From the NCBI GenBank assembly GCA_014380615.1, contig JACMJM010000025.1, positions 1 through 64,000 on the forward strand: a stretch of 64,000 bases of DNA, written 5' to 3'. Under the pieces are notes generated by a model. It was not told where the DNA came from, made no database searches, and saw only the letters and a program-made list of their open reading frames with translations. This stretch comes from Sphingobacteriaceae bacterium. Lineage in GTDB: Bacteria > Bacteroidota > Bacteroidia > Sphingobacteriales > Sphingobacteriaceae. Numbering within the stretch: position 1 is the stretch's first letter; each line of letters begins with the position of its first letter. A program made the position numbers and the translations under genes. Positions 1-64,000 of this stretch are shown here, piece by piece.

Positions 1-307
1 AATATTCATGTATCTTTTCGTTATATGTTTGAATTTCAGATACTTAAATATATAAAAAGAACTGGATATTACCTCTTTTTACCTGCCATATTTCTTGTAA
101 AATCTATCTTTTTTATCACTAATTATTAATCGAACTCAGGTTATTAGTGAGGATGTAAACGCATCCGCCGGTTTCCATAGAAGATTAGCTAATCAAAAAA
201 TTTATTTTTCAGAACAGTAGCAACGTATTTGGCCCTTGACCTCATCAAATTCCCCCATTTGCACAGGCAGGAATCTAATACAAGAAATCAAAAAACCCGG
301 TATTTTG
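1..307. other. Left-edge non-coding stretch
   Basis: No convincing gene is seen here. The stretch is AT-rich and lies downstream of the Wzi/RemB-like gene. It contains a short hairpin (115-150) whose right part closely matches one end of the MITE-like element at 63301-63470. No T-rich terminator with a strong GC stem was found just after the stop codon at 308. Confidence 0.5.
115..150. repeat. Hairpin matching an end of the 63.3 kb repeat element
   Basis: The arms TCACTAAT and ATTAGTGA (8 bp) bracket a loop. Positions 127-147 read TTAATCGAAC, then T, then CAGGTTATTA. The same string with two substitutions occurs at 63447-63467, at the right end of a MITE-like element. This suggests a solo end or a truncated copy of a dispersed repeat; a rho-independent terminator is an alternative for the hairpin alone. 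Confidence 0.45.
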
Positions 308-2014
308 TTAAAAATCCTGATACAAATTCCTGAACGAACTCCTTAAGCCAAAAGTAACCCAAGCAGTCTTGTCATCCATTAGCGAGTTTTTCTCATTCCT
401 GAACACCGCACCCAACTCCAGGCGAAGATTGGTTTTTGGATTTAACAGGAACGAGGTCCTTCCGTCGAGGTAAATAAAATCAGTTGCGATGCCTTGTCCC
501 ATGGTATTACCATACAATCCAACCCGGTCATTATACGATTTGAAGATGTCCTTGCCATAACTTACAGCACCAACCGGATTCAATCCGTATTTGGCAATAT
601 TCCCCTGAAGAGAGAACTGAAAACGCTGATAGCTGTAATCGACAATAGCGAGGTATTCTCTAAAATTCGCGCCAAAAGGATGGGCAAGCGGCTGGTTATA
701 GTGACCGTAGCTAAGCACAGAGGTTCGCTGAGAATAAGTATATGGACGAGCAGTATTAAACTCGGCAAGGAAATTCAAACTTTTAATCTTTAAAGCATCG
801 AAGCCCTTCACACCTAATTGAATTCCAAACTTATTCGCCCAGTAGCCGTTGCCGCCGAAAAATTCCTTTGCGGTAAACTCATCTAATATAAACTGTCCGT
901 ATGTAGTAAGGTTCTTAGCGAACTTATACTTTCCGTTAAAGCCCAGCAGAGCATTGTCTGGCGAACCGTTGGCACCCTCAACCGTGCGAAGGAAAATAAT
1001 CGGTGTAACATAGCTTACATCAAACCCACGCCTACCGATTTCATCATTCTTCTGCCAGATGATAGACTCAAATACACCCAGTGAAAGACGCTTGCTCACA
1101 TTCCAATCCAAAAAATGGAAAACCCCGAACTTTCTCCTGAAACCATTTTCATAAGACAACCTAGGTGCCTTAAGATCCTGAAACTGCGCCCAGATGTTCA
1201 CATACCTAACCTGCCCCAAAGTAGTTTCTATTTTAAAGAAAGGGTAATTAGCCGATACATCCGATAAGAGCATAGAACGGTATCCATCGCCTATGAAATT
1301 TTTATCCTGGCCCAGTACAAAGGAGAAATATTTATTTGGAGTATAATTAATAACAGCCGAAGCATAGGCCCAATCTTTATTCGTTCTGGAAGGCCCAAAC
1401 TTATCATTTACCTGGCCTGGGATAACCCCTGTAGCATTTACAAAATTGGTAAGGTAAGCTGGTAAGGCCGCTTGATTCTCGTATGCGCTTGTATAAAACC
1501 TAAACTTTTTCCCGATGTTGCCCTGGATTTGAAAGCCGCGGGTATTCAACCAGGTTGTACGACTGTTACTCTGATCCCGTCCTATCTGGAAATCCGGTAA
1601 AAAATCTATATACACATTATAATCAGGCCGCTCAATTTGGATTAAATGTTCAGCAAAGAGCTTCCGGTATCCCCACGATCGATTGGAAGATGTATCTGTA
1701 AGTAAACTACTTAACGAATCCAGACGGCGGTATTGAAGGCTGTCGTTCGGAAAAACCGGACGGATGGCCGTATGCAGATTCGTATCAATACCATATACGG
1801 TAGAGTTTATTTTCTGATAAAGGTGGTAATCGTAAAGGTAGGTTCGGGATTGAGTGTAAGCCGCAGTCGAAACAAACGAACAGACAAGAAGAAACAAACT
1901 TATTTTACTGTAACTGACAGCACGTCGGCAGACCTGGCCGAGTTTGTGATAAAAATTTTGAGAGAAAAAATAGTCGCCCTTGTTATCCACTAAAAATGGT
2001 GGTTCGATTTTCAT
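308..2014 (-). CDS. Wzi/RemB-like outer-membrane beta-barrel protein (predicted)
   Basis: A 568-residue protein with a hydrophobic export signal at about residues 38-52 ending near AYTQS, so it should leave the cytoplasm. The rest is rich in alternating aromatic and polar residues (repeated YxF/WxF pairs, many N, G and R turns) typical of outer-membrane barrels. The mature N-terminus (YDYHLYQKIN, then TAIRPVF) resembles the Bacteroidota RemB / capsule-assembly Wzi group, whose members help hold or assemble surface polysaccharide. Position just after the capsule operon fits that role. The N-region before the signal core is unusually long (about 37 residues) with no internal Met, so a non-ATG start further in is possible. 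The family call is by recognition only. Confidence 0.55.
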   Translation of the reverse strand: MKIEPPFLVDNKGDYFFSQNFYHKLGQVCRRAVSYSKISLFLLVCSFVSTAAYTQSRTYLYDYHLYQKINSTVYGIDTNLHTAIRPVFPNDSLQYRRLDSLSSLLTDTSSNRSWGYRKLFAEHLIQIERPDYNVYIDFLPDFQIGRDQSNSRTTWLNTRGFQIQGNIGKKFRFYTSAYENQAALPAYLTNFVNATGVIPGQVNDKFGPSRTNKDWAYASAVINYTPNKYFSFVLGQDKNFIGDGYRSMLLSDVSANYPFFKIETTLGQVRYVNIWAQFQDLKAPRLSYENGFRRKFGVFHFLDWNVSKRLSLGVFESIIWQKNDEIGRRGFDVSYVTPIIFLRTVEGANGSPDNALLGFNGKYKFAKNLTTYGQFILDEFTAKEFFGGNGYWANKFGIQLGVKGFDALKIKSLNFLAEFNTARPYTYSQRTSVLSYGHYNQPLAHPFGANFREYLAIVDYSYQRFQFSLQGNIAKYGLNPVGAVSYGKDIFKSYNDRVGLYGNTMGQGIATDFIYLDGRTSFLLNPKTNLRLELGAVFRNEKNSLMDDKTAWVTFGLRSSFRNLYQDF

Positions 2015-2040
2015 CGTTAATATGCTTTTAAAAATGTTCG

Positions 2041-2469
2041 TTACTTTTCAGTATGTTGAAATAATGCCAACGCTTCCCTTGGGTTTAATACCGGCAAAAT
2101 GCTTTTTTTAAAATCTTTTGTATTACGTGTCACGATAAAATCGATTTCCGGCAAACTAAGCGCACAATAATATTGAATTGCATCTTCGTAATCTTTAAAA
2201 TCCGACTTTAAAGAATTTCTGATAATCGCACTTGTTACATCGGCTATCTCGGTCATTTCAGCAAATTCTTCTAACAAACTAATAGCGGCTTTATTACTCA
2301 GGCTTTGCTTCAGGATATAATAGATATTGTTATAGGAAACTGCCGAAATATACAACCGGGCTTCTCTGCTTATGCTAAAATCAAATAATCTGGCGGCATC
2401 TATGGAGAAGGGTTGCCTATTAGCTAAAAAATCAATAACGACATTAGTATCAATAAAAATATTTTTCAT
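2041..2469 (-). CDS. PIN-domain toxin, VapC-like RNase
   Basis: 142 residues with the PIN-fold layout: FIDTNVVIDFLANR at the N-terminus (first catalytic Asp), a central acidic residue, FKDYEDAIQYYCA (two further acidic residues at about 100) and a C-terminal IDFIVTRNTKDF strand. PIN toxins are Mg-dependent endoribonucleases. Its ATG overlaps the stop of the upstream antitoxin gene by 4 bases, the usual arrangement for a translationally coupled toxin-antitoxin pair. All acidic positions expected for activity seem present. The target RNA cannot be told from sequence. Confidence 0.85.
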   Translation of the reverse strand: MKNIFIDTNVVIDFLANRQPFSIDAARLFDFSISREARLYISAVSYNNIYYILKQSLSNKAAISLLEEFAEMTEIADVTSAIIRNSLKSDFKDYEDAIQYYCALSLPEIDFIVTRNTKDFKKSILPVLNPREALALFQHTEK

Positions 2470-2717
2470 CGGGATTTGTATCTTTCCGACAGCGCCAGGC
2501 TCAAATCCGATTTATAGTCATAATCATCAGGCAATGAAATCACTCCCATCATTTTGGCTACCCTGGGAGATAATTTAGATGTTTTTTCTTCCTGACTGGT
2601 TATTGATTTCAAATAGTTCTCAATGATATCGGATAAACTTTTCCCCTGCTGACGGGCATACTTTTTTGCCGAATCAATCACCTGATCCTCCATAGTTAAG
2701 GTAAGTTTCGTTGTCAT
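2466..2717 (-). CDS. DUF6364-type antitoxin partner of the PIN toxin
   Basis: About 83 residues beginning MTTKLTLTMED, then VIDSAKKYARQQGKSLSDIIENYL, which is a ribbon-helix-helix-like DNA-binding start followed by a toxin-binding tail. The DUF6364 family commonly pairs with PIN toxins in Bacteroidota. I chose the ATG at 2717 rather than 2729 because it matches the family start and because a -7 promoter motif at 2738-2745 would put the transcript start very near 2730. Antitoxins of this type usually repress their own operon. It lies just after the capsule operon and may stabilise the region. Confidence 0.8.
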   Translation of the reverse strand: MTTKLTLTMEDQVIDSAKKYARQQGKSLSDIIENYLKSITSQEEKTSKLSPRVAKMMGVISLPDDYDYKSDLSLALSERYKSR

Positions 2718-2737
2718 TACACGTGTCATTTAAAACA

Positions 2738-2745
2738 CAAAGATA
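2738..2745 (-). promoter_or_regulatory. Candidate -7 element for the toxin-antitoxin pair
   Basis: The minus strand reads TATCTTTG, which matches the Bacteroidota -7 consensus TAnnTTTG. It sits about 20 bases before the chosen antitoxin start. No clear -33 TTG was seen at the expected distance. Confidence 0.4.
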
Positions 2746-2849
2746 CGTATTTGTCTTTTATATCAGAATTACTCAGCGGAGATATTGTTCGCTTCAACTT
2801 TATATATATTAAATGTTAAGGGGATTATCACAGACGCTCAAAGACTGGT

Positions 2850-4805
2850 TTACTCAGTAGTAATGGCCTTCAAGCGCGGTTTGGCATCCAGGTCCTCATA
2901 AATAGAGTTTTTGCTTTTAAACTCAGGTACAATTTCCTTCATTTTTATCACCACCTGGCGGTCGTAATACTGGCAGCTCAGATCAATCAGTTCTTCAATC
3001 TCCTTGCTGATAGTTTCAAAATTGTACTCCCTGGTTTTTGCGATCATGATCTTCTCATGATGGGTAGGAAGTGTATTTTCTTTATCGTTCAAAAGCTCTT
3101 CGTATAGTTTTTCACCCGGCCGCAATCCGGAAAACTCAATAGTGATATCCTGGTTAGGGATCAGGCCCGAAAGCCGGATCATCTTTTTGGCTAATTCGAG
3201 AATCTTCACCGACTTACCCATATCGAAGATATAAATTTCACCTCCCTCTCCCATCGAACCGGCTTCCAGCACTAATCGGCAAGCCTCGGGGATGGTCATA
3301 AAATAGCGGGTAATTTCAGGATGGGTAACGGTTATCGGGCCGCCTTTTTCAATTTGCTCTTTAAACCGAGGTATAACCGAGCCGTTAGAACCTAATACAT
3401 TTCCGAAACGAGTGGTGATGAACTTAGTAGGCTTCTTTTCGGTCTTGCCATTCAAATGGCTCAAGCCGTTAGTATAAGTAATGCTATCTTGCTTAAAGGA
3501 GTTAAACAAAGACTGAACAAAAATTTCCGCGATTCGCTTTGAAGCTCCCATAACGTTTGTAGGATTCACGGCTTTATCAGTAGAGATCATCACAAACTTT
3601 TCAGTGCCATATTTGACTGAAAGCTCCGCGATTATATATGTTCCCATCACATTAGTTCGCACTGCCTCTGCCGGGTTATGTTCCATCATCGGAACGTGCT
3701 TATAAGCAGCCGCGTGGTAAACGTAATGAGGCTTAAAGGTTTGAAACAGCGCATCCATGCGGCATTTATCCCTCACATCACCAATAAAGGCGTGGAAAAT
3801 GTTATCCAGGTTCTTATCCTGAAGTTCGAGCTGAAGTTCATGAAGCGGCGTTTCAGACTGATCATTCAGGATAATCATCTGCGGAGAGAAAGCGGCAATC
3901 TGACGAACAATCTCGCTGCCGATAGATCCGGCCGCACCAGTTACCAATACTCTCTTCCCTTTTACCTGGGCTCCAATAATGTCGTTGTGAATTTCAATGG
4001 GCTCACGCTCTAAAAGCTCTTCAATATTCACCTGATGAATCTGTTGCGTATTGATATGGCCGTTAATCCAGTTGGGAACTGGAGGTAAAGTCAACACTTT
4101 GATCCCGTTTTCGAGGCAAAAATCAACAATAGCGTTTTTCCTCTCAGGTGTTATGTTACCTGCTATTAACAGGTCATTGATCTTGTCTTCTAAGATCAAT
4201 GCTTTAAGTTCTCTCGGATGAAATATTTTAATACCGTCTACCACTTTGCCGGATTTCCGCTCATCGTCATCCAGAAAAGCCATCACGTGCATGTTTAGGT
4301 TACGGTCATGATCCAATGTCCTTTTCATTGCTATACCGGTTTCACCTGCCCCATAGATGATAATCTTCCTTCGGCTTAGACTTAGATTTTTTATGTAGAT
4401 GAAGAAATATTTTATTACTACACGATAAGTAATCAATAGCAAAAAGCTGCACAAGCCATTTACAACAAGCACCACGTTACTGATAATGGGGCTCTTATTG
4501 AATGACATGAGAATCAGATTGGTAATAAAGAAGAGAAAGTTGCTTGTCAGGATGGCGAACAAAATTCTGAATGAATCCTGGGCACTAGTATAGCGAATTA
4601 TACCTGCGTAAGTTTTTACGTTGTAAAATACTATGCAGTTGATCACGCTGAATATAAGCAGGTTCCGGCTTAGTTCAGTTATATCAATTTGAGTGATGTT
4701 AAAATTGTACTTTATAAAATAGGCGAAGCAAAGCGAGAACAGACAAAAGAATAAATCCAGACAAAAGATAATCCAACGGGGGACGATGTTAATTCTATTG
4801 AACAT
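2850..4805 (-). CDS. capD: Membrane UDP-GlcNAc 4,6-dehydratase, WbpM/CapD (FlaA1) family
   Basis: 651 residues. Four N-terminal membrane segments (about 11-130) are followed by a first Rossmann unit (YGAGETG, 151-157) and the SDR dehydratase domain starting at TGAAGSIG (289-296). The active site has Ser408, Met419 and Lys423, the SMK triad known for this family in place of SYK. The enzyme removes water from UDP-GlcNAc to give UDP-4-keto-6-deoxy-GlcNAc at the inner membrane. With the WbpV-like reductase (6071-6970) and WbpL-like transferase (5068-6078) it would supply the first sugar (QuiNAc or FucNAc) of the repeat unit. It is separated from the operon by 262 bases and has its own candidate promoter, so it may be expressed independently. 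Confidence 0.9.
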   Translation of the reverse strand: MFNRINIVPRWIIFCLDLFFCLFSLCFAYFIKYNFNITQIDITELSRNLLIFSVINCIVFYNVKTYAGIIRYTSAQDSFRILFAILTSNFLFFITNLILMSFNKSPIISNVVLVVNGLCSFLLLITYRVVIKYFFIYIKNLSLSRRKIIIYGAGETGIAMKRTLDHDRNLNMHVMAFLDDDERKSGKVVDGIKIFHPRELKALILEDKINDLLIAGNITPERKNAIVDFCLENGIKVLTLPPVPNWINGHINTQQIHQVNIEELLEREPIEIHNDIIGAQVKGKRVLVTGAAGSIGSEIVRQIAAFSPQMIILNDQSETPLHELQLELQDKNLDNIFHAFIGDVRDKCRMDALFQTFKPHYVYHAAAYKHVPMMEHNPAEAVRTNVMGTYIIAELSVKYGTEKFVMISTDKAVNPTNVMGASKRIAEIFVQSLFNSFKQDSITYTNGLSHLNGKTEKKPTKFITTRFGNVLGSNGSVIPRFKEQIEKGGPITVTHPEITRYFMTIPEACRLVLEAGSMGEGGEIYIFDMGKSVKILELAKKMIRLSGLIPNQDITIEFSGLRPGEKLYEELLNDKENTLPTHHEKIMIAKTREYNFETISKEIEELIDLSCQYYDRQVVIKMKEIVPEFKSKNSIYEDLDAKPRLKAITTE

Positions 4806-4826
4806 CTAACTGTTTTTTGTGCCTTG

Positions 4827-4834
4827 CAAATATA
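4827..4834 (-). promoter_or_regulatory. Candidate -7 element for capD
   Basis: The minus strand reads TATATTTG, fitting TAnnTTTG, 21 bases before the capD start codon. This supports a private promoter for capD. A -33 element was not recognisable. Confidence 0.4.
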
Positions 4835-5067
4835 AAGGAATTAATATAGTGTAAAGAGTATTTTGCATTATTCTAGGATCGCAGCATTTGTATATCATTT
4901 TAGCCTTTATTATAGTGCCTAGTATAAAATTCAGCCAGCCACAGCGGGATTTAGTGCCAAACCAGGTTTCATACACCCTCTATGTTGCGCAGAACATCCA
5001 ATTACAAATTGTTGGTTAAAAACAACAAAATAAAGCACTAATGTAGTTTCAAAACAACAATTTATAC

Positions 5068-6078
5068 CTACATGCACTTCTCGAGGGGAACTTCCTTTAT
5101 CCCAAACAGACGACTTTTACCTTCAACGATAATCCGCATAAGAATAAAGAGGATTCCGGTAAACAACAGTAATGGAAGTAAGACGTATAAACTATCTTCA
5201 AAATCGGAGTGCTCAGAGACTTGAGTAAGTAAAATTATGTTCAGAACCAATTGTATTAACATGTACAGCCCCGAAACAACCAGGTGTTGCCACTTTCGCT
5301 CGTTCGCCAAATACTGGTAAAAATGCGAACGATGCGCCTTTAAAATATTCTCCTTTCGGATAAGCCTAAATACTATGGTGGTTACAGCATCAAGTCCGTA
5401 AATTAGAAGAAGTACTATAAACAATAAATTTTGTGTCTTAAAAATCAGCTGGCATAACAAAAAGCATATCACAAAAGCGACACTAACACTGCCTACATCT
5501 CCCGCGAAACATTTTGCCGCCTTCCGGAAATTGAAAAAATTAAACACTAGTAAGGATAGTATTATGAAAATGAGCAGGCTTTCTGAAATAAAGGAAACCA
5601 CGAAGTGGTTAACATAAAATAGGCTTACTAGCAGGATTAAGCTGTATCCGCCAGTTATGCCATTGATTCCGTCCATAAAATTGTAGGCATTCACGGCACC
5701 CACGATCAGGATTACTACCAGAGGAAAGGAGTACCATTCAATATCCGGCTTTATCTGGCATATCAATAAACTGATTGCTAAGATATGAAATAGCAAGCGA
5801 ATGCTACTTTTTAACTCTCCGAGATCGTCTATAAAGCTTATTATAGCTATTAATAAGAGTCCTGCGATAAAAGCCGGCAACGAAAAGTCAGAATAAATAA
5901 GCCAGGCCAGGCCAGCTAGAGGAAAAATTATACCCCCGCCCCTGATAGTAACTTTTTGATGAGAACTGCGATGGTTAGGCTCATCTGTGATGGTATACCT
6001 GACAGCAATCCGGAAATAAAAAAGCTCAAAGAGGAATAAGGAAAAAAAAATAATTAAGTAAATAAGTGTCTCAGGCAT
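5068..6078 (-). CDS. Undecaprenyl-phosphate sugar-1-phosphate transferase, WecA/WbpL family
   Basis: 336 residues with about ten membrane segments. Motifs of the polyprenyl-phosphate HexNAc-1-P transferase family are seen in order: NHRSSH and RGGG (35-49), the DDLGE metal site (84-88), NFMDGINGITG (133-143) and AHRSHFYQ near 248. The enzyme moves a HexNAc-1-phosphate from UDP-sugar to undecaprenyl phosphate at the inner membrane and so starts each repeat unit. The family members WbpL/WbcO use FucNAc or QuiNAc donors, and the flanking WbpV-like and WbpM-like genes suggest the same here. It is the last gene of the long operon; its start overlaps the end of the gene before it by 8 bases. Confidence 0.88.
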   Translation of the reverse strand: MPETLIYLIIFFSLFLFELFYFRIAVRYTITDEPNHRSSHQKVTIRGGGIIFPLAGLAWLIYSDFSLPAFIAGLLLIAIISFIDDLGELKSSIRLLFHILAISLLICQIKPDIEWYSFPLVVILIVGAVNAYNFMDGINGITGGYSLILLVSLFYVNHFVVSFISESLLIFIILSLLVFNFFNFRKAAKCFAGDVGSVSVAFVICFLLCQLIFKTQNLLFIVLLLIYGLDAVTTIVFRLIRKENILKAHRSHFYQYLANERKWQHLVVSGLYMLIQLVLNIILLTQVSEHSDFEDSLYVLLPLLLFTGILFILMRIIVEGKSRLFGIKEVPLEKCM

Positions 6079-6970
6079 CTTTAAATGAACGGGCGGTTTT
6101 CAAAATCCCTTCCCGGGTCGACAAAGGTAGTTCCTTTTTTAAAGCGTCTTTAATTTTTTTATTACTTACAACGTAATTCTCGGTGAGCTTCTGAAGACGT
6201 TCTGTGGTTAAGGGGAGGTGCAGTTTATCTCCAATTTTCGCTAAACAAATGATCAAGCTTTTTGGTATGTTTATTAATCGTGGAGTTTTATTTTGGGCCT
6301 GTGCTAATAAAGCCACTACTTCATTTGTCGATAACGACTCATCATCAGCCACATTATAAACCCCGGAAATGATATCACCACCTTCGAAAATCTCCTTGAT
6401 TATAAAACAAAGGTTTTCTACACTTAAAAAAGACCGCTTATTTGAAAAAGAAGCTAATGGGTATGGAATAGCCATAGAAATCAATTTATATAAAAGATTA
6501 AGATTGCCCTTATTACCTGGGCCGTGAATCATACAAGGACGAAGGATATAATATGATTTTCCTTGAGGTAGTGGTTGCTTTTGTATGTATTGTTCAGCTT
6601 TTAACTTGGATTTGCCATAATGTGTCTGCGGAGCAGGCAGGTAGTTTTCTGTCAAAATATCAACTGGAGAATCTGAGACTGCCTTCACCGAACTGATGAA
6701 AAAAAAATTTTCAATGTTAGATCGCAAAAAAGCATCATAAAGTTCTTTAGTCAGCTCGAAATTTGCCTGGTAATAGTCTTCAGGATTGGTAATATTCTTC
6801 AAGTCATGGGCTTTGCCGGCTAAGTGAACAATAGCCTCACAACCTTCATTTGGCAAACAATATGCTTTGTAACGCAGATTAACCAAAATAACTTCGTATT
6901 CATCTTTTAGATATTTAATGAAGTTTGTTCCGACAAAACCGGAGCCCCCAGTAATTACTATCCTTTTCAT
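6071..6970 (-). CDS. NAD-dependent sugar 4-ketoreductase/epimerase, WbpV-like SDR
   Basis: 299 residues, extended SDR fold: TGGSGFVG at 7-14 for NAD binding, HLAGKAHD, FISSVKAV and YGKSK (about 117-121) for the catalytic Ser, Tyr and Lys. WbpV/WbiG-type enzymes reduce UDP-4-keto-6-deoxy-GlcNAc to UDP-QuiNAc or UDP-FucNAc. It sits beside the WecA/WbpL-type transferase and near the WbpM-type dehydratase, which would provide its substrate. Its start touches the end of the GT2 gene before it. Which of the two epimeric products forms cannot be read from sequence. Confidence 0.8.
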   Translation of the reverse strand: MKRIVITGGSGFVGTNFIKYLKDEYEVILVNLRYKAYCLPNEGCEAIVHLAGKAHDLKNITNPEDYYQANFELTKELYDAFLRSNIENFFFISSVKAVSDSPVDILTENYLPAPQTHYGKSKLKAEQYIQKQPLPQGKSYYILRPCMIHGPGNKGNLNLLYKLISMAIPYPLASFSNKRSFLSVENLCFIIKEIFEGGDIISGVYNVADDESLSTNEVVALLAQAQNKTPRLINIPKSLIICLAKIGDKLHLPLTTERLQKLTENYVVSNKKIKDALKKELPLSTREGILKTARSFKDA

Positions 6971-7785
6971 TAGTACCGCAAAAACTTTTTATATACAAGC
7001 TTTAATACCTGCGCAGGCATAAGTCGGGTGAGCACACGTATAATATAATTAGAATAGTACTGACCTAGATTAATATGACCGCTATTTTTCATTTCACGGA
7101 AGACTGCAAGCTCTTCCTTCAAATACGTTAGCCCCCTTCGCTTATAAAAATGCTCTTCTGCAAATCTTGCATATACAAGTATCTCGGGTAAGTTTGCGAA
7201 GATCAACCCATTGATGAACATTTTATGAAACAAGTCAAAATCTTCTGTTTTCCTCAAACCCATATATCCTCCGGTTTTAAGATAGCCTGCTTTTTTAAAC
7301 ATTATGGTAACATGATTCATTGCTTGCCGCCATTTACTATCCTTTAATATGTCTGAATGTGTCAGCTTTACCCTTCTAATGCGGTTAATATCGCCCGGCT
7401 TAGAGATAAATTCCTCTATAAAGCCTCCAATTATATCAACTTCAGGGTTACGTTGCAGGTGCGAAATTTGCAATTCGAATCTATTCGGCACAGAAATATC
7501 ATCTGAATCCATTACTGCTACAGTATCATACTTAGAGCGTAAGATACATTCATGTCTTACTTTACCTGGCCCCCTGTTTTCAGTAAATGGAATAATATTT
7601 ATGAATGAAAAAGGGTTATACAGGCTAATCGTATCGGCAAGATCTTTTTCTATAGGACCATCGATACCAATAATAATTTCTCCTGGTACTAATGTTTGCT
7701 TAATAATACTATCTACTGCATTTTTAAAAAGGACTGGATCATCATTTTTATATACAGAGAGAATTACGGTAAAACTCGAATTCAT
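6970..7785 (-). CDS. Family 2 glycosyltransferase
   Basis: 271 residues from the ATG at 7785, which overlaps the stop of the deacetylase gene as ATGA; an upstream in-frame ATG at 7869 would add 28 unlikely residues. A GT-A fold is shown by FTVILSVYKNDDP near the start, GIDGP, and the AVMDSDDISVP metal-binding DxDD region, with NRGPGKVRHE before it. It should add one sugar from a nucleotide donor to the lipid-linked repeat unit on the cytoplasmic side. The donor is not predictable. Its C-terminal helix cluster is typical for O-antigen transferases. Confidence 0.88.
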   Translation of the reverse strand: MNSSFTVILSVYKNDDPVLFKNAVDSIIKQTLVPGEIIIGIDGPIEKDLADTISLYNPFSFINIIPFTENRGPGKVRHECILRSKYDTVAVMDSDDISVPNRFELQISHLQRNPEVDIIGGFIEEFISKPGDINRIRRVKLTHSDILKDSKWRQAMNHVTIMFKKAGYLKTGGYMGLRKTEDFDLFHKMFINGLIFANLPEILVYARFAEEHFYKRRGLTYLKEELAVFREMKNSGHINLGQYYSNYIIRVLTRLMPAQVLKLVYKKFLRY

Positions 7786-8510
7786 TTCATAAATATTTTC
7801 CTGATACTTGCATATCTTTTTCCAAACACTGCTTTTATTTGTTTTTTTACCAAATCTTCTACAACCCATTTTACCCTTACCCGAGTGGAAGGAAACAAAA
7901 TATCGTTAATAGCATCCATATCCATTTTAGAATTCACAGAATTTCTTGGAATAATCCTATCATTATAATTAAACTGCCCATGCTGTGAAGTAAAGCAAAA
8001 CTCATAGCCCGCCTGAAATACACATTTAATCGTTTCCTCATCATACATCCCAAAAGGTATCGCGAATGATTTTACCTTTATGTTTAACATGTTTTCTATA
8101 GTCGTTTTAGAAACTGCAAGCTCATGTATTTTTTGGTCTATCGTTAATTTAGCAAAATTAGGGTGCGTAAATGAGTGCGAGCCAATTTCCATGCCGTTTG
8201 CATGGAGGTTCTTAACCTGATCCCATGTCATATATTCTGGTTTACCTATAAACGACGGCACGATAAAAAACACCGCCCTGGCATTATGCTTAAGCAAAAT
8301 GGGCAAGGCTATGGAATAATCTGATTCAAATCCATCATCGAAAGTAATAACCCAGGCCTTGTCAGAAGAATTTTCCAATTCTGATGTGGTTACAGCATTG
8401 CTAGCTATTCTTTCTACTAAGTAGCGAAAGTGATCAACATGAACGTCTTCAAACAGTCGTGTTTTGAGGTTAGTAAGTCGGTGTAAGACTACACTATTTT
8501 TTGTTCCCAT
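7782..8510 (-). CDS. NodB-type polysaccharide deacetylase
   Basis: 242 residues with the NodB homology motifs: VITFDDGFESD (DD at 58-59) and SHSFTHPNF (metal-binding His at 112 and 116), then AIPFGMYDE. Family 4 carbohydrate esterases remove N- or O-acetyl groups from sugars. No signal peptide is visible, so it probably acts in the cytoplasm on a lipid-linked sugar or intermediate rather than on finished polymer. It overlaps the upstream acyltransferase-like gene by 17 bases and the downstream GT2 by 4, so translation is likely coupled. Confidence 0.85.
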   Translation of the reverse strand: MGTKNSVVLHRLTNLKTRLFEDVHVDHFRYLVERIASNAVTTSELENSSDKAWVITFDDGFESDYSIALPILLKHNARAVFFIVPSFIGKPEYMTWDQVKNLHANGMEIGSHSFTHPNFAKLTIDQKIHELAVSKTTIENMLNIKVKSFAIPFGMYDEETIKCVFQAGYEFCFTSQHGQFNYNDRIIPRNSVNSKMDMDAINDILFPSTRVRVKWVVEDLVKKQIKAVFGKRYASIRKIFMK

Positions 8511-9666
8511 GCAACACTTTAAACTTACGGTATGTTTTTCTTAATATCCCCCATAACTGCTTTTTGCCTCTGGCAAAATCCACAAATTCAAGCCCCCAAT
8601 AATACACATATCCCGGAAGCCTTTTAACCTCCACATATTGGTATAAGGGCATACTTTCATTACACCATTCTTTCTTATACTCCTCGCCACCTACTGTAAA
8701 ATCGAATACTCTTAGCTGCTGTGATATGGCCCATTGCAGTAAATATTCTAAAAGTATTTTCCCTGGTGAATTAACCATATAGGTCTCGCTATAGGTAGGC
8801 ATCAGGTAATAGAAGCGATCATGATAAACACAGCCCCAATGGGTCGCAATAACTTCATCATTGAGCTTCAAAACGGCGAAGTGTATTTTGTTCGACAATG
8901 ATGTGTTATTCGTAAAGTCAGTATAAAAACGTCTGACAGCAATTGAATCTAACGTGTCCGGAACACCTGTCATCGCATAACGTCTACGCTTTTGAGTGAT
9001 CATTACTGGTATTAATTCTTCCAGCATCTCAGGTTTCTCAATGATTTCGAATGAGAGTTTACCCTTTTCTTCGAGTCGTCGCCGCTGTCTTTTAATATCA
9101 GATTTTAATTTACTGCGTAACCTCGCCTGAAATATTTCAAAATTCTCAGGTAATGCAGCCGCGTAAGATGTTTCCTCATTTTTTATTGCCCAGAATGAAA
9201 TAAAGGGATTTGGAGTATTACGAAAACATGCCGGCATTTTCACTAAAGCCATTATATCGTACCTTGGCAATTGCTGATGTACCAATTTCCAGATTTGTTC
9301 AATGTTATTTTGAGTGTCTTGCCAACGACTTGTCAGTACCGGCGCATTATAATCACTTTGTTTCCCCCCCATGAATTCAAGTATGCGAACTCCTGGAAGT
9401 TTTCGTATACTAAACGGAAATAAGGCAACAGGTATATCTCTGTTCAACACTACTACCACAACCGGCCTTATTTCGTTGCTCCTGCCTATAATTTCATACC
9501 AATGATACTGCCACGACCACGTTTGAAAAACATGGCAGTCTGTTTCATGTTCGATAGAAGTCCAGAAACCTTGAAGCTCGGCTGTAAAGTTATTATAAAC
9601 CCTTACAGTGTATTCATTCAAAGTTTCAATTAGCTTATTATGCGGTTCTTCCCGTTCATTAATCAT
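8494..9666 (-). CDS. GNAT-fold acyltransferase, CelD/BcsL (Acetyltransf_6) type
   Basis: 390 residues from the ATG at 9666, which overlaps the stop of the acetyltransferase gene before it by 8 bases; an in-frame ATG at 9756 exists but its 30 extra residues are unlike the family. Features are WQYHWYEI near residue 60, the central KLKSDIKRQRRRLEEKG helix, and FDFTVGGEEYKKEW near the end, typical of CelD-like or FemAB-related proteins of exopolysaccharide loci. They are thought to transfer acyl or aminoacyl groups to amino sugars. A second, distantly similar protein is encoded at 28811-29851. Substrate unknown. Confidence 0.75.
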   Translation of the reverse strand: MINEREEPHNKLIETLNEYTVRVYNNFTAELQGFWTSIEHETDCHVFQTWSWQYHWYEIIGRSNEIRPVVVVVLNRDIPVALFPFSIRKLPGVRILEFMGGKQSDYNAPVLTSRWQDTQNNIEQIWKLVHQQLPRYDIMALVKMPACFRNTPNPFISFWAIKNEETSYAAALPENFEIFQARLRSKLKSDIKRQRRRLEEKGKLSFEIIEKPEMLEELIPVMITQKRRRYAMTGVPDTLDSIAVRRFYTDFTNNTSLSNKIHFAVLKLNDEVIATHWGCVYHDRFYYLMPTYSETYMVNSPGKILLEYLLQWAISQQLRVFDFTVGGEEYKKEWCNESMPLYQYVEVKRLPGYVYYWGLEFVDFARGKKQLWGILRKTYRKFKVLHGNKK

Positions 9667-10207
9667 ATTTTCGCGTAGAAACTTTAACAGCCAGATTTCC
9701 TGAATATATAGAATGAGGTTCAGTCTGGCCTCGTAATACACTACCTGCGGCCACAATAGTATTTTGTTGTAGAACTGACCCTGGCAGTATTACAGCATGA
9801 GAATATATAATACAACCGCCCCCAATTATAACTTTACTTAATTTGTCGATTTCATGTTTTGTACCCTGATGCGCAATTGAGTGAATACCGACGTAATACG
9901 ACAAGGTCACATTGTCACCAATTAAAATTCCTCCATGGGCACTGATTATTACTCCACGATTTGCCTGAAACTGTCTGCCGACATATAACTCACTCGGCGA
10001 ATCGACCCATACGTTTTTACGTATAAAGCTTTTACCGGTAAGAGGAATCTTTACTCCGGCAGCCCTCCACAAGAAAGGACGAAAATATCCAACCACAATT
10101 AAATCGGGAAGAAAATTAGCTATTCCTAGAAAAATGGATGCTCGAAATCGGCCGTTAAAGAAATCTTCAAACAAGACGTTAACAACAACTTTAGCTTTTT
10201 TAAACAT
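9659..10207 (-). CDS. Left-handed beta-helix O-acetyltransferase
   Basis: 182 residues with hexapeptide-repeat rungs (GGILIGDNVTLSYYVGIHS, VIIGGGCIIYSHAVILPGS, NTIVAAGSVLRG), the fold of trimeric WbbJ/CysE-like acetyl-CoA transferases. Expected to acetylate a hydroxyl group of a repeat-unit sugar in the cytoplasm. A catalytic-type His is present in IHSIAHQGTKHE. Preceded by a 126-base gap after the GT-B gene, one of the few spacers in the operon; no terminator or motif stood out there. Confidence 0.83.
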   Translation of the reverse strand: MFKKAKVVVNVLFEDFFNGRFRASIFLGIANFLPDLIVVGYFRPFLWRAAGVKIPLTGKSFIRKNVWVDSPSELYVGRQFQANRGVIISAHGGILIGDNVTLSYYVGIHSIAHQGTKHEIDKLSKVIIGGGCIIYSHAVILPGSVLQQNTIVAAGSVLRGQTEPHSIYSGNLAVKVSTRKYD

Positions 10208-10333
10208 ATAATTGATTAATTACTTTTATTTACCCCATCTAATCCCTTTAATTTCGCAGAGATATTAGATTCATTAAACAAGAACATTATAATGCGTACC
10301 CTTTATAAATATATTGCAAGCCAATAAAACGTG

Positions 10334-11986
10334 TTATGCTGTCTCAATGATAGATTGCCATAATCGATTCGAGGACCTTCCGTCTATCCTATAAAAATAT
10401 TTTTTTATAACTGCATCTAGTTCTATCGAAGTAACGTCGCCTATTTTCGTCTGAGTAAACCACTTCCAAAATTCTTCCCTTTCAGAAAAAAATGGAATTT
10501 CTGGAATGGGTTCTACAAGAGGCATATGATTTGTTTCTGCGAATTGGATAGCAGGAACACCAAATATCAAGGCTTCATAGCAAGAAGCCGAATAACCACA
10601 TACAACTAGGTTAGCTATCGGGAATAATTCAACAGTACGAAAACCTTCAACGACTTCAATCTTGACACCATTACCCACTTTTTGCACCAATTCTCTCACC
10701 AACTGCTTGTTCGTGGCCGGATGCGGACAAAGCAGAATCCTGAGTGGTGCGAATATAGGATTTGAGAATAATGAAATCAGAGAGCTGATATCATTTACAG
10801 AAGGTGCTAACAAAATCACTTTCCCATTCGTTTTTCCCATTTTCTTGCTTACATATTTACCCTTTTCCAAAAAGTCTTGCCGAGATATAACCATGTCATC
10901 GTACTTAAGACATCCTACAATCTTAATACGACCCTCAGGATAAAATTCCTTCGCGATTTGTCTAAATTGGTCTCCTTGAACCAAATAATAATCAGGCAAT
11001 ACACTGAAATTTGGCTGCTGATCCTTTAGGAATTCTGCTTGCCTATGATAAAAGCCCAATTTGTTCTTATTGTTGATTGAATGCTGAATGGAATAAAACA
11101 AAACACTCGGATCTACTTGTTTTGAAAAATGATAAACGGCCCTAATAGGTGATAGCGTCTCTCCATATGTGACAATAGGTTTTTTAATGCTGTTACTCGC
11201 TATCCATTTACTGAAACACAGTCCATACAACAGCGCCCATTGAATTTCACCTAAAAAACTCTTCTCAATTTCCCTTAGTATAATATCCGCACATTGAACA
11301 TCATCAATCTGAAATTTGTTGCGAAAACTTTCATCTTTAGAAATTTTTCTAAAATTGACCCAGACTCTGAACAATGTACTATATACGTCCCATATGTCCA
11401 TCAAAGACGCATATTTGTTTAGAAGCACCCAAGGCCGACCCAGCAAATTCATATTTTCCCTGAATTTTCGCCTATATGTAAAGAACTGCTTTATATTATT
11501 CTTGCCGGGCTGCGCCAAGACAACATATGCAGCTTTTTTACCAAATACTATATCCTCCAAAGGACCCTTAGCAAAATGTCTGTCCAAGGCCTGGCCTTGG
11601 TAGGTATTTATATTATTTGACAGGGAATGAAAATAAACATCGGCATTAATATCTCGAAAAGATTTTCCCAGCCAATATTTACATAGTACAGTTTTAAAAA
11701 TATCATATATAAATAATAGAATGTATGCTAATAAAAATTCATAAAACGACATACTCTTGTTTTTGCTACTAACAGAAACACCATTTAATCGTTTATGGAG
11801 TAATGTGAACCACTCTTTCTCCATCTCCACATCTTTTCCAGCGGGTTTCGTGATATACCATAAATTGAACCCTCGCCATTGAAACGATGTGTCATACTTG
11901 CTTTCGGTTAAAAACTGAGATATCCAGTCAAGATATCTTTCTCTGGTCTTCACCCAATTTGCGTATGTAAATATATTAGGATCCAT
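10334..11986 (-). CDS. Orphan GT-B-like glycosyltransferase (possible CMP-ulosonate transferase)
   Basis: 550 residues, no signal peptide; one hydrophobic segment near 83-105. The C-terminal half looks like a GT-B donor domain: SIQHSINNKN, PDYYLVQGDQF, KIVGCLKYDD, LLCPHPATN and VCGYSASCYEALIFGVPAI. The HP pair and the later S-A-S motif recall bacterial sialyl- and Kdo-transferases that use CMP sugars. It lies in the operon after the aldolase/KdsB-like module, which should make such a donor, so it is a reasonable candidate for the transferase of that sugar. I do not recognise a named family; this role is inference. Confidence 0.55.
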   Translation of the reverse strand: MDPNIFTYANWVKTRERYLDWISQFLTESKYDTSFQWRGFNLWYITKPAGKDVEMEKEWFTLLHKRLNGVSVSSKNKSMSFYEFLLAYILLFIYDIFKTVLCKYWLGKSFRDINADVYFHSLSNNINTYQGQALDRHFAKGPLEDIVFGKKAAYVVLAQPGKNNIKQFFTYRRKFRENMNLLGRPWVLLNKYASLMDIWDVYSTLFRVWVNFRKISKDESFRNKFQIDDVQCADIILREIEKSFLGEIQWALLYGLCFSKWIASNSIKKPIVTYGETLSPIRAVYHFSKQVDPSVLFYSIQHSINNKNKLGFYHRQAEFLKDQQPNFSVLPDYYLVQGDQFRQIAKEFYPEGRIKIVGCLKYDDMVISRQDFLEKGKYVSKKMGKTNGKVILLAPSVNDISSLISLFSNPIFAPLRILLCPHPATNKQLVRELVQKVGNGVKIEVVEGFRTVELFPIANLVVCGYSASCYEALIFGVPAIQFAETNHMPLVEPIPEIPFFSEREEFWKWFTQTKIGDVTSIELDAVIKKYFYRIDGRSSNRLWQSIIETA

Positions 11987-12011
11987 TATCGATTTGCAAA
12001 AATATTAGACG

Positions 12012-13130
12012 CTACACATCAGTTGTTTTCCTGCAATCCTCGTTTTTATAAGTTGAATTCAGTAAATGTATTTTGTTCAAATGCTTATCTTGAAGTCCAT
12101 GATGAACGGGGAGGCATATAATGTTGTTCATAAAAAAAGAAGTAACTGGAAAGTCTTGAATATTGTCTAAAACTTGTTTAGGCACATCGAAGGACGGCCA
12201 CATGGTTGCGCCAACCCCATTTTCTCTAAAATACTCTAATAACTTGGCATCACCCCAGATAGGAAATATTTGTGGCACCTCGCCCCGAATCTCTTTAACA
12301 TCAACCTTGTTATGACATAGATTCCTAAGTTTACTGAAATTCACACGTCGAGAAGCTGCTACGCCAGCGGAATATCCATTTTTGTCAAGCAAATGCAAAA
12401 GGTCAACAAAATCAACCATCATAGTCTCGAGTTCATTCATCGGCGTTTTTGGTTCACCCTTTTTTAGTAAGCGTGTTTTTATTTTTGTTAAAAAAGGGCT
12501 GTATAAATTTACACCTAGCCGGCAAGCATATTTTTCAGCCGCCTTAGCAATATTATATTTAATATATTCAATAGCCGCCCTTTTTCTGCAACCAGGGAAA
12601 TATAAGGAATGAGTATTATTAACAATAGCCACTCCCCCATGTAATACATTGACTGACTTTCTTATACTCAAGATTAATGCATCACAATTCTCTTCATCTG
12701 TCCGGTACAGATAGGAAAGATAAGAATGTGCATAATCTTTAATTACTTTCACACCTATCGATTTACACTTTTGATAAATCATATCTGAGCAGGTATCGAA
12801 AAGGCCAAAATATACAGGCAATACAACAACACTGCAGGCTTCACTTTTAAGTACAGCCAATAGATCATTTTCATTAATACTCCAATCATAATTGAGATCA
12901 ATAAAAGCAATTTTATAGCCTGAAGCTAGTAAAGGTTCGAGAGAGGAAGCGCAAATATATGCTGGAATAAGAACCTTTTCACCAGGCATAACACCGAAAT
13001 ACTCAAGAAGAAATTTTAAAGCATATCTACCCGACTCAAAGCTGGCAATGTTTTTTTGCCTTAGAGGCAAGGCACTGGCTTCCTTATCGCAATACGGACT
13101 ATCGAAGGGTTTAGCTGGTACAATTAACAA
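12012..13130 (-). CDS. DegT-like PLP-fold protein of the SxRK subfamily
   Basis: 372 residues with the aspartate-aminotransferase fold of the DegT/DnrJ/EryC1 superfamily: PAYICASSLEPLL for cofactor binding, DYAHSY (Asp132, expected to contact the pyridine N), and SIRKSVNVLHGG with Lys158 as the likely Schiff-base lysine. The lysine spacing (S-I-R-K) differs from the usual SFHxxK, a variant seen in a subgroup of capsule-locus proteins whose reaction is not well described. The cofactor residues seem intact, so it is probably active. It follows the Wzy-like gene by 12 bases. Confidence 0.7.
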   Translation of the reverse strand: MLIVPAKPFDSPYCDKEASALPLRQKNIASFESGRYALKFLLEYFGVMPGEKVLIPAYICASSLEPLLASGYKIAFIDLNYDWSINENDLLAVLKSEACSVVVLPVYFGLFDTCSDMIYQKCKSIGVKVIKDYAHSYLSYLYRTDEENCDALILSIRKSVNVLHGGVAIVNNTHSLYFPGCRKRAAIEYIKYNIAKAAEKYACRLGVNLYSPFLTKIKTRLLKKGEPKTPMNELETMMVDFVDLLHLLDKNGYSAGVAASRRVNFSKLRNLCHNKVDVKEIRGEVPQIFPIWGDAKLLEYFRENGVGATMWPSFDVPKQVLDNIQDFPVTSFFMNNIICLPVHHGLQDKHLNKIHLLNSTYKNEDCRKTTDV

Positions 13131-13142
13131 CGGTCGGCAAAT

Positions 13143-14174
13143 TTAATTGTCCTCTGTCCTGATTGTCAGAAAATAAGCGAAAATAATCTGTCCAGGGAAA
13201 GAAAATATAACATGATAATGAAAAGTACCTATGATTAACACCACCAAAATAGGAAGATTATAACGGTTTATATTTGCCAATGAAATCATTATAAATATAA
13301 TAACTCCGACAACCCCATTCCTTAAATAAAAATCAAGATATGAGAAATCTCCTACTAACATTCCATAACCTTTTACCTCATTACTTTCAGATTCTACATA
13401 AGAGGTCCCGAAGAAAAGTGATAATCTATCTGCGTAAAGATGACTCATATTCTTAGCAATTTCATCAGCTTTAAATTCATACACAGCACTTATATACTCC
13501 CAAGTCAAACGGCTCCAGAAAGTAGACACATATATTATCACTCCAGCCATTAGAGCTAAAACAATCGGAAAAATAAGACTCCTCACATGTTTTGATAACA
13601 AATATACTATAAAAATAAGCCAGGCTGTCGTAGAGAAAGCCAATAATGAGGCAAGCCCGGCAATGTATCTGTTTCTTTTCGAAAATATTTCACGGTTTGT
13701 ATCAAAATAGACATAGATAGATAACATCAAAACCCCTGTGACTGTTCTATTACCCCCAAAAGAATGAACACCACCAAAAAACCCGCTAGCAATGAAATTA
13801 TCCTCAAAGGTACCATCATAATTTGGAAGAATATTGGTTAAGTTAGGATAAATACGTATCGCAATAAATTCTGTAAGCGTAAGATAAGCGCAGAACATGA
13901 AAATAAATTCTGCATTCTTAAGTTTCCAAATTCGAAAGAAGAAGTAAAAAGCAAGAAAACCCCAATATAGTCTAAGATAAAGTAAGGTAGCCGTAAAGTC
14001 ATTTGTCTGGATGTACTTTACAGAAATAAAAGTCATTAGATAAACAACAACAAAAATGTCTGTGACTGTAAATTTGCGTTGAAAAAAAACTGTTGGGAAA
14101 CAAACAAAATAGTATAAAGAAGTTATAACACGCAGTGGGCCTAAATAGTAATAGAGTATCGCAAAGAAAAACAT
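13143..14174 (-). CDS. wzy: Wzy-like O-antigen/capsule polymerase (predicted)
   Basis: 343 residues, almost entirely hydrophobic with about ten membrane segments and one larger polar loop (about 225-275, rich in acidic residues). Wzy polymerases have this layout and very low sequence conservation. They join lipid-linked repeat units in the periplasm. It is the only protein in the locus that fits the role. The N-terminus starts within a membrane segment, and the protein is shorter than many Wzy proteins (about 400-450), so a more upstream start or a reduced topology is possible. Base composition is visibly AT-rich, as usual for wzy genes. Confidence 0.65.
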   Translation of the reverse strand: MFFFAILYYYLGPLRVITSLYYFVCFPTVFFQRKFTVTDIFVVVYLMTFISVKYIQTNDFTATLLYLRLYWGFLAFYFFFRIWKLKNAEFIFMFCAYLTLTEFIAIRIYPNLTNILPNYDGTFEDNFIASGFFGGVHSFGGNRTVTGVLMLSIYVYFDTNREIFSKRNRYIAGLASLLAFSTTAWLIFIVYLLSKHVRSLIFPIVLALMAGVIIYVSTFWSRLTWEYISAVYEFKADEIAKNMSHLYADRLSLFFGTSYVESESNEVKGYGMLVGDFSYLDFYLRNGVVGVIIFIMISLANINRYNLPILVVLIIGTFHYHVIFSFPGQIIFAYFLTIRTEDN

Positions 14175-14190
14175 GTCAGTGTGGCTACTG

Positions 14191-14838
14191 CTAAAGATTA
14201 TTTCGCAATACTCTACTCAACTTAGGGTCTTTAAAATTGGAAATCGTTATAGTACCCTCGGGGAAAGAAGTAATTTCATTTAACAATCCAACAAAGACAA
14301 CACCTGTGACTTTCGCGGCATTATAATCAGTCATCGCATCTCCCATAAAAAGAACTTCTTTCGGCTGTAAGTTATACTGATCCATTATTTGAGTTAAGAT
14401 GGTATACTTAGTTTGTGGAGCACCGTAAATAGCTTTAAAAAAAGAAGTAATACCCTTACATCTGGCGATCTCTTGAATTTCTACTTCGGGGGTACCAGTA
14501 CAAATAAATTGTAAATAGTTTGAGTGATGCTGAGCAATAAATTCATGTGCCCCATCAATATACTTGGCATCAATCACTCTCTGCATTGCCAAGGCGGAAA
14601 ACAAATCTCCCATTTCCCTGGCCTCGGATTCCTTTATCACTTTATTGAAGAAGGCTTTTTCATAGTATTTAAACTTTTCAAACCTCGAAATTCCACCATT
14701 CTCATGATGATAATTTACGACCTTTTCTACAACATCGTCTCCATATTGCCGATACATTTCTGCGAAAGCCTCGGTCTTTACACTTACAGAATCGCAAATA
14801 ACACCATCAAAATCATATACAATTGAGCGTATTCTCAT
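14191..14838 (-). CDS. HAD-superfamily phosphatase of the ulosonate module
   Basis: 215 residues with HAD motifs: YDFDGVICDS (nucleophile Asp) at the N-terminus, ICTGTPEVE (motif II Thr), a Lys region in PQTKYTIL, and LFMGDAMTDYNAA (motif III/IV). A helical cap between motifs I and II places it in subclass IA, like phosphoglycolate phosphatase. It overlaps the cyclase gene by 4 bases. Beside a KdsB-like cytidylyltransferase and an aldolase, it could play a KdsC-like role, removing phosphate from a 2-keto-3-deoxy sugar phosphate before CMP activation, though KdsC itself lacks such a cap. Substrate is inferred only. Confidence 0.8.
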   Translation of the reverse strand: MRIRSIVYDFDGVICDSVSVKTEAFAEMYRQYGDDVVEKVVNYHHENGGISRFEKFKYYEKAFFNKVIKESEAREMGDLFSALAMQRVIDAKYIDGAHEFIAQHHSNYLQFICTGTPEVEIQEIARCKGITSFFKAIYGAPQTKYTILTQIMDQYNLQPKEVLFMGDAMTDYNAAKVTGVVFVGLLNEITSFPEGTITISNFKDPKLSRVLRNNL

Positions 14839-15497
14839 AATTTGGCGACTATTGTTACTGGTGCTCCATCAAGCTCACTAACCATAATTGGAAAACAATA
14901 AATTTCAGCAGGTTGCGAATTAAGCAATGAAAGATCCATATCTTCTACAAGCAATATCGGGTTTTCACCAAGAAATGCTTTATGGGCCAAGCGCCCTAAA
15001 GGCCTGTTCTGATATCCGGTGATTGATATAATATCTATTCCCACAGCACGAATTCCTTTACACCTACGCCTTATACCATCAGCCAGATCGGGATGTAGTC
15101 CTGGATTGTTCTGCCAATATCTTTCGTCATTTCGGTAAATACCAAAGCCTGTTTTAATTATGAGAAAGTCTGTCTCTAAAGGAACCGTGCTTAATAACTC
15201 ATCTGACAGCATGATTATATCATCCATATTTGAGGCCAATTCTACTACATGAGGGTAAGCGAATATCCAGAATGATGCATCATATTCATGAGATTTTTTT
15301 CCATTTTCAAAAAAATGATTGGGAAAATCAATATGCGTTCCCGAATGATTACCTAGACTTAACTTTTTCGTATTGGCAGTATCTCCCTTACTTATTTCTC
15401 TGTCGGGCTCTGTCAGGATACCTGTACTACCTCCGTACAAGGGAGTTTTGCCATCCATAAAATAAGATAAATAAACGTACATGGAGCTTTCAGTCAT
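14835..15497 (-). CDS. Cyclase-family metal hydrolase (kynurenine formamidase-like)
   Basis: 220 residues with the signature HSGTHIDFPNHF at 51-62 (His51, His55, Asp57, His61 for metal binding) and AVGIDIISI later, both diagnostic of the cyclase/KynB family. Known members hydrolyse amides or open and close lactones. A catabolic role is unlikely here: the gene overlaps an HAD phosphatase on one side and an SDR on the other within a polysaccharide operon. I infer that it acts on a lactone, lactam or N-formyl group of an activated or precursor sugar acid. I know of no defined function for this family in surface glycans. Confidence 0.82.
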   Translation of the reverse strand: MTESSMYVYLSYFMDGKTPLYGGSTGILTEPDREISKGDTANTKKLSLGNHSGTHIDFPNHFFENGKKSHEYDASFWIFAYPHVVELASNMDDIIMLSDELLSTVPLETDFLIIKTGFGIYRNDERYWQNNPGLHPDLADGIRRRCKGIRAVGIDIISITGYQNRPLGRLAHKAFLGENPILLVEDMDLSLLNSQPAEIYCFPIMVSELDGAPVTIVAKL

Positions 15498-16398
15498 CAG
15501 CTAAATTAATTAGTTTGTTCTTATCACTAGTCGCGAGGGTAGCATACATATCGTAGATGCAATCAAGGATCCCCTGCCCCATATCGTGATATTCTCTGGG
15601 TTGCATTTTAATCGCCACTTTTGGTCTGAACGAATAGGGAGTGATTTGATAGTGCCCGTACATGTTCCCGGGCAAATATTGTATTTTCACCTTATTCTGC
15701 AAAATCTCGCTGATCATCTCTAATACTTCCCTTACTTTCATGGTTTGTTGTCCCGAAATCATGAGATAACAATTCTTATAATTATCGGACAACGCATCTA
15801 CACTCGAACGTGCAGCATCAACAACATTAATATAATCCCGTATCTCATTCCCATCCCCCTGCCTTGTTATCGTACCTTCGATTAAAGCTTGCTTGATACA
15901 ATTTTTTATAAAGTTAAACTCATTAGCTCTCAACCCATACAATGAGCCATATCGCATTACAGTAAACTCCAAGCCATACTCCTTATGATAATTTTCGACA
16001 AATAACTCACACGCCTGCTTTGAACTACGGTAGAATGAGCCGTGGTCACTATAAACGTAAATCGAACTAGAATACATAATCCTTTTTACCGAAAACTCCC
16101 GACAAGCATCAAGGATATACATTGTACCCATGATATTGAAATTGGCAGCTTCGACAGGTTTGTCCCTAGCTTCCTTAATGTCAGCAATTGCAGCAAAATG
16201 ATACACATAATCATTGCCTTGAATAGCCATTCGCACTTGATTCTGATTTAGTATGTCACCTTTAATCATGGTTTGTCCTTGCTGCAAATAAGGCGATCCC
16301 CTTAGATCAAAAATTGTAACATCATACCCCTGCTTAGTCAATTCGTCCGCAACATGACTACCCAAAAAACCAGCACCTCCAAACACAATTGCTTTCAT
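15490..16398 (-). CDS. NAD-dependent epimerase/dehydratase (extended SDR)
   Basis: 302 residues: FGGAGFLG at 5-12 for NAD binding, YHFAAIAD, MYSSSIYVY and FYRSSK (catalytic Tyr and Lys, about 128-132), and RDYINVVD in the substrate domain. Members epimerise, dehydrate or decarboxylate nucleotide sugars. Position between the cyclase and hydroxyacid dehydrogenase genes links it to the aldolase/KdsB module. It may change a hydroxyl configuration of the sugar-acid precursor. Closest named activity is not clear. Confidence 0.8.
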   Translation of the reverse strand: MKAIVFGGAGFLGSHVADELTKQGYDVTIFDLRGSPYLQQGQTMIKGDILNQNQVRMAIQGNDYVYHFAAIADIKEARDKPVEAANFNIMGTMYILDACREFSVKRIMYSSSIYVYSDHGSFYRSSKQACELFVENYHKEYGLEFTVMRYGSLYGLRANEFNFIKNCIKQALIEGTITRQGDGNEIRDYINVVDAARSSVDALSDNYKNCYLMISGQQTMKVREVLEMISEILQNKVKIQYLPGNMYGHYQITPYSFRPKVAIKMQPREYHDMGQGILDCIYDMYATLATSDKNKLINLADD

Positions 16399-16399
16399 A

Positions 16400-17335
16400 C
16401 TAATATTTCATGAGTTCGATGAAGTTTTTTACTGCTTCCATTTCCATATCCGAACGAATTTCTTTTACAAAAGATCCGATATGTGGTGTTAATACTACGT
16501 TTGGAAGTTCTCTAAGCTTGCCTGAATAAGGTTCTTCCTTAAATACATCAAGCCCTGCGCCTGCAAGGTTATTTGCTTTCAAAGCTTCATATAATGCTTC
16601 TTCATCAATTAATTCTCCCCTCGACGTATTTACCAGAATAGCATCTTTTTGTAGTAAAGACAACTTATCTGCTGAAATGTAATTCATCAGTTTTGAATCG
16701 TACTTCAAATGAATAGAAACAATTTCAGCTTGCTTTAATAATTCTTCTATGGCTACATAAGTTACGCCATAAGCCTCAGCAAACTCACGATCTTCATATT
16801 CATCATAGGCAATATAAGACATGTTTAGGCCTCTTGTAAGCTGTACAAGTGTTTTACCGATCTTACCTAAACCAATTACACCCAGTTTCTTTCCTGTAAG
16901 CAGCTTTCCTATATTCTTACTCCATTTACCTGCGGCAATTAAATTATTATGTCTCGTAAGTTTACGTGAAAGATCAAACATAAGAGCCAACGCTAATTCT
17001 GCTACGGAAAGTGACAAATCAGTCTTAGTGGCAACAACTTTGATATTTCTGCGAGTAGTTACATTGAAATCAATATTATCAACTCCCACGCCAACACGCG
17101 AAATGCCGCGTAGATTATCGAGTTGAGCTAGCACTTCCTCGGAATAATTTTCCGTTCCAGCAATAACGCCTTCAACATCCTTTAATAGCTCAATTACCTC
17201 AGCATCATTTAACTTTCTTTTATGCGGATTTAAAGTCACTTCAAATCCTTCACTACGCAACAACTTTAATGGCTCATCTGAAAAGTCACCGAAAGAAGAT
17301 GTAGATATAAAAACATTTCGAGGCATATCAATCAT
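16400..17335 (-). CDS. D-2-hydroxyacid dehydrogenase (phosphoglycerate dehydrogenase-like)
   Basis: 311 residues. The substrate domain has GISRVGVGVDNID (catalytic Arg), the NAD domain has LGVIGLGKIGKTL, and VNTSRGELIDEEAL and LTPHIGSF (catalytic His) complete the active site of the 2-hydroxyacid dehydrogenase family. It interconverts 2-keto and D-2-hydroxy acids with NAD(H). It lacks the extra C-terminal regulatory domain of SerA. Its position, overlapping the KdsB-like gene by 4 bases, argues for a sugar-acid substrate rather than serine synthesis. Confidence 0.85.
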   Translation of the reverse strand: MIDMPRNVFISTSSFGDFSDEPLKLLRSEGFEVTLNPHKRKLNDAEVIELLKDVEGVIAGTENYSEEVLAQLDNLRGISRVGVGVDNIDFNVTTRRNIKVVATKTDLSLSVAELALALMFDLSRKLTRHNNLIAAGKWSKNIGKLLTGKKLGVIGLGKIGKTLVQLTRGLNMSYIAYDEYEDREFAEAYGVTYVAIEELLKQAEIVSIHLKYDSKLMNYISADKLSLLQKDAILVNTSRGELIDEEALYEALKANNLAGAGLDVFKEEPYSGKLRELPNVVLTPHIGSFVKEIRSDMEMEAVKNFIELMKY

Positions 17336-18099
17336 CTGTAAAGACTAATAAATTTATCGGACTCCATTCTTCTGTTAACATTGTCGAGATCAAGCTGGGT
17401 ATCTACCGAATATGTCTCTTCGCTCCGCATTACCATTTTAATCTTCAACCCATTTTCAAGAATACGATTCATATCAACAGACTCAATTATCTCGAGCGGT
17501 GTTTGCTCCATGGCATTATATTTCAATAAAAAATCTCTTTGGAATGGAATAATGCAAACTTGTTTCAACATAGGAACATCAGCAACGCCTTTTTTACGTG
17601 ACGGAATAGGCTCTCTTGAGAAATACATAGCAAAATTATTTTGGTCAACTACCACTTTCACTTCTGCTGGATCCTCATGCTCATCTTTTGTTTTCATACG
17701 GCTCATAAGATTAGTTACAAGAATGGCTTCATCGTCAAGCATAGGCGCGACAGCAGCATCAATCATATCCGGTGTTACCATAGGCTCATCTCCCTGGATC
17801 ATCACAACGATATCAACCTTCTGACCAGTTTGCGTCTCGATCTTCTGCAATGCTTCCGCAGTGCGGTCGGACGCGCGTTCATGCTTATCATGCGTCATGA
17901 TAGCCCTACCACCAATACTTTCGACATACTCCTTTATTTCCATATCGCAGGTAGCTACATACACCTCTGCTAATGTGCCGGAAAGCTTGCATCTTTTATA
18001 CACATGGCCGATCATGGGCATTCCCAATATATCTGCCATAGGTTTGCGTGGTAGCCTGCTTGAAGCAAGACGCGCCGGAATGATACCAATAATATTCAT
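17332..18099 (-). CDS. KdsB-like CMP-ulosonate cytidylyltransferase
   Basis: 255 residues from the ATG at 18099, matching KdsB length; an in-frame ATG at 18219 would add a 40-residue tail overlapping the aldolase gene and unlike the family. Motifs: IIPARLASSRLPRKPM (CTP loop), VMIQGDEP, and FQRDFLLKY, TPLEIIESVDMNRILENG, which are typical of KdsB. The enzyme couples CMP to a 3-deoxy-2-ketoaldonic acid. Being in a capsule operon with an aldolase instead of KdsA/KdsD, it is probably not the housekeeping KdsB but activates a special ulosonic acid. Confidence 0.85.
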   Translation of the reverse strand: MNIIGIIPARLASSRLPRKPMADILGMPMIGHVYKRCKLSGTLAEVYVATCDMEIKEYVESIGGRAIMTHDKHERASDRTAEALQKIETQTGQKVDIVVMIQGDEPMVTPDMIDAAVAPMLDDEAILVTNLMSRMKTKDEHEDPAEVKVVVDQNNFAMYFSREPIPSRKKGVADVPMLKQVCIIPFQRDFLLKYNAMEQTPLEIIESVDMNRILENGLKIKMVMRSEETYSVDTQLDLDNVNRRMESDKFISLYR

Positions 18100-18106
18100 A
18101 GTACTG

Positions 18107-18847
18107 TTATTTGTATTTACGTATATGTTCGATCTGCTGTCTGGCGATGGTACCAAGAAAAAGGGAATCCAAGCTAAAGGCAATGAAATTGTAACCCGCA
18201 TCGATTTTCTCGGCAACAAGCTTATAATCTGGTTGAATCACATGAAAACCTATTTGCTTATTATACTTCTTTGCGATCGTTTCATAACGCATCAATGCAT
18301 CTTTCACATCAGGATCATCATACTGACCGGGTTTTCCCATCGATCCGGAAAGATCGTACGGACCTATAAAGGTCCCATCGATTCCATCCAGGGAAATAAT
18401 ATCATCGAGTTCATTGATGGCATTAACATGTTCGATCTGTGCAATCAATGTAATTGATTTGGCTTTTTCATCTCTGTAATTTTCAAAACCGAAACCATAG
18501 CCTTGCGCACGTGCCAAGCCAACACCGCGTTCCCCAACCGGAGGGTACTTTACGTATTTTACCGCATTCACAGCATCTGTCAGACAATTTACGGATGGAA
18601 TAATCAGGCCATCGGCTCCGGCGTCTAGCACTCTTTTAATGATCCGCCTGTTATTTTCTCCTACCCTTACGAAGGCTTTACAATTCTTTCCTTGAATAGC
18701 TGATATCATTTGTGCCAGTTCAAGATAGTCAATCACGGAATGTTCGATATCTATACACAGCCAGTCAAATCCCGCATCGGCGAGAATCTCGGCAATAGAA
18801 AAATGACCAATGGTAATCCAGGTGCCGAGCGTCATTTTTTTATCCAT
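18107..18847 (-). CDS. HpcH/HpaI-family class II pyruvate aldolase
   Basis: 246 residues, TIM-barrel aldolase. Catalytic and metal residues of HpaI are recognisable: IDIEHSV (His36), FVRVGE (Arg61), AQIEHVNA (Glu139) and IGPYDLSGSMG (Asp165). Such enzymes reversibly join pyruvate to an aldehyde to give a 4-hydroxy-2-keto acid. In a catabolic operon it would degrade aromatic ring-cleavage products, but here it is followed by a KdsB-like CMP transferase 7 bases away, suggesting it builds a 3-deoxy-2-keto sugar acid. That role is inference and is the centre of the proposed new module. Confidence 0.88.
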   Translation of the reverse strand: MDKKMTLGTWITIGHFSIAEILADAGFDWLCIDIEHSVIDYLELAQMISAIQGKNCKAFVRVGENNRRIIKRVLDAGADGLIIPSVNCLTDAVNAVKYVKYPPVGERGVGLARAQGYGFGFENYRDEKAKSITLIAQIEHVNAINELDDIISLDGIDGTFIGPYDLSGSMGKPGQYDDPDVKDALMRYETIAKKYNKQIGFHVIQPDYKLVAEKIDAGYNFIAFSLDSLFLGTIARQQIEHIRKYK

Positions 18848-18878
18848 AATTTATTCTTATATTATTAGTTATAATCAT

Positions 18879-19637
18879 CTAGTGAAATGCAATCAGTTTT
18901 GACGGTTTGAGAGTTCTTCCCATTAAAGCTGACACATTTTTCAGCAACCATAATGAAACCGCAGAGATTAAATTATCTCCCAGCTTGTTATTTAATTTCT
19001 TATTCATGTAAGGAGATATATACACCCGTTTACCCAATGAACGGGCAATATCGTAAATGTTATTTTTAATCGATAGTTCATTGTCCCATACTTGGTAAAC
19101 TACCAGAACCCCTTTTTCAGACATATTATCAAATATTGCTTTCACTATTGATTGCTGAAGCTCTTTGTCATTCGTGCGTGTAAAAGGATAGAATTCTATG
19201 GCAAAGCAAATATCATAACAGTGCTCAAGCTTCATGTCCGCATCTACACCTATACACTGGAAACTAACTTGTTCATTCTTGAATTTTTCATTTGCAAAAA
19301 CAATCGCATCAGTTGAAATATCGATACCCAACGTCTCCCTCTTAAAAACCTCTGCTATTGATTTCGTTTCAAAACCAAGCCCACAACCTAAATTCAGTAT
19401 TCTTTCAAAGGGAAAATTAAGTAGCCCTTCCCGTTCCAGCCGATTTTTTAAAATGGAAATCTTTTGCTCGGGCTGTACATCATTGTGTTCCGCTATTCGA
19501 GCTTGATCCATGTTACCAGTTTCCAGCATGATTCTGTAAGAAGCAAAATCGCCGCCGGCATCCAATTGCGAAAGGTCTTTTGTTCGAGTCTCTGCTTCTT
19601 TCTTGTAGAGATTTTCGGGAAGAAACCAATTATTCAT
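18879..19637 (-). CDS. SAM-dependent methyltransferase
   Basis: 252 residues with a class I methyltransferase core: ILNLGCGLGFETK (SAM motif I at about 83-95), TLGIDIS and CFAIEFYPFT. Expected to methylate a hydroxyl or amino group of a glycan or its precursor in the cytoplasm. Located between the family 2 glycosyltransferase and the aldolase gene with a 31-base gap to the latter, so it may decorate the sugar made by that module. Acceptor unknown. Confidence 0.82.
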   Translation of the reverse strand: MNNWFLPENLYKKEAETRTKDLSQLDAGGDFASYRIMLETGNMDQARIAEHNDVQPEQKISILKNRLEREGLLNFPFERILNLGCGLGFETKSIAEVFKRETLGIDISTDAIVFANEKFKNEQVSFQCIGVDADMKLEHCYDICFAIEFYPFTRTNDKELQQSIVKAIFDNMSEKGVLVVYQVWDNELSIKNNIYDIARSLGKRVYISPYMNKKLNNKLGDNLISAVSLWLLKNVSALMGRTLKPSKLIAFH

Positions 19638-19654
19638 AACGCTATTAATATTTT

Positions 19655-20575
19655 TTATGCTTTAATCTTGTTAAAGAACTGGCCGGGAAAAAATGTAGCA
19701 AAAAACATGAGATAAACCAGGAGCGTTTTAGGAAACTTGTAGGATGCTATCAACTTTCTTGCCTCCGAAGAGGCTCCGCTTTGCCAATAGAATCTTGCTT
19801 CCCCGACTAACAGTCTTGCCCGTAAATGAATGATCGCTTTCGCATACTGCTCTGAAAATCTCGGGTATATGGTATTATAAATATCCAGCATCTGTTCTGT
19901 TTCCAGAACAAAATCTTTTATTTTATTCCAGGTATAACTTGACGCATGTATGCGCCATTTAGCCAGTACTTCGTTTACCATGGCGAGTTTTCCCGAATAA
20001 GCAATTCTTCTAAATAAATCGGCTTCTTCGATAGTACTAAACCGCTCATCGAACCAATACGAAAGCCTATCCAAAGCCGATTTTCTTATTACAACAGTCT
20101 CCAGGGAGAGAAAGTACTGGCTCAATAATTGACTGAAGCAATAGCCGGTATAGTAGGATTTAGATTTGTATAAGCGCCACTGCTTACCTTCGTTATTGAA
20201 AAAAAAGGTATCAGAGTAAACAATATCAACCTTCTCATCGTTGAACAAAGGTATTTGTTTTTCTAATTTTTCCGGAAACCAGATGTCATCACAATCTAAA
20301 AATCCAATGTAATCGCCCTTGCATTTTTCTAATGCATAATTGCGCGCATGACCCAGGGGCACTGTTTGTCCGCCCCGGAAATACTTTATTCTAACGTCAC
20401 TATAGCTTTTAACTATATCAGGGCTTTCATCGGAAGATGCATTATCCCAAAAGATAATTTCCCAGTTAGAATATGTTTGCTTAATAACGCTGTCAATAGC
20501 TTCACGTAGGTATTTGCTACTATTATAGCAGTTCATCACCACGCTTACCAAAGGCTGTTGATTATTAACGCTCAT
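19655..20575 (-). CDS. Family 2 glycosyltransferase
   Basis: 306 residues with a GT-A start VSVVMNCYNSSKYL, then FWDNASSDES and GFLDCDDIWFPEKL (DxD-like metal site), and FSTIEEADLFRRI for the acceptor/base region. It should transfer a sugar to the growing repeat unit. It overlaps the DegT aminotransferase gene upstream by 11 bases. The adjacent CDP-hexose genes make a CDP-sugar donor possible, but GT2 family membership alone does not fix it. Confidence 0.88.
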   Translation of the reverse strand: MSVNNQQPLVSVVMNCYNSSKYLREAIDSVIKQTYSNWEIIFWDNASSDESPDIVKSYSDVRIKYFRGGQTVPLGHARNYALEKCKGDYIGFLDCDDIWFPEKLEKQIPLFNDEKVDIVYSDTFFFNNEGKQWRLYKSKSYYTGYCFSQLLSQYFLSLETVVIRKSALDRLSYWFDERFSTIEEADLFRRIAYSGKLAMVNEVLAKWRIHASSYTWNKIKDFVLETEQMLDIYNTIYPRFSEQYAKAIIHLRARLLVGEARFYWQSGASSEARKLIASYKFPKTLLVYLMFFATFFPGQFFNKIKA

Positions 20576-21704
20576 CTACGGTGCGCTTTAACATTTTGCA
20601 TACGAACTCCACATCTTCAACACTCAGATCCGGATGTAAAGGAAGCGTGAGTAGTTCGGGATATATCAAAGTGGTGATAGGAAATGGCAGTGCAGTATCG
20701 TCTTTGTAAAAAGTAAGCTCATGATTAGGTTTGTAATGTATACCTGTTTGAATACCCTGCTCAGACAATGTATCTTGTAATAGCATCCTTCGTTCAACGT
20801 TGAGCCCTGCTATACGCACAACATAAATGTGAGGTACAACTTCGTAGTAATTTCTTGGCAAGATCTGAATACCAAGATGATTAGACAATAATTTGTCATA
20901 TTGCATGGCTAGACGTTTTCTTTTGTCAGCCATTAAGGGAAACTTCTTTAATTGTTCTATGCCAATAGCTGCCATTACGTTACTCATATGATAACGCCAT
21001 CCCTGCATCTGCACATCGAAATCCCAGCTACGCTTTCCGGAGTATCTTTTCTCAGTATCCTTCTCAACGCCTAGCAAACGCAGGTCCTTAATTCGTTCTG
21101 ATACCACATTATCTGCAGTAACAATACACCCTCCTTCTCCTGAAGTGATGTTCTTTATCCCATCAAAACTAAAACAAACGATGTCTCCAAAACTTCCTAT
21201 ACGTTTTCCTTTATATACTGTGCCAAAGGCATGAGCAGCATCTTCAATAACCCTCAGTCCATTTGTGGTGGCAAACTTATAAACATTATCAAGATCGCCC
21301 ACACCACCCGTATAATGTACAGGTACTATCGCCTTAGTTCTTTTTGTTATTCTCTTTTGCGCATCATCCACATCTATCATTAAGGTCTGTGGGTCTATAT
21401 CACACGGTACTGGTTTGGCGCCGGTAGCACTGATCGCTTGAAAAGAAGCAACATAGGTAAGTGAGGGTATCAATACCTCATCTCCAGCACCTATACCACA
21501 GGCCTGTACAGCAAGTTGAATAGCACCCGTACCATTAACTACACAGGTTGATTCTCTTTTAAAATAATCGGTAAGCAGTCCTTCAAATGTGGAAACTTCA
21601 GCGCCTATGCCAAGATATTCACGGTCAAGTACCCCCATAACAGCGTTCTTTTCTTCTTCTCCAAGACATGACTTTGATAAACGAATCAGTTTCATATTTT
21701 CCAT
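20565..21704 (-). CDS. Sugar aminotransferase, DegT/DnrJ/EryC1 family (CDP-sugar branch)
   Basis: 379 residues. PLP site: VNGTGAIQLA, EDAAHAFG, and CFSFDGIKNITSGEGG with Schiff-base Lys184. RfbH, the usual partner of RfbF and RfbG, has His instead of this Lys and is about 437 residues, so this is a true aminotransferase and not a 3-dehydrase. It would aminate a keto group of a CDP-6-deoxyhexose made by the neighbouring rfbF and rfbG products. Starts at the first of two Met codons; the second is three codons on. Overlaps the RmlC-like gene by 13 bases. Confidence 0.85.
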   Translation of the reverse strand: MENMKLIRLSKSCLGEEEKNAVMGVLDREYLGIGAEVSTFEGLLTDYFKRESTCVVNGTGAIQLAVQACGIGAGDEVLIPSLTYVASFQAISATGAKPVPCDIDPQTLMIDVDDAQKRITKRTKAIVPVHYTGGVGDLDNVYKFATTNGLRVIEDAAHAFGTVYKGKRIGSFGDIVCFSFDGIKNITSGEGGCIVTADNVVSERIKDLRLLGVEKDTEKRYSGKRSWDFDVQMQGWRYHMSNVMAAIGIEQLKKFPLMADKRKRLAMQYDKLLSNHLGIQILPRNYYEVVPHIYVVRIAGLNVERRMLLQDTLSEQGIQTGIHYKPNHELTFYKDDTALPFPITTLIYPELLTLPLHPDLSVEDVEFVCKMLKRTVDER

Positions 21705-22141
21705 GCGTAAGGGATTTGATCTGTGTCGTAAGGTAAAACAATGCTCTCACCTGGTGTATGCGGGAGATCGGCGCAATTTACCAATAAGGCACTCTCATTT
21801 CCAATGCATGAGAATCCGTACCAGATACCTGGCGGAACGGTGATACGTTGATAGTTATCGGGCCTTCCGAGCTCAAATTTTTCAAGGATATCTTCAGACA
21901 GGTGCGGCCTGTTATCAAACAAAACAAACCTTATCCTGCCGACAGGAACACTGATGTTCTGGGTTTGTACACTATGTTGCTTCCAAGCCTTAATAGCCTT
22001 AGGAAATACCTCAGAAAAATAACATTCCCCAAAGGTAGTGAACTCAGGAGAATCGTTACGCAACATGTGCAGCACAGCTCCTCTCTCATCTCGGATTTCC
22101 TTTAAAGGCGAAAAAGTAACACCATTTATCATGGATTCCAT
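21692..22141 (-). CDS. RmlC-like sugar 3,5-epimerase (cupin)
   Basis: 149 residues, cupin fold. AWKQHSVQTQN (His56 matching the catalytic His of RmlC), RFVLFDNR and ITVPPGIWYGFSC resemble dTDP-4-dehydrorhamnose 3,5-epimerase, though the protein is shorter than RmlC (about 180). Flanked by rfbG and the DegT gene, so the substrate is probably CDP-4-keto-6-deoxyglucose or its product instead of a dTDP sugar. It may epimerise only one centre. Confidence 0.75.
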   Translation of the reverse strand: MESMINGVTFSPLKEIRDERGAVLHMLRNDSPEFTTFGECYFSEVFPKAIKAWKQHSVQTQNISVPVGRIRFVLFDNRPHLSEDILEKFELGRPDNYQRITVPPGIWYGFSCIGNESALLVNCADLPHTPGESIVLPYDTDQIPYAWKI

Positions 22142-23244
22142 ATTTTCCCCCTTTGCTGCGCGACCGTTTCATATTCCTTAATCTGGGATAGTGTAAGCTC
22201 ATACATGTCTTTACTATCGATATAATAAGAATAATACCAATTACTAATAAATCTTATGGTTTCCTGGTATTCTAGATTCGATTCCCATCTCAGCAGAAAC
22301 AGCGCTTTATCACAATTCAACTTCAACAAACCAGCTTCATGAAACGGGATATTACCAGTTATCCTGATAGCATCCTCAACTTTATTAAATCCCCAATCCG
22401 CACTAAGATCGGCCAACAATTCTACTACAGTTCTATTCTGCTCTGCCTTAGGTCCAAAATTAAAAGCTTCACCATTTAATGCTTCGTTATTTTCCAAAGA
22501 GGCGCCCAACCACAAGTAACCCGATAAGGGTTCTAGAACATGCTGCCATGGACGAGTTGCTTTGGGGCTTCTTATTTCTACCGGCTTGCCTTTACTCCAA
22601 GACAGAACAGAGTCAACTACAATTCTGTCTTTTGCCCAATCTCCTCCGCCAATTACGTTTCCTGCCCTGCCAATAGCTATTTTTACTGGATGTGCCTTCG
22701 CGAAAAAAGAATGATAATAGCTCTTAATAACTAATTCTGCCGCACCCTTAGAACCACTATATATATCTTTTCCGCCTAAAGCGTCTGTCTCTCGATACCC
22801 CCAAAGCCATTCAACATTATCGTAACACTTATCACTTGTTATCATAATTGCTACACAGGGCTTGGTATATTCACGAAGCGCCTCCAAAACGTTCATTGTC
22901 CCAATTACATTTGTAGCAATAGTATCGCAAGGATCAGAATAGGAAGTAGAGACGATTGCCTGAGCTGCAAGATGAAAAACAAAGTCCGGCGATTCCTTTT
23001 CAACAACCTCTTTAACGAACGATAAATCTGTTACATCACCCTGATAATGCTTAATCTTACTTTTTAGCTGTAGTACATCGAACATAGACGGGTCCGTGGG
23101 TACATCTCTTGAAAGTCCTATGACATCAGCACCAAGATTTAACAACCACACTGTCAGCCAGCTACCTTTAAACCCGGTATTGCCGGTAATTAATACTTTT
23201 TTTCCTTTATATGATTCTGATAACATAGCTTGTTTTATTTCCAT
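22129..23244 (-). CDS. rfbG: CDP-glucose 4,6-dehydratase
   Basis: 371 residues from the ATG at 23244 (10-base overlap with rfbF); ATGs at 23265 and 23226 are alternatives. Features: LITGNTGFKGSWL for NAD, FHLAAQAIV, MITSDKCY and GYRETDALGGKDIYSGSK (catalytic Tyr and Lys). RfbG turns CDP-glucose into CDP-4-keto-6-deoxyglucose, the branch point for CDP-dideoxy and amino-deoxy hexoses. Context with rfbF is decisive for the nucleotide. Confidence 0.92.
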   Translation of the reverse strand: MEIKQAMLSESYKGKKVLITGNTGFKGSWLTVWLLNLGADVIGLSRDVPTDPSMFDVLQLKSKIKHYQGDVTDLSFVKEVVEKESPDFVFHLAAQAIVSTSYSDPCDTIATNVIGTMNVLEALREYTKPCVAIMITSDKCYDNVEWLWGYRETDALGGKDIYSGSKGAAELVIKSYYHSFFAKAHPVKIAIGRAGNVIGGGDWAKDRIVVDSVLSWSKGKPVEIRSPKATRPWQHVLEPLSGYLWLGASLENNEALNGEAFNFGPKAEQNRTVVELLADLSADWGFNKVEDAIRITGNIPFHEAGLLKLNCDKALFLLRWESNLEYQETIRFISNWYYSYYIDSKDMYELTLSQIKEYETVAQQRGKIWNP

Positions 23245-23999
23245 GGGGCATTTCCGCCTACCCAAAGCTCATGCAAGGCGTCTCTGTCACGAACAGTATC
23301 CATACATTGCCAGTAACCTTGGTGCTCATACGCAGCCAGTTGCTGATCGCGAACAAGATTCTCCATTGGGGATTGTTCTAAAATAGTACCATCGTTTTCC
23401 AGATAATCAAATATTTCCTGCTCGAACACAAAAAAACCTCCATTGATCCACCCCTCTCCGGATTGTGGCTTTTCTTTAAAATCCTTCACTTTATGATCAA
23501 TAATAGCCATTCCACCAAATCTGGCCGGCGGCCTTACAGCAGATACAGTTGCAATCTTGCCCATCTTTTTATGAAATGCAAGTAATTCACTTATATTCAC
23601 ATCAGATACCCCATCACCATAGGTGAGCATAAATACACCTTCACCTTTTAATATGTTTTTAAGTCGGAGAAGCCTTCCTCCAGTCAGAGTTTGAGCACCG
23701 GTATCAATAAGACTTACGTTCCAGTCTTCAGCCGTAGGATTATTGAATTCGATTTTTCCGGATTGCAGTTTCACAGTAAAATCGCTCATTCTGGCATGAT
23801 AGTTCAGAAAGTAATCCTTAATAAATTCACCCTTGTACCCCAGGGCAAGTACAAAATCATTAAACCCATACTTTTCGTAGATCTTCATGATATGCCATAA
23901 CATGGGCTTACTGCCTATTTCTACCATTGGTTTTGGACGTAGAGTTGTTTCCTCACTAAGACGCGTACCAAGTCCGCCGCATAGGATTACTGTTTTCAT
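23235..23999 (-). CDS. rfbF: Glucose-1-phosphate cytidylyltransferase
   Basis: 254 residues, usual length for RfbF (about 257). VILCGGLGTRLSEETTLRPKPM forms the nucleotide loop; LTYGDGVSDV and WINGGFFVFEQ are typical of the family. It makes CDP-glucose from CTP and glucose-1-phosphate, the first step of the CDP-hexose branch. A 65-base gap separates it from the upstream GT4 gene. Confidence 0.94.
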   Translation of the reverse strand: MKTVILCGGLGTRLSEETTLRPKPMVEIGSKPMLWHIMKIYEKYGFNDFVLALGYKGEFIKDYFLNYHARMSDFTVKLQSGKIEFNNPTAEDWNVSLIDTGAQTLTGGRLLRLKNILKGEGVFMLTYGDGVSDVNISELLAFHKKMGKIATVSAVRPPARFGGMAIIDHKVKDFKEKPQSGEGWINGGFFVFEQEIFDYLENDGTILEQSPMENLVRDQQLAAYEHQGYWQCMDTVRDRDALHELWVGGNAPWK

Positions 24000-24064
24000 T
24001 CAGATTTAATTATTAATTTATCAATGACTAATGTACGTTTATTGCTGTCCTGCAAGGCAATCCC

Positions 24065-25282
24065 TCACAATTGGCACGTGATTGCAAATTCATCATGAAA
24101 AGTCTTAGCCATTTGCTCGGAATAGGTTTGTATACGTAATTTTCCCTGACTTGCCTGCACTTTCCAGGCATCACGGTTTTCGTAAAATTGTAACAAAGCT
24201 CCAGACATTTCTTTAGCTGAGCCACTCGGTACAATAGACACTACGCCGGCGAATGCTTCTGAAACTGCTCCTACGCTTGTGGCAATTACGGGCACTTCTA
24301 CCGATAATGCCTCCGCTATAGATAAACCAAACCCTTCAAATGTCCGCGTTGCCGATATAAGCAGATCGAAATTCTGAATAATAGAAATAGAATTCCCCTC
24401 CACATATCCGGTAAAGACAACCTGATCACCTAGCTTTAAGTATTTACATAATCTCTTTAACCTGTCTATATAATCTTCATCACCTGCCCCTATTATATAA
24501 AGCTGGACATTTCGCTTTATTCCTTCAGGAAGCATGCTCATGGCCTGCATTATATCCTCGTGGCCTTTATATTTTTCGATTCTGCCAACCACACAAACAT
24601 TAATACAATTTAAGTTATCGGGCATCTTAAACGGGCTTGTGGTAATAGGCTTCTCAGGCATTAACACTCCATTCGGTATGACTAAAAACTTAACATTTTC
24701 CTCATTGAAAAAGCGGTGGTCAAAAATACTTTGTCGCGTAGCGAATGACGGACAGATAATGGTGTCAATACAACCCGACAAGTATCTGTCAAGGAGCTTT
24801 TCATAACTAGATGTCAACACATTGGCTTTGGAAGCAGCATGATGGATCATCAGTAAACGTCCCTTAATACCACTCCATTTGGCGGCAATTATAGCGGCCA
24901 TGCAGCCGTGAGCACCGGGGTAGCCGCCATTATCTGCAAAGACCACATCAATCCCTTTAATTTTTTTGAAAACAAACAGCATCCGCAGAGCCATCAGCAA
25001 CATTAGCAGCGGCTGCAGACAATAAACCAAGGGTACTAGTATTTTAAAAAGCCCCCGGGAAACTTTTCTTTTGACTTCATTGTAGGAAAAAGACGTTACA
25101 GGGAGAAAACTGATCTTCCCGGAAAAACTGATATCGGAAAATATCCGATCAAAACCTTTGTTGCCTTTATTGTATACAAGCACTACCTCATCCTCGTTGG
25201 AAGGCCAGGTATTTAAAAGAGTCAATAAATGTGAATCGACGCCACCCCATGCAGCCTGTTCCCAGTAAATCAATATCCTCAT
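24065..25282 (-). CDS. Family 4 glycosyltransferase
   Basis: 405 residues with a GT-B fold. The N-terminal domain contains WEQAAWGGVDSHLL; the donor domain has VCVVGRIEKYKGHEDI, VVFTGYV and TRTFEGFGLSIAEALSVEVPVIATSVG with the E-x7-E motif of retaining family 4 enzymes. It should add a hexose to the repeat unit at the inner face of the membrane. Its start overlaps the methyltransferase gene as ATGA. Confidence 0.9.
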   Translation of the reverse strand: MRILIYWEQAAWGGVDSHLLTLLNTWPSNEDEVVLVYNKGNKGFDRIFSDISFSGKISFLPVTSFSYNEVKRKVSRGLFKILVPLVYCLQPLLMLLMALRMLFVFKKIKGIDVVFADNGGYPGAHGCMAAIIAAKWSGIKGRLLMIHHAASKANVLTSSYEKLLDRYLSGCIDTIICPSFATRQSIFDHRFFNEENVKFLVIPNGVLMPEKPITTSPFKMPDNLNCINVCVVGRIEKYKGHEDIMQAMSMLPEGIKRNVQLYIIGAGDEDYIDRLKRLCKYLKLGDQVVFTGYVEGNSISIIQNFDLLISATRTFEGFGLSIAEALSVEVPVIATSVGAVSEAFAGVVSIVPSGSAKEMSGALLQFYENRDAWKVQASQGKLRIQTYSEQMAKTFHDEFAITCQL

Positions 25283-25836
25283 TTGATATCATCAGGTGCC
25301 CTTTCGAGTACCATTTCCAGATCTATTATAATGTTGGAAAAAGTATTGCCGATTATGCCTACTATTTTCCGCCAGAATTTGCTTTTTACCCTGATAGTTC
25401 TCAATAAAGGAACAGAGAAATAAGGCGAAAGTGGAGCAAGGATAAAAACCTCCTCCTTAATGTAAAAACGGGCTGGTGTATAATAGCTGCGCTCCTTACA
25501 GTAGGGAGAGTTGGGGTCAAAAAAATGGAAACGTAATTCATGAAATCCTCTACGGTGCGTAGGATCGGCATGCGTACACCAAGAGTTCCAATATGGAACT
25601 CTGATCCTGAAAAGCCCGCCGGGTTTCATCACACGATAAGCTTCCTCCATCGCTTTCATAAAATCGTCCAAATGCTCAAGTAAATCTATGGCCAGTATTT
25701 CATCGAAGGCATTATCGGCCATGGGCCATGGATAAACATTCAGATCGTGAACCAGATCTATTCTGTCCAATTGCACGATATCATGATTTACATAGCCAGG
25801 CCTTATATCACCACCCGCTCCGAGATTTAATTTCAT
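25279..25836 (-). CDS. Type 11-like SAM methyltransferase
   Basis: 185 residues. LNLGAGGDIRPGYVNHDI is SAM motif I in the form common for small methyltransferases of polysaccharide loci, followed by DEILAIDLLEHL, then EEAYRVMKPGGLFRI. Probably O-methylates a sugar. Overlaps by 4 bases with genes on both sides, so it belongs to the same translational chain. Confidence 0.85.
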   Translation of the reverse strand: MKLNLGAGGDIRPGYVNHDIVQLDRIDLVHDLNVYPWPMADNAFDEILAIDLLEHLDDFMKAMEEAYRVMKPGGLFRIRVPYWNSWCTHADPTHRRGFHELRFHFFDPNSPYCKERSYYTPARFYIKEEVFILAPLSPYFSVPLLRTIRVKSKFWRKIVGIIGNTFSNIIIDLEMVLERAPDDIK

Positions 25837-26465
25837 ATTGATTTGTTTTTTCTGTCTCCAATTTCTTTTGCCGGGACACCGCCATAAATTTTGAACGAAG
25901 GTACATCCTTTGTAACCACGGCATTAGCCCCAATAATGGCTCCTTTACCAATTCGAACGCCTTTTAATATCACAACATTGGCTCCGATCCACACATCATC
26001 CTCCACAACTATTTCTTTTGAACTCTCTCCTTGTAGCATCATAGGAACATCCAAAGAATCAAACGCATGATCCGCATTTCTGAAGCTCACATTGTCTGCC
26101 ACCATCACATAGTTGCCAATACTGATATTGCTTGTAGTTCCGAAAATAACACCGGAGTTTATGCATGAATAATCACCAATTGTAATCTTACCACGTCCTC
26201 TAAAACTTACCATTTTATAAATAGTAACGTTGTTTCCCAACACTAGATAAAGAGGGTGCCTGAAATCCGGGTCAAAATGGGGAATACCGATGAACGCAGA
26301 TTTTTTGCCAATACTCTTTATATACTTTCCATAAAACAATAAAGTATAGATATTGACAAGCGCAACTTTTGCAAAGTGCAAAGACTTGGATATCCCAGCA
26401 CCGTAAAGTTTAGACGGACTAATACTTAGAAAAAAAGATGTAAGTAAGCTAAACAATTTACGCAT
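25833..26465 (-). CDS. Hexapeptide-repeat acyltransferase (WbbJ/LbetaH family)
   Basis: 210 residues. Left-handed beta-helix rungs (ITIGDYSCINSGVIFG, ISIGNYVMVADNVSF, then VVEDDVWIGANVVILKGVRIGKGAIIGANAVV) are followed by the SFKIYGGVPAKEIG tail found in sugar O-acetyltransferases. NADHAF carries the likely catalytic His. Acts on a hydroxyl of a nucleotide- or lipid-linked sugar. Confidence 0.88.
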   Translation of the reverse strand: MRKLFSLLTSFFLSISPSKLYGAGISKSLHFAKVALVNIYTLLFYGKYIKSIGKKSAFIGIPHFDPDFRHPLYLVLGNNVTIYKMVSFRGRGKITIGDYSCINSGVIFGTTSNISIGNYVMVADNVSFRNADHAFDSLDVPMMLQGESSKEIVVEDDVWIGANVVILKGVRIGKGAIIGANAVVTKDVPSFKIYGGVPAKEIGDRKNKSI

Positions 26466-26479
26466 TACACTTCAGCTGA

Positions 26480-27301
26480 CTACCCTTTGAAAAAAATATG
26501 ATTGTACACATCTTTCATCTCACCGTTGTCAAATTCTTCGGAACGCTTTTTTTCCCATCGTGTAAACCCGCAACCTAATACGAAATTTAAAATATCCTGA
26601 TAGTCTTCCCATGCTGTATTTAGTTCAACAAGCATCGACTTCAACCGCGGGTCTGACAGTGTTTCTCGAGCTCCTAATATGATCCGCTTTTCCAAGCCAT
26701 CAACGTCGATTTTAATATAGTTAGGGAACTTAGGAGAGAACAACTTAATAAAAGAATCTATGCTCATCCCTATAGTAGAATGTTTATAATCCACATTCTC
26801 CATTTTTTTGTAATCCCATCCAATATTTTCTTTAAAGCTGTTTTGGGATGATCCTATTTGCGATGTTGAGATATAGAAGAAATCAATACACACTTCGTTT
26901 GTCAATGCAAAGCAAAATGCAGATACTTTCTCACTAAGATTATTTACTTCGATGTTTTTCGTAAGCGTATAGTAATTGGAAGGCATTGGCTCTATCGCAA
27001 CTACGTCTAGTCCAGCATCTGCAGCGTATATCGTATATATTCCAACATTAGCCCCTATATCCCACAGAACAGCACCTTTATCAAGACTATTTAGCCATTC
27101 GATAGTTTCAGGTTCTTTGGATAACAAAGTTTGGTATCTATATAATGGAATTGTACCCAGGCAATAAAATTTTAGCTCCTTTCCTTGCACCTTATATGTT
27201 CTCACTTGTACAATATGCTCGGACAAAAAAGCAAATACTTTTGCAGGCAAAATAACTTCAAAGATTATTTTTATAGAGCGGAAGACTTTCTTTAACAACA
27301 T
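26480..27301 (-). CDS. FkbM-family methyltransferase
   Basis: 273 residues from the ATG at 27301, 8 bases after the end of the upstream gene; an ATG at 27346 would overlap that gene. WDIGANVGIYTIYA (SAM motif I), VVAIEPMPSNY and YIKIDVDGLEKRIILGA are diagnostic of FkbM-type enzymes, which O-methylate sugars or polyketides. An N-terminal basic, hydrophobic stretch may associate it with the membrane. Third methyltransferase of the locus. Confidence 0.88.
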   Translation of the reverse strand: MLLKKVFRSIKIIFEVILPAKVFAFLSEHIVQVRTYKVQGKELKFYCLGTIPLYRYQTLLSKEPETIEWLNSLDKGAVLWDIGANVGIYTIYAADAGLDVVAIEPMPSNYYTLTKNIEVNNLSEKVSAFCFALTNEVCIDFFYISTSQIGSSQNSFKENIGWDYKKMENVDYKHSTIGMSIDSFIKLFSPKFPNYIKIDVDGLEKRIILGARETLSDPRLKSMLVELNTAWEDYQDILNFVLGCGFTRWEKKRSEEFDNGEMKDVYNHIFFKG

Positions 27302-27308
27302 TATATGT

Positions 27309-28811
27309 TTAGTTAGTGTTATAAATAAGATTTTTTTTATCGACAAGTAAGAAGGATTGTCTATGATCTAAATTGTATTCCAACTCCTCGATTGTCCTAG
27401 CAACAAGACTTTTAGTGACAACAGATGAATCAAGGAGAACGGTATCTGGATAGCCGTTCTCAACAGGCTCGTAAATATAATATGGGATATCGCAATATCT
27501 TGCTTCAGCAACTGCGGAAGATATACCACCGATTATCATTTTTACATTAGGGAGGTGTTCATACAACATACCAGTTAAAATATCTGCAGAAATATTTTCT
27601 TGTTGAATAAGGTCGCTTACATATTTTAATTCGGAACTACTCTTAATCTTTATAGCAATTTTTTTTTCTAAGTAGCCCTTGCGCTTTAATACCCTGACGA
27701 CATCCAACATCGTTATTGAAGGAGATTGTAAATCTGCTTCTGGATTGGTGTTCAACGGTATCCAGGACATTACCATACAATCATATTTTTTTTCATACTG
27801 AACAGCAACATCATATTTATCAAATACCGGCCACCTCCGCATTTCTATTTTTTCACTATTTAAGCCTTTTTTTTTATAATCCATCACCTGTGCTGCACCA
27901 AAAGCGACGTATTGATTGAAGATAAAATCATCACCTGATTGGACTTTCAGATTTGGATAGTACGAGAGCAGGGAGAACCCGTCAATCATTAAGTGTGTTT
28001 TAATGTCCTTATCAGCACAGAGAGCTCTTATAAGGATATAAGGCTCATATAATTCGCCAGGCAAATAAACAGATTCCGGGCTATACCTGTCGAGTAACTC
28101 CTCATATAATCCCAATACTTTGCCGAAAAAAGGGCGATTAGTGTCATAATATAATACAATGTATTGAGCAAATAATTCAAGCAAATCATCTGGTAAAGGC
28201 ATATTAAGCTTGCTATATTCATGCAACATCTTGCTTATATCAGCTTTATGAATAGTTGAGGGTAGGTAATCGTATGCTTTACCCAGATAGCGTTTTGATG
28301 GATATAAATATGCGCCCCGAAAAAGATTTCTTGAATTAACAAAACGGGCGCCTGGTATATTTCCCTCTAGTGTACGGTATGTCCAATCTGATAAATATAA
28401 GGATTTGCAAGATTGCTCAAAAAATCTCATAGGAGCTTGCAACAGGGAAAGATATTTACTCAAGCGTGTGTAACCCGGCACATGTGAATGCTGCCGATCA
28501 AGCACATCATTGATAACAGGCAATCGATTATCTATTAGCCGCTCTCCAAACGATTTCTGTATCATCAGCCTTATTGGATGTTCTTTCTCGTTGAATGCTA
28601 TCCGTTCACCGCTTTTTAATCTGTTACCAAGACTATAATATTCTTTATATATAGATGCAAAAAATACAACCGCAGCACTTCCTATTAATTGGCCATATGA
28701 AAGATTCCCTTTGCAAAGTCGATCACACCCATTCTCATCTCTATAAAAATTAAGTGCAAATGCATTCAATTTATTATAAAGTGTGCTTTCAGCTATAGCC
28801 TCAAACTTCAT
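27309..28811 (-). CDS. Orphan GT-B-like transferase near the pseudaminic genes
   Basis: 500 residues, no signal peptide. I do not recognise a named family. The C-terminal part has the alternating strand/helix pattern of a GT-B donor domain: YDCMVMSWIPL, IAIKIKSSSEL, VKMIIGGISSAVAEARYCDIPYYIYEP. The S-S pair followed by an acidic helix resembles the donor site of CMP-sialate transferases, but no clear HP motif was found. It lies between FkbM and FemAB genes close to the pseudaminic-acid set, so it is a candidate for the nonulosonate transferase. Low certainty. Confidence 0.45.
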   Translation of the reverse strand: MKFEAIAESTLYNKLNAFALNFYRDENGCDRLCKGNLSYGQLIGSAAVVFFASIYKEYYSLGNRLKSGERIAFNEKEHPIRLMIQKSFGERLIDNRLPVINDVLDRQHSHVPGYTRLSKYLSLLQAPMRFFEQSCKSLYLSDWTYRTLEGNIPGARFVNSRNLFRGAYLYPSKRYLGKAYDYLPSTIHKADISKMLHEYSKLNMPLPDDLLELFAQYIVLYYDTNRPFFGKVLGLYEELLDRYSPESVYLPGELYEPYILIRALCADKDIKTHLMIDGFSLLSYYPNLKVQSGDDFIFNQYVAFGAAQVMDYKKKGLNSEKIEMRRWPVFDKYDVAVQYEKKYDCMVMSWIPLNTNPEADLQSPSITMLDVVRVLKRKGYLEKKIAIKIKSSSELKYVSDLIQQENISADILTGMLYEHLPNVKMIIGGISSAVAEARYCDIPYYIYEPVENGYPDTVLLDSSVVTKSLVARTIEELEYNLDHRQSFLLVDKKNLIYNTN

Positions 28812-29851
28812 TATGCAATATATGTTTTCAAAATATGGCGAGTTTCGATATCTAAATGTGTAGCGAAGCCATGCTTGAAGGCAGCAATATTCAAAATCTT
28901 TTCATCAGGTACTGGCATTTCAGTTCTATAATAACGCCTGCCAATATTATACAATTTGAGCCCTAGTTCTTTCATATAAGTTATTCCGGTGAGTTGAGCG
29001 AGATGGCCCAAAGGCTGGTCAAAAAGTTCACGCCTGTAAACACCAACGGAATAATATGCTTCATCTTTAGTATAGTTAAAATAGGCCCCTCCTACCATTT
29101 GTCCACCTTGAGCATATAATATCACCAGAAAAGCCTGTCGATTCAGCAGCATCTGGTATTGCTTCTCCCAAGATTCGTCTGACCGGGTCCTGCGCTGGCT
29201 CACTTCAATATGCAGATTCTTATAAGCCTCAAAAATTTCTTTCTCTGTATCCTCTGCTGATACAATACAATTCCATAATCCCTTTGCTTTGTTCACAAGA
29301 TGCTTATAACTCTTTCGGAAATTCGAAAGAATAGCCTCATTAGTCCACGAAAGATCTACATATAAATTATGTGTGAGCAACACCTCTGCACTTTCCTCAG
29401 CGACCTTTTGATACCATTTGCCCATTGTTTGGATATGTCGATTAGTGATAACGTTTAATTCTTTGAGGCGATAGCTTGAGGCAAGCTGGTTCAAAAAATT
29501 GAACAAGTCCACCTCTCCTCTAGAACGGATATTTTCCGGAAGGTCTTTTACATGCAACGGCGAAATCACGCCACCCCCAAAAGTATCGAATGTAGTTAGT
29601 CCGTCTATATTCGTTAATGCAATAAAAGGTAAGATAAGTTTAGGCTGGCCGTTCAGTTGGTATACTAAATGAAAAGGCTTTACTTCTTGATATTGTTCAG
29701 AAGACTTGTAATAATCACACTGATATTCCATAAAGTCATAGGCGCAATATACCGGACAAAAATCGAGTTTTTGCAATGTTGCTTCCCAGGTCTGCTTATC
29801 TGCGAGAGCTATATTGGTATTCGTATTTATGGTGGTTAATGAGCCTGTCAT
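28811..29851 (-). CDS. FemAB-like/GNAT acyltransferase
   Basis: 346 residues with the FemAB/GNAT double-domain look: VDLSWTNEAILSNFRKSYKHLVNKA near 170-195, then SDESWEKQYQML and GGAYFNYTKDEAYYSVGVYRREL. Such proteins occur often in nonulosonate loci and are presumed to acylate or aminoacylate an amino group of the sugar. Its start forms a TAATG with the stop of the gene before it being the ABC transporter's downstream partner, so it is translationally linked. Substrate unproven. Confidence 0.75.
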   Translation of the reverse strand: MTGSLTTINTNTNIALADKQTWEATLQKLDFCPVYCAYDFMEYQCDYYKSSEQYQEVKPFHLVYQLNGQPKLILPFIALTNIDGLTTFDTFGGGVISPLHVKDLPENIRSRGEVDLFNFLNQLASSYRLKELNVITNRHIQTMGKWYQKVAEESAEVLLTHNLYVDLSWTNEAILSNFRKSYKHLVNKAKGLWNCIVSAEDTEKEIFEAYKNLHIEVSQRRTRSDESWEKQYQMLLNRQAFLVILYAQGGQMVGGAYFNYTKDEAYYSVGVYRRELFDQPLGHLAQLTGITYMKELGLKLYNIGRRYYRTEMPVPDEKILNIAAFKHGFATHLDIETRHILKTYIA

Positions 29852-31629
29852 TTGAGAATATTTTCCGTTTGTGACAATAATACGTACCCATCGTATGAAT
29901 CATGTATCATAACCTTCTTGTTTTTTACTTCAAAGATAGTATTCACCAGACGAAGTGTGCTTACCCTGTGTGCAATAATAAAAAGAGTTACGTTATCGCC
30001 AGATTCATAAATGGATTGCATGATCTTTTCCTCTGTTTCACTATCAAGTGCACTGGTGGCTTCATCAAATATTACTATCTCGGCTTGCTTATACAATGCA
30101 CGGGCAATACCGATACGTTGTCGCTGACCACCAGACAAACGTACTCCTCTTTCACCCACCTGTGTATCATATTTTTCCGGCAACTGCATAATAAAATCAT
30201 GTAATTGCGCTTTCTTAGCTGCTGCATGTACTCGTTCCATATCTATCTCCTCATTGTTTAATCCGAAAGCGATATTATCTTTTATTGAGAGATCGGAGAG
30301 GTAAATATTCTGAGGTACATGTGCGATTGCATTACGCCATTTTTTTATATTATCCTGAGTCAACTCAACCCCATCTATTAGGATCTGTCCACTTGTAGGC
30401 TCAAGCAGTCCCATTAGAATATCCATCAGAGTCGTTTTACCCATGCCTGTTTTGCCTACAACCCCAATTCTAGATCCTACAGGAATATTCAGGTTTACAT
30501 TCTGAATTACATTTGGATGTTGAAGGTCGTACTGAAATGATACGTCTTTGAATTCAAAGCCCACGCTGATATCCATCTTATTATGCTCGCTGGATTCACT
30601 CCCTTTATAATTAATTCTTACTTCATTGGCAAGCCTGTTCATGGCAACAGAATTTCCTACCAGGGAGGACCAGGACGTGTACAATAATTGGGCAGTAGGT
30701 AATATCCGCTGGGCAGAAAAAGCAAAAGCTGCTATCACAGGAAAAATATCTGATCCTGAGTGATTAAAGGAAACAGAAAGGATAGCGACTGCACAGATAG
30801 TAATTATACCCAGGGTCTCTACAAAATAGCGTGGCGATGTGCCTGCAATCACGTTTTCAGATTGTGCATTACGTAAAGGGGTGTTGATAGCGGAGAATGT
30901 CTTAATATAATATTTTTGGTTGCCTTCCAGATTGATTTCGCGAATCCCACCCAGACTTTCCTGGATTAATTTGATCAGCTTTTCATCCAACTTTACAATA
31001 AGCCCACTATTCAAATGTAGTTTTTTTACCGCTCTTTTCGAGATGATCCAGTATGCACCACCAAACACCACCACGATAACAGTCGCTACCATAGGACTGA
31101 TCACAAAAAGCGCGACAAGTATTGAGAAAACAATGAAAAAAGAGTTGACAAATGTTAGCAACGGAATAAAAATACCGCTAATCATACTGTTTATCTTGAT
31201 TGTCAGATCGCTGATCATCTCGCTTGAGTTCTCTTTGAGATGAATAGGATATGGCTTATATAATGCATTCGAATATACCTTAACAGCCACATTGGATGAG
31301 ATACTGAAGGCAAGTTTATTGGTAAACACAAGTGTGACATACCTGATCACTCCAACAATAATTGTGATCATCGCAAAGACTACCAGGAGTGCCAGCACCT
31401 TGTTATGAGAGAGCCCTGGAATATTCGATAGTACACGATCAAGCATGGGATACTTGAGTATATTACTTTCGTTCATCATCAAGCTCACAATCGGAATGAT
31501 ACTGCCTATGCTGACAACTTCCGCCACTGCGTTAACAATATTCAAAAGAAACAATAATATGATCTTCCTTTTATTGAAAGAAGCTAATGATTGCCATAAA
31601 TATTTTAAAGATACCGTTATGTTGGTCAT
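29848..31629 (-). CDS. ABC-type lipid-linked oligosaccharide flippase (PglK-like)
   Basis: 593 residues: six membrane segments in the first 320 residues, then a complete nucleotide-binding domain with Walker A GKTGMGKTTL, LSGGQRQRIGIARAL and Walker B IVIFDEATSALDS. PglK/WlaB and MsbA share this layout of fused halves that act as homodimers. No MATE-type Wzx gene is present in the window, so this protein is the likely flippase for the undecaprenyl-linked repeat. It neighbours PIG-L (13-base gap) and FemAB (4-base overlap). Confidence 0.88.
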   Translation of the reverse strand: MTNITVSLKYLWQSLASFNKRKIILLFLLNIVNAVAEVVSIGSIIPIVSLMMNESNILKYPMLDRVLSNIPGLSHNKVLALLVVFAMITIIVGVIRYVTLVFTNKLAFSISSNVAVKVYSNALYKPYPIHLKENSSEMISDLTIKINSMISGIFIPLLTFVNSFFIVFSILVALFVISPMVATVIVVVFGGAYWIISKRAVKKLHLNSGLIVKLDEKLIKLIQESLGGIREINLEGNQKYYIKTFSAINTPLRNAQSENVIAGTSPRYFVETLGIITICAVAILSVSFNHSGSDIFPVIAAFAFSAQRILPTAQLLYTSWSSLVGNSVAMNRLANEVRINYKGSESSEHNKMDISVGFEFKDVSFQYDLQHPNVIQNVNLNIPVGSRIGVVGKTGMGKTTLMDILMGLLEPTSGQILIDGVELTQDNIKKWRNAIAHVPQNIYLSDLSIKDNIAFGLNNEEIDMERVHAAAKKAQLHDFIMQLPEKYDTQVGERGVRLSGGQRQRIGIARALYKQAEIVIFDEATSALDSETEEKIMQSIYESGDNVTLFIIAHRVSTLRLVNTIFEVKNKKVMIHDSYDGYVLLSQTENILK

Positions 31630-31642
31630 AGATCTCTCCTAG

Positions 31643-32353
31643 TTAGCAAATGGTCCTCACAATAGTAAAAGCTTCTGCATATGCAACACCTACCGCTATA
31701 CCCCATCTTTGTGCCTGTATAAACAAAGCTTCGGGCGAACGGGGATGTGGATAAGGGCGTTTTTCGAATTCATACGCTTCCATACCTTTTACTTTTGCAT
31801 TGAGGCTTTCTTCTGTTACTTGCACAAAAAAGTTTGGCACGAAATGACGGGGATCTGAAGAAGCTCGCCATTCGGTTCCTGAAGGTGTTTCGAAAGTGAT
31901 AATAGTTTTGGAGTGTTCATGCGACATTGGGCGGCATGCAGTAATTACGGCTTCAAACGTACGCTGGTGATCTACGTTCAAGTCACCGCCATGGTGGGTA
32001 AAGATGACTTCCGCCTGAAATGCCTCCTTCTCTTTTTCAATCACCTTTATAATATCTAGCAATGCCACAGAGTCGAACCTATTATCGGGAAAATCATGCA
32101 CAGCCACTGAGTGATAACCAATAGCCGCCTGCGCTTTTTTAATATTGCTCTTATGAATGGTCAATTCATCCTCCCATTGCTGGATATCTCTACGGTCGGA
32201 TCGCGAAGTAATACCCTCTCCTAAAATAACCAAATGCGTTTGTACACCATATTCGTTTATAAGACGATGCATTGATGCACCCAATCCCAAAAGCTCATCA
32301 TCCGGATGAGCTACCACAATCATAATCTTTTTATTTCTTAACGATTCTAACAT
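31643..32353 (-). CDS. PIG-L/LmbE family N-deacetylase
   Basis: 236 residues from the ATG at 32353, overlapping the formyltransferase gene by 23 bases; an ATG at 32389 is an alternative. VVAHPDDELLGLG (Zn site and catalytic Asp) and THHGGDLNVDHQ (third Zn ligand) are the family signatures. PIG-L enzymes remove acetyl groups from N-acetyl sugars. Directly beside a formyltransferase and pseudaminic synthase, it probably frees an amino group for N-formylation. Confidence 0.88.
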   Translation of the reverse strand: MLESLRNKKIMIVVAHPDDELLGLGASMHRLINEYGVQTHLVILGEGITSRSDRRDIQQWEDELTIHKSNIKKAQAAIGYHSVAVHDFPDNRFDSVALLDIIKVIEKEKEAFQAEVIFTHHGGDLNVDHQRTFEAVITACRPMSHEHSKTIITFETPSGTEWRASSDPRHFVPNFFVQVTEESLNAKVKGMEAYEFEKRPYPHPRSPEALFIQAQRWGIAVGVAYAEAFTIVRTIC

Positions 32354-33005
32354 TAGCGAGTATTGAATTGTCTGCAGACAGTTCTGCATTGTAGAATTCG
32401 AACTTAAAGTAGTCAGTCTCTAAAAAGGCATTTGGATACCCTTCACATTGAAGCATACGTATATGATCATAAATTTCTACTGGTAATTTTACACCTTTGA
32501 GGTTCCCTTCTTCGGGTTTTCTTCTATGAAACAAAGTAACCTCGCCCTTTTGAGGAACAGGAATCGGATTTTTAGTTAGGATTTCTATGATCATTTCATG
32601 TATCACACTCGACGATCTGATAAAGATCTCCTCTGCCGTGCCTTTAAGGCCCAAAGTTTTTTTTAAATATATATCCCCAGTATCGAGGCCTTTGCCAACT
32701 TTTATTGCCGATATTTTTGTTTCGTTGCATCCTCTCACTATCAAGTTTTGCAAAGGACTTCCTCCTCTTCCGAATGGAAGATCTGTCATATGAAACACGA
32801 CACAGGTATAGTTTTCATATACAGAAGAAGGAATAATATCCGACCAATGGGGAATGAATATCCAATCGGGCTTGATCGATTGAAGGTGCTCATAGCTAAG
32901 TTCATGCCTTTCAAATACTCTTATCCATTCATGCGTTCCCGAATGTGACAGTGCATTAAATAACTCATGATGCCATGGTTTATTAGTAGCTAATATGCAT
33001 CTCAT
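32331..33005 (-). CDS. Sugar N-formyltransferase
   Basis: 224 residues similar to the N-terminal domain of methionyl-tRNA formyltransferase: CVVFHMTDLPFGRGGSPLQNLI contains the substrate loop, with Asn-His-Asp positions replaced by F-H-x-D type residues, and GLDTGDIYLKK follows. Related enzymes (for example those making Qui3NFo) transfer a formyl group from N10-formyl-tetrahydrofolate to an amino sugar. It overlaps pseI by 4 bases and PIG-L by 23, so it likely modifies an amino group of the nonulosonate or its UDP precursor. The catalytic Asn cannot be placed with certainty. Confidence 0.8.
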   Translation of the reverse strand: MRCILATNKPWHHELFNALSHSGTHEWIRVFERHELSYEHLQSIKPDWIFIPHWSDIIPSSVYENYTCVVFHMTDLPFGRGGSPLQNLIVRGCNETKISAIKVGKGLDTGDIYLKKTLGLKGTAEEIFIRSSSVIHEMIIEILTKNPIPVPQKGEVTLFHRRKPEEGNLKGVKLPVEIYDHIRMLQCEGYPNAFLETDYFKFEFYNAELSADNSILANVRIVKK

Positions 33006-34042
33006 AAAACTTCCCAGCTAAGTGGTGTTCCTGCTTTAATATCCCTTGAAATTCTTTTCCCAAGAACAATATCATAGTATTTAGGAAGCAAGCCATCCCC
33101 AGGCCTGACCACTCGGACATTTTCTGGCGTTAATAGCTCTCCTGCCGCAACATCTTTAGTTATATATATCGAACGCTTAAAGAGCAGATTTTTTTCTTCT
33201 GCCTTCTGCACACCATACTGTATTATTCCTAAAGCTTCGAAAGCACGTTCCGACTCAATAACTAGACCTTTTAACTCCTCAGGCTCAATAGAAAATGTGC
33301 TGTCGACCCCTCCATCGGCTCTACGTAACGTAAAGTGCTTTTCTATTACTCTTGCTCCCAATGCAACAGCTGCGATTGAGGCGCCGATACCCATTGTGTG
33401 ATCCGACAAGCCTACATGGCAATTAAATAATTGCTGCATATGTGGAATTGTTAATAAGTTAGTATTTTTAGCCGTTGCAGGATAAGTACTGGTACATTTA
33501 AGGAGCACTAAATCTGTACAGCCATTGGCACGTAGTGTTCTTACAGCTTCATCAATATCGGAAACATTAGTGGCTCCAGTAGAAATGATAATCGGTTTAC
33601 GTGTTTTTGCAACTTTCTTTAATAAAGGAATATCCGTATTCTCAAAAGAAGCTATCTTATAGGCATTAACCTGTAAGTCTTCAAGAAAATCAACTGCGGT
33701 TTCATCAAAGGGCGTACTAAAGGCTATTAGACCAAGAGACTTTGCATAGTCAAATATTGGCTTATGCCATTCCCATGGCGTAAACGCTTCTTGATATAAG
33801 TCATACAATTCCCTTCCCTTCCACAAAGAACTTTCATCATTTATGGTGAAAGCACCCTTGATTGTCATGGTATCTGGCGTATAAGTTTGCAACTTTATAG
33901 CATGCGCTCCGAATCTAGCCGCCTCTTCAACAATTTTTAATGCTCTATCAAGAGATTGGTTATGATTACCACTCATCTCAGCTATGATAAAAGGCTTGTG
34001 ATGAGTGCCAATAGTAATCGATTCGATCTGAATATCTCTCAT
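33002..34042 (-). CDS. pseI: Pseudaminic acid synthase
   Basis: 346 residues. N-terminal TIM barrel (FIIAEMSGNHNQSL, AIKLQTYTPDTMT, YKIASFEN, GLSDHTMG, VIEKHFTL) and a C-terminal SAF/antifreeze-like domain (AAGELLTPENVRVVRPGDGL) are those of PseI. It condenses phosphoenolpyruvate with 2,4-diacetamido-2,4,6-trideoxy-L-altrose. The QTYTPDTMT motif separates PseI from NeuB and LegI. Overlaps pseGH by 4 bases. Confidence 0.93.
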   Translation of the reverse strand: MRDIQIESITIGTHHKPFIIAEMSGNHNQSLDRALKIVEEAARFGAHAIKLQTYTPDTMTIKGAFTINDESSLWKGRELYDLYQEAFTPWEWHKPIFDYAKSLGLIAFSTPFDETAVDFLEDLQVNAYKIASFENTDIPLLKKVAKTRKPIIISTGATNVSDIDEAVRTLRANGCTDLVLLKCTSTYPATAKNTNLLTIPHMQQLFNCHVGLSDHTMGIGASIAAVALGARVIEKHFTLRRADGGVDSTFSIEPEELKGLVIESERAFEALGIIQYGVQKAEEKNLLFKRSIYITKDVAAGELLTPENVRVVRPGDGLLPKYYDIVLGKRISRDIKAGTPLSWEVL

Positions 34043-35451
34043 TGTTGTCGCTTATAATAGGTATTAAGTAAAAGCTCGTCTTTCATAATCACATCTCCCT
34101 TTGTAAAGCCGAAGTTTTCGAATATCTTGTTAGACCTCTCATTTTCATTTTTTACAACTGCCTTGATTCCATCTTTTACAAACCCGTCTATCGTCATTTC
34201 AATAATTTTGTTCCCGAGTCCCATCCCTCTGTAATCCGAGTCTATAGAATAATCCATTTCCCACCCGGAATCAATTTGATCATATCTGATTTGGCCCACA
34301 GGTATCCCGAAGAATTCCAAAATCGATATTTTGGTTTGCTTAGAATTGAGCTTAGCATAAAACCATTTCTGATGTCCATCAAGGGTTATCGTCTCCTGTC
34401 GGATAGAACTGTCCCTTACTGCTTTATCATTTGCCCAATTGAATAGTAATTTACAGTCGCGTACACTCGCCTCTCTTATATTTAATCCTAAATCATAAAA
34501 CTTTAGATTAATTCTTTTAGGCGAATTTCCGTCGATTATAGTTTTTCTATCTTGATTTATCTCTAATGCTAGCGCTTTAGTAATCGCATCTTTAATCGCA
34601 CTATACTGAAAACTTGTTGTTATATCTATACCTTCCAACTTGCTAAAACCGGCAAAAAGCTTTTCTTGGTTATTTGTATATGTACCTGAAATAATTATTG
34701 GACTGATAGCAACAGCTTCGTACAAAATACCGCTTGCTGGCACAATAGCCACATCAGCGTCCATCAGAAGCTTCACTATCTGATTCTCGTTAACATCATG
34801 ATGCAGATTAACCCTTTTGTCTGTAACATATGCTGAAAGTGTTTCCTTATACAAATATGATGCGCCAATCACTATATCTATTTTATTTAATTGCTCGATT
34901 TCCACCGCTGCCTGAAGCGACTCGAGAGTACAATTATTAAAATCTGATCCACCAAAACAAATAAATAGAGTTTCAATATTTGAAGTTCTTTTTTTGGGAT
35001 TCACTTTCAGAAATTCAGGGCGCAATAAAGCAAAATCTGTTCCCAGAGCGAATTTCGTATAGGGTTGTGCTATATAATGCTCAATGTCAGGTGCATGATT
35101 AATTATAAGGTCGGCATCAAAATCCCTGTCACCCAGGTCATCAATACAAACCAGCTTTGCTCCGCGTTGACGAATTGTTCTCTGAACCTCAATATCGAAT
35201 GTATAATTGTCCACAACTACAATTTGGCCAAATTGAAGGTTCATTATCCATTCTGCTTCATTATGGATTGCTGTACATTCGAAACCAAATCGATTTAAAT
35301 CATTTTTAAAAGCTTCCGGCGCTTCTCTGATAAGAAAGTGTATTGAAAAACATTGGTCCAACATCCTTGCTAACGCAAGGCTTCTTATCAAGTGGCCTAA
35401 GCCGATGGCAGCATTTCCATCTACACGAAAAAAAACCTGAACCTTTCTCAC
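34039..35451 (-). CDS. pseG: Fused PseG nucleotidase and PseH acetyltransferase
   Basis: 470 residues in two domains. Residues 1 to about 315 match PseG, the UDP-sugar hydrolase: RVDGNAAIGLGHLIRS, CIDDLGDRDFDADLIINHAP and a GT-B-like C-half with ICFGGSD. Residues about 325-465 are a GNAT domain (NIREASVRDCKLLFNWAND, MDYSIDSDYRGMGLGNKI, KNENERSNKIFENFGF), fitting PseH. The fusion would acetylate the 4-amino group and release UDP in one polypeptide. No stop or linker break is seen. Confidence 0.9.
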   Translation of the reverse strand: MRKVQVFFRVDGNAAIGLGHLIRSLALARMLDQCFSIHFLIREAPEAFKNDLNRFGFECTAIHNEAEWIMNLQFGQIVVVDNYTFDIEVQRTIRQRGAKLVCIDDLGDRDFDADLIINHAPDIEHYIAQPYTKFALGTDFALLRPEFLKVNPKKRTSNIETLFICFGGSDFNNCTLESLQAAVEIEQLNKIDIVIGASYLYKETLSAYVTDKRVNLHHDVNENQIVKLLMDADVAIVPASGILYEAVAISPIIISGTYTNNQEKLFAGFSKLEGIDITTSFQYSAIKDAITKALALEINQDRKTIIDGNSPKRINLKFYDLGLNIREASVRDCKLLFNWANDKAVRDSSIRQETITLDGHQKWFYAKLNSKQTKISILEFFGIPVGQIRYDQIDSGWEMDYSIDSDYRGMGLGNKIIEMTIDGFVKDGIKAVVKNENERSNKIFENFGFTKGDVIMKDELLLNTYYKRQQ

Positions 35452-35458
35452 TCTTTAA

Positions 35459-36775
35459 TCAGATATATTTCCTGAATACAGGCTTTATAGGCTCGCCAAT
35501 TAAAAAGTTTGCATAGGAAGTTTCAAGCGCTTTTTTATAAATCTCGCATGACTTTTCGAATGCTGACAAGAAAAAAAGTATTTCTTCATGATTGTGAGTA
35601 TATGCTGGTACAAAAGCGCCTTGAAAAAGAACCCCATTTTTTATCATCTCCTGTAAAAAAAGTGTCCTGTATCCCGCATTGATTTTACCATCTGCATCTT
35701 TAAATATAAAAGCTAGAAACCATGGTGTATCCGAAACTTGTATTTGTTGTTGTAAGGTATTTTTAATGAGTATCTCTTTGCAACCATTTATAATTTCCGT
35801 ACCCGTTGCGTGGTTCTTCTCAATAACATTATTTTTCTTGTAAAAATCTATAGTGGCCAATCCTGCAGCAATAGCGTGTGTCTCCCCGCCATGTGTGGTG
35901 GATATCAAAAATAGTTTTTCTTTCCCTGGCTTATCTATGCCACCCATCTCCATAACCTCTCTAATCCCTGTTAGGGCACAAAAAGAAAAACCATTAGCCA
36001 CCGATTTACCCCATGTAGCCATGTCTGGAATAAGATCCAGCTTTGTCAATGAACCCGGAAAGGCTGTTTTAAAACCAGTAATCATTTCATCAAAAATAAA
36101 TAACGCTCCATTTTTATGAGTGATTTCAATAGCTTCTTTTAGAAAGGCGTGAGTATTACCATCAAAATTTCTCTCTGGCTCTGTTATGACACAAGCAATC
36201 TGATCAGGATATCTTTCAAATAATTCAACTAATGATGTTAAATCGTAAGATTTGAATGTAACTGACAAATTGCTTATTTCTTCTGGAACGCCAAAGTCGC
36301 ATTGGGTTTTGCCTATAAACCAATCATCATAGGAATAGAAGGGATGGTCTGCAGGAAACGCAATCAACTTACGTCCCGTGTAAGCTCTTGCCAGCTTTAC
36401 TGCTGCCGTGGTAACAATAGATCCGTTCTTTGCAAACTTGATCATGTGATGCATAGGAACCAGAGACAGGAATTCATTAGCCATCTCTTCTTCAATAACT
36501 GAAGGGCGTTGAAAATTAACACCTTTTTCTAGTTCTAACCGCACTCTTTCTAGTACAGGCTCGAAAGCGTGTCCTAATGTTACAGAAGTTAATCCCATTG
36601 AGCAATCGAGGAATTTGTTACCATCCACATCCCATACCCACGCACCTTTACCATATGATATGGCAGCAGGAGCCAGCGACGGGAATTGGTCATCACCCTT
36701 TGAGTAAGTATGAGCTCCACCCGGAATCAGCTGGTGTATATTTTTTTTATATTCGTTAGATCGGTCAAATTTCAT
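35459..36775 (-). CDS. Class III aminotransferase, GSA-aminomutase-like
   Basis: 438 residues. PLP-fold type I: DVDGNKFLDCSMGLTSVTLGH near 49-69, FIFDEMITGF (Asp229) and TWGKSVANG with Schiff-base Lys257. It resembles glutamate-1-semialdehyde aminomutase but lies between the SpsF-like and pseGH genes, where such genes recur in nonulosonate loci. It is not part of the classical pseudaminic pathway, so it may introduce an extra amino group or act on a modified precursor. Overlaps the SpsF gene by 4 bases. Confidence 0.83.
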   Translation of the reverse strand: MKFDRSNEYKKNIHQLIPGGAHTYSKGDDQFPSLAPAAISYGKGAWVWDVDGNKFLDCSMGLTSVTLGHAFEPVLERVRLELEKGVNFQRPSVIEEEMANEFLSLVPMHHMIKFAKNGSIVTTAAVKLARAYTGRKLIAFPADHPFYSYDDWFIGKTQCDFGVPEEISNLSVTFKSYDLTSLVELFERYPDQIACVITEPERNFDGNTHAFLKEAIEITHKNGALFIFDEMITGFKTAFPGSLTKLDLIPDMATWGKSVANGFSFCALTGIREVMEMGGIDKPGKEKLFLISTTHGGETHAIAAGLATIDFYKKNNVIEKNHATGTEIINGCKEILIKNTLQQQIQVSDTPWFLAFIFKDADGKINAGYRTLFLQEMIKNGVLFQGAFVPAYTHNHEEILFFLSAFEKSCEIYKKALETSYANFLIGEPIKPVFRKYI

Positions 36776-37551
36776 ATTGCTGAATCTTGTTTGTCACTGC
36801 TTTCACTTTTATTAAGCCCAGTATTTCGTTCAATAGCCTGGTTGAGCCCCTTTATGGTTGCATCTGATAAATAACAATCTGCATATTCTTTCCAGCCAAC
36901 GCCATCTCCTAACTTTTTGATGAGTTCTTGTATAACTTGAAAGTCTGCCAGCTCATCTAAGGTCATTCTCACGTGAGAGTAATCTTCCTGATTATTATAA
37001 TTAACCGATGTGAATAGTTTCCCTTCCTTAAAAGAGCTATTCTTCCACATGTATGGCGTAACGTGCTCTTTTTCAGATAGTAGCTTAGCCTCATTCCATG
37101 CCTTTTCCAATGCCTGGAAAGTAAATATTTCTACATCTTGGCCGTCAGGCATCGTACATGCCATAGTATTTGAAACGTAATCGCAGGATGATTCGAACAT
37201 TGTACGAACTACTTCATCAATCACCACTGGATCAATCAAGGGGCAATCAGAAGTAAGGCGTACTACAAACTCCGGCATGTATTGCGATGCTGCTTGATAA
37301 AAACGGTCCAAAACATTATGTTCATCACCTCTGAAATACGAAATCTGCAAAGCATCGAGTACCTCACAAAGAACATCATCCCCAGAAGAAGTAGTGGTGG
37401 CAACCACTATATGATCTATTAGCTGTGCTTTGGCTGCCCTTTCTAGGTGCGTTTGCATCAAAGTTTTATTATTAACCGTCTTCAGTATCTTACCTGGCAA
37501 TCGTGTTGAGCCCATTCGGGCCTGTGTAATTAATAATACTCGCATTACCAA
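36772..37551 (-). CDS. SpsF-like CMP-sugar synthetase, likely PseF function
   Basis: 259 residues. LLITQARMGSTRLPGKIL is the CTP-binding loop, with RGDEHNVLDRFY and RLTSDCPLIDP following, features of the SpsF branch of cytidylyltransferases. No other PseF is encoded between the pse genes, so this one is the candidate for CMP activation of the pseudaminic-type acid. The last 20 or so residues are polar and look disordered. Starts at either of two Met codons at 37551 or 37545. Confidence 0.85.
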   Translation of the reverse strand: MVMRVLLITQARMGSTRLPGKILKTVNNKTLMQTHLERAAKAQLIDHIVVATTTSSGDDVLCEVLDALQISYFRGDEHNVLDRFYQAASQYMPEFVVRLTSDCPLIDPVVIDEVVRTMFESSCDYVSNTMACTMPDGQDVEIFTFQALEKAWNEAKLLSEKEHVTPYMWKNSSFKEGKLFTSVNYNNQEDYSHVRMTLDELADFQVIQELIKKLGDGVGWKEYADCYLSDATIKGLNQAIERNTGLNKSESSDKQDSAI

Positions 37552-38423
37552 TTTACCGGGTTAAGTAATTCTTCTTCCTGTACACGAATGGCATTGATCC
37601 GATCAATTAATCTTTCCGCTAATTCACCCTTTTTGATGCTATTCAAATTAGATACCAACTGTACACTGCTCTCCACGCCGATTAGTATTTTAGCGATACA
37701 GGGGTGAAATACCGCAAACGAAAGTGCCATGTCCTGTAATGTCACTTTTTCTTCTGCCGCTATGTGTCTTAGCTGATCCAAGTAAGGCTGTAGTGCTGAA
37801 AGTTTTATAGGCACATCCTTCATATAAAAAAGCCCCTGTAAGAAAATAGAACGAGTATGCACCTCCTTGCCTGCTTTCCGGGCTTTCTCGATTACATGTC
37901 CGCGTTTAGTAAAATTATCGAGCAGGTTGAAGGGTATCTGTATAAAGTTAATATTGGGATCATCTAAAACAAGTTCCGCCTCATCATTAGTATATACAGA
38001 CACGCCCAATTGTTGTATTTTACCTAATCCTCTCAGAACTATCATTGATTCACGTATTTCTGGATTATGGACATAATCCGCAAAATCATGAAACATATAT
38101 CCGGCAAGACTGTCAACTTGTAGGATTTCTAGAGTATTCTTAAAGGCCCAGTCAAAAGAACTATACTTTGCCAGATTAGCTAAAGAAAATTTAGTTATCA
38201 CCTGGAATTTTTCGTTGGGATGTTGCCTGTGATACAAACCGATAACCTCGTGCGATTTTCCATACCCCTCGGCTGTATCAATATACCTGACACCTTTCAA
38301 ATAAGCATCACGCAATATGCCAACTCCCTCAAAATCGGAAGGTCGTCCCTGTTTATTATTAATTCCATATTCAATTCCTAATTGAACAGTTCCCAGGATA
38401 ATTTTATCGATGGCCATTTTCAA
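37545..38423 (-). CDS. Aldo/keto reductase of the nonulosonate cluster
   Basis: 292 residues with the catalytic tetrad of the AKR family: YIDTAEGYG (Asp and Tyr), VITKFS (Lys) and YMFHDF (His). A TIM-barrel NADPH enzyme. It overlaps SpsF and pseC genes, so it belongs to the sugar pathway and may reduce or oxidise one carbon, perhaps with the class III aminotransferase. This is not a step of the standard Pse route. Confidence 0.83.
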   Translation of the reverse strand: MKMAIDKIILGTVQLGIEYGINNKQGRPSDFEGVGILRDAYLKGVRYIDTAEGYGKSHEVIGLYHRQHPNEKFQVITKFSLANLAKYSSFDWAFKNTLEILQVDSLAGYMFHDFADYVHNPEIRESMIVLRGLGKIQQLGVSVYTNDEAELVLDDPNINFIQIPFNLLDNFTKRGHVIEKARKAGKEVHTRSIFLQGLFYMKDVPIKLSALQPYLDQLRHIAAEEKVTLQDMALSFAVFHPCIAKILIGVESSVQLVSNLNSIKKGELAERLIDRINAIRVQEEELLNPVNW

Positions 38424-39588
38424 CGAATTCTACCACCTTCGAAATCACGTATTCCTGTTCATCATCGGTAAGGGCAGGGAACATCGGAAGGCTGATACAT
38501 CCGGTATAATAAGCCTCTGCTTCAGGCATCACTATATCAGTAAACCCACTATTCCGATAAAAAGGCATAGTATGAATAGGAATATAATGTATCTGTGCAT
38601 AAACTCCATTACTCCTCAAATGATTGTATAAACCTTTTCTGTCAGCCACCTTTATGACATATAAATGGTGAGCATGTAGTGTTCCTTGCTTAAGCAGATC
38701 GTTAGTTCCGTTGGGAGTTAACTGTGTGATATGTTCATTACCCCCAAATGCTTCGTCATATCTCTCAGCTATGGCCAATCTTCTTTTAATTCCTGCAGCT
38801 GCCTTTGACAATTGTGTTATACCTAATGCGCACAACATATCTGGTATACGATAATTGTAGCCCAGTTCGAGCATCTGGTAATACCATCCACCTTCACTGG
38901 TAGTCATCATCTCAGGATCCCGTGTGATACCGTGAGTACGCAAACTAAGCAATTTTTTGTACAGGTTCTCATCATTGGTAGTGATCATCCCACCTTCACC
39001 TGTAGCGATATGCTTTACGGGATGGAAGGAAAAAACCGCGAGGTCTGCAAATACTCCGTTACCGCATAATTGTTTATTCCCAACGCTATCAGTAAAATAA
39101 GCACCGGGTGAATGACACGCGTCTTCTATAATCCAACACAGATACTTTTCTGCTAATGCCTTCATTTTCTCAAGGTCTATAGGATAACCAGCAAAATCAA
39201 CCGCCACAATACCTTTATAATATCCAACAGGCTTAGAAGCTAGCATTTCCTCCAGCTTAATGATATCCATCAAGCCGGTTCCGGCATTTATATCACAAAG
39301 TTCGATCGACCCACCACAATATAAAATACAGTTCGCGGATGCAACAAACGTTATCGGCGTAGTTATAACTCTGGTTGTAGTATTCACGCCGAGCGCTAAG
39401 GCACACAAATGTAATGCGGCGGTGCCATTACTTACAGCCACCGCATACTTTGCCTGCACATACTCAGCAAACGACTTCTCAAACTCAGCGACTTTCGGAC
39501 CTTGTGTAAGCAGATCTGATTTAAGAGCACTTACAACTGCACTGATGTCGGTATCATCTATAGATTGTCTACCATACGGTATGATCAT
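38404..39588 (-). CDS. pseC: UDP-4-amino-4,6-dideoxy-N-acetyl-L-altrosamine transaminase
   Basis: 394 residues, DegT family. IPYGRQSIDDTDI and SDLLTQGPKVAEFE at the start and SFHPVKHIATGEGG with Lys192 identify PseC. The enzyme transfers an amino group from glutamate to C4 of the keto sugar made by PseB. Immediately follows pseB (stop and start share one base). Confidence 0.93.
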   Translation of the reverse strand: MIIPYGRQSIDDTDISAVVSALKSDLLTQGPKVAEFEKSFAEYVQAKYAVAVSNGTAALHLCALALGVNTTTRVITTPITFVASANCILYCGGSIELCDINAGTGLMDIIKLEEMLASKPVGYYKGIVAVDFAGYPIDLEKMKALAEKYLCWIIEDACHSPGAYFTDSVGNKQLCGNGVFADLAVFSFHPVKHIATGEGGMITTNDENLYKKLLSLRTHGITRDPEMMTTSEGGWYYQMLELGYNYRIPDMLCALGITQLSKAAAGIKRRLAIAERYDEAFGGNEHITQLTPNGTNDLLKQGTLHAHHLYVIKVADRKGLYNHLRSNGVYAQIHYIPIHTMPFYRNSGFTDIVMPEAEAYYTGCISLPMFPALTDDEQEYVISKVVEFVENGHR

Positions 39589-40598
39589 TAGAATTCTAAA
39601 TTAGGATCAATATGTTCTAGAATCATTTCTCTTAAACTCTCCACAGTTTCCCAATCAGAATTGCTACCTGAAGTATAGCTAAAACCAATAGGAACCTGAT
39701 TTGCATTGAAATGTGAAATGTAATCCTGCAATTGCCACATAGGAGTTTGAGGAAGAATAACGTAATACTTTCCCAAATCATACGCAGTAAACGAATCAGA
39801 TGCAGTAATCATTTCTTCATGTATCTTTTCGCCTGGTCTTATTCCAACTATCTGATGTTCACAATTTGGACCTATAGCTTTTGCTACATCCAAGATCCTA
39901 TACGAAGGAATTTTAGGAACGAATAGCTCTCCACCCCAAGCCGTATCTAACGCGTACAACACCATATCAGCACCACCCTTTAATGAAATATTAAACCGCG
40001 TCATACTAGGATCGGTAATAGGTAAAACTCCATCATTTTTTCTTTTAAGAAAAAATGGAACAACTGAGCCATTGGAACCCATCACATTTCCATATCTAAC
40101 TACAGAAAAAACTATATCTCGATTTCCTTTAATATTATTGGCAGCAATGAATAGTTTATCTGATGTTAACTTAGTAGCACCGTACAAATTAATAGGGGCG
40201 CAGGCTTTATCAGTAGATAAGGCAACCACTTTACTAACTCCGGTTGCAAGTGCTGCTTGAATTACATTCTCCGCGCCACCTATATTTGTCTTAACACATT
40301 CATCAGGATTATACTCTGCAATATGAACATGCTTCATAGCTGCAGCATGAATGACATAATCAATACCTGTAAATGCGCGCTTTAATCGTTCCAAATCACG
40401 TACATCTCCAATAAAATAGCGAAGCGCCGGATATTTCCAGTCAGGAAAATCCTGGGCCATTAAGTATTGCTTCTGCTCGTCACGAGAATATATAACCAAC
40501 CGCCTTATATCCGGCCATTTTTCTAAGATTTGTTTCACCAGTTCCCTACCCAAGGAACCTGTTCCTCCTGTAATGAGTACAGCCTTATTTGTTAGCAT
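39588..40598 (-). CDS. pseB: UDP-GlcNAc 4,6-dehydratase (inverting)
   Basis: 336 residues, soluble SDR with LITGGTGSLGRE (NAD), YSRDEQKQYLM, HAAAMKHV and LYGATKL (catalytic Tyr and Lys). PseB removes water from UDP-GlcNAc with C5 inversion, the first step to pseudaminic acid. Compare with the long membrane CapD at 2850-4805, which has a different active site and function. A 63-base gap separates it from the wzz-like gene. Confidence 0.93.
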   Translation of the reverse strand: MLTNKAVLITGGTGSLGRELVKQILEKWPDIRRLVIYSRDEQKQYLMAQDFPDWKYPALRYFIGDVRDLERLKRAFTGIDYVIHAAAMKHVHIAEYNPDECVKTNIGGAENVIQAALATGVSKVVALSTDKACAPINLYGATKLTSDKLFIAANNIKGNRDIVFSVVRYGNVMGSNGSVVPFFLKRKNDGVLPITDPSMTRFNISLKGGADMVLYALDTAWGGELFVPKIPSYRILDVAKAIGPNCEHQIVGIRPGEKIHEEMITASDSFTAYDLGKYYVILPQTPMWQLQDYISHFNANQVPIGFSYTSGSNSDWETVESLREMILEHIDPNLEF

Positions 40599-40661
40599 CT
40601 AATTTTTAATTGAATTAATTGTGATAGACATCAAGGGTGATATTGAATCGATATTATTTTC

Positions 40662-41756
40662 CTACCTAGTCTCATCTGAGACTATATTATTTATAATTCT
40701 CCGTATTAAAAGAAAAAAGATTGTTATTACTCCAGCAAAAAAACCACCTAATATTAGACCTTTAGCTTTACCCATTTTTTCTTTTTGTAAAGGCAAAATG
40801 GGCTTGTCTATAATCTGAATCAATGGTGTTTCTTTTCTTAAGGTAATTTTAGCAAGTTCCAAATTAGGCATAAGTTGCTGCAGAACAGCTGTACTGGTCT
40901 GTACATCTATCGAACGAGTTTGAGAGGGCACCTTTAATCTTTGGAAAACAGGGTTAGCGTTTGGGTTCACATCTACTGAAGCCGCAACACCTCTTATTGA
41001 TGAATTTAACACAGTACGTACCGAATCAACCTGATGCTGTAAGATAGCAAGATTATCTGCAGACTTCCTGGTCTTTGTATCAATGTAAACTTCAGAAACT
41101 ACATTGATTAAGGTTTCTGCAAAATACTTTGAGAACAACTCGTCACCAGACTTAACTGTGAGCGTAATAATTCCTACCTTCTTATCCTTTTTACTTACTA
41201 TAAGGTTTTCACTGATAATACCGCTACAAATGCCCAGCAAGACGCTATCCTTTGTCCTAGAGTACTTGGAACGATCATCTGAAGGCAAAAATTCAATATC
41301 CTTCAACATCTTATCTTTTCGCCAATTTTCTCGAATACCCAATGTCGAAATATAGAATTCAATCAATGTTTCCTTTTTTCCACGTTGATCAATGGAAGTA
41401 AGTAAAGTTTTTTCTACTATAGAACGAGATTTCATCAGTGCAATGAGATTTTCCCCTGCAAACATGCCTCCACCTCCACCTCCAAGATCAATACCCGCCA
41501 TTGACGCTAAACCAGAATAAGCACCTGACATACCCATACCTGGCTGCCCTTCGTCAAGTCCAAAGGATAATTCAGCTATATATAAAAATTTTTTTGAGTA
41601 GGCATAGGTTAAACCTATAAGCCCACCAATAATTCCTGCCAAAACAATTACTTTCCACTTAGCGATTAAATAGAGCCAAAATTCTTGGATTTTTAAAATC
41701 AACTCTTTCAATGACATTTCGTCGCTTTTCATTGACTGGGAATTATTTTTATTCAT
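40662..41756 (-). CDS. Wzz-like chain-length determinant
   Basis: 364 residues with a membrane segment at about 36-55 (VIVLAGIIGGLIGLTYAYS) and another near the C-terminus (LILGGFFAGVITIFFLL), and a large periplasmic domain between them. A Gly-rich loop lies at about 94-100. These are the marks of Wzz/PCP co-polymerases that set chain length with Wzy. It is the first gene after the 630-base spacer and probably starts the long run of biosynthesis genes. Confidence 0.82.
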   Translation of the reverse strand: MNKNNSQSMKSDEMSLKELILKIQEFWLYLIAKWKVIVLAGIIGGLIGLTYAYSKKFLYIAELSFGLDEGQPGMGMSGAYSGLASMAGIDLGGGGGGMFAGENLIALMKSRSIVEKTLLTSIDQRGKKETLIEFYISTLGIRENWRKDKMLKDIEFLPSDDRSKYSRTKDSVLLGICSGIISENLIVSKKDKKVGIITLTVKSGDELFSKYFAETLINVVSEVYIDTKTRKSADNLAILQHQVDSVRTVLNSSIRGVAASVDVNPNANPVFQRLKVPSQTRSIDVQTSTAVLQQLMPNLELAKITLRKETPLIQIIDKPILPLQKEKMGKAKGLILGGFFAGVITIFFLLIRRIINNIVSDETR

Positions 41757-42386
41757 ACAAAAATGTGGTGCTTGATTAAACTAAAGCCGAAATGGGTTCT
41801 ATGAAAACCAACTTTGAACAAATCTTTTACATGGCTTCGCCGTTGTCGGTTACATTCAAACCGACCTATAATTTATCCAGCCATACAATTAATCTCTATT
41901 GTACTAACCAATATTGCACTTACTCAAAGTAAATCGTGTTGAGCACTATAACATTCCTATTCTTTTAATAAGTTCAACCAGCTATACATCTTAAAAGCAA
42001 ATATTAAGATCAGATTCACTGTTGTTATGTCATCATAAATATGCTCAGTTCATTGATACCCGCTTTAATCCCAAAGTTTTTTGAAGAAATACATTCCTGA
42101 CAACGGTGCAATACAAGGAATAACGATGACGTTGATAAGCCTTATACATAATCGTATTCCTTAAAAAATTGTTGCTAGAATAGAGATGTTACTTAAGAGA
42201 TTTAATTCAAGGCTAACTGTTTTTGCCGGTTTAGTAAATATTGAAGCCATTGGTCGCAAGTAAGGTTGTTCATTAATAATCATTAATAAATTTGCAAACA
42301 ACTTCAATCCTTTTCCGATGTTATTGATGAAATTAAACATTAGCATATGAGGCACTAAATTACTTAAATTAATTTCGAAAGAAACA
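41757..42386. other. 630-base spacer between upxY and wzz
   Basis: No gene was accepted here. A single perfect hairpin (41845-41865, 7-bp stem) is present. No TAnnTTTG on the minus strand was found. As the transcript of upxY must pass through here to reach wzz, this untranslated region is a candidate for the site where early termination and antitermination are decided. Confidence 0.55.
41845..41865. promoter_or_regulatory. Hairpin in the upxY-wzz spacer
   Basis: GTCGGTT and AACCGAC form a perfect 7-bp stem around a 7-base loop, about 90 bases upstream of the wzz start. No U-run follows on either strand, so it is more like a structural element than a terminator. Confidence 0.4.
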
Positions 42387-42872
42387 TTACACAGAAATTA
42401 GTTTGGTTTGATTTAAATCAACCTGTATATGTATTCCAACCGTTGCCAGACTAACTAAGACTTTATTTTTAAATTGTCTGATTACTATAGCTTTGTGATC
42501 AGATAAAACTCCAGTAACAATACTTACTTCTTGCATAGGAGTAAAATATGTGACACGAAGATCACACTCTTCATTGTAATTAAGAAAACATTTCAGTTGT
42601 TCAATTTCATTATCACGTACTATAGCCGGTTTACCCAGCCAAAATAAATAACGCACTACTCCAAAAATCTGGAATACTTTGTCTCGATCTTGTTCATTTA
42701 ATCGCACAAAGCATATAGACTTTAATAATGGCTCCTCAACCCATTTCACGCGATCGGACCATTGACGTTTAGTTTTAAGTACTGGACAATAAACTTCTAG
42801 ACCCAATACTTTCAACTTTTCAGCCACCTTCTTCTCATTACGTGACTTTGTATACAAAACATACCAGTTCAT
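42387..42872 (-). CDS. UpxY-like transcription antiterminator (NusG paralogue)
   Basis: 161 residues. The N-terminal NGN domain (WYVLYTKSRNEKKVAEKL, VYCPVLKTKRQW, SICFVRLNEQDR) and C-terminal KOW-like part are typical of UpxY/RfaH-like proteins. In Bacteroides, UpxY lets RNA polymerase read through the leader of its own capsule operon. Here it is encoded after the SLBB gene (24-base gap) and before about thirty genes of one long operon, a fitting target for such a factor. A true NusG is not in the window. Confidence 0.88.
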   Translation of the reverse strand: MNWYVLYTKSRNEKKVAEKLKVLGLEVYCPVLKTKRQWSDRVKWVEEPLLKSICFVRLNEQDRDKVFQIFGVVRYLFWLGKPAIVRDNEIEQLKCFLNYNEECDLRVTYFTPMQEVSIVTGVLSDHKAIVIRQFKNKVLVSLATVGIHIQVDLNQTKLISV

Positions 42873-42896
42873 ATGATGAAGGACTCTTCAGAGATA

Positions 42897-45404
42897 TTAT
42901 TTAATCAAATTTAAAACCCCCAATATGATAGCTCCTAATGAAGCGATACCAGAAGTCAACCCAACAATCTCAGAGGCAGTTAACTTCTTTTGCTCAGCTT
43001 TCTTTGGCACAAATATCTCCGCACCCGGCTTCACCATCGGATAATTATTAAATAAAAAAAACTTCTTCGTGCTCCTTACCGAACCGTTTGCATAGATCAC
43101 ATATGACCTTTTCTTTAAAGAATTATCCGAAAACCCACCCGCATCGGAAATATACTGCCTGAAACTCTTACCCCCATTATAGATCGAAGTTGTAGGATAC
43201 AGCACCTCTCCACTTACCTTCACCGTTTGAAGTTGCTTCGGAATTCTCAACACATCGCCTTCCTCCAATATCAAATCCAATTTAGATTTAGGTTTGTCTA
43301 AGATACGCTCAAGGTCGATTCCAACATAATCATTCCTCAAAAAAGTCTGCTGCCGTTGTATATCTGTAGAGTCCTTCAGCGTCTCCTGCAGGCGCTGCAG
43401 GCGAGCTAATTTCTTTTGATCTTCAACATCGGTATTAATCCTTTGCTTACCCGACCCTTTCTCGCTGGCATCGGAGCGAATCAACGAGGCTCCCGACAGA
43501 TAAGCTAAGTCAGTTAAGCCCCCAACTCGCTTTAACAGATCAGAAATCCGCTCATCTTTCCGTGTAATCGTATAAGTCCCCGGATATAGTACTTCCCCTT
43601 CCACACGCACCTGCCGCTGCACTTCATATCCCGCAGCATTACGCACTAGTACAATATCAAAAGGCTGAAGTATAAACTTAGGTCCCTGAAGCACCAGATT
43701 TTGATCTACATCTACCTGATATACCTGTGCAATCCTCGAATTGGCTGCACCCGCTTCGCTATCTTTCACCCGCCTTGAAATTTCTATCCGCTTTTGAGAA
43801 GCACCTTCCCTAAATCCACCTGCTAATACAATTAGGTCCTCCAGGCTCATATTCTCAGCATAATCAATTGTACCCGGAGATCTTACTTCTCCTTCAATTG
43901 TAACTCTATATTCTTCTCTTAGATCAAAGATAGAGGAGATCGTAATTTGATCTTCACGCTGAAGAGTAATATCAGGACCTGTACCGTTCAAAATTTCAGC
44001 CAAATCAAAGGCGATTAACTCCGGGGTATTGTCAGCCCTAAGTCTTGTCAAATATCCCCTTGGTAAAAATGCATCTTCGGTTACACCCTCCGCTTTGCGA
44101 ATTAATTGAGTCAACGTTAAGCCTTGTTCCAACTGATATTGTCCGGGACGAAATACCGCCCCCGTGATACTTACCCTATTTTCAAAACGATCAAGTATAG
44201 GCTCAGCAAAATATTTATCGCCGTTTTGAGGCAGATAAGTAGAGAATGCCTCAGAAAACACATCGGTAATACGCCGCTCTTTAGGTGTATTTTGGATCAC
44301 TTTTATCCGGGCAGTATAGGCTTCGCTGGTAAAGCCCCCGGCGAAAGAGATAATATCGGCTAAGGTCTCATTTGCGGTCGCCTCAAAAATCGCCGGCCGT
44401 TTCACCTCACCTGAAAATTCAACCCTCTTCTTATACGGCGGAATCATAATAACATCCTGATCTTGCAAACGAATATTATTTCGTTGAAAGCCGCGAAGTA
44501 AAAACTCGTACACATCTAAACGGGCGATAGTACGGTTGTTACGAATAATCTGTATGTCCCGGAAAGAACCATTCTCTGAAGGTCCTCCGGATGAGTATAA
44601 TGCGTTAAATACGGTTGCAAGTGAGGGCAGCGTGTAGGTTCCCGGCTTGGTAACTTCTCCCAGCAGAACCACTTTGATGCTGCGGATATTCCCTAAAGAA
44701 ATATTTACTTTGGTATTTCCGCTACGCATATTCGGATAAATGCTGGTCAATCGTGAGCGGATTCGCTGACTTGCCTGTTCGATACTTTGGCCACCAACGG
44801 AGATAATCCCCACGTAAGGGATGTTAATATTTCCTTCAGGCGAGATTCTTAAGCGGTAGTTAGCTTCTGAATAACCGTAAATATCTATGATCAATTCATC
44901 ATCAGGACCAAGCTGGTAATTTTGAGGCGTCGCAATCCGCAGATTAGGTTCAAACGTAATTCCCGAATTTCGGAAAAGTTCCGCTCCAAAAACACGTGAG
45001 GTTGAGCCGGTTGCATCAACAGGCGCGGCATCATCTTTGAAATTAAGTTCTCTTGTACCCTTGCCGTCACCAGCTTCTGAAGTATTTTCTTTATTGGTTG
45101 TTGTATTCGTACTCGCTGATCCAGCCTGTTTAATTTTATTAACCCGTGCCCTCAGCTTCGAAACTTCGGCCGCGCTCATACCTCGTGCGGCGGCCACCTG
45201 CTCCAATTGAGATTCGCTTAGGCCTTGGGCCTCAACCTGCTGAATAAATTGCTTAATTTGAGCATCAGACAACTGGTCGACATTGATATTGCTGAAGTTT
45301 TGTGTGGTTTGTGCGACAATAGGCTGGAAAAATGCCATGCAAGTGAACAATAAAAATGTTCCGAGAGTTTCTGACAGTTTCAATCTAATGTTTTTAAGTT
45401 TCAT
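42897..45404 (-). CDS. SLBB-domain polysaccharide export protein (Wza-like)
   Basis: 835 residues with signal peptide (LGTFLLFTCMAFFQPIVAQT), a polysaccharide-export domain near 165-250 (YQLGPDDELIIDIYG, ISPEGNINIPYVG) and about five SLBB units (VVLLGEVTKPGTYTLP, VEFSGEVKRPAIF, VSITGAVFRPGQYQLE, VTIEGEVRSPGTI, VRVEGEVLYPGTY). A C-terminal hydrophobic helix ends it. Much longer than E. coli Wza, as usual in Bacteroidota. Forms the outer-membrane/periplasmic channel for the polymer. Preceded by a leader hairpin and candidate promoter. Confidence 0.92.
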   Translation of the reverse strand: MKLKNIRLKLSETLGTFLLFTCMAFFQPIVAQTTQNFSNINVDQLSDAQIKQFIQQVEAQGLSESQLEQVAAARGMSAAEVSKLRARVNKIKQAGSASTNTTTNKENTSEAGDGKGTRELNFKDDAAPVDATGSTSRVFGAELFRNSGITFEPNLRIATPQNYQLGPDDELIIDIYGYSEANYRLRISPEGNINIPYVGIISVGGQSIEQASQRIRSRLTSIYPNMRSGNTKVNISLGNIRSIKVVLLGEVTKPGTYTLPSLATVFNALYSSGGPSENGSFRDIQIIRNNRTIARLDVYEFLLRGFQRNNIRLQDQDVIMIPPYKKRVEFSGEVKRPAIFEATANETLADIISFAGGFTSEAYTARIKVIQNTPKERRITDVFSEAFSTYLPQNGDKYFAEPILDRFENRVSITGAVFRPGQYQLEQGLTLTQLIRKAEGVTEDAFLPRGYLTRLRADNTPELIAFDLAEILNGTGPDITLQREDQITISSIFDLREEYRVTIEGEVRSPGTIDYAENMSLEDLIVLAGGFREGASQKRIEISRRVKDSEAGAANSRIAQVYQVDVDQNLVLQGPKFILQPFDIVLVRNAAGYEVQRQVRVEGEVLYPGTYTITRKDERISDLLKRVGGLTDLAYLSGASLIRSDASEKGSGKQRINTDVEDQKKLARLQRLQETLKDSTDIQRQQTFLRNDYVGIDLERILDKPKSKLDLILEEGDVLRIPKQLQTVKVSGEVLYPTTSIYNGGKSFRQYISDAGGFSDNSLKKRSYVIYANGSVRSTKKFFLFNNYPMVKPGAEIFVPKKAEQKKLTASEIVGLTSGIASLGAIILGVLNLIK

Positions 45405-45428
45405 ATTCTCGACGTTTCCCTCCCCACG

Positions 45429-45453
45429 GTTTAAAGCCCTTTTCTCTTTAAAC
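45429..45453 (-). promoter_or_regulatory. Leader hairpin before the SLBB gene
   Basis: On the minus strand GTTTAAAG and CTTTAAAC form a perfect 8-bp stem with a 9-base loop, 25 to 49 bases before the SLBB start codon. It lies between the -7 motif and the GGGAGGGAAA purine stretch near the start. It could control transcription or translation of this operon. Confidence 0.45.
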
Positions 45454-45495
45454 TATTCCTCAGTAAATTAAAATTTTATATAATTTCTTGCGGGG

Positions 45496-45503
45496 CAAAG
45501 ATA
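45496..45503 (-). promoter_or_regulatory. Candidate -7 element for the SLBB/upxY operon
   Basis: The minus strand reads TATCTTTG (TAnnTTTG consensus), 92 bases upstream of the SLBB start codon and after the gmd terminator. A TTG lies 12 bases further upstream, closer than the usual -33 position. This is the best promoter candidate for the export gene and the long operon behind it. Confidence 0.5.
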
Positions 45504-45540
45504 TAAGAATTGTAACAATGTTGGGAATGGGATTTTTAAA

Positions 45541-45880
45541 AGATTTATGATGGCTGGGAGGGAAACCATGGAGAGTTAAGCACCATCGAGTATTCCGGGG
45601 ACATGCGCCTGAACTGAACGGACATTTGGAAACGAAATGCTAAGCATGATGACCGGTTTCCCTGTATAACGCTTTACGATTGCCGATCAGTCTGCAATGA
45701 CGATCATGGGAATATCTGTGCCGTTTTAATGAAGATAATGGTGAAACTTCCAGCCATCTTTCCCCCGCAGGCGGGAATCCTAATGCAGCGGCACAGAACC
45801 GGTATGGTACTTTACGATTGCCTATCAGTCGGCAAAGGCGGATCTTGATTGTACTAGTGCCGTTAGGATAAGAATACTTT
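45541..45880. repeat. Degenerate repeats between gmd and the SLBB gene
   Basis: Two related segments begin at 45673 and 45811 (both TTTACGATTGCC, then ATCAGTC and GCAA), a spacing of 138 bases. Between them, 45761-45786 holds the palindrome CCCCCGCAGGCGGG followed by AATCCTAATGC, the reverse complement of a similar motif at 51662-51688. No gene was found in this stretch. Confidence 0.5.
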
Positions 45881-45918
45881 TAAAATAACGCAGACAGCGT
45901 TTGGAGCTGTCTGCGTTT
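45881..45918 (-). terminator. Intrinsic terminator after gmd
   Basis: Perfect 11-bp stem: on the minus strand AACGCAGACAG and CTGTCTGCGTT with a 9-base loop, followed by ATTTT. It begins within 10 bases of the gmd stop codon, so gmd is probably not co-transcribed with the SLBB gene. Confidence 0.8.
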
Positions 45919-45924
45919 AAAGCA

Positions 45925-47061
45925 TTATTCGAAATAATTCAACACCTGGTGCCCACCCTGCCTTAAATACTCATCTTTCTTCATGATATTTAAATCAGAA
46001 TGAACCATATCTTTTACCAGAGCCGGTAAATCATATTTCAACTTCCATCCCAGTTGGGTTTTTGCTTTAGTCGGATCACCTAATAACAGATCCACTTCCG
46101 TTGGACGGAAATACCGCGGATCAACTTTTACTACTGTTTGACCTGGCTTCAAAGCATCCGTATTTAAACCCAGTTCCAGAGCTTTCGCTTGATCCACATC
46201 AACAATCACTCCCTTTTCGTTTTCATCCTTTCCGCTGAATTCAACTTCAATCCCTAGTTCAGCAAAACTCATGCGCACAAACTCACGTACCTCGGTAGTG
46301 ATACCGGTAGCGATTACATAATCTTCAGGTTTTTCTTGTTGCAAAATTAACCACATCGCCTCTACATAATCCTTCGCATGGCCCCAATCGCGCTGAGCGG
46401 AAAGGTTACCAAGATACAGGCAGCTTTGTAAGCCTAAAGCGATTTTAGCCGTCGCACGGGTAATTTTACGTGTTACGAAAGTTTCCCCTCTTATCGGACT
46501 CTCGTGGTTGAACAAAATACCGTTACAAGAATACATGCCATAAGCTTCGCGATAGTTCACCGTGATCCAGTAACCATAGATCTTAGCAACCGCATAAGGT
46601 GAACGTGGATAAAAAGGCGTAGTTTCACTTTGAGGAACTGCCTGCACCAATCCGTACAATTCGGAAGTAGATGCCTGATAAACACGTGTCTTTTTAGTTA
46701 ATCCTAAAATCCTTACCGCTTCCAGGATACGTAGCGTACCGATACCATCAGCGTTAGCGGTATACTCTGGAGTATCAAAACTCACTTTTACATGGCTCAT
46801 GGCCGCAAGATTATAGATCTCATCCGGCTGAACTTCCTGGATAATGCGAATGATATTGGTAGAATCGGTTAAATCACCGTAGTGAAGTTTCAGTTTTACA
46901 TTAGTCTCGTGAGGATCCTGGTATAAATGATCAATTCTGTCGGTGTTAAATAAGGATGATCTTCTTTTTAGTCCATGAACTTCATAGCCTTTCTTTAGTA
47001 AAAATTCGGCAAGATAGGCTCCGTCCTGGCCAGTGATCCCAGTGATTAATGCTACTTTCAT
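45925..47061 (-). CDS. gmd: GDP-mannose 4,6-dehydratase
   Basis: 378 residues, SDR with [14 protein letters not shown] (NADP loop), [28 protein letters not shown] and [13 protein letters not shown] (catalytic Tyr and Lys). It turns GDP-mannose into GDP-4-keto-6-deoxymannose, the precursor of fucose, rhamnose, perosamine or 6-deoxytalose in GDP form. No fcl, per or rmd partner is encoded in the window, so the next enzyme is elsewhere or one of the local SDRs. It has its own terminator and a candidate promoter. Confidence 0.95.
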
Positions 47062-47111
47062 TTACAAATTTATTTTTAGTGATATGTTCGAAGGCTGTTA
47101 AAAAGACCTTT

Positions 47112-47119
47112 CAAAAGTA
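47112..47119 (-). promoter_or_regulatory. Candidate -7 element for gmd
   Basis: The minus strand reads TACTTTTG (TAnnTTTG), 51 bases upstream of the gmd start codon. Another match, TAAATTTG at 47065-47072, is too close to the start to serve a leadered transcript. Confidence 0.4.
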
Positions 47120-47329
47120 CAAATTATATTAAATCTACTATTAAAATCAAAAAACACGGAAATTGGATAAAAGTTTTCAATGTTTTGCTGATAAAATTAT
47201 AAAAGTTACATGGATAAGGCAATTCAGTTGAAATAAAATCAAAACAATCGTTTATAGCCGATATCATTAAGGTGATTTAGGCATCTGGGGATATTTACTT
47301 AATTTTTCATCACCATTATCGGAGTATGG

Positions 47330-47625
47330 GTGCTTTAGACACCGCAGATTCATCATTTTTACCCCCCAATATCGTTGTATCTAAAATGCTTAAGGCGCTA
47401 TACTGTCCCTCCGCCAGCTGGCGGACGGGGTTGGGGGTGGTTAAGTGCTCTGTATAGTCAATATTATTCTTTACAACCAGATCGTAGTCTAGAAGTTACT
47501 TAACCACCCCCTTTTATTCCCCCGCCAGCGGGGGATACTGGGCGCTTTAGACACCGTAGATATTAAGGCACTATATTGTCCCCGCTGGCGGGGGTTAGGG
47601 GGTGGTTTTTTCACTAATACATTCC
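47330..47625. repeat. GC-rich palindromic repeat array, right part (copies 1 and 2)
   Basis: A unit beginning GTGCTTTAGAC at 47330 recurs at 47542 (period 212). Each complete unit has two inverted arms, one with CCGCCAGCTGGCGG and GGGGGTGGTTAAG, the other with CTTAACCACCCCC and CCCCCGCCAGCGGGGG, around an AT-rich spacer. The second copy is shortened and ends inside the 3' end of the DUF559 gene. Confidence 0.75.
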
Positions 47626-47986
47626 TTAATTCTATCAATCACTCTATTAATTTGTTCCAGGACTTCATCATCTGTAAAGCGTATACGGTAAATCCAATCT
47701 GGTCCAATTCTTGCTGACGCTTGATATCCTTTTCGGCCACTTCGGTCCACTGATGGGTTAATCCGTCTACTTCAATGATTAGCATGAGCTCTTTACACAT
47801 GAAATCAGGAATGTAGTTTAACACAGGTCTTTGCCGTCGGAATTGGTAACCTTGCATTTGTCGCCCGCTGAGGGCGAACTTCCAAAGGCATGCTTCGGCT
47901 TTGGTCATGGAATTGCGATTTTGATTGGCGAATTCGCGGAGGTTGGCGTTGTAATGCCAGAGGTTGGTTTTATCAGCTGCAGACAT
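47595..47986 (-). pseudogene. DUF559 endonuclease-like gene with frameshift
   Basis: The open frame (stop at 47639) encodes 115 residues: LWHYNANLREFANQNR, MTKAEACLWKFALSGRQM, FRRQRPVLNYIPDF and LIIEVDGLTHQW are the DUF559/restriction-endonuclease-like core with its E-V-D-G site. After GFTV the frame ends in unrelated residues, but shifting by one base at about 47682 gives IRFTDDEVLEQINRVI, then DRIKECISEKTTP and a stop at 47595. That is the usual family C-terminus, so one base seems lost. The restored end lies inside the repeat (…ACCACCCCC). The nuclease core is intact, and the truncated form may or may not work. Confidence 0.8.
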
Positions 47987-48079
47987 AGAGGGGAGCTAAA
48001 ATAATAAAAATGTATATGAGCTACTCGACCCTTTTTAAATCCTGCCTTGTTTCGAATTTAATTTACACCTAAACTTGTT

Positions 48080-48465
48080 TCAGGGAGGCAAGCTAACCAC
48101 CCCCTTTAATTCCCCCGCCGGCGGGGGATACTGGGCGCTTTAGACTCCGTAGATTCATCATTTTTTTACCACCCATATCGTAGTATCTAAAATACCTAAG
48201 GGGCGCTATACTGTCCCCCGCTGGCGGGGGTTAGGGGGTGGTTAAGCGCTCTGTATAGTCAATATTATTCTTTTAAACCATATCGTAGTGCCGAGGTTGC
48301 TTTAACCACCCCCTTTTATTCCCCCGCCAGCGGGGGATACTGGGTGCTTTAGGCCTCCGTGGATCCATAATCCCCCCACCAATATCGTAGTATCTAAAAT
48401 GCTTAAGGTGCTATACTGTCCCTCCGCCAGCTGGCGTACGGGGGTTAGGGGGAGGTTAAGCACTT
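48080..48465. repeat. GC-rich palindromic repeat array, left part (copies 3 to 5)
   Basis: Same family as 47330-47625. A tail piece ends near 48134, a full unit spans 48135-48343 and a partial unit 48344-48465 (period about 209). Phrases shared by all are GTATCTAAAATGCTTAAGG, GCTATACTGTCCC, TGTATAGTCAATATTATTC and CCCCCGCCAGCGGGGG. The two arrays bracket the DUF559 gene. Spacers are not unique and arms are inverted, so it is not a CRISPR. Confidence 0.75.
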
Positions 48466-48530
48466 CCAACTCAAACCCAAGGAAAGATCTGAAAAGTTCT
48501 AAAGAGACGGGATTTTTCGAAAGATTTCCT

Positions 48531-49802
48531 CTACAATCGTGCGTCCACCCACCTGCGGTCAATAACAGATTTCGTATCGAAAACAACGCGGCTTTCTCCC
48601 ATCAATAAGGAAAAATCCAAGGCAATAAATTCCTGGTGTGCCACGGCTAAAATAATCGCCTGATAGCTGTTTTGGAAAATTTCTTCAACAAGAGAGAACC
48701 CAAAGGCTTTTTGCACTTCTTCGCCACTGGCCCAGGGATCGTGTACATCTACCTGCATTCCGTATTGCTCCAGCTCACGGTAAATATCGATTACTTTTGT
48801 ATTACGGATATCGGGACAGTTTTCTTTAAAGGTAATACCCAGTATCAGCGCCCTTGAATTTTTTACCGCCAAGCCTTTAGCCAGCATCAGCTTCACCACC
48901 TTACTGGCGATGAAAGTCGCCATATAGTCATTTACCCGGCGTCCTGATAAGATCACTTCGGGATGGTAGCCCAGCAACTCAGCTTTGTGAGCCAGGTAAT
49001 ACGGATCCACGCCGATACAATGCCCGCCAACCAAACCGGGTTTAAATTTTAAAAAGTTCCATTTGGTGGAAGCAGCCTCGAGCACGTCGGACGTGTCGAT
49101 TCCCATTTTATCAAACATCAAGGCCAGCTCATTTACAAATGAGATATTGATATCTCGCTGAGCATTCTCTATCGCTTTTGCGGCCTCGGCTACTTTAATA
49201 GATTTTGCTTTATAAGTACCCGCATCAATAATCTGGCCGTAGAGCCCATCAATAAAATCAGCGCTCTCTTCGGTTGATCCGGAAGTAACTTTAACTATCT
49301 TTTTTAAGGTATGCAAGGTATCGCCCGGACTAATCCGCTCCGGCGAGTAGCCGCAATAGAAGTCTGTGTTCAGTTTTAAACCGCTGATCGATTCTAATAC
49401 CGGGATACAATCTTCTTCCGTGCATCCGGGATATACGGTTGATTCATAAACAACGACGTCGCCCTTTTTCAGATGCTTCCCTACGGTTTCTGAAGCACGC
49501 AAAAGCGGGACGAGATCAGGTGATTTTCCCTCGTCGACAGGCGTAGGCACCGTAACTATGAAAACATTACAATTCTTCAGCTCTGCGGAATCAAGCGTGA
49601 AATTTATTTTGCTGACGGTGAGTTCGGACGCACTTACCTGTAAAGTGCTATCCTTATTTCCTTTTAGTTCCTGAATACGATTTCCGTTAATATCATAACC
49701 GGTTACCGCAAATTTCTCGGCGAACGCAAGAGCCAAGGGAAGGCCCACATATCCCAAGCCTATTACTCCGATCCTAACTTCATCTGACTTCCAGGAGGTC
49801 AT
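48531..49802 (-). CDS. UDP-N-acetylhexosamine 6-dehydrogenase (WbpO/TviB type)
   Basis: 423 residues: IGVIGLGYVGLPLALAF (NAD loop), VYESTVYPGCTEE, GYSPERISPGD and FKPGLVGGHCIGVDPYYLAHKAELLG with the catalytic Cys. Length and the HKAELLGYHPE motif fit the Vi-antigen TviB/WbpO branch, which oxidises UDP-GlcNAc or UDP-GalNAc to the uronic acid. Product would be a HexNAcA for the repeat unit. Starts one base before the end of rfbA. Confidence 0.88.
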   Translation of the reverse strand: MTSWKSDEVRIGVIGLGYVGLPLALAFAEKFAVTGYDINGNRIQELKGNKDSTLQVSASELTVSKINFTLDSAELKNCNVFIVTVPTPVDEGKSPDLVPLLRASETVGKHLKKGDVVVYESTVYPGCTEEDCIPVLESISGLKLNTDFYCGYSPERISPGDTLHTLKKIVKVTSGSTEESADFIDGLYGQIIDAGTYKAKSIKVAEAAKAIENAQRDINISFVNELALMFDKMGIDTSDVLEAASTKWNFLKFKPGLVGGHCIGVDPYYLAHKAELLGYHPEVILSGRRVNDYMATFIASKVVKLMLAKGLAVKNSRALILGITFKENCPDIRNTKVIDIYRELEQYGMQVDVHDPWASGEEVQKAFGFSLVEEIFQNSYQAIILAVAHQEFIALDFSLLMGESRVVFDTKSVIDRRWVDARL

Positions 49803-50672
49803 TTATAAGTGTTGATGAATGATTTTTAAGAGATACTGCCCGTATCCGCTCTTTACAAGAGGCTCGGCAACCTGCCTTAATTGATCCGCGTTAATAAATC
49901 CCATGCGGTAGGCTACCTCTTCGATACATCCTATTTTTAGTCCCTGCCGCTCTTCGATTACCTGTACAAACTGTCCGGCCTGCATTAATGAATTGAAGGT
50001 TCCGGTATCTAACCAGGCTGTACCGCGACTCAATACTCCTACTTTAAGCTTTCCTTTTTCAAGATATACTTTATTTACATCAGTGATCTCGTACTCTCCT
50101 CTGGGAGAAGGTTTGATGTTCTTCGCGATTTCAACCACCGAATTATCGTAGAAATACAATCCCGGAACCGCGTAATTTGATTTCGGTTCAACAGGCTTTT
50201 CTTCTATGGAAATCACCTTATTCTCTTTATCAAATTCAACCACCCCATATCTTTCCGGATCTGAAACCGGGTAAGCGAATACCACGCCTCCCTCAGGCTC
50301 TTTCAAATCCTGCAGAAGCACCGATAAGCCATCCCCGTAGAAAATATTATCTCCTAAAATCAACGCCACACTATCCTTGCCAACGAATTCTTCACCTATT
50401 ACAAAAGCTTGGGCCAGGCCATTGGGCTCCTCCTGAACTTTATAAGAGAACTGGCAACCGATTCTTGAACCATCGCCCAGGAGCTTTTCGAAATTCGGAA
50501 GATCGTGAGGGGTAGATATAATCAGGATCTCTTTTATCCCGGCAAGCATTAGGATAGACAATGGATAATAGATCATCGGCTTATCATAAACCGGCATCAT
50601 TTGTTTACTGGTTGCCAGTGTTAGCGGATGCAGTCGTGTACCCGAACCGCCGGCTAGTATAATTCCTTTCAT
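49803..50672 (-). CDS. rfbA: Glucose-1-phosphate thymidylyltransferase
   Basis: 289 residues, standard length for Rml[17 protein letters not shown] (nucleotide loop), [28 protein letters not shown] and [10 protein letters not shown] are its signatures. It makes dTDP-glucose. rfbB and rfbC are not in the window, so dTDP-rhamnose or another dTDP-sugar pathway is completed elsewhere. A short AT-rich spacer (50673-50749) separates it from rfbD. Confidence 0.95.
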
Positions 50673-50749
50673 TGTATTATGAGATTTGAGACATGAGATA
50701 TTTGATGTGAGAAATCCTGCACATGTACTCTATTTTAAAATTTTGAATT

Positions 50750-51613
50750 TTAATTTTGACTTTTTAATTTCTCAACGCACTCCTCCAAACTATCCCTCCA
50801 ATACGGTATTTCGATGCCAAACGTTTCCTTAATCTTAGATTTATCCATTACAGAAAAAGCAGGGCGGATGGCTTTTGTTACATACTCGGATGTTTTAACC
50901 GGGATAGTTTTAAGCTTAAGGCCACCCAAGTCGAATATCGCTTTAGCGAAATCATACCAGGAAGTTACTCCTTCATTACTGTAATGATAGACCCCGTATT
51001 GCTTATTGGCATTGCTGACAATGTGGAAAATACATTCGGCAAGGTCGATAGCATAGGTTGGTGTACCGATCTGATCTGCGATAATTCTTAACTCATCTTT
51101 CTCGCTTCCTAAACGCAGCATAGTTTTTACGAAATTATTTCCGAATTCGGAATAGAGCCAACTGGTGCGTAAGATGAAAAATTGCTGTATTGCTGATGCG
51201 ATCGCCTGTTCTCCCTCCAGTTTGGTAAGGCCGTAGACATTTATCGGGTTCGCACTATCAGTTTCAGTAAGAGGCCTGGCCAAATTCCCTTCGAAAACAA
51301 AATCTGTTGAAATATGGATCAGGGTAGTATTATATTGCTTACATAATAAAGCCAGGTTCTCAGCTCCGTCTCGGTTGACTTTTCTGGCTATATCTACCTC
51401 GTCCTCTGCTTTGTCTACAGCGGTGTAAGCGGCACAATTGATGCAATATTCCGGTGATTCAGACTTGAAGATCACCTGCAATGCTTCCAGGTTTAAAATA
51501 TCAGCCTGATCTTCGGGAAGGAAGTTAATATCGCTGATGGCATGTTTTTGAGCTGTTACCTTAAGGCATTGGCCCAACTGGCCGGAAGCTCCGAATACTA
51601 GTGTTTTACTCAT
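50750..51613 (-). CDS. rfbD: dTDP-4-dehydrorhamnose reductase
   Basis: 287 residues. LVFGASGQLGQCL (NADPH), INCAAYTAVDKAEDE, HISTDFVFEG and YGLTKLEGE (catalytic Tyr and Lys) are the RmlD signatures. It performs the last step of dTDP-L-rhamnose synthesis. Unusually it precedes rfbA and lacks adjacent rfbB and rfbC. First gene of the polysaccharide locus; a repeat-rich gap lies upstream. Confidence 0.92.
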   Translation of the reverse strand: MSKTLVFGASGQLGQCLKVTAQKHAISDINFLPEDQADILNLEALQVIFKSESPEYCINCAAYTAVDKAEDEVDIARKVNRDGAENLALLCKQYNTTLIHISTDFVFEGNLARPLTETDSANPINVYGLTKLEGEQAIASAIQQFFILRTSWLYSEFGNNFVKTMLRLGSEKDELRIIADQIGTPTYAIDLAECIFHIVSNANKQYGVYHYSNEGVTSWYDFAKAIFDLGGLKLKTIPVKTSEYVTKAIRPAFSVMDKSKIKETFGIEIPYWRDSLEECVEKLKSQN

Positions 51614-51629
51614 TCAGTAATCAAAGAAC

Positions 51630-51637
51630 CAAACTTA
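51630..51637 (-). promoter_or_regulatory. Candidate -7 element for rfbD
   Basis: The minus strand reads TAAGTTTG (TAnnTTTG), only 17 bases before the start codon, which would leave a very short leader. The match is exact, but the short distance lowers confidence. Confidence 0.3.
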
Positions 51638-51659
51638 CATAAATTTATGAATTGATGCG

Positions 51660-52060
51660 CCGCATTAGGATTCCTGCTTTCGCAGGAAGGACGGGGAAGC
51701 GGTAGTAAATATGAATTGATAGGATGAACAGGGAAAACTTGACAATCATTGGAAACGAAGCAATCTGTCAGCTATAGAAGCGCGGGTTTAGTCTTCGTAG
51801 GTTGGAGATTGCTTCGACTCTATGCACAGCCCCCTGCCGCCTCGCAATGACGACGTTCGTGTTGGGTTGCGGGTGTAGATCTCACCTATGGAAACGCAAT
51901 CCCAATTTCCCGTCATTGCGAGGAACGAAGCAATCTGTTAGCGATAGAAACGAAGGTACCTGTCTTCGTAGGTTGGAGATTGCTTCGGCTCTGCACAGCC
52001 CCTTACAGCCTCGCAATGACGACGTTCGTGTTGGGCTGGGGTGTGATAGATGGAAACGCA
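51660..52060. repeat. Dispersed repeat pair upstream of rfbD
   Basis: Two copies of about 130 bases begin at about 51755 and 51924. Both contain ACGAAGCAATCTGT, then GTCTTCGTAGGTTGGAGATT, GCTTCG, CACAGCCCC and CTCGCAATGACGACGTTCGT. Each is roughly palindromic at its ends (GTCATTGCGAGG with CCTCGCAATGAC type sequences). A separate GCATTAGGATTCCTGC motif with an inverted repeat is at 51662-51688. No gene was accepted in the gap 51614-52124. Confidence 0.7.
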
Positions 52061-52068
52061 ATCGTGAT

Positions 52069-52113
52069 TAAAAACGGGGTAGTGATCGGATGACTTGGAG
52101 TCATCCGATCACT
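52069..52113 (-). terminator. Terminator-like hairpin after the DUF3109 gene
   Basis: AGTGATCGGATGAC (52081-52094) and GTCATCCGATCACT (52100-52113) form a perfect 14-bp stem with a 5-base loop, 11 bases after the DUF3109 stop. On the minus strand the U-run (from A5 at 52070-52074) starts 6 bases after the stem, so it may be weak. It separates the housekeeping block from the polysaccharide locus. Confidence 0.65.
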
Positions 52114-52124
52114 CTTAGCACATC

Positions 52125-52703
52125 TTACTGATACGTTCTCTTATACGCAGTATTGGCTTCCTCCAACTCATTATACCAGTCTTCGCCATACTTCCTGATC
52201 AAGGGCTCTTTAAGAAACCGAAATACCGGCACTTTAAGTTCACGGCCGAAAGAACAGGCTGAACCACAGATATTCCAGCGGTCGTAATGAAGCACATCGA
52301 ATTCGGGGTATTCTGTGATACGAATGGGATATAAATGGCAGGAAACCGGCTTTTTCCAGCTGATTTTACCATCGAGATAAGCCTGTTCAATTCCGCACTT
52401 AGTGATGCCGTTTTCCCAGGTAACATAAGCACATTCTTTGTTTCCGTCAACACAGGGCGTCGTAAAATCTCCTTCCGCATCTCTCACCCAGGTACCGTAC
52501 TCTTCTATCGCTTCGATTCCCTTTTGAGTAAGGTATGGTTTTACAGCAGGGTAAATTTCTTCCAGTACCGCAAGCTCGCTTCTCGAAAGAGGGGCACCGG
52601 CATCGCCTTCGACACAGCAGGCACCTTTACATTTATCAAGATGACAAACAAAGCTCTCGGTTAAAAGATCTTCATCTACCAGGGTGTTTAATACTTCAAT
52701 CAT
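52125..52703 (-). CDS. DUF3109 (YkgJ-related) cysteine-cluster protein
   Basis: 192 residues with a conserved Cys pattern: [15 protein letters not shown] near 20-34, [32 protein letters not shown] and [10 protein letters not shown]. Ten or so cysteines suggest a metal or iron-sulphur site as in YkgJ-like proteins, but no function is established. It overlaps the DUF3108 gene by 8 bases. A conserved member of Bacteroidota genomes. Confidence 0.85.
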
Positions 52704-53481
52704 GTTTGCTTTTTGATGCGCCTAAAGGATATTTTAGCCCCTTTGTTCCTGTAAGTTCCATGGTTACGGTTCCAACCAGTATCTCTACCTGTGCCTTTAC
52801 AGGGATGCGATTACCGTCATCCGTGATCCATAAATAAAGCTTGCTGTCTTTTTTGAAAACCCGGCCGGCCTGTATAGAGGGATTAAATTTCAAGCAATTG
52901 AAATAACCCATATTGGTTTTAATGCGTTCTTTACCGATGTAGATGATTTCCAGATCGGCAAGACCGTCATCAAGAAAATAGGTCATTTTAAACTTTTGAT
53001 TCGCCTTAACACCGGTTAAGTCAAGACTTCGGGCAAAATAATAGGCCGATACGATATCAAAGGTTTGAGCTTTTCCGGTAAAAGTGCCCTTGTTGGAAAC
53101 CACCTTTTTTTGATCCTGATAGAATCTGGCTTTATCGTTTCGTTTATAATTGCCTTCGCGGATATTTTCGGTATAAAGGAAAGGCGTCAATTCGGTTTGA
53201 TGCACGTAAGAATCGTATCGATTACGAACTTTATGGAAAATATCAAAGCTTCCGGAGGTTTTACCTTGCGCAAGGAAATGATAGACCGGCTGATTATCAA
53301 ATTTAGTATCAGACGCAAGTACGCTTAACGTAGCCTCCGCGGCTGTTACTATTCCGTACCGCAACCGATATTTCAATTCTTCACCTACTTTAAATACTGG
53401 TTCCTTACGATTTTCTAATACCTGCGCATTAGCTGGCTTTATAGCAACAAATAATATGATTAATAAAAAGAGTTTTCTCAT
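52696..53481 (-). CDS. DUF3108 secreted protein
   Basis: 261 residues with a signal peptide ([17 protein letters not shown]). [42 protein letters not shown] and [21 protein letters not shown] fit DUF3108, a periplasmic beta-rich domain of unknown role. Located between DUF2480 and DUF3109 genes; likely one transcript with them. Confidence 0.85.
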
Positions 53482-53489
53482 AAAAGCGT

Positions 53490-54005
53490 CTAATCCTTCC
53501 GTTTATATATAGGAACTGTTGAACAAGGTTCGCCATACATAATACTCTTTGCCACACCCGTAAGTTTAGCAGTTAGATTTACATAAGCAGAAACCGGCAC
53601 AGAGATATCTCCGCAACCTTTTATTACAATACGCTCATCACGATATTTTTCGATATCCAGATTTGCCAGTGCCCGGTCGAACAATACGATTTCGAGCGAT
53701 TCAAGGTTACCAAATACTATAGTTTGGGCGTAAGGCGACATCTTGTTGGCCAAAAGCATATAAGCCCAGGTAGGCACAATGGCGTCTGCAGAGCAGGTAA
53801 TTGCTACATGTTTGCCTTCATACTGCATCCAGTCGTGCTCCTTTACAAACTCCCTGAAATCTTTTTCCCTGAGCATCAGGCCATGAAACAAATTATCCTT
53901 AATGTCATAAAGCACTCTGTCTCCGGCCGGAAATAGTTCGGCTAGATCAAAACTGATTAATCCGCTTTGCGCAACACGATTAACAATATTTTCCTGAATA
54001 TCCAT
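53490..54005 (-). CDS. DUF2480 family protein
   Basis: 171 residues without signal peptide or membrane segments. NRVAQSGLISFDLAEL, LREKDFREFVKEHDW and ADAIVPTWAYMLL are the conserved stretches of DUF2480, known only from Bacteroidota. No function is known. 8 bases separate it from DUF3108. Confidence 0.85.
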   Translation of the reverse strand: MDIQENIVNRVAQSGLISFDLAELFPAGDRVLYDIKDNLFHGLMLREKDFREFVKEHDWMQYEGKHVAITCSADAIVPTWAYMLLANKMSPYAQTIVFGNLESLEIVLFDRALANLDIEKYRDERIVIKGCGDISVPVSAYVNLTAKLTGVAKSIMYGEPCSTVPIYKRKD

Positions 54006-54078
54006 TTTTAAGATAAAAGATTGAGTGTGAAGTTATAAAGACCCCTTGAATCCTTAATCATCTCATTGTTAATATAAC

Positions 54079-54109
54079 AAAAAAACCGGAAGAATATTTC
54101 CTCCGGTTT
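54079..54109 (-). terminator. Intrinsic terminator after the PpiD-like gene
   Basis: AAACCGGA (54083-54090) and TCCGGTTT (54102-54109) form an 8-bp stem; the minus strand continues with a seven-base T-run (54079-54085, partly in the stem). It is 20 bases after the ppiD-like stop. Confidence 0.85.
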
Positions 54110-54128
54110 CAAAATACCTTAATATCCT

Positions 54129-56243
54129 TTAAAAGAACCTAAGACGGTTATCTTTAATTTCGGCCTTATCCTTAAGAACTTCAAAGAACTGACTTTGAGC
54201 CCTTTGAGATACCGATTGCATTATTTGTTCCTTTTGTTTAAAGGTATTGGTTAGTGGTGCGGGATTAGTAAATCCGCTTACCTGAACTACAAATACACCA
54301 CTTTCACCTTCAATTGCTTTAGAGAGTTTATTGGGCTGTAATCCGAACACCGTTCCGATAACTTTATTTTCTTGTCCGCCGCCTGGAATTACCGGATTTG
54401 CGAAAACTATATTTTGTGCCTGCAGAGCTGGCTTAGCTAGTTTTTGAGCTACCTGAGCAATAGATGAAGCACCGTTTAAGGTAGTTTCAAAACGCTCTTT
54501 AAGCATGCGGGCCTTAACAAAATTACGTACTACAGGCTCGATTTCTTTCTTGATCTTTTCTAAAGGTAATATGCCTTTTTTACGAACACTCGTAAGTTTG
54601 GCTACCACGTACTGGCTACCCAACTCATACACCTTATCGGTAACATCACCTTCTTTAGCATCAAAAGCCCAGCGAACAAGTTCGCGCGGGTTTTCGATAC
54701 CCGGAACAGCAGGCTGACTAACCGAAACATTTTCGGCAACCTGTTTAACGAGTTTTGATTCTTTGGATTTTTGATCGAAAGCTTTATCATCTTTCGCGGC
54801 ACCTAAAAACTCAGAAGCTCTGCGGTATACATCCTGTTGGGTTTGGCTGCTGCTGGCAACTGTTTTATCTACAACAGCAACTTTAACAACTTTCGATGCT
54901 CCTACTTGTCTGTCTATACGCACAATGTGAACGCCAAACTGGCTGGTAACTATTTTCAGATCGCCTGGCTTGCCGTTAAACGCCGCGTCTTCAAACGCCG
55001 GAACCATTGCTCCGCGTCCGAAAGTACCTAAGTCGCCACCCTGAGCTTTTGAAGGGTCGATGCTAAACTTAGAAGCCATTTCCGCAAAGCTTGTTCCTGC
55101 ACGAATTAGCGTAAGGATCGAGTCTGCTTTCGCACGTGCTTTATCTACTCCCCCTTCGGTAGCAGGATTCAATAAAACATGGCTTGCTTTAACTGAGTCC
55201 GGACTCATCTTGGCATCAATCACCTTAGCAACTTTAAATGCTCCGTTTGAAAAAAGAGGACCTACAATTGTACCTGGAGCCGCCTTAAATACGATAGAAT
55301 CCAGCGCCGGATCTAATGTTCCTTTCTTAATATAAGTTAAGGGTGCTTTGGTATCTGCGTTTACCGCTACAAAAAGAGAATCGTTGGTAGTGGTTCTAAA
55401 GTCGGCAGCTATTTTATTAATAGCCGAACGTGCCGCTGCTGAATCAGCCTTTGAAGGATTGGCATCGAAAACGATATATTCGAGAGAGCGTGTTTCTTCG
55501 CGGTTTTTAAAACGATTTTTGTTCTCCTCATAATAGTCTTTATAATCACCGTCAGTCAGCGTTACTTTATTATCAGGAATCGAAGCATAATCTAAATTAA
55601 CGTAACTAAAGCTGGCAAGCTTATTACGATGTGAGTAGTCTTCCCTTGCTTCGAGAGAGGTTACATAAATACTGTTCTTAACCAGATTATTATATTTTTG
55701 AAACAGCCTGTCGCGACGGATAGAGGAAATAAAGCTGTTCCACTGTTTCCCAATTTCACTTTCATTACCTTGGGTCTTAACCGCATCTATAATGCCGCCA
55801 ATTTTTTGCTTGTCTATCTGACCGGTTTGAGGGTCTGCGAAGGCTTGCGCCACTTGCGGATGAGGATTTCTTCCATAAAGCATTTCATTTCGCTCGGCTA
55901 ATGTAACCTGTAAGCCTAAACGATCTACTTCTTTATCGATTAGAATTTCGGAAATAGTTTGGTTCCAGGTATTCTCTACAACATAAGCACTCATTTGCGG
56001 ATTAAGGTTTCCGCCCATTTGCTGCCTGAACTGAGCCTCGTTTTGGTCTACCTTGGTTTTAAACTCATCGTAGTTAACGGTTTTGCCCGCTACTTCACCC
56101 ACTTCGTTCTGATTGCCGCCACCCCATAAAGTACCGCCACCCATTTGAACCGCATCGCCTAATAAAAATGCAAAAAGCGCAAAACCGATTGCTATAATCA
56201 GGATCATACCTGCACGGTTTCGCAAAAAACTCATTATTCCCAT
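54129..56243 (-). CDS. PpiD-like membrane-anchored peptidyl-prolyl isomerase
   Basis: 704 residues. One N-terminal membrane anchor (GMILIIAIGFALFAFLLGDAV), a SurA-N-like chaperone domain, then a parvulin domain near 345-445 (VKASHVLLNPATEG, FAEMASKFSIDPSKAQGGDLGTFGRG, FGVHIVRID), and another SurA/PpiD-like C-terminal region. It helps outer-membrane proteins fold in the periplasm. Typical length for Bacteroidota PpiD. Confidence 0.92.
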   Translation of the reverse strand: MGIMSFLRNRAGMILIIAIGFALFAFLLGDAVQMGGGTLWGGGNQNEVGEVAGKTVNYDEFKTKVDQNEAQFRQQMGGNLNPQMSAYVVENTWNQTISEILIDKEVDRLGLQVTLAERNEMLYGRNPHPQVAQAFADPQTGQIDKQKIGGIIDAVKTQGNESEIGKQWNSFISSIRRDRLFQKYNNLVKNSIYVTSLEAREDYSHRNKLASFSYVNLDYASIPDNKVTLTDGDYKDYYEENKNRFKNREETRSLEYIVFDANPSKADSAAARSAINKIAADFRTTTNDSLFVAVNADTKAPLTYIKKGTLDPALDSIVFKAAPGTIVGPLFSNGAFKVAKVIDAKMSPDSVKASHVLLNPATEGGVDKARAKADSILTLIRAGTSFAEMASKFSIDPSKAQGGDLGTFGRGAMVPAFEDAAFNGKPGDLKIVTSQFGVHIVRIDRQVGASKVVKVAVVDKTVASSSQTQQDVYRRASEFLGAAKDDKAFDQKSKESKLVKQVAENVSVSQPAVPGIENPRELVRWAFDAKEGDVTDKVYELGSQYVVAKLTSVRKKGILPLEKIKKEIEPVVRNFVKARMLKERFETTLNGASSIAQVAQKLAKPALQAQNIVFANPVIPGGGQENKVIGTVFGLQPNKLSKAIEGESGVFVVQVSGFTNPAPLTNTFKQKEQIMQSVSQRAQSQFFEVLKDKAEIKDNRLRFF

Positions 56244-56335
56244 ATATTCTACTTATACTTTCGTTTTTAAAGAGGGCGCAAGATACAATTTTTAGAAAAA
56301 AATTATAACAATAAAAAAAGGCTGAAAATTCATTA

Positions 56336-56902
56336 TTAATAGGTTAGCTTATCGCCGGTCGCAAGGCTGCCAGTAGCGTTCTGTATTACCGGGTTATCAA
56401 ATTTTTGATCGCTTTGAAAATTGGTTCCGTTGATAGAGGTGCCGTCAGGTTTGGTTATATTAACTAATTGATTAGAGTAAAAAATCTTTTTCTTACTATC
56501 ATAGAAAAGCTCTTCCGATTTAAACGTATCTCCTTTTTTGGTTGTAACTACCACATTCTTTCTCAATTCAATTAAATCGCCATTGTTACGACTAATTCCA
56601 TGATCGGCGACTATCCGGCTGCTTTCCGCCTGATTTTCATCGTAAAAAATAACCACCAGGCCGTTGGGCATTTCGTTATAAGGGGCGGCAACTTTAAATT
56701 GAAGAAGTAAAGGGGTTATCAGCTTTCCCTTTACGGTGGCCGAATCGCTTAATATTATTTCAACCCCTTTTGATGTATCTACGGCAATAGAAACCTTTCT
56801 GGACGAAATTTTTTCGATCTCCCGCACATCATTTTCACAGGCGATAATAAATAAAGAGCCCAGCAGAAAGATAAAAGCACTATTTATCTTCAAGGAAAAC
56901 AC
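56336..56902 (-). CDS. lptC: LPS transport periplasmic protein LptC
   Basis: 188 residues with a lipoprotein-like signal (FLLGSLFIIACEN, lipobox Cys). The beta-jellyroll pattern (LITPLLLQFKVAAPYNEMP, VVIFYDENQAESSRIVADHG, GDTFKSEELFYDSKKKIFYS) is that of LptC, which passes LPS from LptBFG to LptA. In Bacteroidota it is often near ppiD and coaX as here. Confidence 0.88.
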   Translation of the reverse strand: MFSLKINSAFIFLLGSLFIIACENDVREIEKISSRKVSIAVDTSKGVEIILSDSATVKGKLITPLLLQFKVAAPYNEMPNGLVVIFYDENQAESSRIVADHGISRNNGDLIELRKNVVVTTKKGDTFKSEELFYDSKKKIFYSNQLVNITKPDGTSINGTNFQSDQKFDNPVIQNATGSLATGDKLTY

Positions 56903-56905
56903 CCT

Positions 56906-58195
56906 TTAGTCGAATTTATATTTTTGGAACCACTGATCGTTCATGGTAAAGCTCAGATACAAATTTACGAACCGTTCGCGTACCAGGCTATTTTTTAGCG
57001 AGCCGCGCTGGCCAAGTTCGGTTCCGAAATTGATCTTATAAAATGTTGAACGATTTGCCGGAAGAGGTAGCCCCAAGCCGAAAGTAACGGCCATTTGATT
57101 GATATTCTGATTTTTATAATTAATATACGTTTTATCGTATTTGAATCCTAAACGGTAATCTACGATATTAAAATAATTCCCGACCGCGCTTATATCGGGA
57201 GTAATCTGCCCTCCGATAGCGATGCCAGTCGAGTTTTGTAAATTAGGATTTACGCTTCCTTCACGGTACTTTTCCCACTGTCCTAATAAAAGATCCGCCC
57301 CAAACAACCATCTATTGGTTCTTTGTATCACAAATCCCAGCGTGTGCATGGTAGGCAATTGAATTTTTGAAACAGCGTTTTGCCTATTCTCGGTAGAATC
57401 TACAGAAATACCGCCTTGTCCTGAATTTGCATCCTTGTAGTACCTGGTGGTTATAAGTTCTCCTTTTGATTTGATTTTTGACCCTGAGCTACCAGAGTAT
57501 CCCAAAACCATGTTGACTTTTTTATTTAGCGGCATTTCGTATTGCAGCCCATAATCAAATGTGAGTCCAGACAGCGAGTTGTTTGCCTGAGTGCGGGAAT
57601 TCAAAAAAGTTAAATCATCAAATTCGGCAGCTTTAGCTTCAGTAAGCTTTCCAAACAGGAACGAGGCATTGGCACCCACACTAAATCGGCGGCTTAAATT
57701 AATCCCGTATCCCAGATAAGCTTTTGATATTCCGCCATTAGCACTATAAATATTATCCACCTTTTCGGCGCCAACTAATTTACTTTCTGTAAAATTATAT
57801 CCTTTGCTGCTGTAAGGCACCAAACCAAAGCTTAGGGCCGAGATTTTAGTCACGGGCATTGCAAATACCAGGTGGTTTAATGAGGCATCGAATGTATTCT
57901 CAGATACATTTCCCTTGCTAAGATTAGTGTTCCCGCCGTATACCCCGATATCGAATGTGGTTATTCTGATTGCTGAGTATGAAGCAGGGTTTGCCAGATT
58001 AATATTATTATACAGCGAAGGCTTTCTCAAACCAGCTGCTAAACCGCCCATGGCCCGGTTTTGCGGAAGCTGTGAACCATTAACGATACCTATACCGTAT
58101 TGTGAGTAGGGCGAACTTGTTGTGCTTTGGGCAGTAACATCTACCGCGGCCATCAGGCAGCTGAAAAGGATTATATTTTTGATAAATTTAGTCAT
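56906..58195 (-). CDS. Outer-membrane beta-barrel protein, Bacteroidota-specific
   Basis: 429 residues with signal peptide (IILFSCLMAAVDVTAQ). SSPYSQYGIGIVNGSQLPQNRAMGG and INLANPASYSAI resemble the N-terminus of FadL/OmpP1-like barrels; the rest alternates aromatic and polar residues. Probably a channel or lipid-related barrel. It is separated from lptC by 3 bases and overlaps coaX by 8, so the three may be co-expressed. Confidence 0.75.
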   Translation of the reverse strand: MTKFIKNIILFSCLMAAVDVTAQSTTSSPYSQYGIGIVNGSQLPQNRAMGGLAAGLRKPSLYNNINLANPASYSAIRITTFDIGVYGGNTNLSKGNVSENTFDASLNHLVFAMPVTKISALSFGLVPYSSKGYNFTESKLVGAEKVDNIYSANGGISKAYLGYGINLSRRFSVGANASFLFGKLTEAKAAEFDDLTFLNSRTQANNSLSGLTFDYGLQYEMPLNKKVNMVLGYSGSSGSKIKSKGELITTRYYKDANSGQGGISVDSTENRQNAVSKIQLPTMHTLGFVIQRTNRWLFGADLLLGQWEKYREGSVNPNLQNSTGIAIGGQITPDISAVGNYFNIVDYRLGFKYDKTYINYKNQNINQMAVTFGLGLPLPANRSTFYKINFGTELGQRGSLKNSLVRERFVNLYLSFTMNDQWFQKYKFD

Positions 58196-58931
58196 TGTTG
58201 TAATGGATAACTTCGTTTAAACCAATTAGTACCAAATTGGGCTCGGTTTTATACGCGTGGGCAAAGATGCTACTTTTCAATTCGGTATCAAAAAATTTAA
58301 CATCGCCCCCGCAAAGCAAAACTTTTAACCCTTCCCATTTCTTATGGAAAGAATTAATAAAGCCCAAAGCTTCATAAAAAACACCTTTTTGTATTCCGGT
58401 TAAAATAGCCGAAACCGTATCATTACCATAGTCAACATCCAAATCAGGATTGGATTCTACTAAGGGCAATCTTCCGGTAAATCGATTCAAGGCCTTAAAA
58501 CGCATAGCGATACCTGGTGTAATACTTCCGCCCCAATAATTTTTCGCGGCATCCACAAAATCGTAGGTAATACAGGAACCCGCATCAATTACAAGGCAAT
58601 TCTGGCCTGGGTAAAGACATTGGGCACCAATAACCGCCGCATATCTGTCGAGTCCTAACGTTTGGGGAGTTTTATAATGATTAATGATGTTCGCCCGGCT
58701 TAATCCGGTAAAACGAAAATAGTTTGCCTTTTCGTTTAACAGAGCCTCAAAATCATCTATTTCGGTATTTACGCTAGAAATAACCGCGTTGTCGATGGTT
58801 CGTTCTTCCAAAAAATCGTGCAAATAATTTAAAGTCAAATTATCAATCTGCACAAGGTCTTTCATCTCCCTGTTATTGAATATTGCCAGCTTTGAGAAAG
58901 TATTACCAATATCAATAACGAGATTAGTCAT
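58188..58931 (-). CDS. coaX: Type III pantothenate kinase
   Basis: 247 residues. NLVIDIGNTFSKLAIF (phosphate loop with catalytic Asp), TLGLDRYAAVIGA, CLVIDAGSCITYDFVD and GGSITPGIAMR are CoaX motifs. It makes phosphopantothenate, first step of coenzyme A synthesis. Its ATG shares one base with the stop of a purQ fragment (TAATG), so translation is likely coupled to that remnant. Confidence 0.93.
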   Translation of the reverse strand: MTNLVIDIGNTFSKLAIFNNREMKDLVQIDNLTLNYLHDFLEERTIDNAVISSVNTEIDDFEALLNEKANYFRFTGLSRANIINHYKTPQTLGLDRYAAVIGAQCLYPGQNCLVIDAGSCITYDFVDAAKNYWGGSITPGIAMRFKALNRFTGRLPLVESNPDLDVDYGNDTVSAILTGIQKGVFYEALGFINSFHKKWEGLKVLLCGGDVKFFDTELKSSIFAHAYKTEPNLVLIGLNEVIHYNND

Positions 58932-59113
58932 TAAGCATAAATCGTTTTTAAGATAGATGAAAATCCCCCGGGAAGTATTATAAAATCAGTGCTTTGCAAA
59001 ACATGGCCCTTATGCCACAGCTTAACAACTCCCTGCTTTAAACCCTTCTCTAATACATAAATGCTATCCTGATCACAATTAGATCCGGGAAAAACGACAA
59101 CTCCGCATTTCAT
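58931..59113 (-). pseudogene. purQ: Truncated purQ (FGAM synthase glutaminase) remnant
   Basis: 60 residues. GVVVFPGSNCDQDSIYVLEKG, then VKLWHKGHVL and FIILPGGFS match the first quarter of PurQ; full PurQ has about 225 residues with a catalytic Cys near 86 and a His/Glu pair, all missing here. After GGFS the sequence becomes SILKTIYA and stops, where PurQ would continue YGDYLR. No downstream purQ-like sequence is seen because coaX begins at once. It is probably a deletion remnant kept as a leader peptide for coaX. Confidence 0.8.
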
Positions 59114-59313
59114 CCTACAAAACTATTTAAATTTTAAGTTCTAAGGACTTTTATTTTGTTAAAAAAGGTTAATGAGAGGGTCAGCAAGTTTGGACAAAAC
59201 CGAAAGTCCGGAAGATTATGGGAGTAATGCCAAAGTCTCAGCCTTTCTGAATTTCATATGCCCCTTTTGGCTTTCAATTTTCCCGCTTCGGACTTCCCGA
59301 CTTTTCGCCTCTT
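59114..59313. other. Spacer with imperfect inverted repeat
   Basis: No gene is seen. CCGAAAGTCCGGAAG (about 59200-59214) and CTTCGGACTTCCCGACTTTTCG (about 59286-59307) are imperfect inverted relatives, possibly terminator-like or repeat-derived. Confidence 0.35.
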
Positions 59314-60291
59314 TTACGCAAACTGGAAATAGATAATAAATCCCACTAATATGAGATACAAACTTTCGTAAAACCATTTTTTTCCGGCCGACATAAAATA
59401 GTAACCCATAAATACCGAGGCAGCCGGAATGGCTAATAAAAAGTGGTGAACCTGATATTTAGACGTAATGAAAAACGACAGGAGCATGAAAATAAGCATA
59501 AAGAACAGCAGCAGGAATGATTTTCTTATATGCACATAACTGCGATAAAGCCTCTGCTGTAGAGATATAACCGACAAAAACAGGATGAGTAAAAGGGGTA
59601 TCAACACCAGGTAATTGTAAATATTGATCTGAAAAAGCTTAAACTCAATGGCAAGCGGCACTTCGAAATCACGCAGTTTTTCAATTGAATCTGTCCAGTA
59701 ATACGCTACCGCGATAAAGAAATAAATGGTGATAAACCCGATAACTCCGGCTAGCCATTCGCGCCAGTTGAAAGGCCGAAAAATGATGAGGCATATCCAT
59801 AAAAGAAGCATCATGGCGATAAAAGGCAGATAGATCAAGGCACCGACGGCAACCATCATCCCCAGATCGAACATGGTAGCCTGAGCCGATTCCTTTCTAT
59901 GAACGCTTAGAAATTTGTCTAAAATCCAGATCACCAAAAAATTGCAGATTAAGGCGGGGGTTAATACAAGAAAGTGTACCAAAAGGCTCGAACAGGTAAC
60001 GTACATCAAAGCCGGTAAAAATGATTGTTTTCCCAACAAATTGTACTCGTTTATAACCCGGTTAAACAAAACAGCCTGCACCAGGGTGATGATTAAAGCC
60101 AACAGAAGATTTGTTCGCACATCAAAAAGGTTCCCGGCAGGCAAATTAAATAATACAGATGCGTAAGATTCGAAGATGGAGAAATCGAGATTCGTAGGCG
60201 GATTCAATATTATTCCCAATCTCAGCAGAATGGATAGTATTCCAAGTACTAATAAATTTACCGGATTTAATGTTCGAAACAGACCTATCAT
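59314..60291 (-). CDS. DUF6427 integral membrane protein
   Basis: 325 residues with about ten to eleven hydrophobic segments, a polytopic inner-membrane protein. FRTLNPVNLLVLGILSILLRLG at the start and FRPFNWREWLAGVIGF near 170 are the conserved parts of DUF6427, a Bacteroidota family of unknown function. The family gene often neighbours upp and a MurG-like transferase, as here. Confidence 0.8.
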   Translation of the reverse strand: MIGLFRTLNPVNLLVLGILSILLRLGIILNPPTNLDFSIFESYASVLFNLPAGNLFDVRTNLLLALIITLVQAVLFNRVINEYNLLGKQSFLPALMYVTCSSLLVHFLVLTPALICNFLVIWILDKFLSVHRKESAQATMFDLGMMVAVGALIYLPFIAMMLLLWICLIIFRPFNWREWLAGVIGFITIYFFIAVAYYWTDSIEKLRDFEVPLAIEFKLFQINIYNYLVLIPLLLILFLSVISLQQRLYRSYVHIRKSFLLLFFMLIFMLLSFFITSKYQVHHFLLAIPAASVFMGYYFMSAGKKWFYESLYLILVGFIIYFQFA

Positions 60292-60356
60292 TTTCCTGTC
60301 TTAATCTTTGTAAACAATATTAAAATAAAAAGCCGGAGCTGGAAAACTATCTGAGA

Positions 60357-61352
60357 TTAAATTGAGGCAGAATATTTTTCGATCAGGTTTCCTACTATTT
60401 CTGATGTGGAATCGGGGAAATTAACCTGAACTTTTTTTGTAGAGTTTAACCAGTTTTCCACTTCCGACACAAATTTCTCATCCAGGTTATAGATTACCGG
60501 AACCCCCAATCTTTTTATCGCTTCGGCGTTGCACATTTGCTCGTACTGAAATTTCATGGGCATAACCAATACCTTTTTGCCGAGATACAAGGCTTCGGCG
60601 GGGCCTTCAAAGCCACCTCCAGTTAATAAACCCGAAGACTGCGCCAAACTTTGATTATACTGAAGATTGTTTATCGGCTGAACAATAACGTTTTGATCTG
60701 CATAAGCGTGCTTTGAGTGCTTCGAAAAAACCTCCCATTGTATATCGGGTATTTTTTTGAGATAGCTTAACAATAAACTATCGTGATATGCGGGCAAATA
60801 CACGGTAATGTGACCTTTTTCGCCTGTTTGAAGGCTCCTTATTTCGCTTCGGATAACAGGTGTGTTTATAAAGTCATCGTACTTTTCAAAATGGAACCCT
60901 ATTTGATGAGTTGTTGGCGCATAATGTTCAAAAACCCATTCCTGCCAGTGAAAACCACTTTGGGGCCGGGGTGTATTTTTCGATAGAAAAGCTGCCTGGT
61001 GGCTCAATGCAACGCTCGGCCGCCCCTGAACTTTACAGGCCCAGGCCGTAACGGGCTCGAAGTCGTTCAAAATTAAGTCATATTGTTTTAGAGGCAGGAA
61101 TCGTATGTCGCGCCATAAACGCGGGAGATTCATAGTTTTGTAGGTCTCCCAATGGTTCACACTTCCCTTCTTCCCGAAAATGTAACTGAATCCATGAAAA
61201 CGATAGGCCAAAGGCTGACTCAACAGCACGTCGGCCTGGGTGCCGCTAACTAACAAATCAAGCTCTCCGTGTTGCTGCAATAAAGGCACGATTTCTCGGG
61301 CCCTGCTTATGTGGCCGTTACCCGTTCCCTGTATGGCAAAAAGGATTCGCAT
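60357..61352 (-). CDS. MurG-like glycosyltransferase (MJ1255 family)
   Basis: 331 residues, GT-B. The N-terminus ILFAIQGTGNGHISRA is the MurG/MGT-like loop; LLTGGGFEGPAEALYLGKKVLVMP is the donor-binding region. Family members are usually called hypothetical glycosyltransferases; no substrate is known. It is outside the capsule operon and separated by about 170 bases from the HAD gene. Confidence 0.8.
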   Translation of the reverse strand: MRILFAIQGTGNGHISRAREIVPLLQQHGELDLLVSGTQADVLLSQPLAYRFHGFSYIFGKKGSVNHWETYKTMNLPRLWRDIRFLPLKQYDLILNDFEPVTAWACKVQGRPSVALSHQAAFLSKNTPRPQSGFHWQEWVFEHYAPTTHQIGFHFEKYDDFINTPVIRSEIRSLQTGEKGHITVYLPAYHDSLLLSYLKKIPDIQWEVFSKHSKHAYADQNVIVQPINNLQYNQSLAQSSGLLTGGGFEGPAEALYLGKKVLVMPMKFQYEQMCNAEAIKRLGVPVIYNLDEKFVSEVENWLNSTKKVQVNFPDSTSEIVGNLIEKYSASI

Positions 61353-61524
61353 TATTTAGAGAAACTAAGTTGAGGATAGGCGGCAGCAGATAACGCTATA
61401 ACGATCATTTTACAGCCAACAAGCCGTATGGTTAATACTATAGAAATAGGGATACTGCAAACAAATTTGGGCATAGGAGCTATAATGCTTGCGAAAGTAA
61501 CTAAAATTTAAAAAATGCCGCTGC

Positions 61525-62214
61525 CTACAAGATCCCGATCAGTTCATCCAGCCTGGTAATTTGATTTTTTACATCCTCCGGCTTCTGTTTATTTAAAGGA
61601 TTAAAATAAATTGCTTCAATCCCAAAACTCATCGCGCCCCGTATATCCGCCTCAACGCTGTCGCCAATCATGAGGCTTTCTTTTTTTGTGGCTTTCGCCG
61701 AATTAAGAGCAAATTCAAAAATCGCCTTATCCGGCTTATTTACCCCTATAACCTCGGATATCACAATATTTTTAAAATATTTAGCCAGGCCCGTTACCTC
61801 GATTTTTAACTCTGTAGACTCCTTAAATCCGTTAGAAATTAAATGCAGCTCATATTTCTTGTGAAGATAGGTTAAGGTTTCGTGAGCCTGAGGAAACAAA
61901 TTTGTTTTTGTAGGGCAAATACGCACATAGTCTTCTTCAAAGGCAGTCGGGATACTTTCCACAGGCAAGCCTAATTCTAAAAACGTTGTGCTAAAGCGAG
62001 TTGATCGAAGCTGCTCTTTAGAAATTTTCCCCAAGTGATAATCGGCCCAGAGAAGGTGGTTGTTGCGTGTGTAGGTTTCTATAAAAGTATGAGGGCACGA
62101 AACTCCTAGAGCCTCTAACGAATACGCCTGATAAAGTTCGTGAAGAGTTTCTTCAGCGTTTCTATCAAAGTCCCATAAGGTGTGATCGAGATCGAAAAAT
62201 ATATGGCGAAACAT
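61525..62214 (-). CDS. yjjG: YjjG-type HAD pyrimidine nucleotidase
   Basis: 229 residues from the ATG at 62214 (MFRHIFFDLDHTLWDF); the in-frame ATG at 62301 would add 29 residues encoded by a tandem repeat and is rejected. Motifs: FFDLDHTLWD (I), LISNGF (II), KPDKAIFEFAL (III) and MIGDSVEADIRGA (IV). Related enzymes dephosphorylate noncanonical pyrimidine nucleotides. Next to upp, which also acts on uracil, the assignment fits. Confidence 0.82.
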   Translation of the reverse strand: MFRHIFFDLDHTLWDFDRNAEETLHELYQAYSLEALGVSCPHTFIETYTRNNHLLWADYHLGKISKEQLRSTRFSTTFLELGLPVESIPTAFEEDYVRICPTKTNLFPQAHETLTYLHKKYELHLISNGFKESTELKIEVTGLAKYFKNIVISEVIGVNKPDKAIFEFALNSAKATKKESLMIGDSVEADIRGAMSFGIEAIYFNPLNKQKPEDVKNQITRLDELIGIL

Positions 62215-62220
62215 TGGATG

Positions 62221-62380
62221 ATGTGCGGATTGTTTGATGTGCAAATGTGCAAATTCTTTTAAAGCGTGCAAATGATGGTTTGATGTGAAAACATGGATCA
62301 ATGTGCGGATTGTTTGATGTGCAAATGTGCAAATGCTTTTAAAGTGTGCTAATGATGGTTTGATGTGAAAACATGAATAA
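62221..62380. repeat. Tandem 80-base repeat upstream of yjjG
   Basis: Two near-identical copies start at 62221 and 62301 (ATGTGCGGATTG, then TTTGATGTGCAAATGTGCAAA). Shorter pieces (GATGTGCAAAAGTGCGGAT) follow to about 62406. The repeat sits directly upstream of the yjjG start and could affect its expression or be polymorphic in length. Confidence 0.8.
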
Positions 62381-62495
62381 ATTAGTTGATGTGCAAAAGT
62401 GCGGATTTCCGGCAGAGCTTACAAAACTGAAGATTGAATAGTACACGTGTCATCTGCACATTTTCTCATCTTCCCATCTTCTTCACATTAATAAC

Positions 62496-63137
62496 TTATT
62501 CTCTCTCCCCGAACGCCAGATCTCCCGCATCGCCCAAACCCGGTACGATATACGCTTTTGTGGTCATCTCTTCATCAATAGCACCCAGCCAGAGGTTTGC
62601 TTTAGGTAAGTTGGCTTTAATATGCGCGACACCTTCAGCACTGGCTATTACCGATACGATATGTAAATGCTTAATATCGTACTGCCCCATAAGCTCTTTA
62701 CAGCAAGCTACCATACTTAAACCGGTAGCAAGCATCGGGTCCGACAAGATAACCGACTTTCCGTTTAAATCCGGGGTGGCAATATATTCCTGCTGAATAA
62801 CAAATCCTCCGCCCTTGGTCGGTTTTCTATAGGCCGCCAAAAATGCTGAATCCGCCCGGTCGAAAATATTTAAAAGGCCCTGATGCAGTGGAAGTCCGGC
62901 TCGCAAAATGGTGGCCAACACCGGCTGTTCTTTAAGTATTGAAACGGTTGCCGTACCCAGCGGGGTTTCGAATTCGGTTTCAACAAACTCCAGCCTTTTA
63001 CTTATCTCATAAGCAAAAATCTCACCTAGTCGCTCAAGGTTTTTTCTAAAACGCATACTATCCTGCTGAATCTGCGCGTCGCGTAATTCGGCCAGAAAGT
63101 TATTTCCGATAGAGGGGGTATTGCTTAATAAAAACAT
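62496..63137 (-). CDS. upp: Uracil phosphoribosyltransferase
   Basis: 213 residues. ILRAGLPLHQGLL (active loop), DRADSAFLAAYRK and ILSDPMLATGLSMVACC (PRPP-binding loop) are Upp motifs. It salvages uracil to UMP. The gene is divergent to uvrB across a 354-base gap that holds a repeat and two hairpins. Confidence 0.95.
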   Translation of the reverse strand: MFLLSNTPSIGNNFLAELRDAQIQQDSMRFRKNLERLGEIFAYEISKRLEFVETEFETPLGTATVSILKEQPVLATILRAGLPLHQGLLNIFDRADSAFLAAYRKPTKGGGFVIQQEYIATPDLNGKSVILSDPMLATGLSMVACCKELMGQYDIKHLHIVSVIASAEGVAHIKANLPKANLWLGAIDEEMTTKAYIVPGLGDAGDLAFGERE

Positions 63138-63206
63138 CTGTTATAAAATTAGCATTTTAATAAATAAGAAAGGCACATCATCAATTAAAACCAAAATACT
63201 CCTTTT

Positions 63207-63214
63207 TAAGTTTG
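63207..63214 (+). promoter_or_regulatory. Candidate -7 element upstream of paired hairpins
   Basis: TAAGTTTG on the plus strand fits TAnnTTTG. Transcription would start near 63220, at the first hairpin. No -33 element was recognised. Confidence 0.35.
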
Positions 63215-63219
63215 CCCTA

Positions 63220-63286
63220 TATCTAACATGTTGCTTTTGTTAGATAAGGTTTGTATGGGGGATCACCAGGTGGTTCCCCTTTTTTC
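63220..63286 (+). ncRNA. Possible small structured RNA or uvrB leader
   Basis: Two adjacent hairpins: TATCTAACA (63220-63228) with TGTTAGATA (63238-63246), a perfect 9-bp stem; then GGGGATCACC with GGTGGTTCCCC (63257-63279), followed by a run of six T (63280-63285). With the promoter motif before it, this could be a 65-70 base small RNA with its own terminator, or an attenuator in the leader of uvrB. No similarity to a known RNA was recognised. Confidence 0.4.
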
Positions 63287-63300
63287 TTTGAATAAATCAT

Positions 63301-63470
63301 ACTAACCCGAGTTCAATTAATAATATGGAACACACCCCTATGAAACGTTTCTCCCGACCGGTTTCCCCTCTCGAGAGGGGGAATTCAGCACTTTTCCATT
63401 ATGTTCTGTCTCTGCATAGGGGTGTGTTGTTTGTTCTTAATCCTTTTAATCGAACACAGGTTACTAATCA
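63301..63470. mobile_element. MITE-like element with nested inverted repeats
   Basis: About 170 bases without coding capacity. Outer ends ACTAACCCGAGTTCAATTAA (63301) and TTAATCGAACACAGGTTACT (to 63465) are imperfect inverted repeats; inside, AACACACCCCTATG (about 63329-63342) and CATAGGGGTGTGTT are perfect inverted 14-mers, and CCCCTCTCGAGAGGGG is a 16-base palindrome at the centre-left. One end recurs near position 130. No flanking target duplication was confirmed. Confidence 0.6.
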
Positions 63471-63491
63471 ATTTTGTATTTTTGATTTCGC

Positions 63492-64000
63492 ATGGATTTT
63501 AAAATAATTTCTGATTATCAGCCCGCAGGAGACCAGCCCGAAGCAATACGGCAATTAGTAGAAGGAGTAAGGGTCAATGAAAATTACCAGACTTTGCTGG
63601 GTGTAACCGGTTCGGGAAAAACCTATACCATTGCCAACGTTATAGAACAAACACAAAAGCCTACCTTAATACTGAGTCATAATAAAACACTGGCTGCGCA
63701 GCTCTATGGCGAGTTCAAACAGTTTTTTCCAGAAAATGCGGTAAACTATTTTGTGTCGTATTACGATTACTATCAGCCAGAAGCCTATATCGCCAGCTCC
63801 AATACCTATATAGAAAAAGATCTCCAGATAAATGAAGAGATTGAGAAGCTTCGGCTTCGCACTACATCATCTTTAATGTCTGGCCGCCGCGACGTTATTG
63901 TCGTTTCTTCCATTTCCTGCATTTATGGTATGGGAAATCCTGAAGACTTTTATAATTCGGTATTCAAATTCGCCGTTGGTACGCGAATCACCCGAAATGC
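63492..64000 (+). CDS. uvrB: Excinuclease ABC subunit B, partial
   Basis: Starts at ATG 63492; 169 residues are seen before the window ends. [24 protein letters not shown] (Walker A, 37-44), [15 protein letters not shown] and [11 protein letters not shown] (beta-hairpin for damage verification) are UvrB hallmarks. UvrB binds damaged DNA with UvrA and recruits UvrC. Only gene on the plus strand in this window; the C-terminus lies outside. Confidence 0.95.

Follow-up and report, generated by a model that had tools for sequence, protein, structure and literature searches.

Positions 14191 to 18847 of the 64-kb window (the whole stretch of DNA analyzed here) hold six intact open reading frames, all encoded head to tail on the minus strand and separated by +7, -4, +1, -8 and -4 bp. 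The coordinates match the closely packed set of six families named in the initial annotation, and profile searches place all six proteins above the curated Pfam cut-offs. In transcription order, the genes are:

18107..18847, minus strand: HpcH/HpaI-family aldolase, 246 aa (PF03328, HpcH_HpaI, 124 bits)
17332..18099, minus strand: KdsB-like CMP-transferase, 255 aa (PF02348, CTP_transf_3, 157 bits)
16400..17335, minus strand: D-2-hydroxyacid dehydrogenase (HADH), 311 aa (PF02826, 2-Hacid_dh_C, 179 bits)
15490..16398, minus strand: extended SDR, 302 aa (PF01370, Epimerase, 137 bits)
14835..15497, minus strand: metal hydrolase of the cyclase/kynurenine-formamidase fold, 220 aa (PF04199, Cyclase, 57 bits)
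14191..14838, minus strand: HAD-family phosphatase, 215 aa (PF13419, HAD_2, 60 bits)

The module sits in a surface-polysaccharide locus (capsule or other surface glycan), with neighbors encoding a polysaccharide export protein, a NusG-like protein, an ABC-type transporter and a GT4-type initiating transferase, as well as a pse locus and a CDP-hexose set. It has no KdsA or NeuB of its own, as originally noted; a NeuB-family gene lies ∼14 kb away in the window and belongs to the pse set. An orphan 550-aa protein (10334-11986), considered as a conserved partner transferase, was dropped because neither the module loci nor the remaining members of a 248-genome phylum sample yielded a homologue.

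Recurrence of the module was sought from two anchors, the cyclase and the aldolase, and the base set comprises 41 loci with a module-type aldolase. Module loci occur in Bacteroidota, Campylobacterota, Pseudomonadota, Bdellovibrionota and Cloacimonadota. A CMP-transferase (KdsB- or NeuA-like) is encoded in 38/41 aldolase loci, the HADH likewise in 38/41, and all six families in 18/41. Within the locus stretch read, kdsA is found in none of the 41, and a NeuB-family gene in five (36/41 without). The module families co-occur in dozens of divergent loci with altered gene order, which is more than chance would give; fortuitous assembly of the six genes was thus rejected, and the expectation that the neighborhood would recur in glycan loci devoid of kdsA was strongly borne out. 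The aldolase is missing in some relatives and the cyclase or HAD enzyme in others, so that only the HADH and a CMP-transferase come near to being constant.

The most probable start codon of the KdsB-like gene is ATG 18099 rather than the upstream TTG. Its product carries the CTP loop reported initially (P8, R10, S13, R15, K19), together with Q102-G-D104-E-P and D237, the residue roles in the CTP loop, metal site and sugar domain being taken from published work (PMC3149649, PMC2901514). Six of these positions (R10, R15, K19, Q102, D104 and D237) are common to at least 95% of 44 sequences, and the CTP loop, metal-binding Asp pair and sugar-holding Gln place the protein in the KdsB/NeuA superfamily. 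It does not, however, group with the Kdo-type enzymes: module KdsBs form a single clade (support 100/99) apart from them, and their sugar-domain motifs are switched, with Q180, I184 and D209-M210 in place of H, Y and E-Q. Against TIGR00466, the module enzyme scores 155.4 bits, only 0.2 over the cut-off of 155.2, whereas the housekeeping copy lies 79 over. That copy is encoded on contig C26 of the host genome and kdsA on contig C44, which makes the module protein a second, diverged enzyme. The concern that it might be the only KdsB of the genome, and hence its Kdo enzyme, is dispelled by the housekeeping kdsB, the separate clade and the switched motifs.

Could the module merely modify or re-activate Kdo or a conventional ulosonic acid, with the skeleton supplied by a KdsA or NeuB-type enzyme encoded elsewhere? 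The presence of KdsA in the host genome and of a NeuB-family gene within the same locus in 5/41 cases would fit. This explanation is nevertheless unlikely, given the lack of kdsA from all 41 loci, a separate Kdo-type KdsB in most module-bearing genomes, the switched sugar-domain motifs, and three genomes with a NeuA-type module in which no KdsB was found at E ≤ 1e-20. Changed sugar-domain motifs would also suit an enzyme repurposed for a non-ulosonic substrate, for example another hydroxy acid; we consider this quite improbable, as Gln102 is kept, NeuA-like enzymes take the place of KdsB in other loci, and NanQ-like and MptE-like partners (see below) point to ulosonic acids.

The aldolase retains the catalytic residues described initially (His36, Arg61, Glu139, Asp165), which are invariant across 16 aligned aldolases. 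Its subfamily is further defined by the signature E139-H140, GPY164D165 and G200xH202, and module aldolases form their own clade in the tree. The E-H / GPYD / GxH signature tracks linkage to the CMP-transferase, which the aldolase directly adjoins in many loci, and the aldolase is conserved across phyla. Signature, linkage and tree together led us to reject a catabolic aldolase present by accident. Compared with the HpcH/HpaI aldolases HpaI, GarL and YfaU, the module enzyme shares the fold family and catalytic residues but differs in its clade and signature and in its position beside a CMP-transferase in a glycan locus. Searches of plasmid and phage collections returned only distant relatives of the module cyclase and aldolase. 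Aldolase-less relatives with HADH and cyclase also occur (loci L018, L032, L033, L035, L042 and L063), most of them with a CMP-transferase, and searches of the whole genomes of L032, L033, L044 and L063 yielded no related aldolase at E ≤ 1e-15.

The remaining four enzymes preserve their catalytic residues. In the HADH, which accompanies the CMP-transferase more consistently than any other gene of the loci, R239, E268 and H285 are kept in 43/43 sequences, in keeping with its family, and in L109 a CTP-transferase-like domain is fused to it. The extended SDR, the proposed sugar(-phosphate) C1 dehydrogenase, has an invariant S111/Y123/K127 triad. Solved homologues of the SDR and HADH are too numerous and unspecific to point to a particular substrate. 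In the proposed lactonase, the cyclase motif HxGTHxDxPxH and the His and Glu ligands that mark the family account for six residues invariant in 32 sequences. The HAD enzyme, the proposed sugar-acid phosphatase, has an invariant catalytic Asp/Lys pair; it scores 22 bits on TIGR01670 against a cut-off of 107 and is therefore not a KdsC.

Genes of similar apparent role replace one another among the loci. KdsB (28 loci) and NeuA-like enzymes (15 loci) never occur together, nor do the SDR (30 loci) and a GFO/IDH oxidoreductase (14 loci), although non-independence of the loci weakens statistics on such exclusion. A 6-phosphogluconolactonase stands in place of the cyclase in L110, L111, L173 and L178, and an IMPase-type phosphatase in place of the HAD enzyme in four variant loci. 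These swaps suggest the roles of sugar dehydrogenase, lactonase, 2-hydroxyacid dehydrogenase, phosphatase and CMP-transferase; the exchange of cyclase for 6-phosphogluconolactonase in particular suggests a sequence of oxidation, lactone and aldonate, with the HADH possibly making the 2-keto group. Some loci carry further partners: seven have NanQ-like genes of the sialate-anomerase family, and twelve encode MptE-like proteins. L032 and L035 encode an isomerase, GFO/IDH, cyclase, HADH, IMPase, NanQ-like and NeuA-like proteins without an aldolase.

Judged from gene content and conserved residues, the module would make a CMP-activated 2-ulosonic acid for a surface glycan without a PEP-dependent synthase, a reading to which we assign a probability of about 0.65. 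Substrates, step order, direction and product are as we infer them. The SDR would oxidize C1 of a phosphorylated aldose to a lactone, which the cyclase-family enzyme would open to the aldonate; the HADH would interconvert the C2 hydroxyl and a keto group; the aldolase would create (or exchange) a carbon-carbon bond, using pyruvate or a similar keto acid; the HAD enzyme would then take off the phosphate; and the resulting free 2-keto acid would be linked to CMP by the KdsB-like enzyme as the donor for a glycosyltransferase. The recurrence of the module, the separate housekeeping kdsB and kdsA, the diverged KdsB clade, the absence of kdsA from the loci, the interchangeable genes, the NanQ-like and MptE-like partners and the aldolase signature that tracks CMP-transferase linkage speak for this reading. 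Against it stand the relatives that are missing the aldolase, cyclase or HAD enzyme, the non-independence of the loci, and the NeuB-family genes of five loci and of the window, the last of which, however, is part of the pse set. The aldolase and HADH could, moreover, each make a 2-keto acid, and having both is not fully explained.

Either the aldolase or the dehydrogenase would, we infer, supply the 2-keto group. It is plausible, at somewhat under even odds, that the SDR or GFO/IDH, lactonase and HADH convert the aldose phosphate wholly into the 2-keto acid, the aldolase being a supplement by which some lineages lengthen or rearrange the acid. Consistent with this are an HADH that almost every locus encodes, even where the aldolase is missing, the whole genomes devoid of a related aldolase, the 6-phosphogluconolactonase replacements, the L109 fusion and the aldolase-free sets of L032 and L035; yet such an oxidative route leaves unaccounted for both the frequent placement of the aldolase right next to the transferase and its conservation across phyla. 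Comparably plausible, and again short of an even chance, is the route of the initial annotation, whereby the aldolase would join pyruvate and an aldehyde into a 2-keto-3-deoxy acid, and the SDR, cyclase and HADH would either supply that aldehyde or complete the other end of the molecule. The distinct subfamily immediately beside the transferase in many loci argues for this, as does the known ability of HpcH/HpaI aldolases, with solved relatives among them, to make or cleave 2-keto-3-deoxy acids; the retention of the rest of the set in aldolase-less relatives and the mostly catabolic roles of characterized HpcH/HpaI members argue against it. The synthase-free, CMP-activated keto-acid sugar proposed initially is thus well supported, but the aldolase is only one candidate for its maker, given the aldolase-less relatives and possible oxidation by the HADH.

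To our knowledge, the characterized CMP-Kdo and CMP-nonulosonate routes rely on a PEP-dependent synthase to assemble the keto-acid skeleton. The module resembles the CMP-Kdo pathway (KdsD/KdsA/KdsC/KdsB) in ending with a KdsB-family CMP-transferase and including a HAD phosphatase, but it lacks KdsA, its KdsB belongs to a separate clade, its HAD enzyme is not a KdsC, and it adds dehydrogenases, a cyclase and an aldolase. With the NeuB/NeuA, PseI/PseF and LegI/LegF routes it shares the activation of a keto-acid sugar by CMP, the substitution of KdsB by NeuA-like enzymes in many modules and, in some, the NanQ-like or MptE-like partners; unlike them, it has no NeuB-family synthase in 36/41 loci and no UDP-sugar dehydratase/aminotransferase set. 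The Kdo8N route (KdnA/KdnB, then KdsB) also yields a modified, KdsB-activated ulosonic acid, but begins with KdsA-made Kdo and uses no aldolase or lactonase.

The initial statement that no described pathway has this gene set holds for the open literature searched, where none was found (subscription journals lying mostly outside the search); the set itself, however, has already appeared in print. The capsule genes BN865_07090-07150 of Campylobacter coli 76339 encode, in order, an aldolase, a phosphoglycerate-dehydrogenase-like protein, an epimerase, a cyclase, a conserved hypothetical protein, a HAD protein and a sialyltransferase-like protein, and are given in a table on inter-clade gene flow without interpretation or pathway (PMC3928612). 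Their order from aldolase to HAD is that of L159 and L161. Work on nucleotidyl phosphonates was rejected as a match, as it concerns other cytidylyltransferase families (PMC6697681).

If correct, the proposed function would add a new point of entry into ulosonic acid synthesis, with the same activation step and no PEP-dependent synthase, and would predict that many environmental bacteria and some Campylobacter carry a novel acidic sugar in their surface glycans. More tentatively, the loci may reflect another, widespread route in which an SDR or GFO/IDH enzyme oxidizes C1 of a phosphorylated aldose, a cyclase or 6-phosphogluconolactonase opens the lactone, the HADH oxidizes C2, and CMP activation follows. 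Most lineages might have added the aldolase to this route, giving acids with longer or branched chains that have yet to be seen in a glycan. The analysis also provides function hypotheses for ‘cyclase family protein’ and ‘2-hydroxyacid dehydrogenase’ annotations in glycan loci, and the E-H / GPYD / GxH motifs of the aldolase, with Q180, I184 and D209-M210 of the KdsB-like enzyme, offer search signatures for further cases.

The module comprises six ORFs on the reverse strand, in transcription order an HpcH/HpaI aldolase, a KdsB-like CMP-transferase, a D-2-hydroxyacid dehydrogenase (HADH), an extended SDR, a cyclase-family hydrolase (CYC) and a HAD phosphatase, with successive gaps of +7, -4, +1, -8 and -4 bp; the KdsB-like gene most likely starts at ATG 18099. 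The six-gene set, with intact aldolase residues and CTP loop, is as the initial annotation described it. Catalytic residues are complete in the aldolase (H36/R61/E139/D165), HADH (R239/E268/H285), CYC (H51/H55/D57/H61/H172/E185), SDR (S111/Y123/K127) and HAD (D9/D11/K144/D167/D171), as are the CTP loop, Q102-G-D104-E-P and D237 of the KdsB-like enzyme. The module lies within a surface-polysaccharide locus that also encodes a polysaccharide export protein, a NusG-like protein, an ABC-type transporter, a GT4-type initiating transferase, a pse locus and a CDP-hexose set:

10334-11986, reverse strand: 550-aa protein
14191-18847, reverse strand: six-gene module
20565-23999, reverse strand: CDP-hexose set (glucose-1-phosphate cytidylyltransferase-like, CDP-glucose 4,6-dehydratase-like, cupin, DegT aminotransferase)
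31643-40598, reverse strand: pse locus (PseB, PseC, PseG/PseH, PseI)

The pse locus, whose CMP-transferase scores below the PseF model, additionally contains a glutamate-semialdehyde-aminomutase-like aminotransferase, a formyltransferase-like gene and a deacetylase-like gene, and its product is perhaps an N-formylated pseudaminic acid variant. Homologues of the CDP-hexose set occur alongside the module or its relatives at five loci (L022, L023, L027, L042, L063). The 550-aa protein, which resembles a GT-B-type transferase by eye only, could use the CMP-sugar; it matched no Pfam or NCBIfam model and had no homologue in the other genomes of a 248-genome phylum sample.

With a cyclase alignment as the query, GTDB species genomes yielded 59 loci, many with the same gene set, in the orders aldolase-KdsB-HADH-SDR-CYC-HAD and NeuA-aldolase-SDR-CYC-HAD-HADH. 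When the module aldolase was instead searched against 396 Bacteroidota, 200 Campylobacterota and 399 Pseudomonadota genomes, strong matches again fell inside such clusters: a KdsB/NeuA-like transferase was present in 38 of 41 aldolase loci, HADH likewise in 38/41, and all six genes in 18/41. Within the ∼10 kb read on either side (less at contig ends), KdsA was found in none of the 41 loci and a NeuB-family gene in five, a recurrence without kdsA of the kind that the initial annotation proposed to check for. The module is nonetheless uncommon, with a strong clustered aldolase match in 11 of 396 Bacteroidota genomes, including that of the window. It may reach archaea, since a contig labelled Thermoplasmatales archaeon (L028, a MAG) carries the module SDR, cyclase and HAD at its cut end, although a binning error is possible.

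Had the KdsB-like enzyme been the genome's only one, a role in Kdo activation would have been expected, but contig C26 encodes a clear KdsB (TIGR00466, 234 bits against a cut-off of 155) and contig C44 a clear KdsA (TIGR01362, 385 bits against 314). The assembly encodes three CTP_transf_3 proteins (the C26, module and pse-locus copies), the module copy barely reaching the TIGR00466 cut-off at 155.4 bits. Judged from these genes, the host already has a Kdo pathway apart from the module. In the tree, the module KdsBs, 26 sequences spanning several phyla, group as a single clade (support 100/99) apart from 18 housekeeping or reference KdsBs, many from the same genomes. Residues H181, Y185, E210 and Q211 (E. 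coli numbering), which we take to contact Kdo, do not vary among the housekeeping enzymes, whereas the module enzymes have Q, I, D and M at these sites in 88% or more of cases. CTP residues, metal residues and the sugar-holding Gln are kept (roles in PMC3149649, PMC2901514), and Kdo is bound by the KdsB C-terminal domain (PMC3149649). The module KdsB-like enzyme is thus predicted not to be the Kdo enzyme. Genomes carrying a KdsB-type module mostly encode another KdsB as well; in the complete-looking genome G759 (L173, L194), the module copy is the only one at E <= 1e-20, and Kdo may be absent or the module KdsB may serve it.

The aldolase belongs to a separate subfamily. Its signature is E-H140, GPY164D and GxH202, whereas YfaU and HpaI have E-S, GPAD and GxL at the same sites. 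In the aldolase-anchored Bacteroidota set, a CMP-transferase is linked at 10/10 loci with the full signature versus 7/18 without it, and 25 CMP-transferase-linked aldolases form one clade (95/84). KdsB- and NeuA-like modules of Campylobacterota have sister aldolases (L156, L158 and L160 group with L159 and L161), indicating that one type of transferase took the place of the other next to a retained aldolase. CTP-transferase-family genes and HAD are also neighbors of more distant aldolases (L126-L130, L133). Two aldolase copies with stops or a frame break in a Spirosoma-labelled MAG (G656:C4:147837-148556 and 153621-154361, L025 region) reflect either decay or sequencing error.

Across 46 loci, with gene matches called by score thresholds, KdsB and NeuA-like genes (28 vs 15 loci; p = 1.6e-9) and SDR and GFO/IDH (30 vs 14; p = 5e-10) never occur together, 6-phosphogluconolactonase is found in 4/18 loci without CYC versus 0/28 with it (p = 0.019; TIGR01198 over cut-off in L110, L111, L173, L178), and IMPase-type phosphatase in 4/16 without HAD versus 0/30 with it (p = 0.011), p-values that are optimistic because the loci are related rather than independent and matches are threshold-called. 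The swapped genes read as roles (putative CMP-ulosonate synthetase, sugar dehydrogenase, lactonase and phosphatase) around a near-constant HADH. Accessory genes include NanQ-like (sialate-anomerase family) genes at seven loci and MptE-like proteins at 12 with a GNGPSL motif, as in GT42-type sialyltransferases. At L109 (4682-6454, reverse strand), a degenerate CTP-transferase-family domain with no evident CTP loop is fused to HADH beside a normal module KdsB. FkbM-type methyltransferase-like genes lie in or beside the module at ten loci (L019, L025, L063, L109, L112, L115, L116, L160, L173, L178), and some strains may therefore O-methylate the product.

In the proposed chemistry, SDR or GFO/IDH would oxidize an aldose phosphate to a lactone, CYC or 6-phosphogluconolactonase would open it to the aldonate, and HADH would yield a 2-keto acid, to be dephosphorylated and then CMP-activated. 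The aldolase may make the keto acid by adding pyruvate to an aldehyde, as the initial annotation suggested, or may extend or rearrange an oxidized intermediate. It adjoins the transferase in many loci and is kept across phyla, which argues for its importance; however, it cannot readily be a universal step, being absent from L018, L032, L033, L035, L042 and L063, with no related aldolase at E <= 1e-15 in the genomes of L032, L033, L044 and L063, some of them possibly incomplete MAGs. A sister class (L018, L026, L031, L032, L035, L042, L044, L112, L113, L119) shares HADH, cyclase and CMP-transferase and adds GFO/IDH and a GmhA-like isomerase; most of its loci encode an AroB-related cyclizing phospholyase (TIGR04425 in L018), and some have a NanQ-like gene and no aldolase. 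Its product may be a related acid or cyclitol.

The same gene order is tabulated, uninterpreted, for Campylobacter coli 76339 (BN865_07090-07150; PMC3928612), and for C. jejuni a novel capsule locus is mentioned as having an aldolase gene (PMC9858101). No described pathway for the gene set was found in open-access full text, a scope outside which most subscription papers fall. From its gene content, the module is best called a variant of CMP-ulosonate biosynthesis, in which the final step would be as known and the defining synthase is missing.
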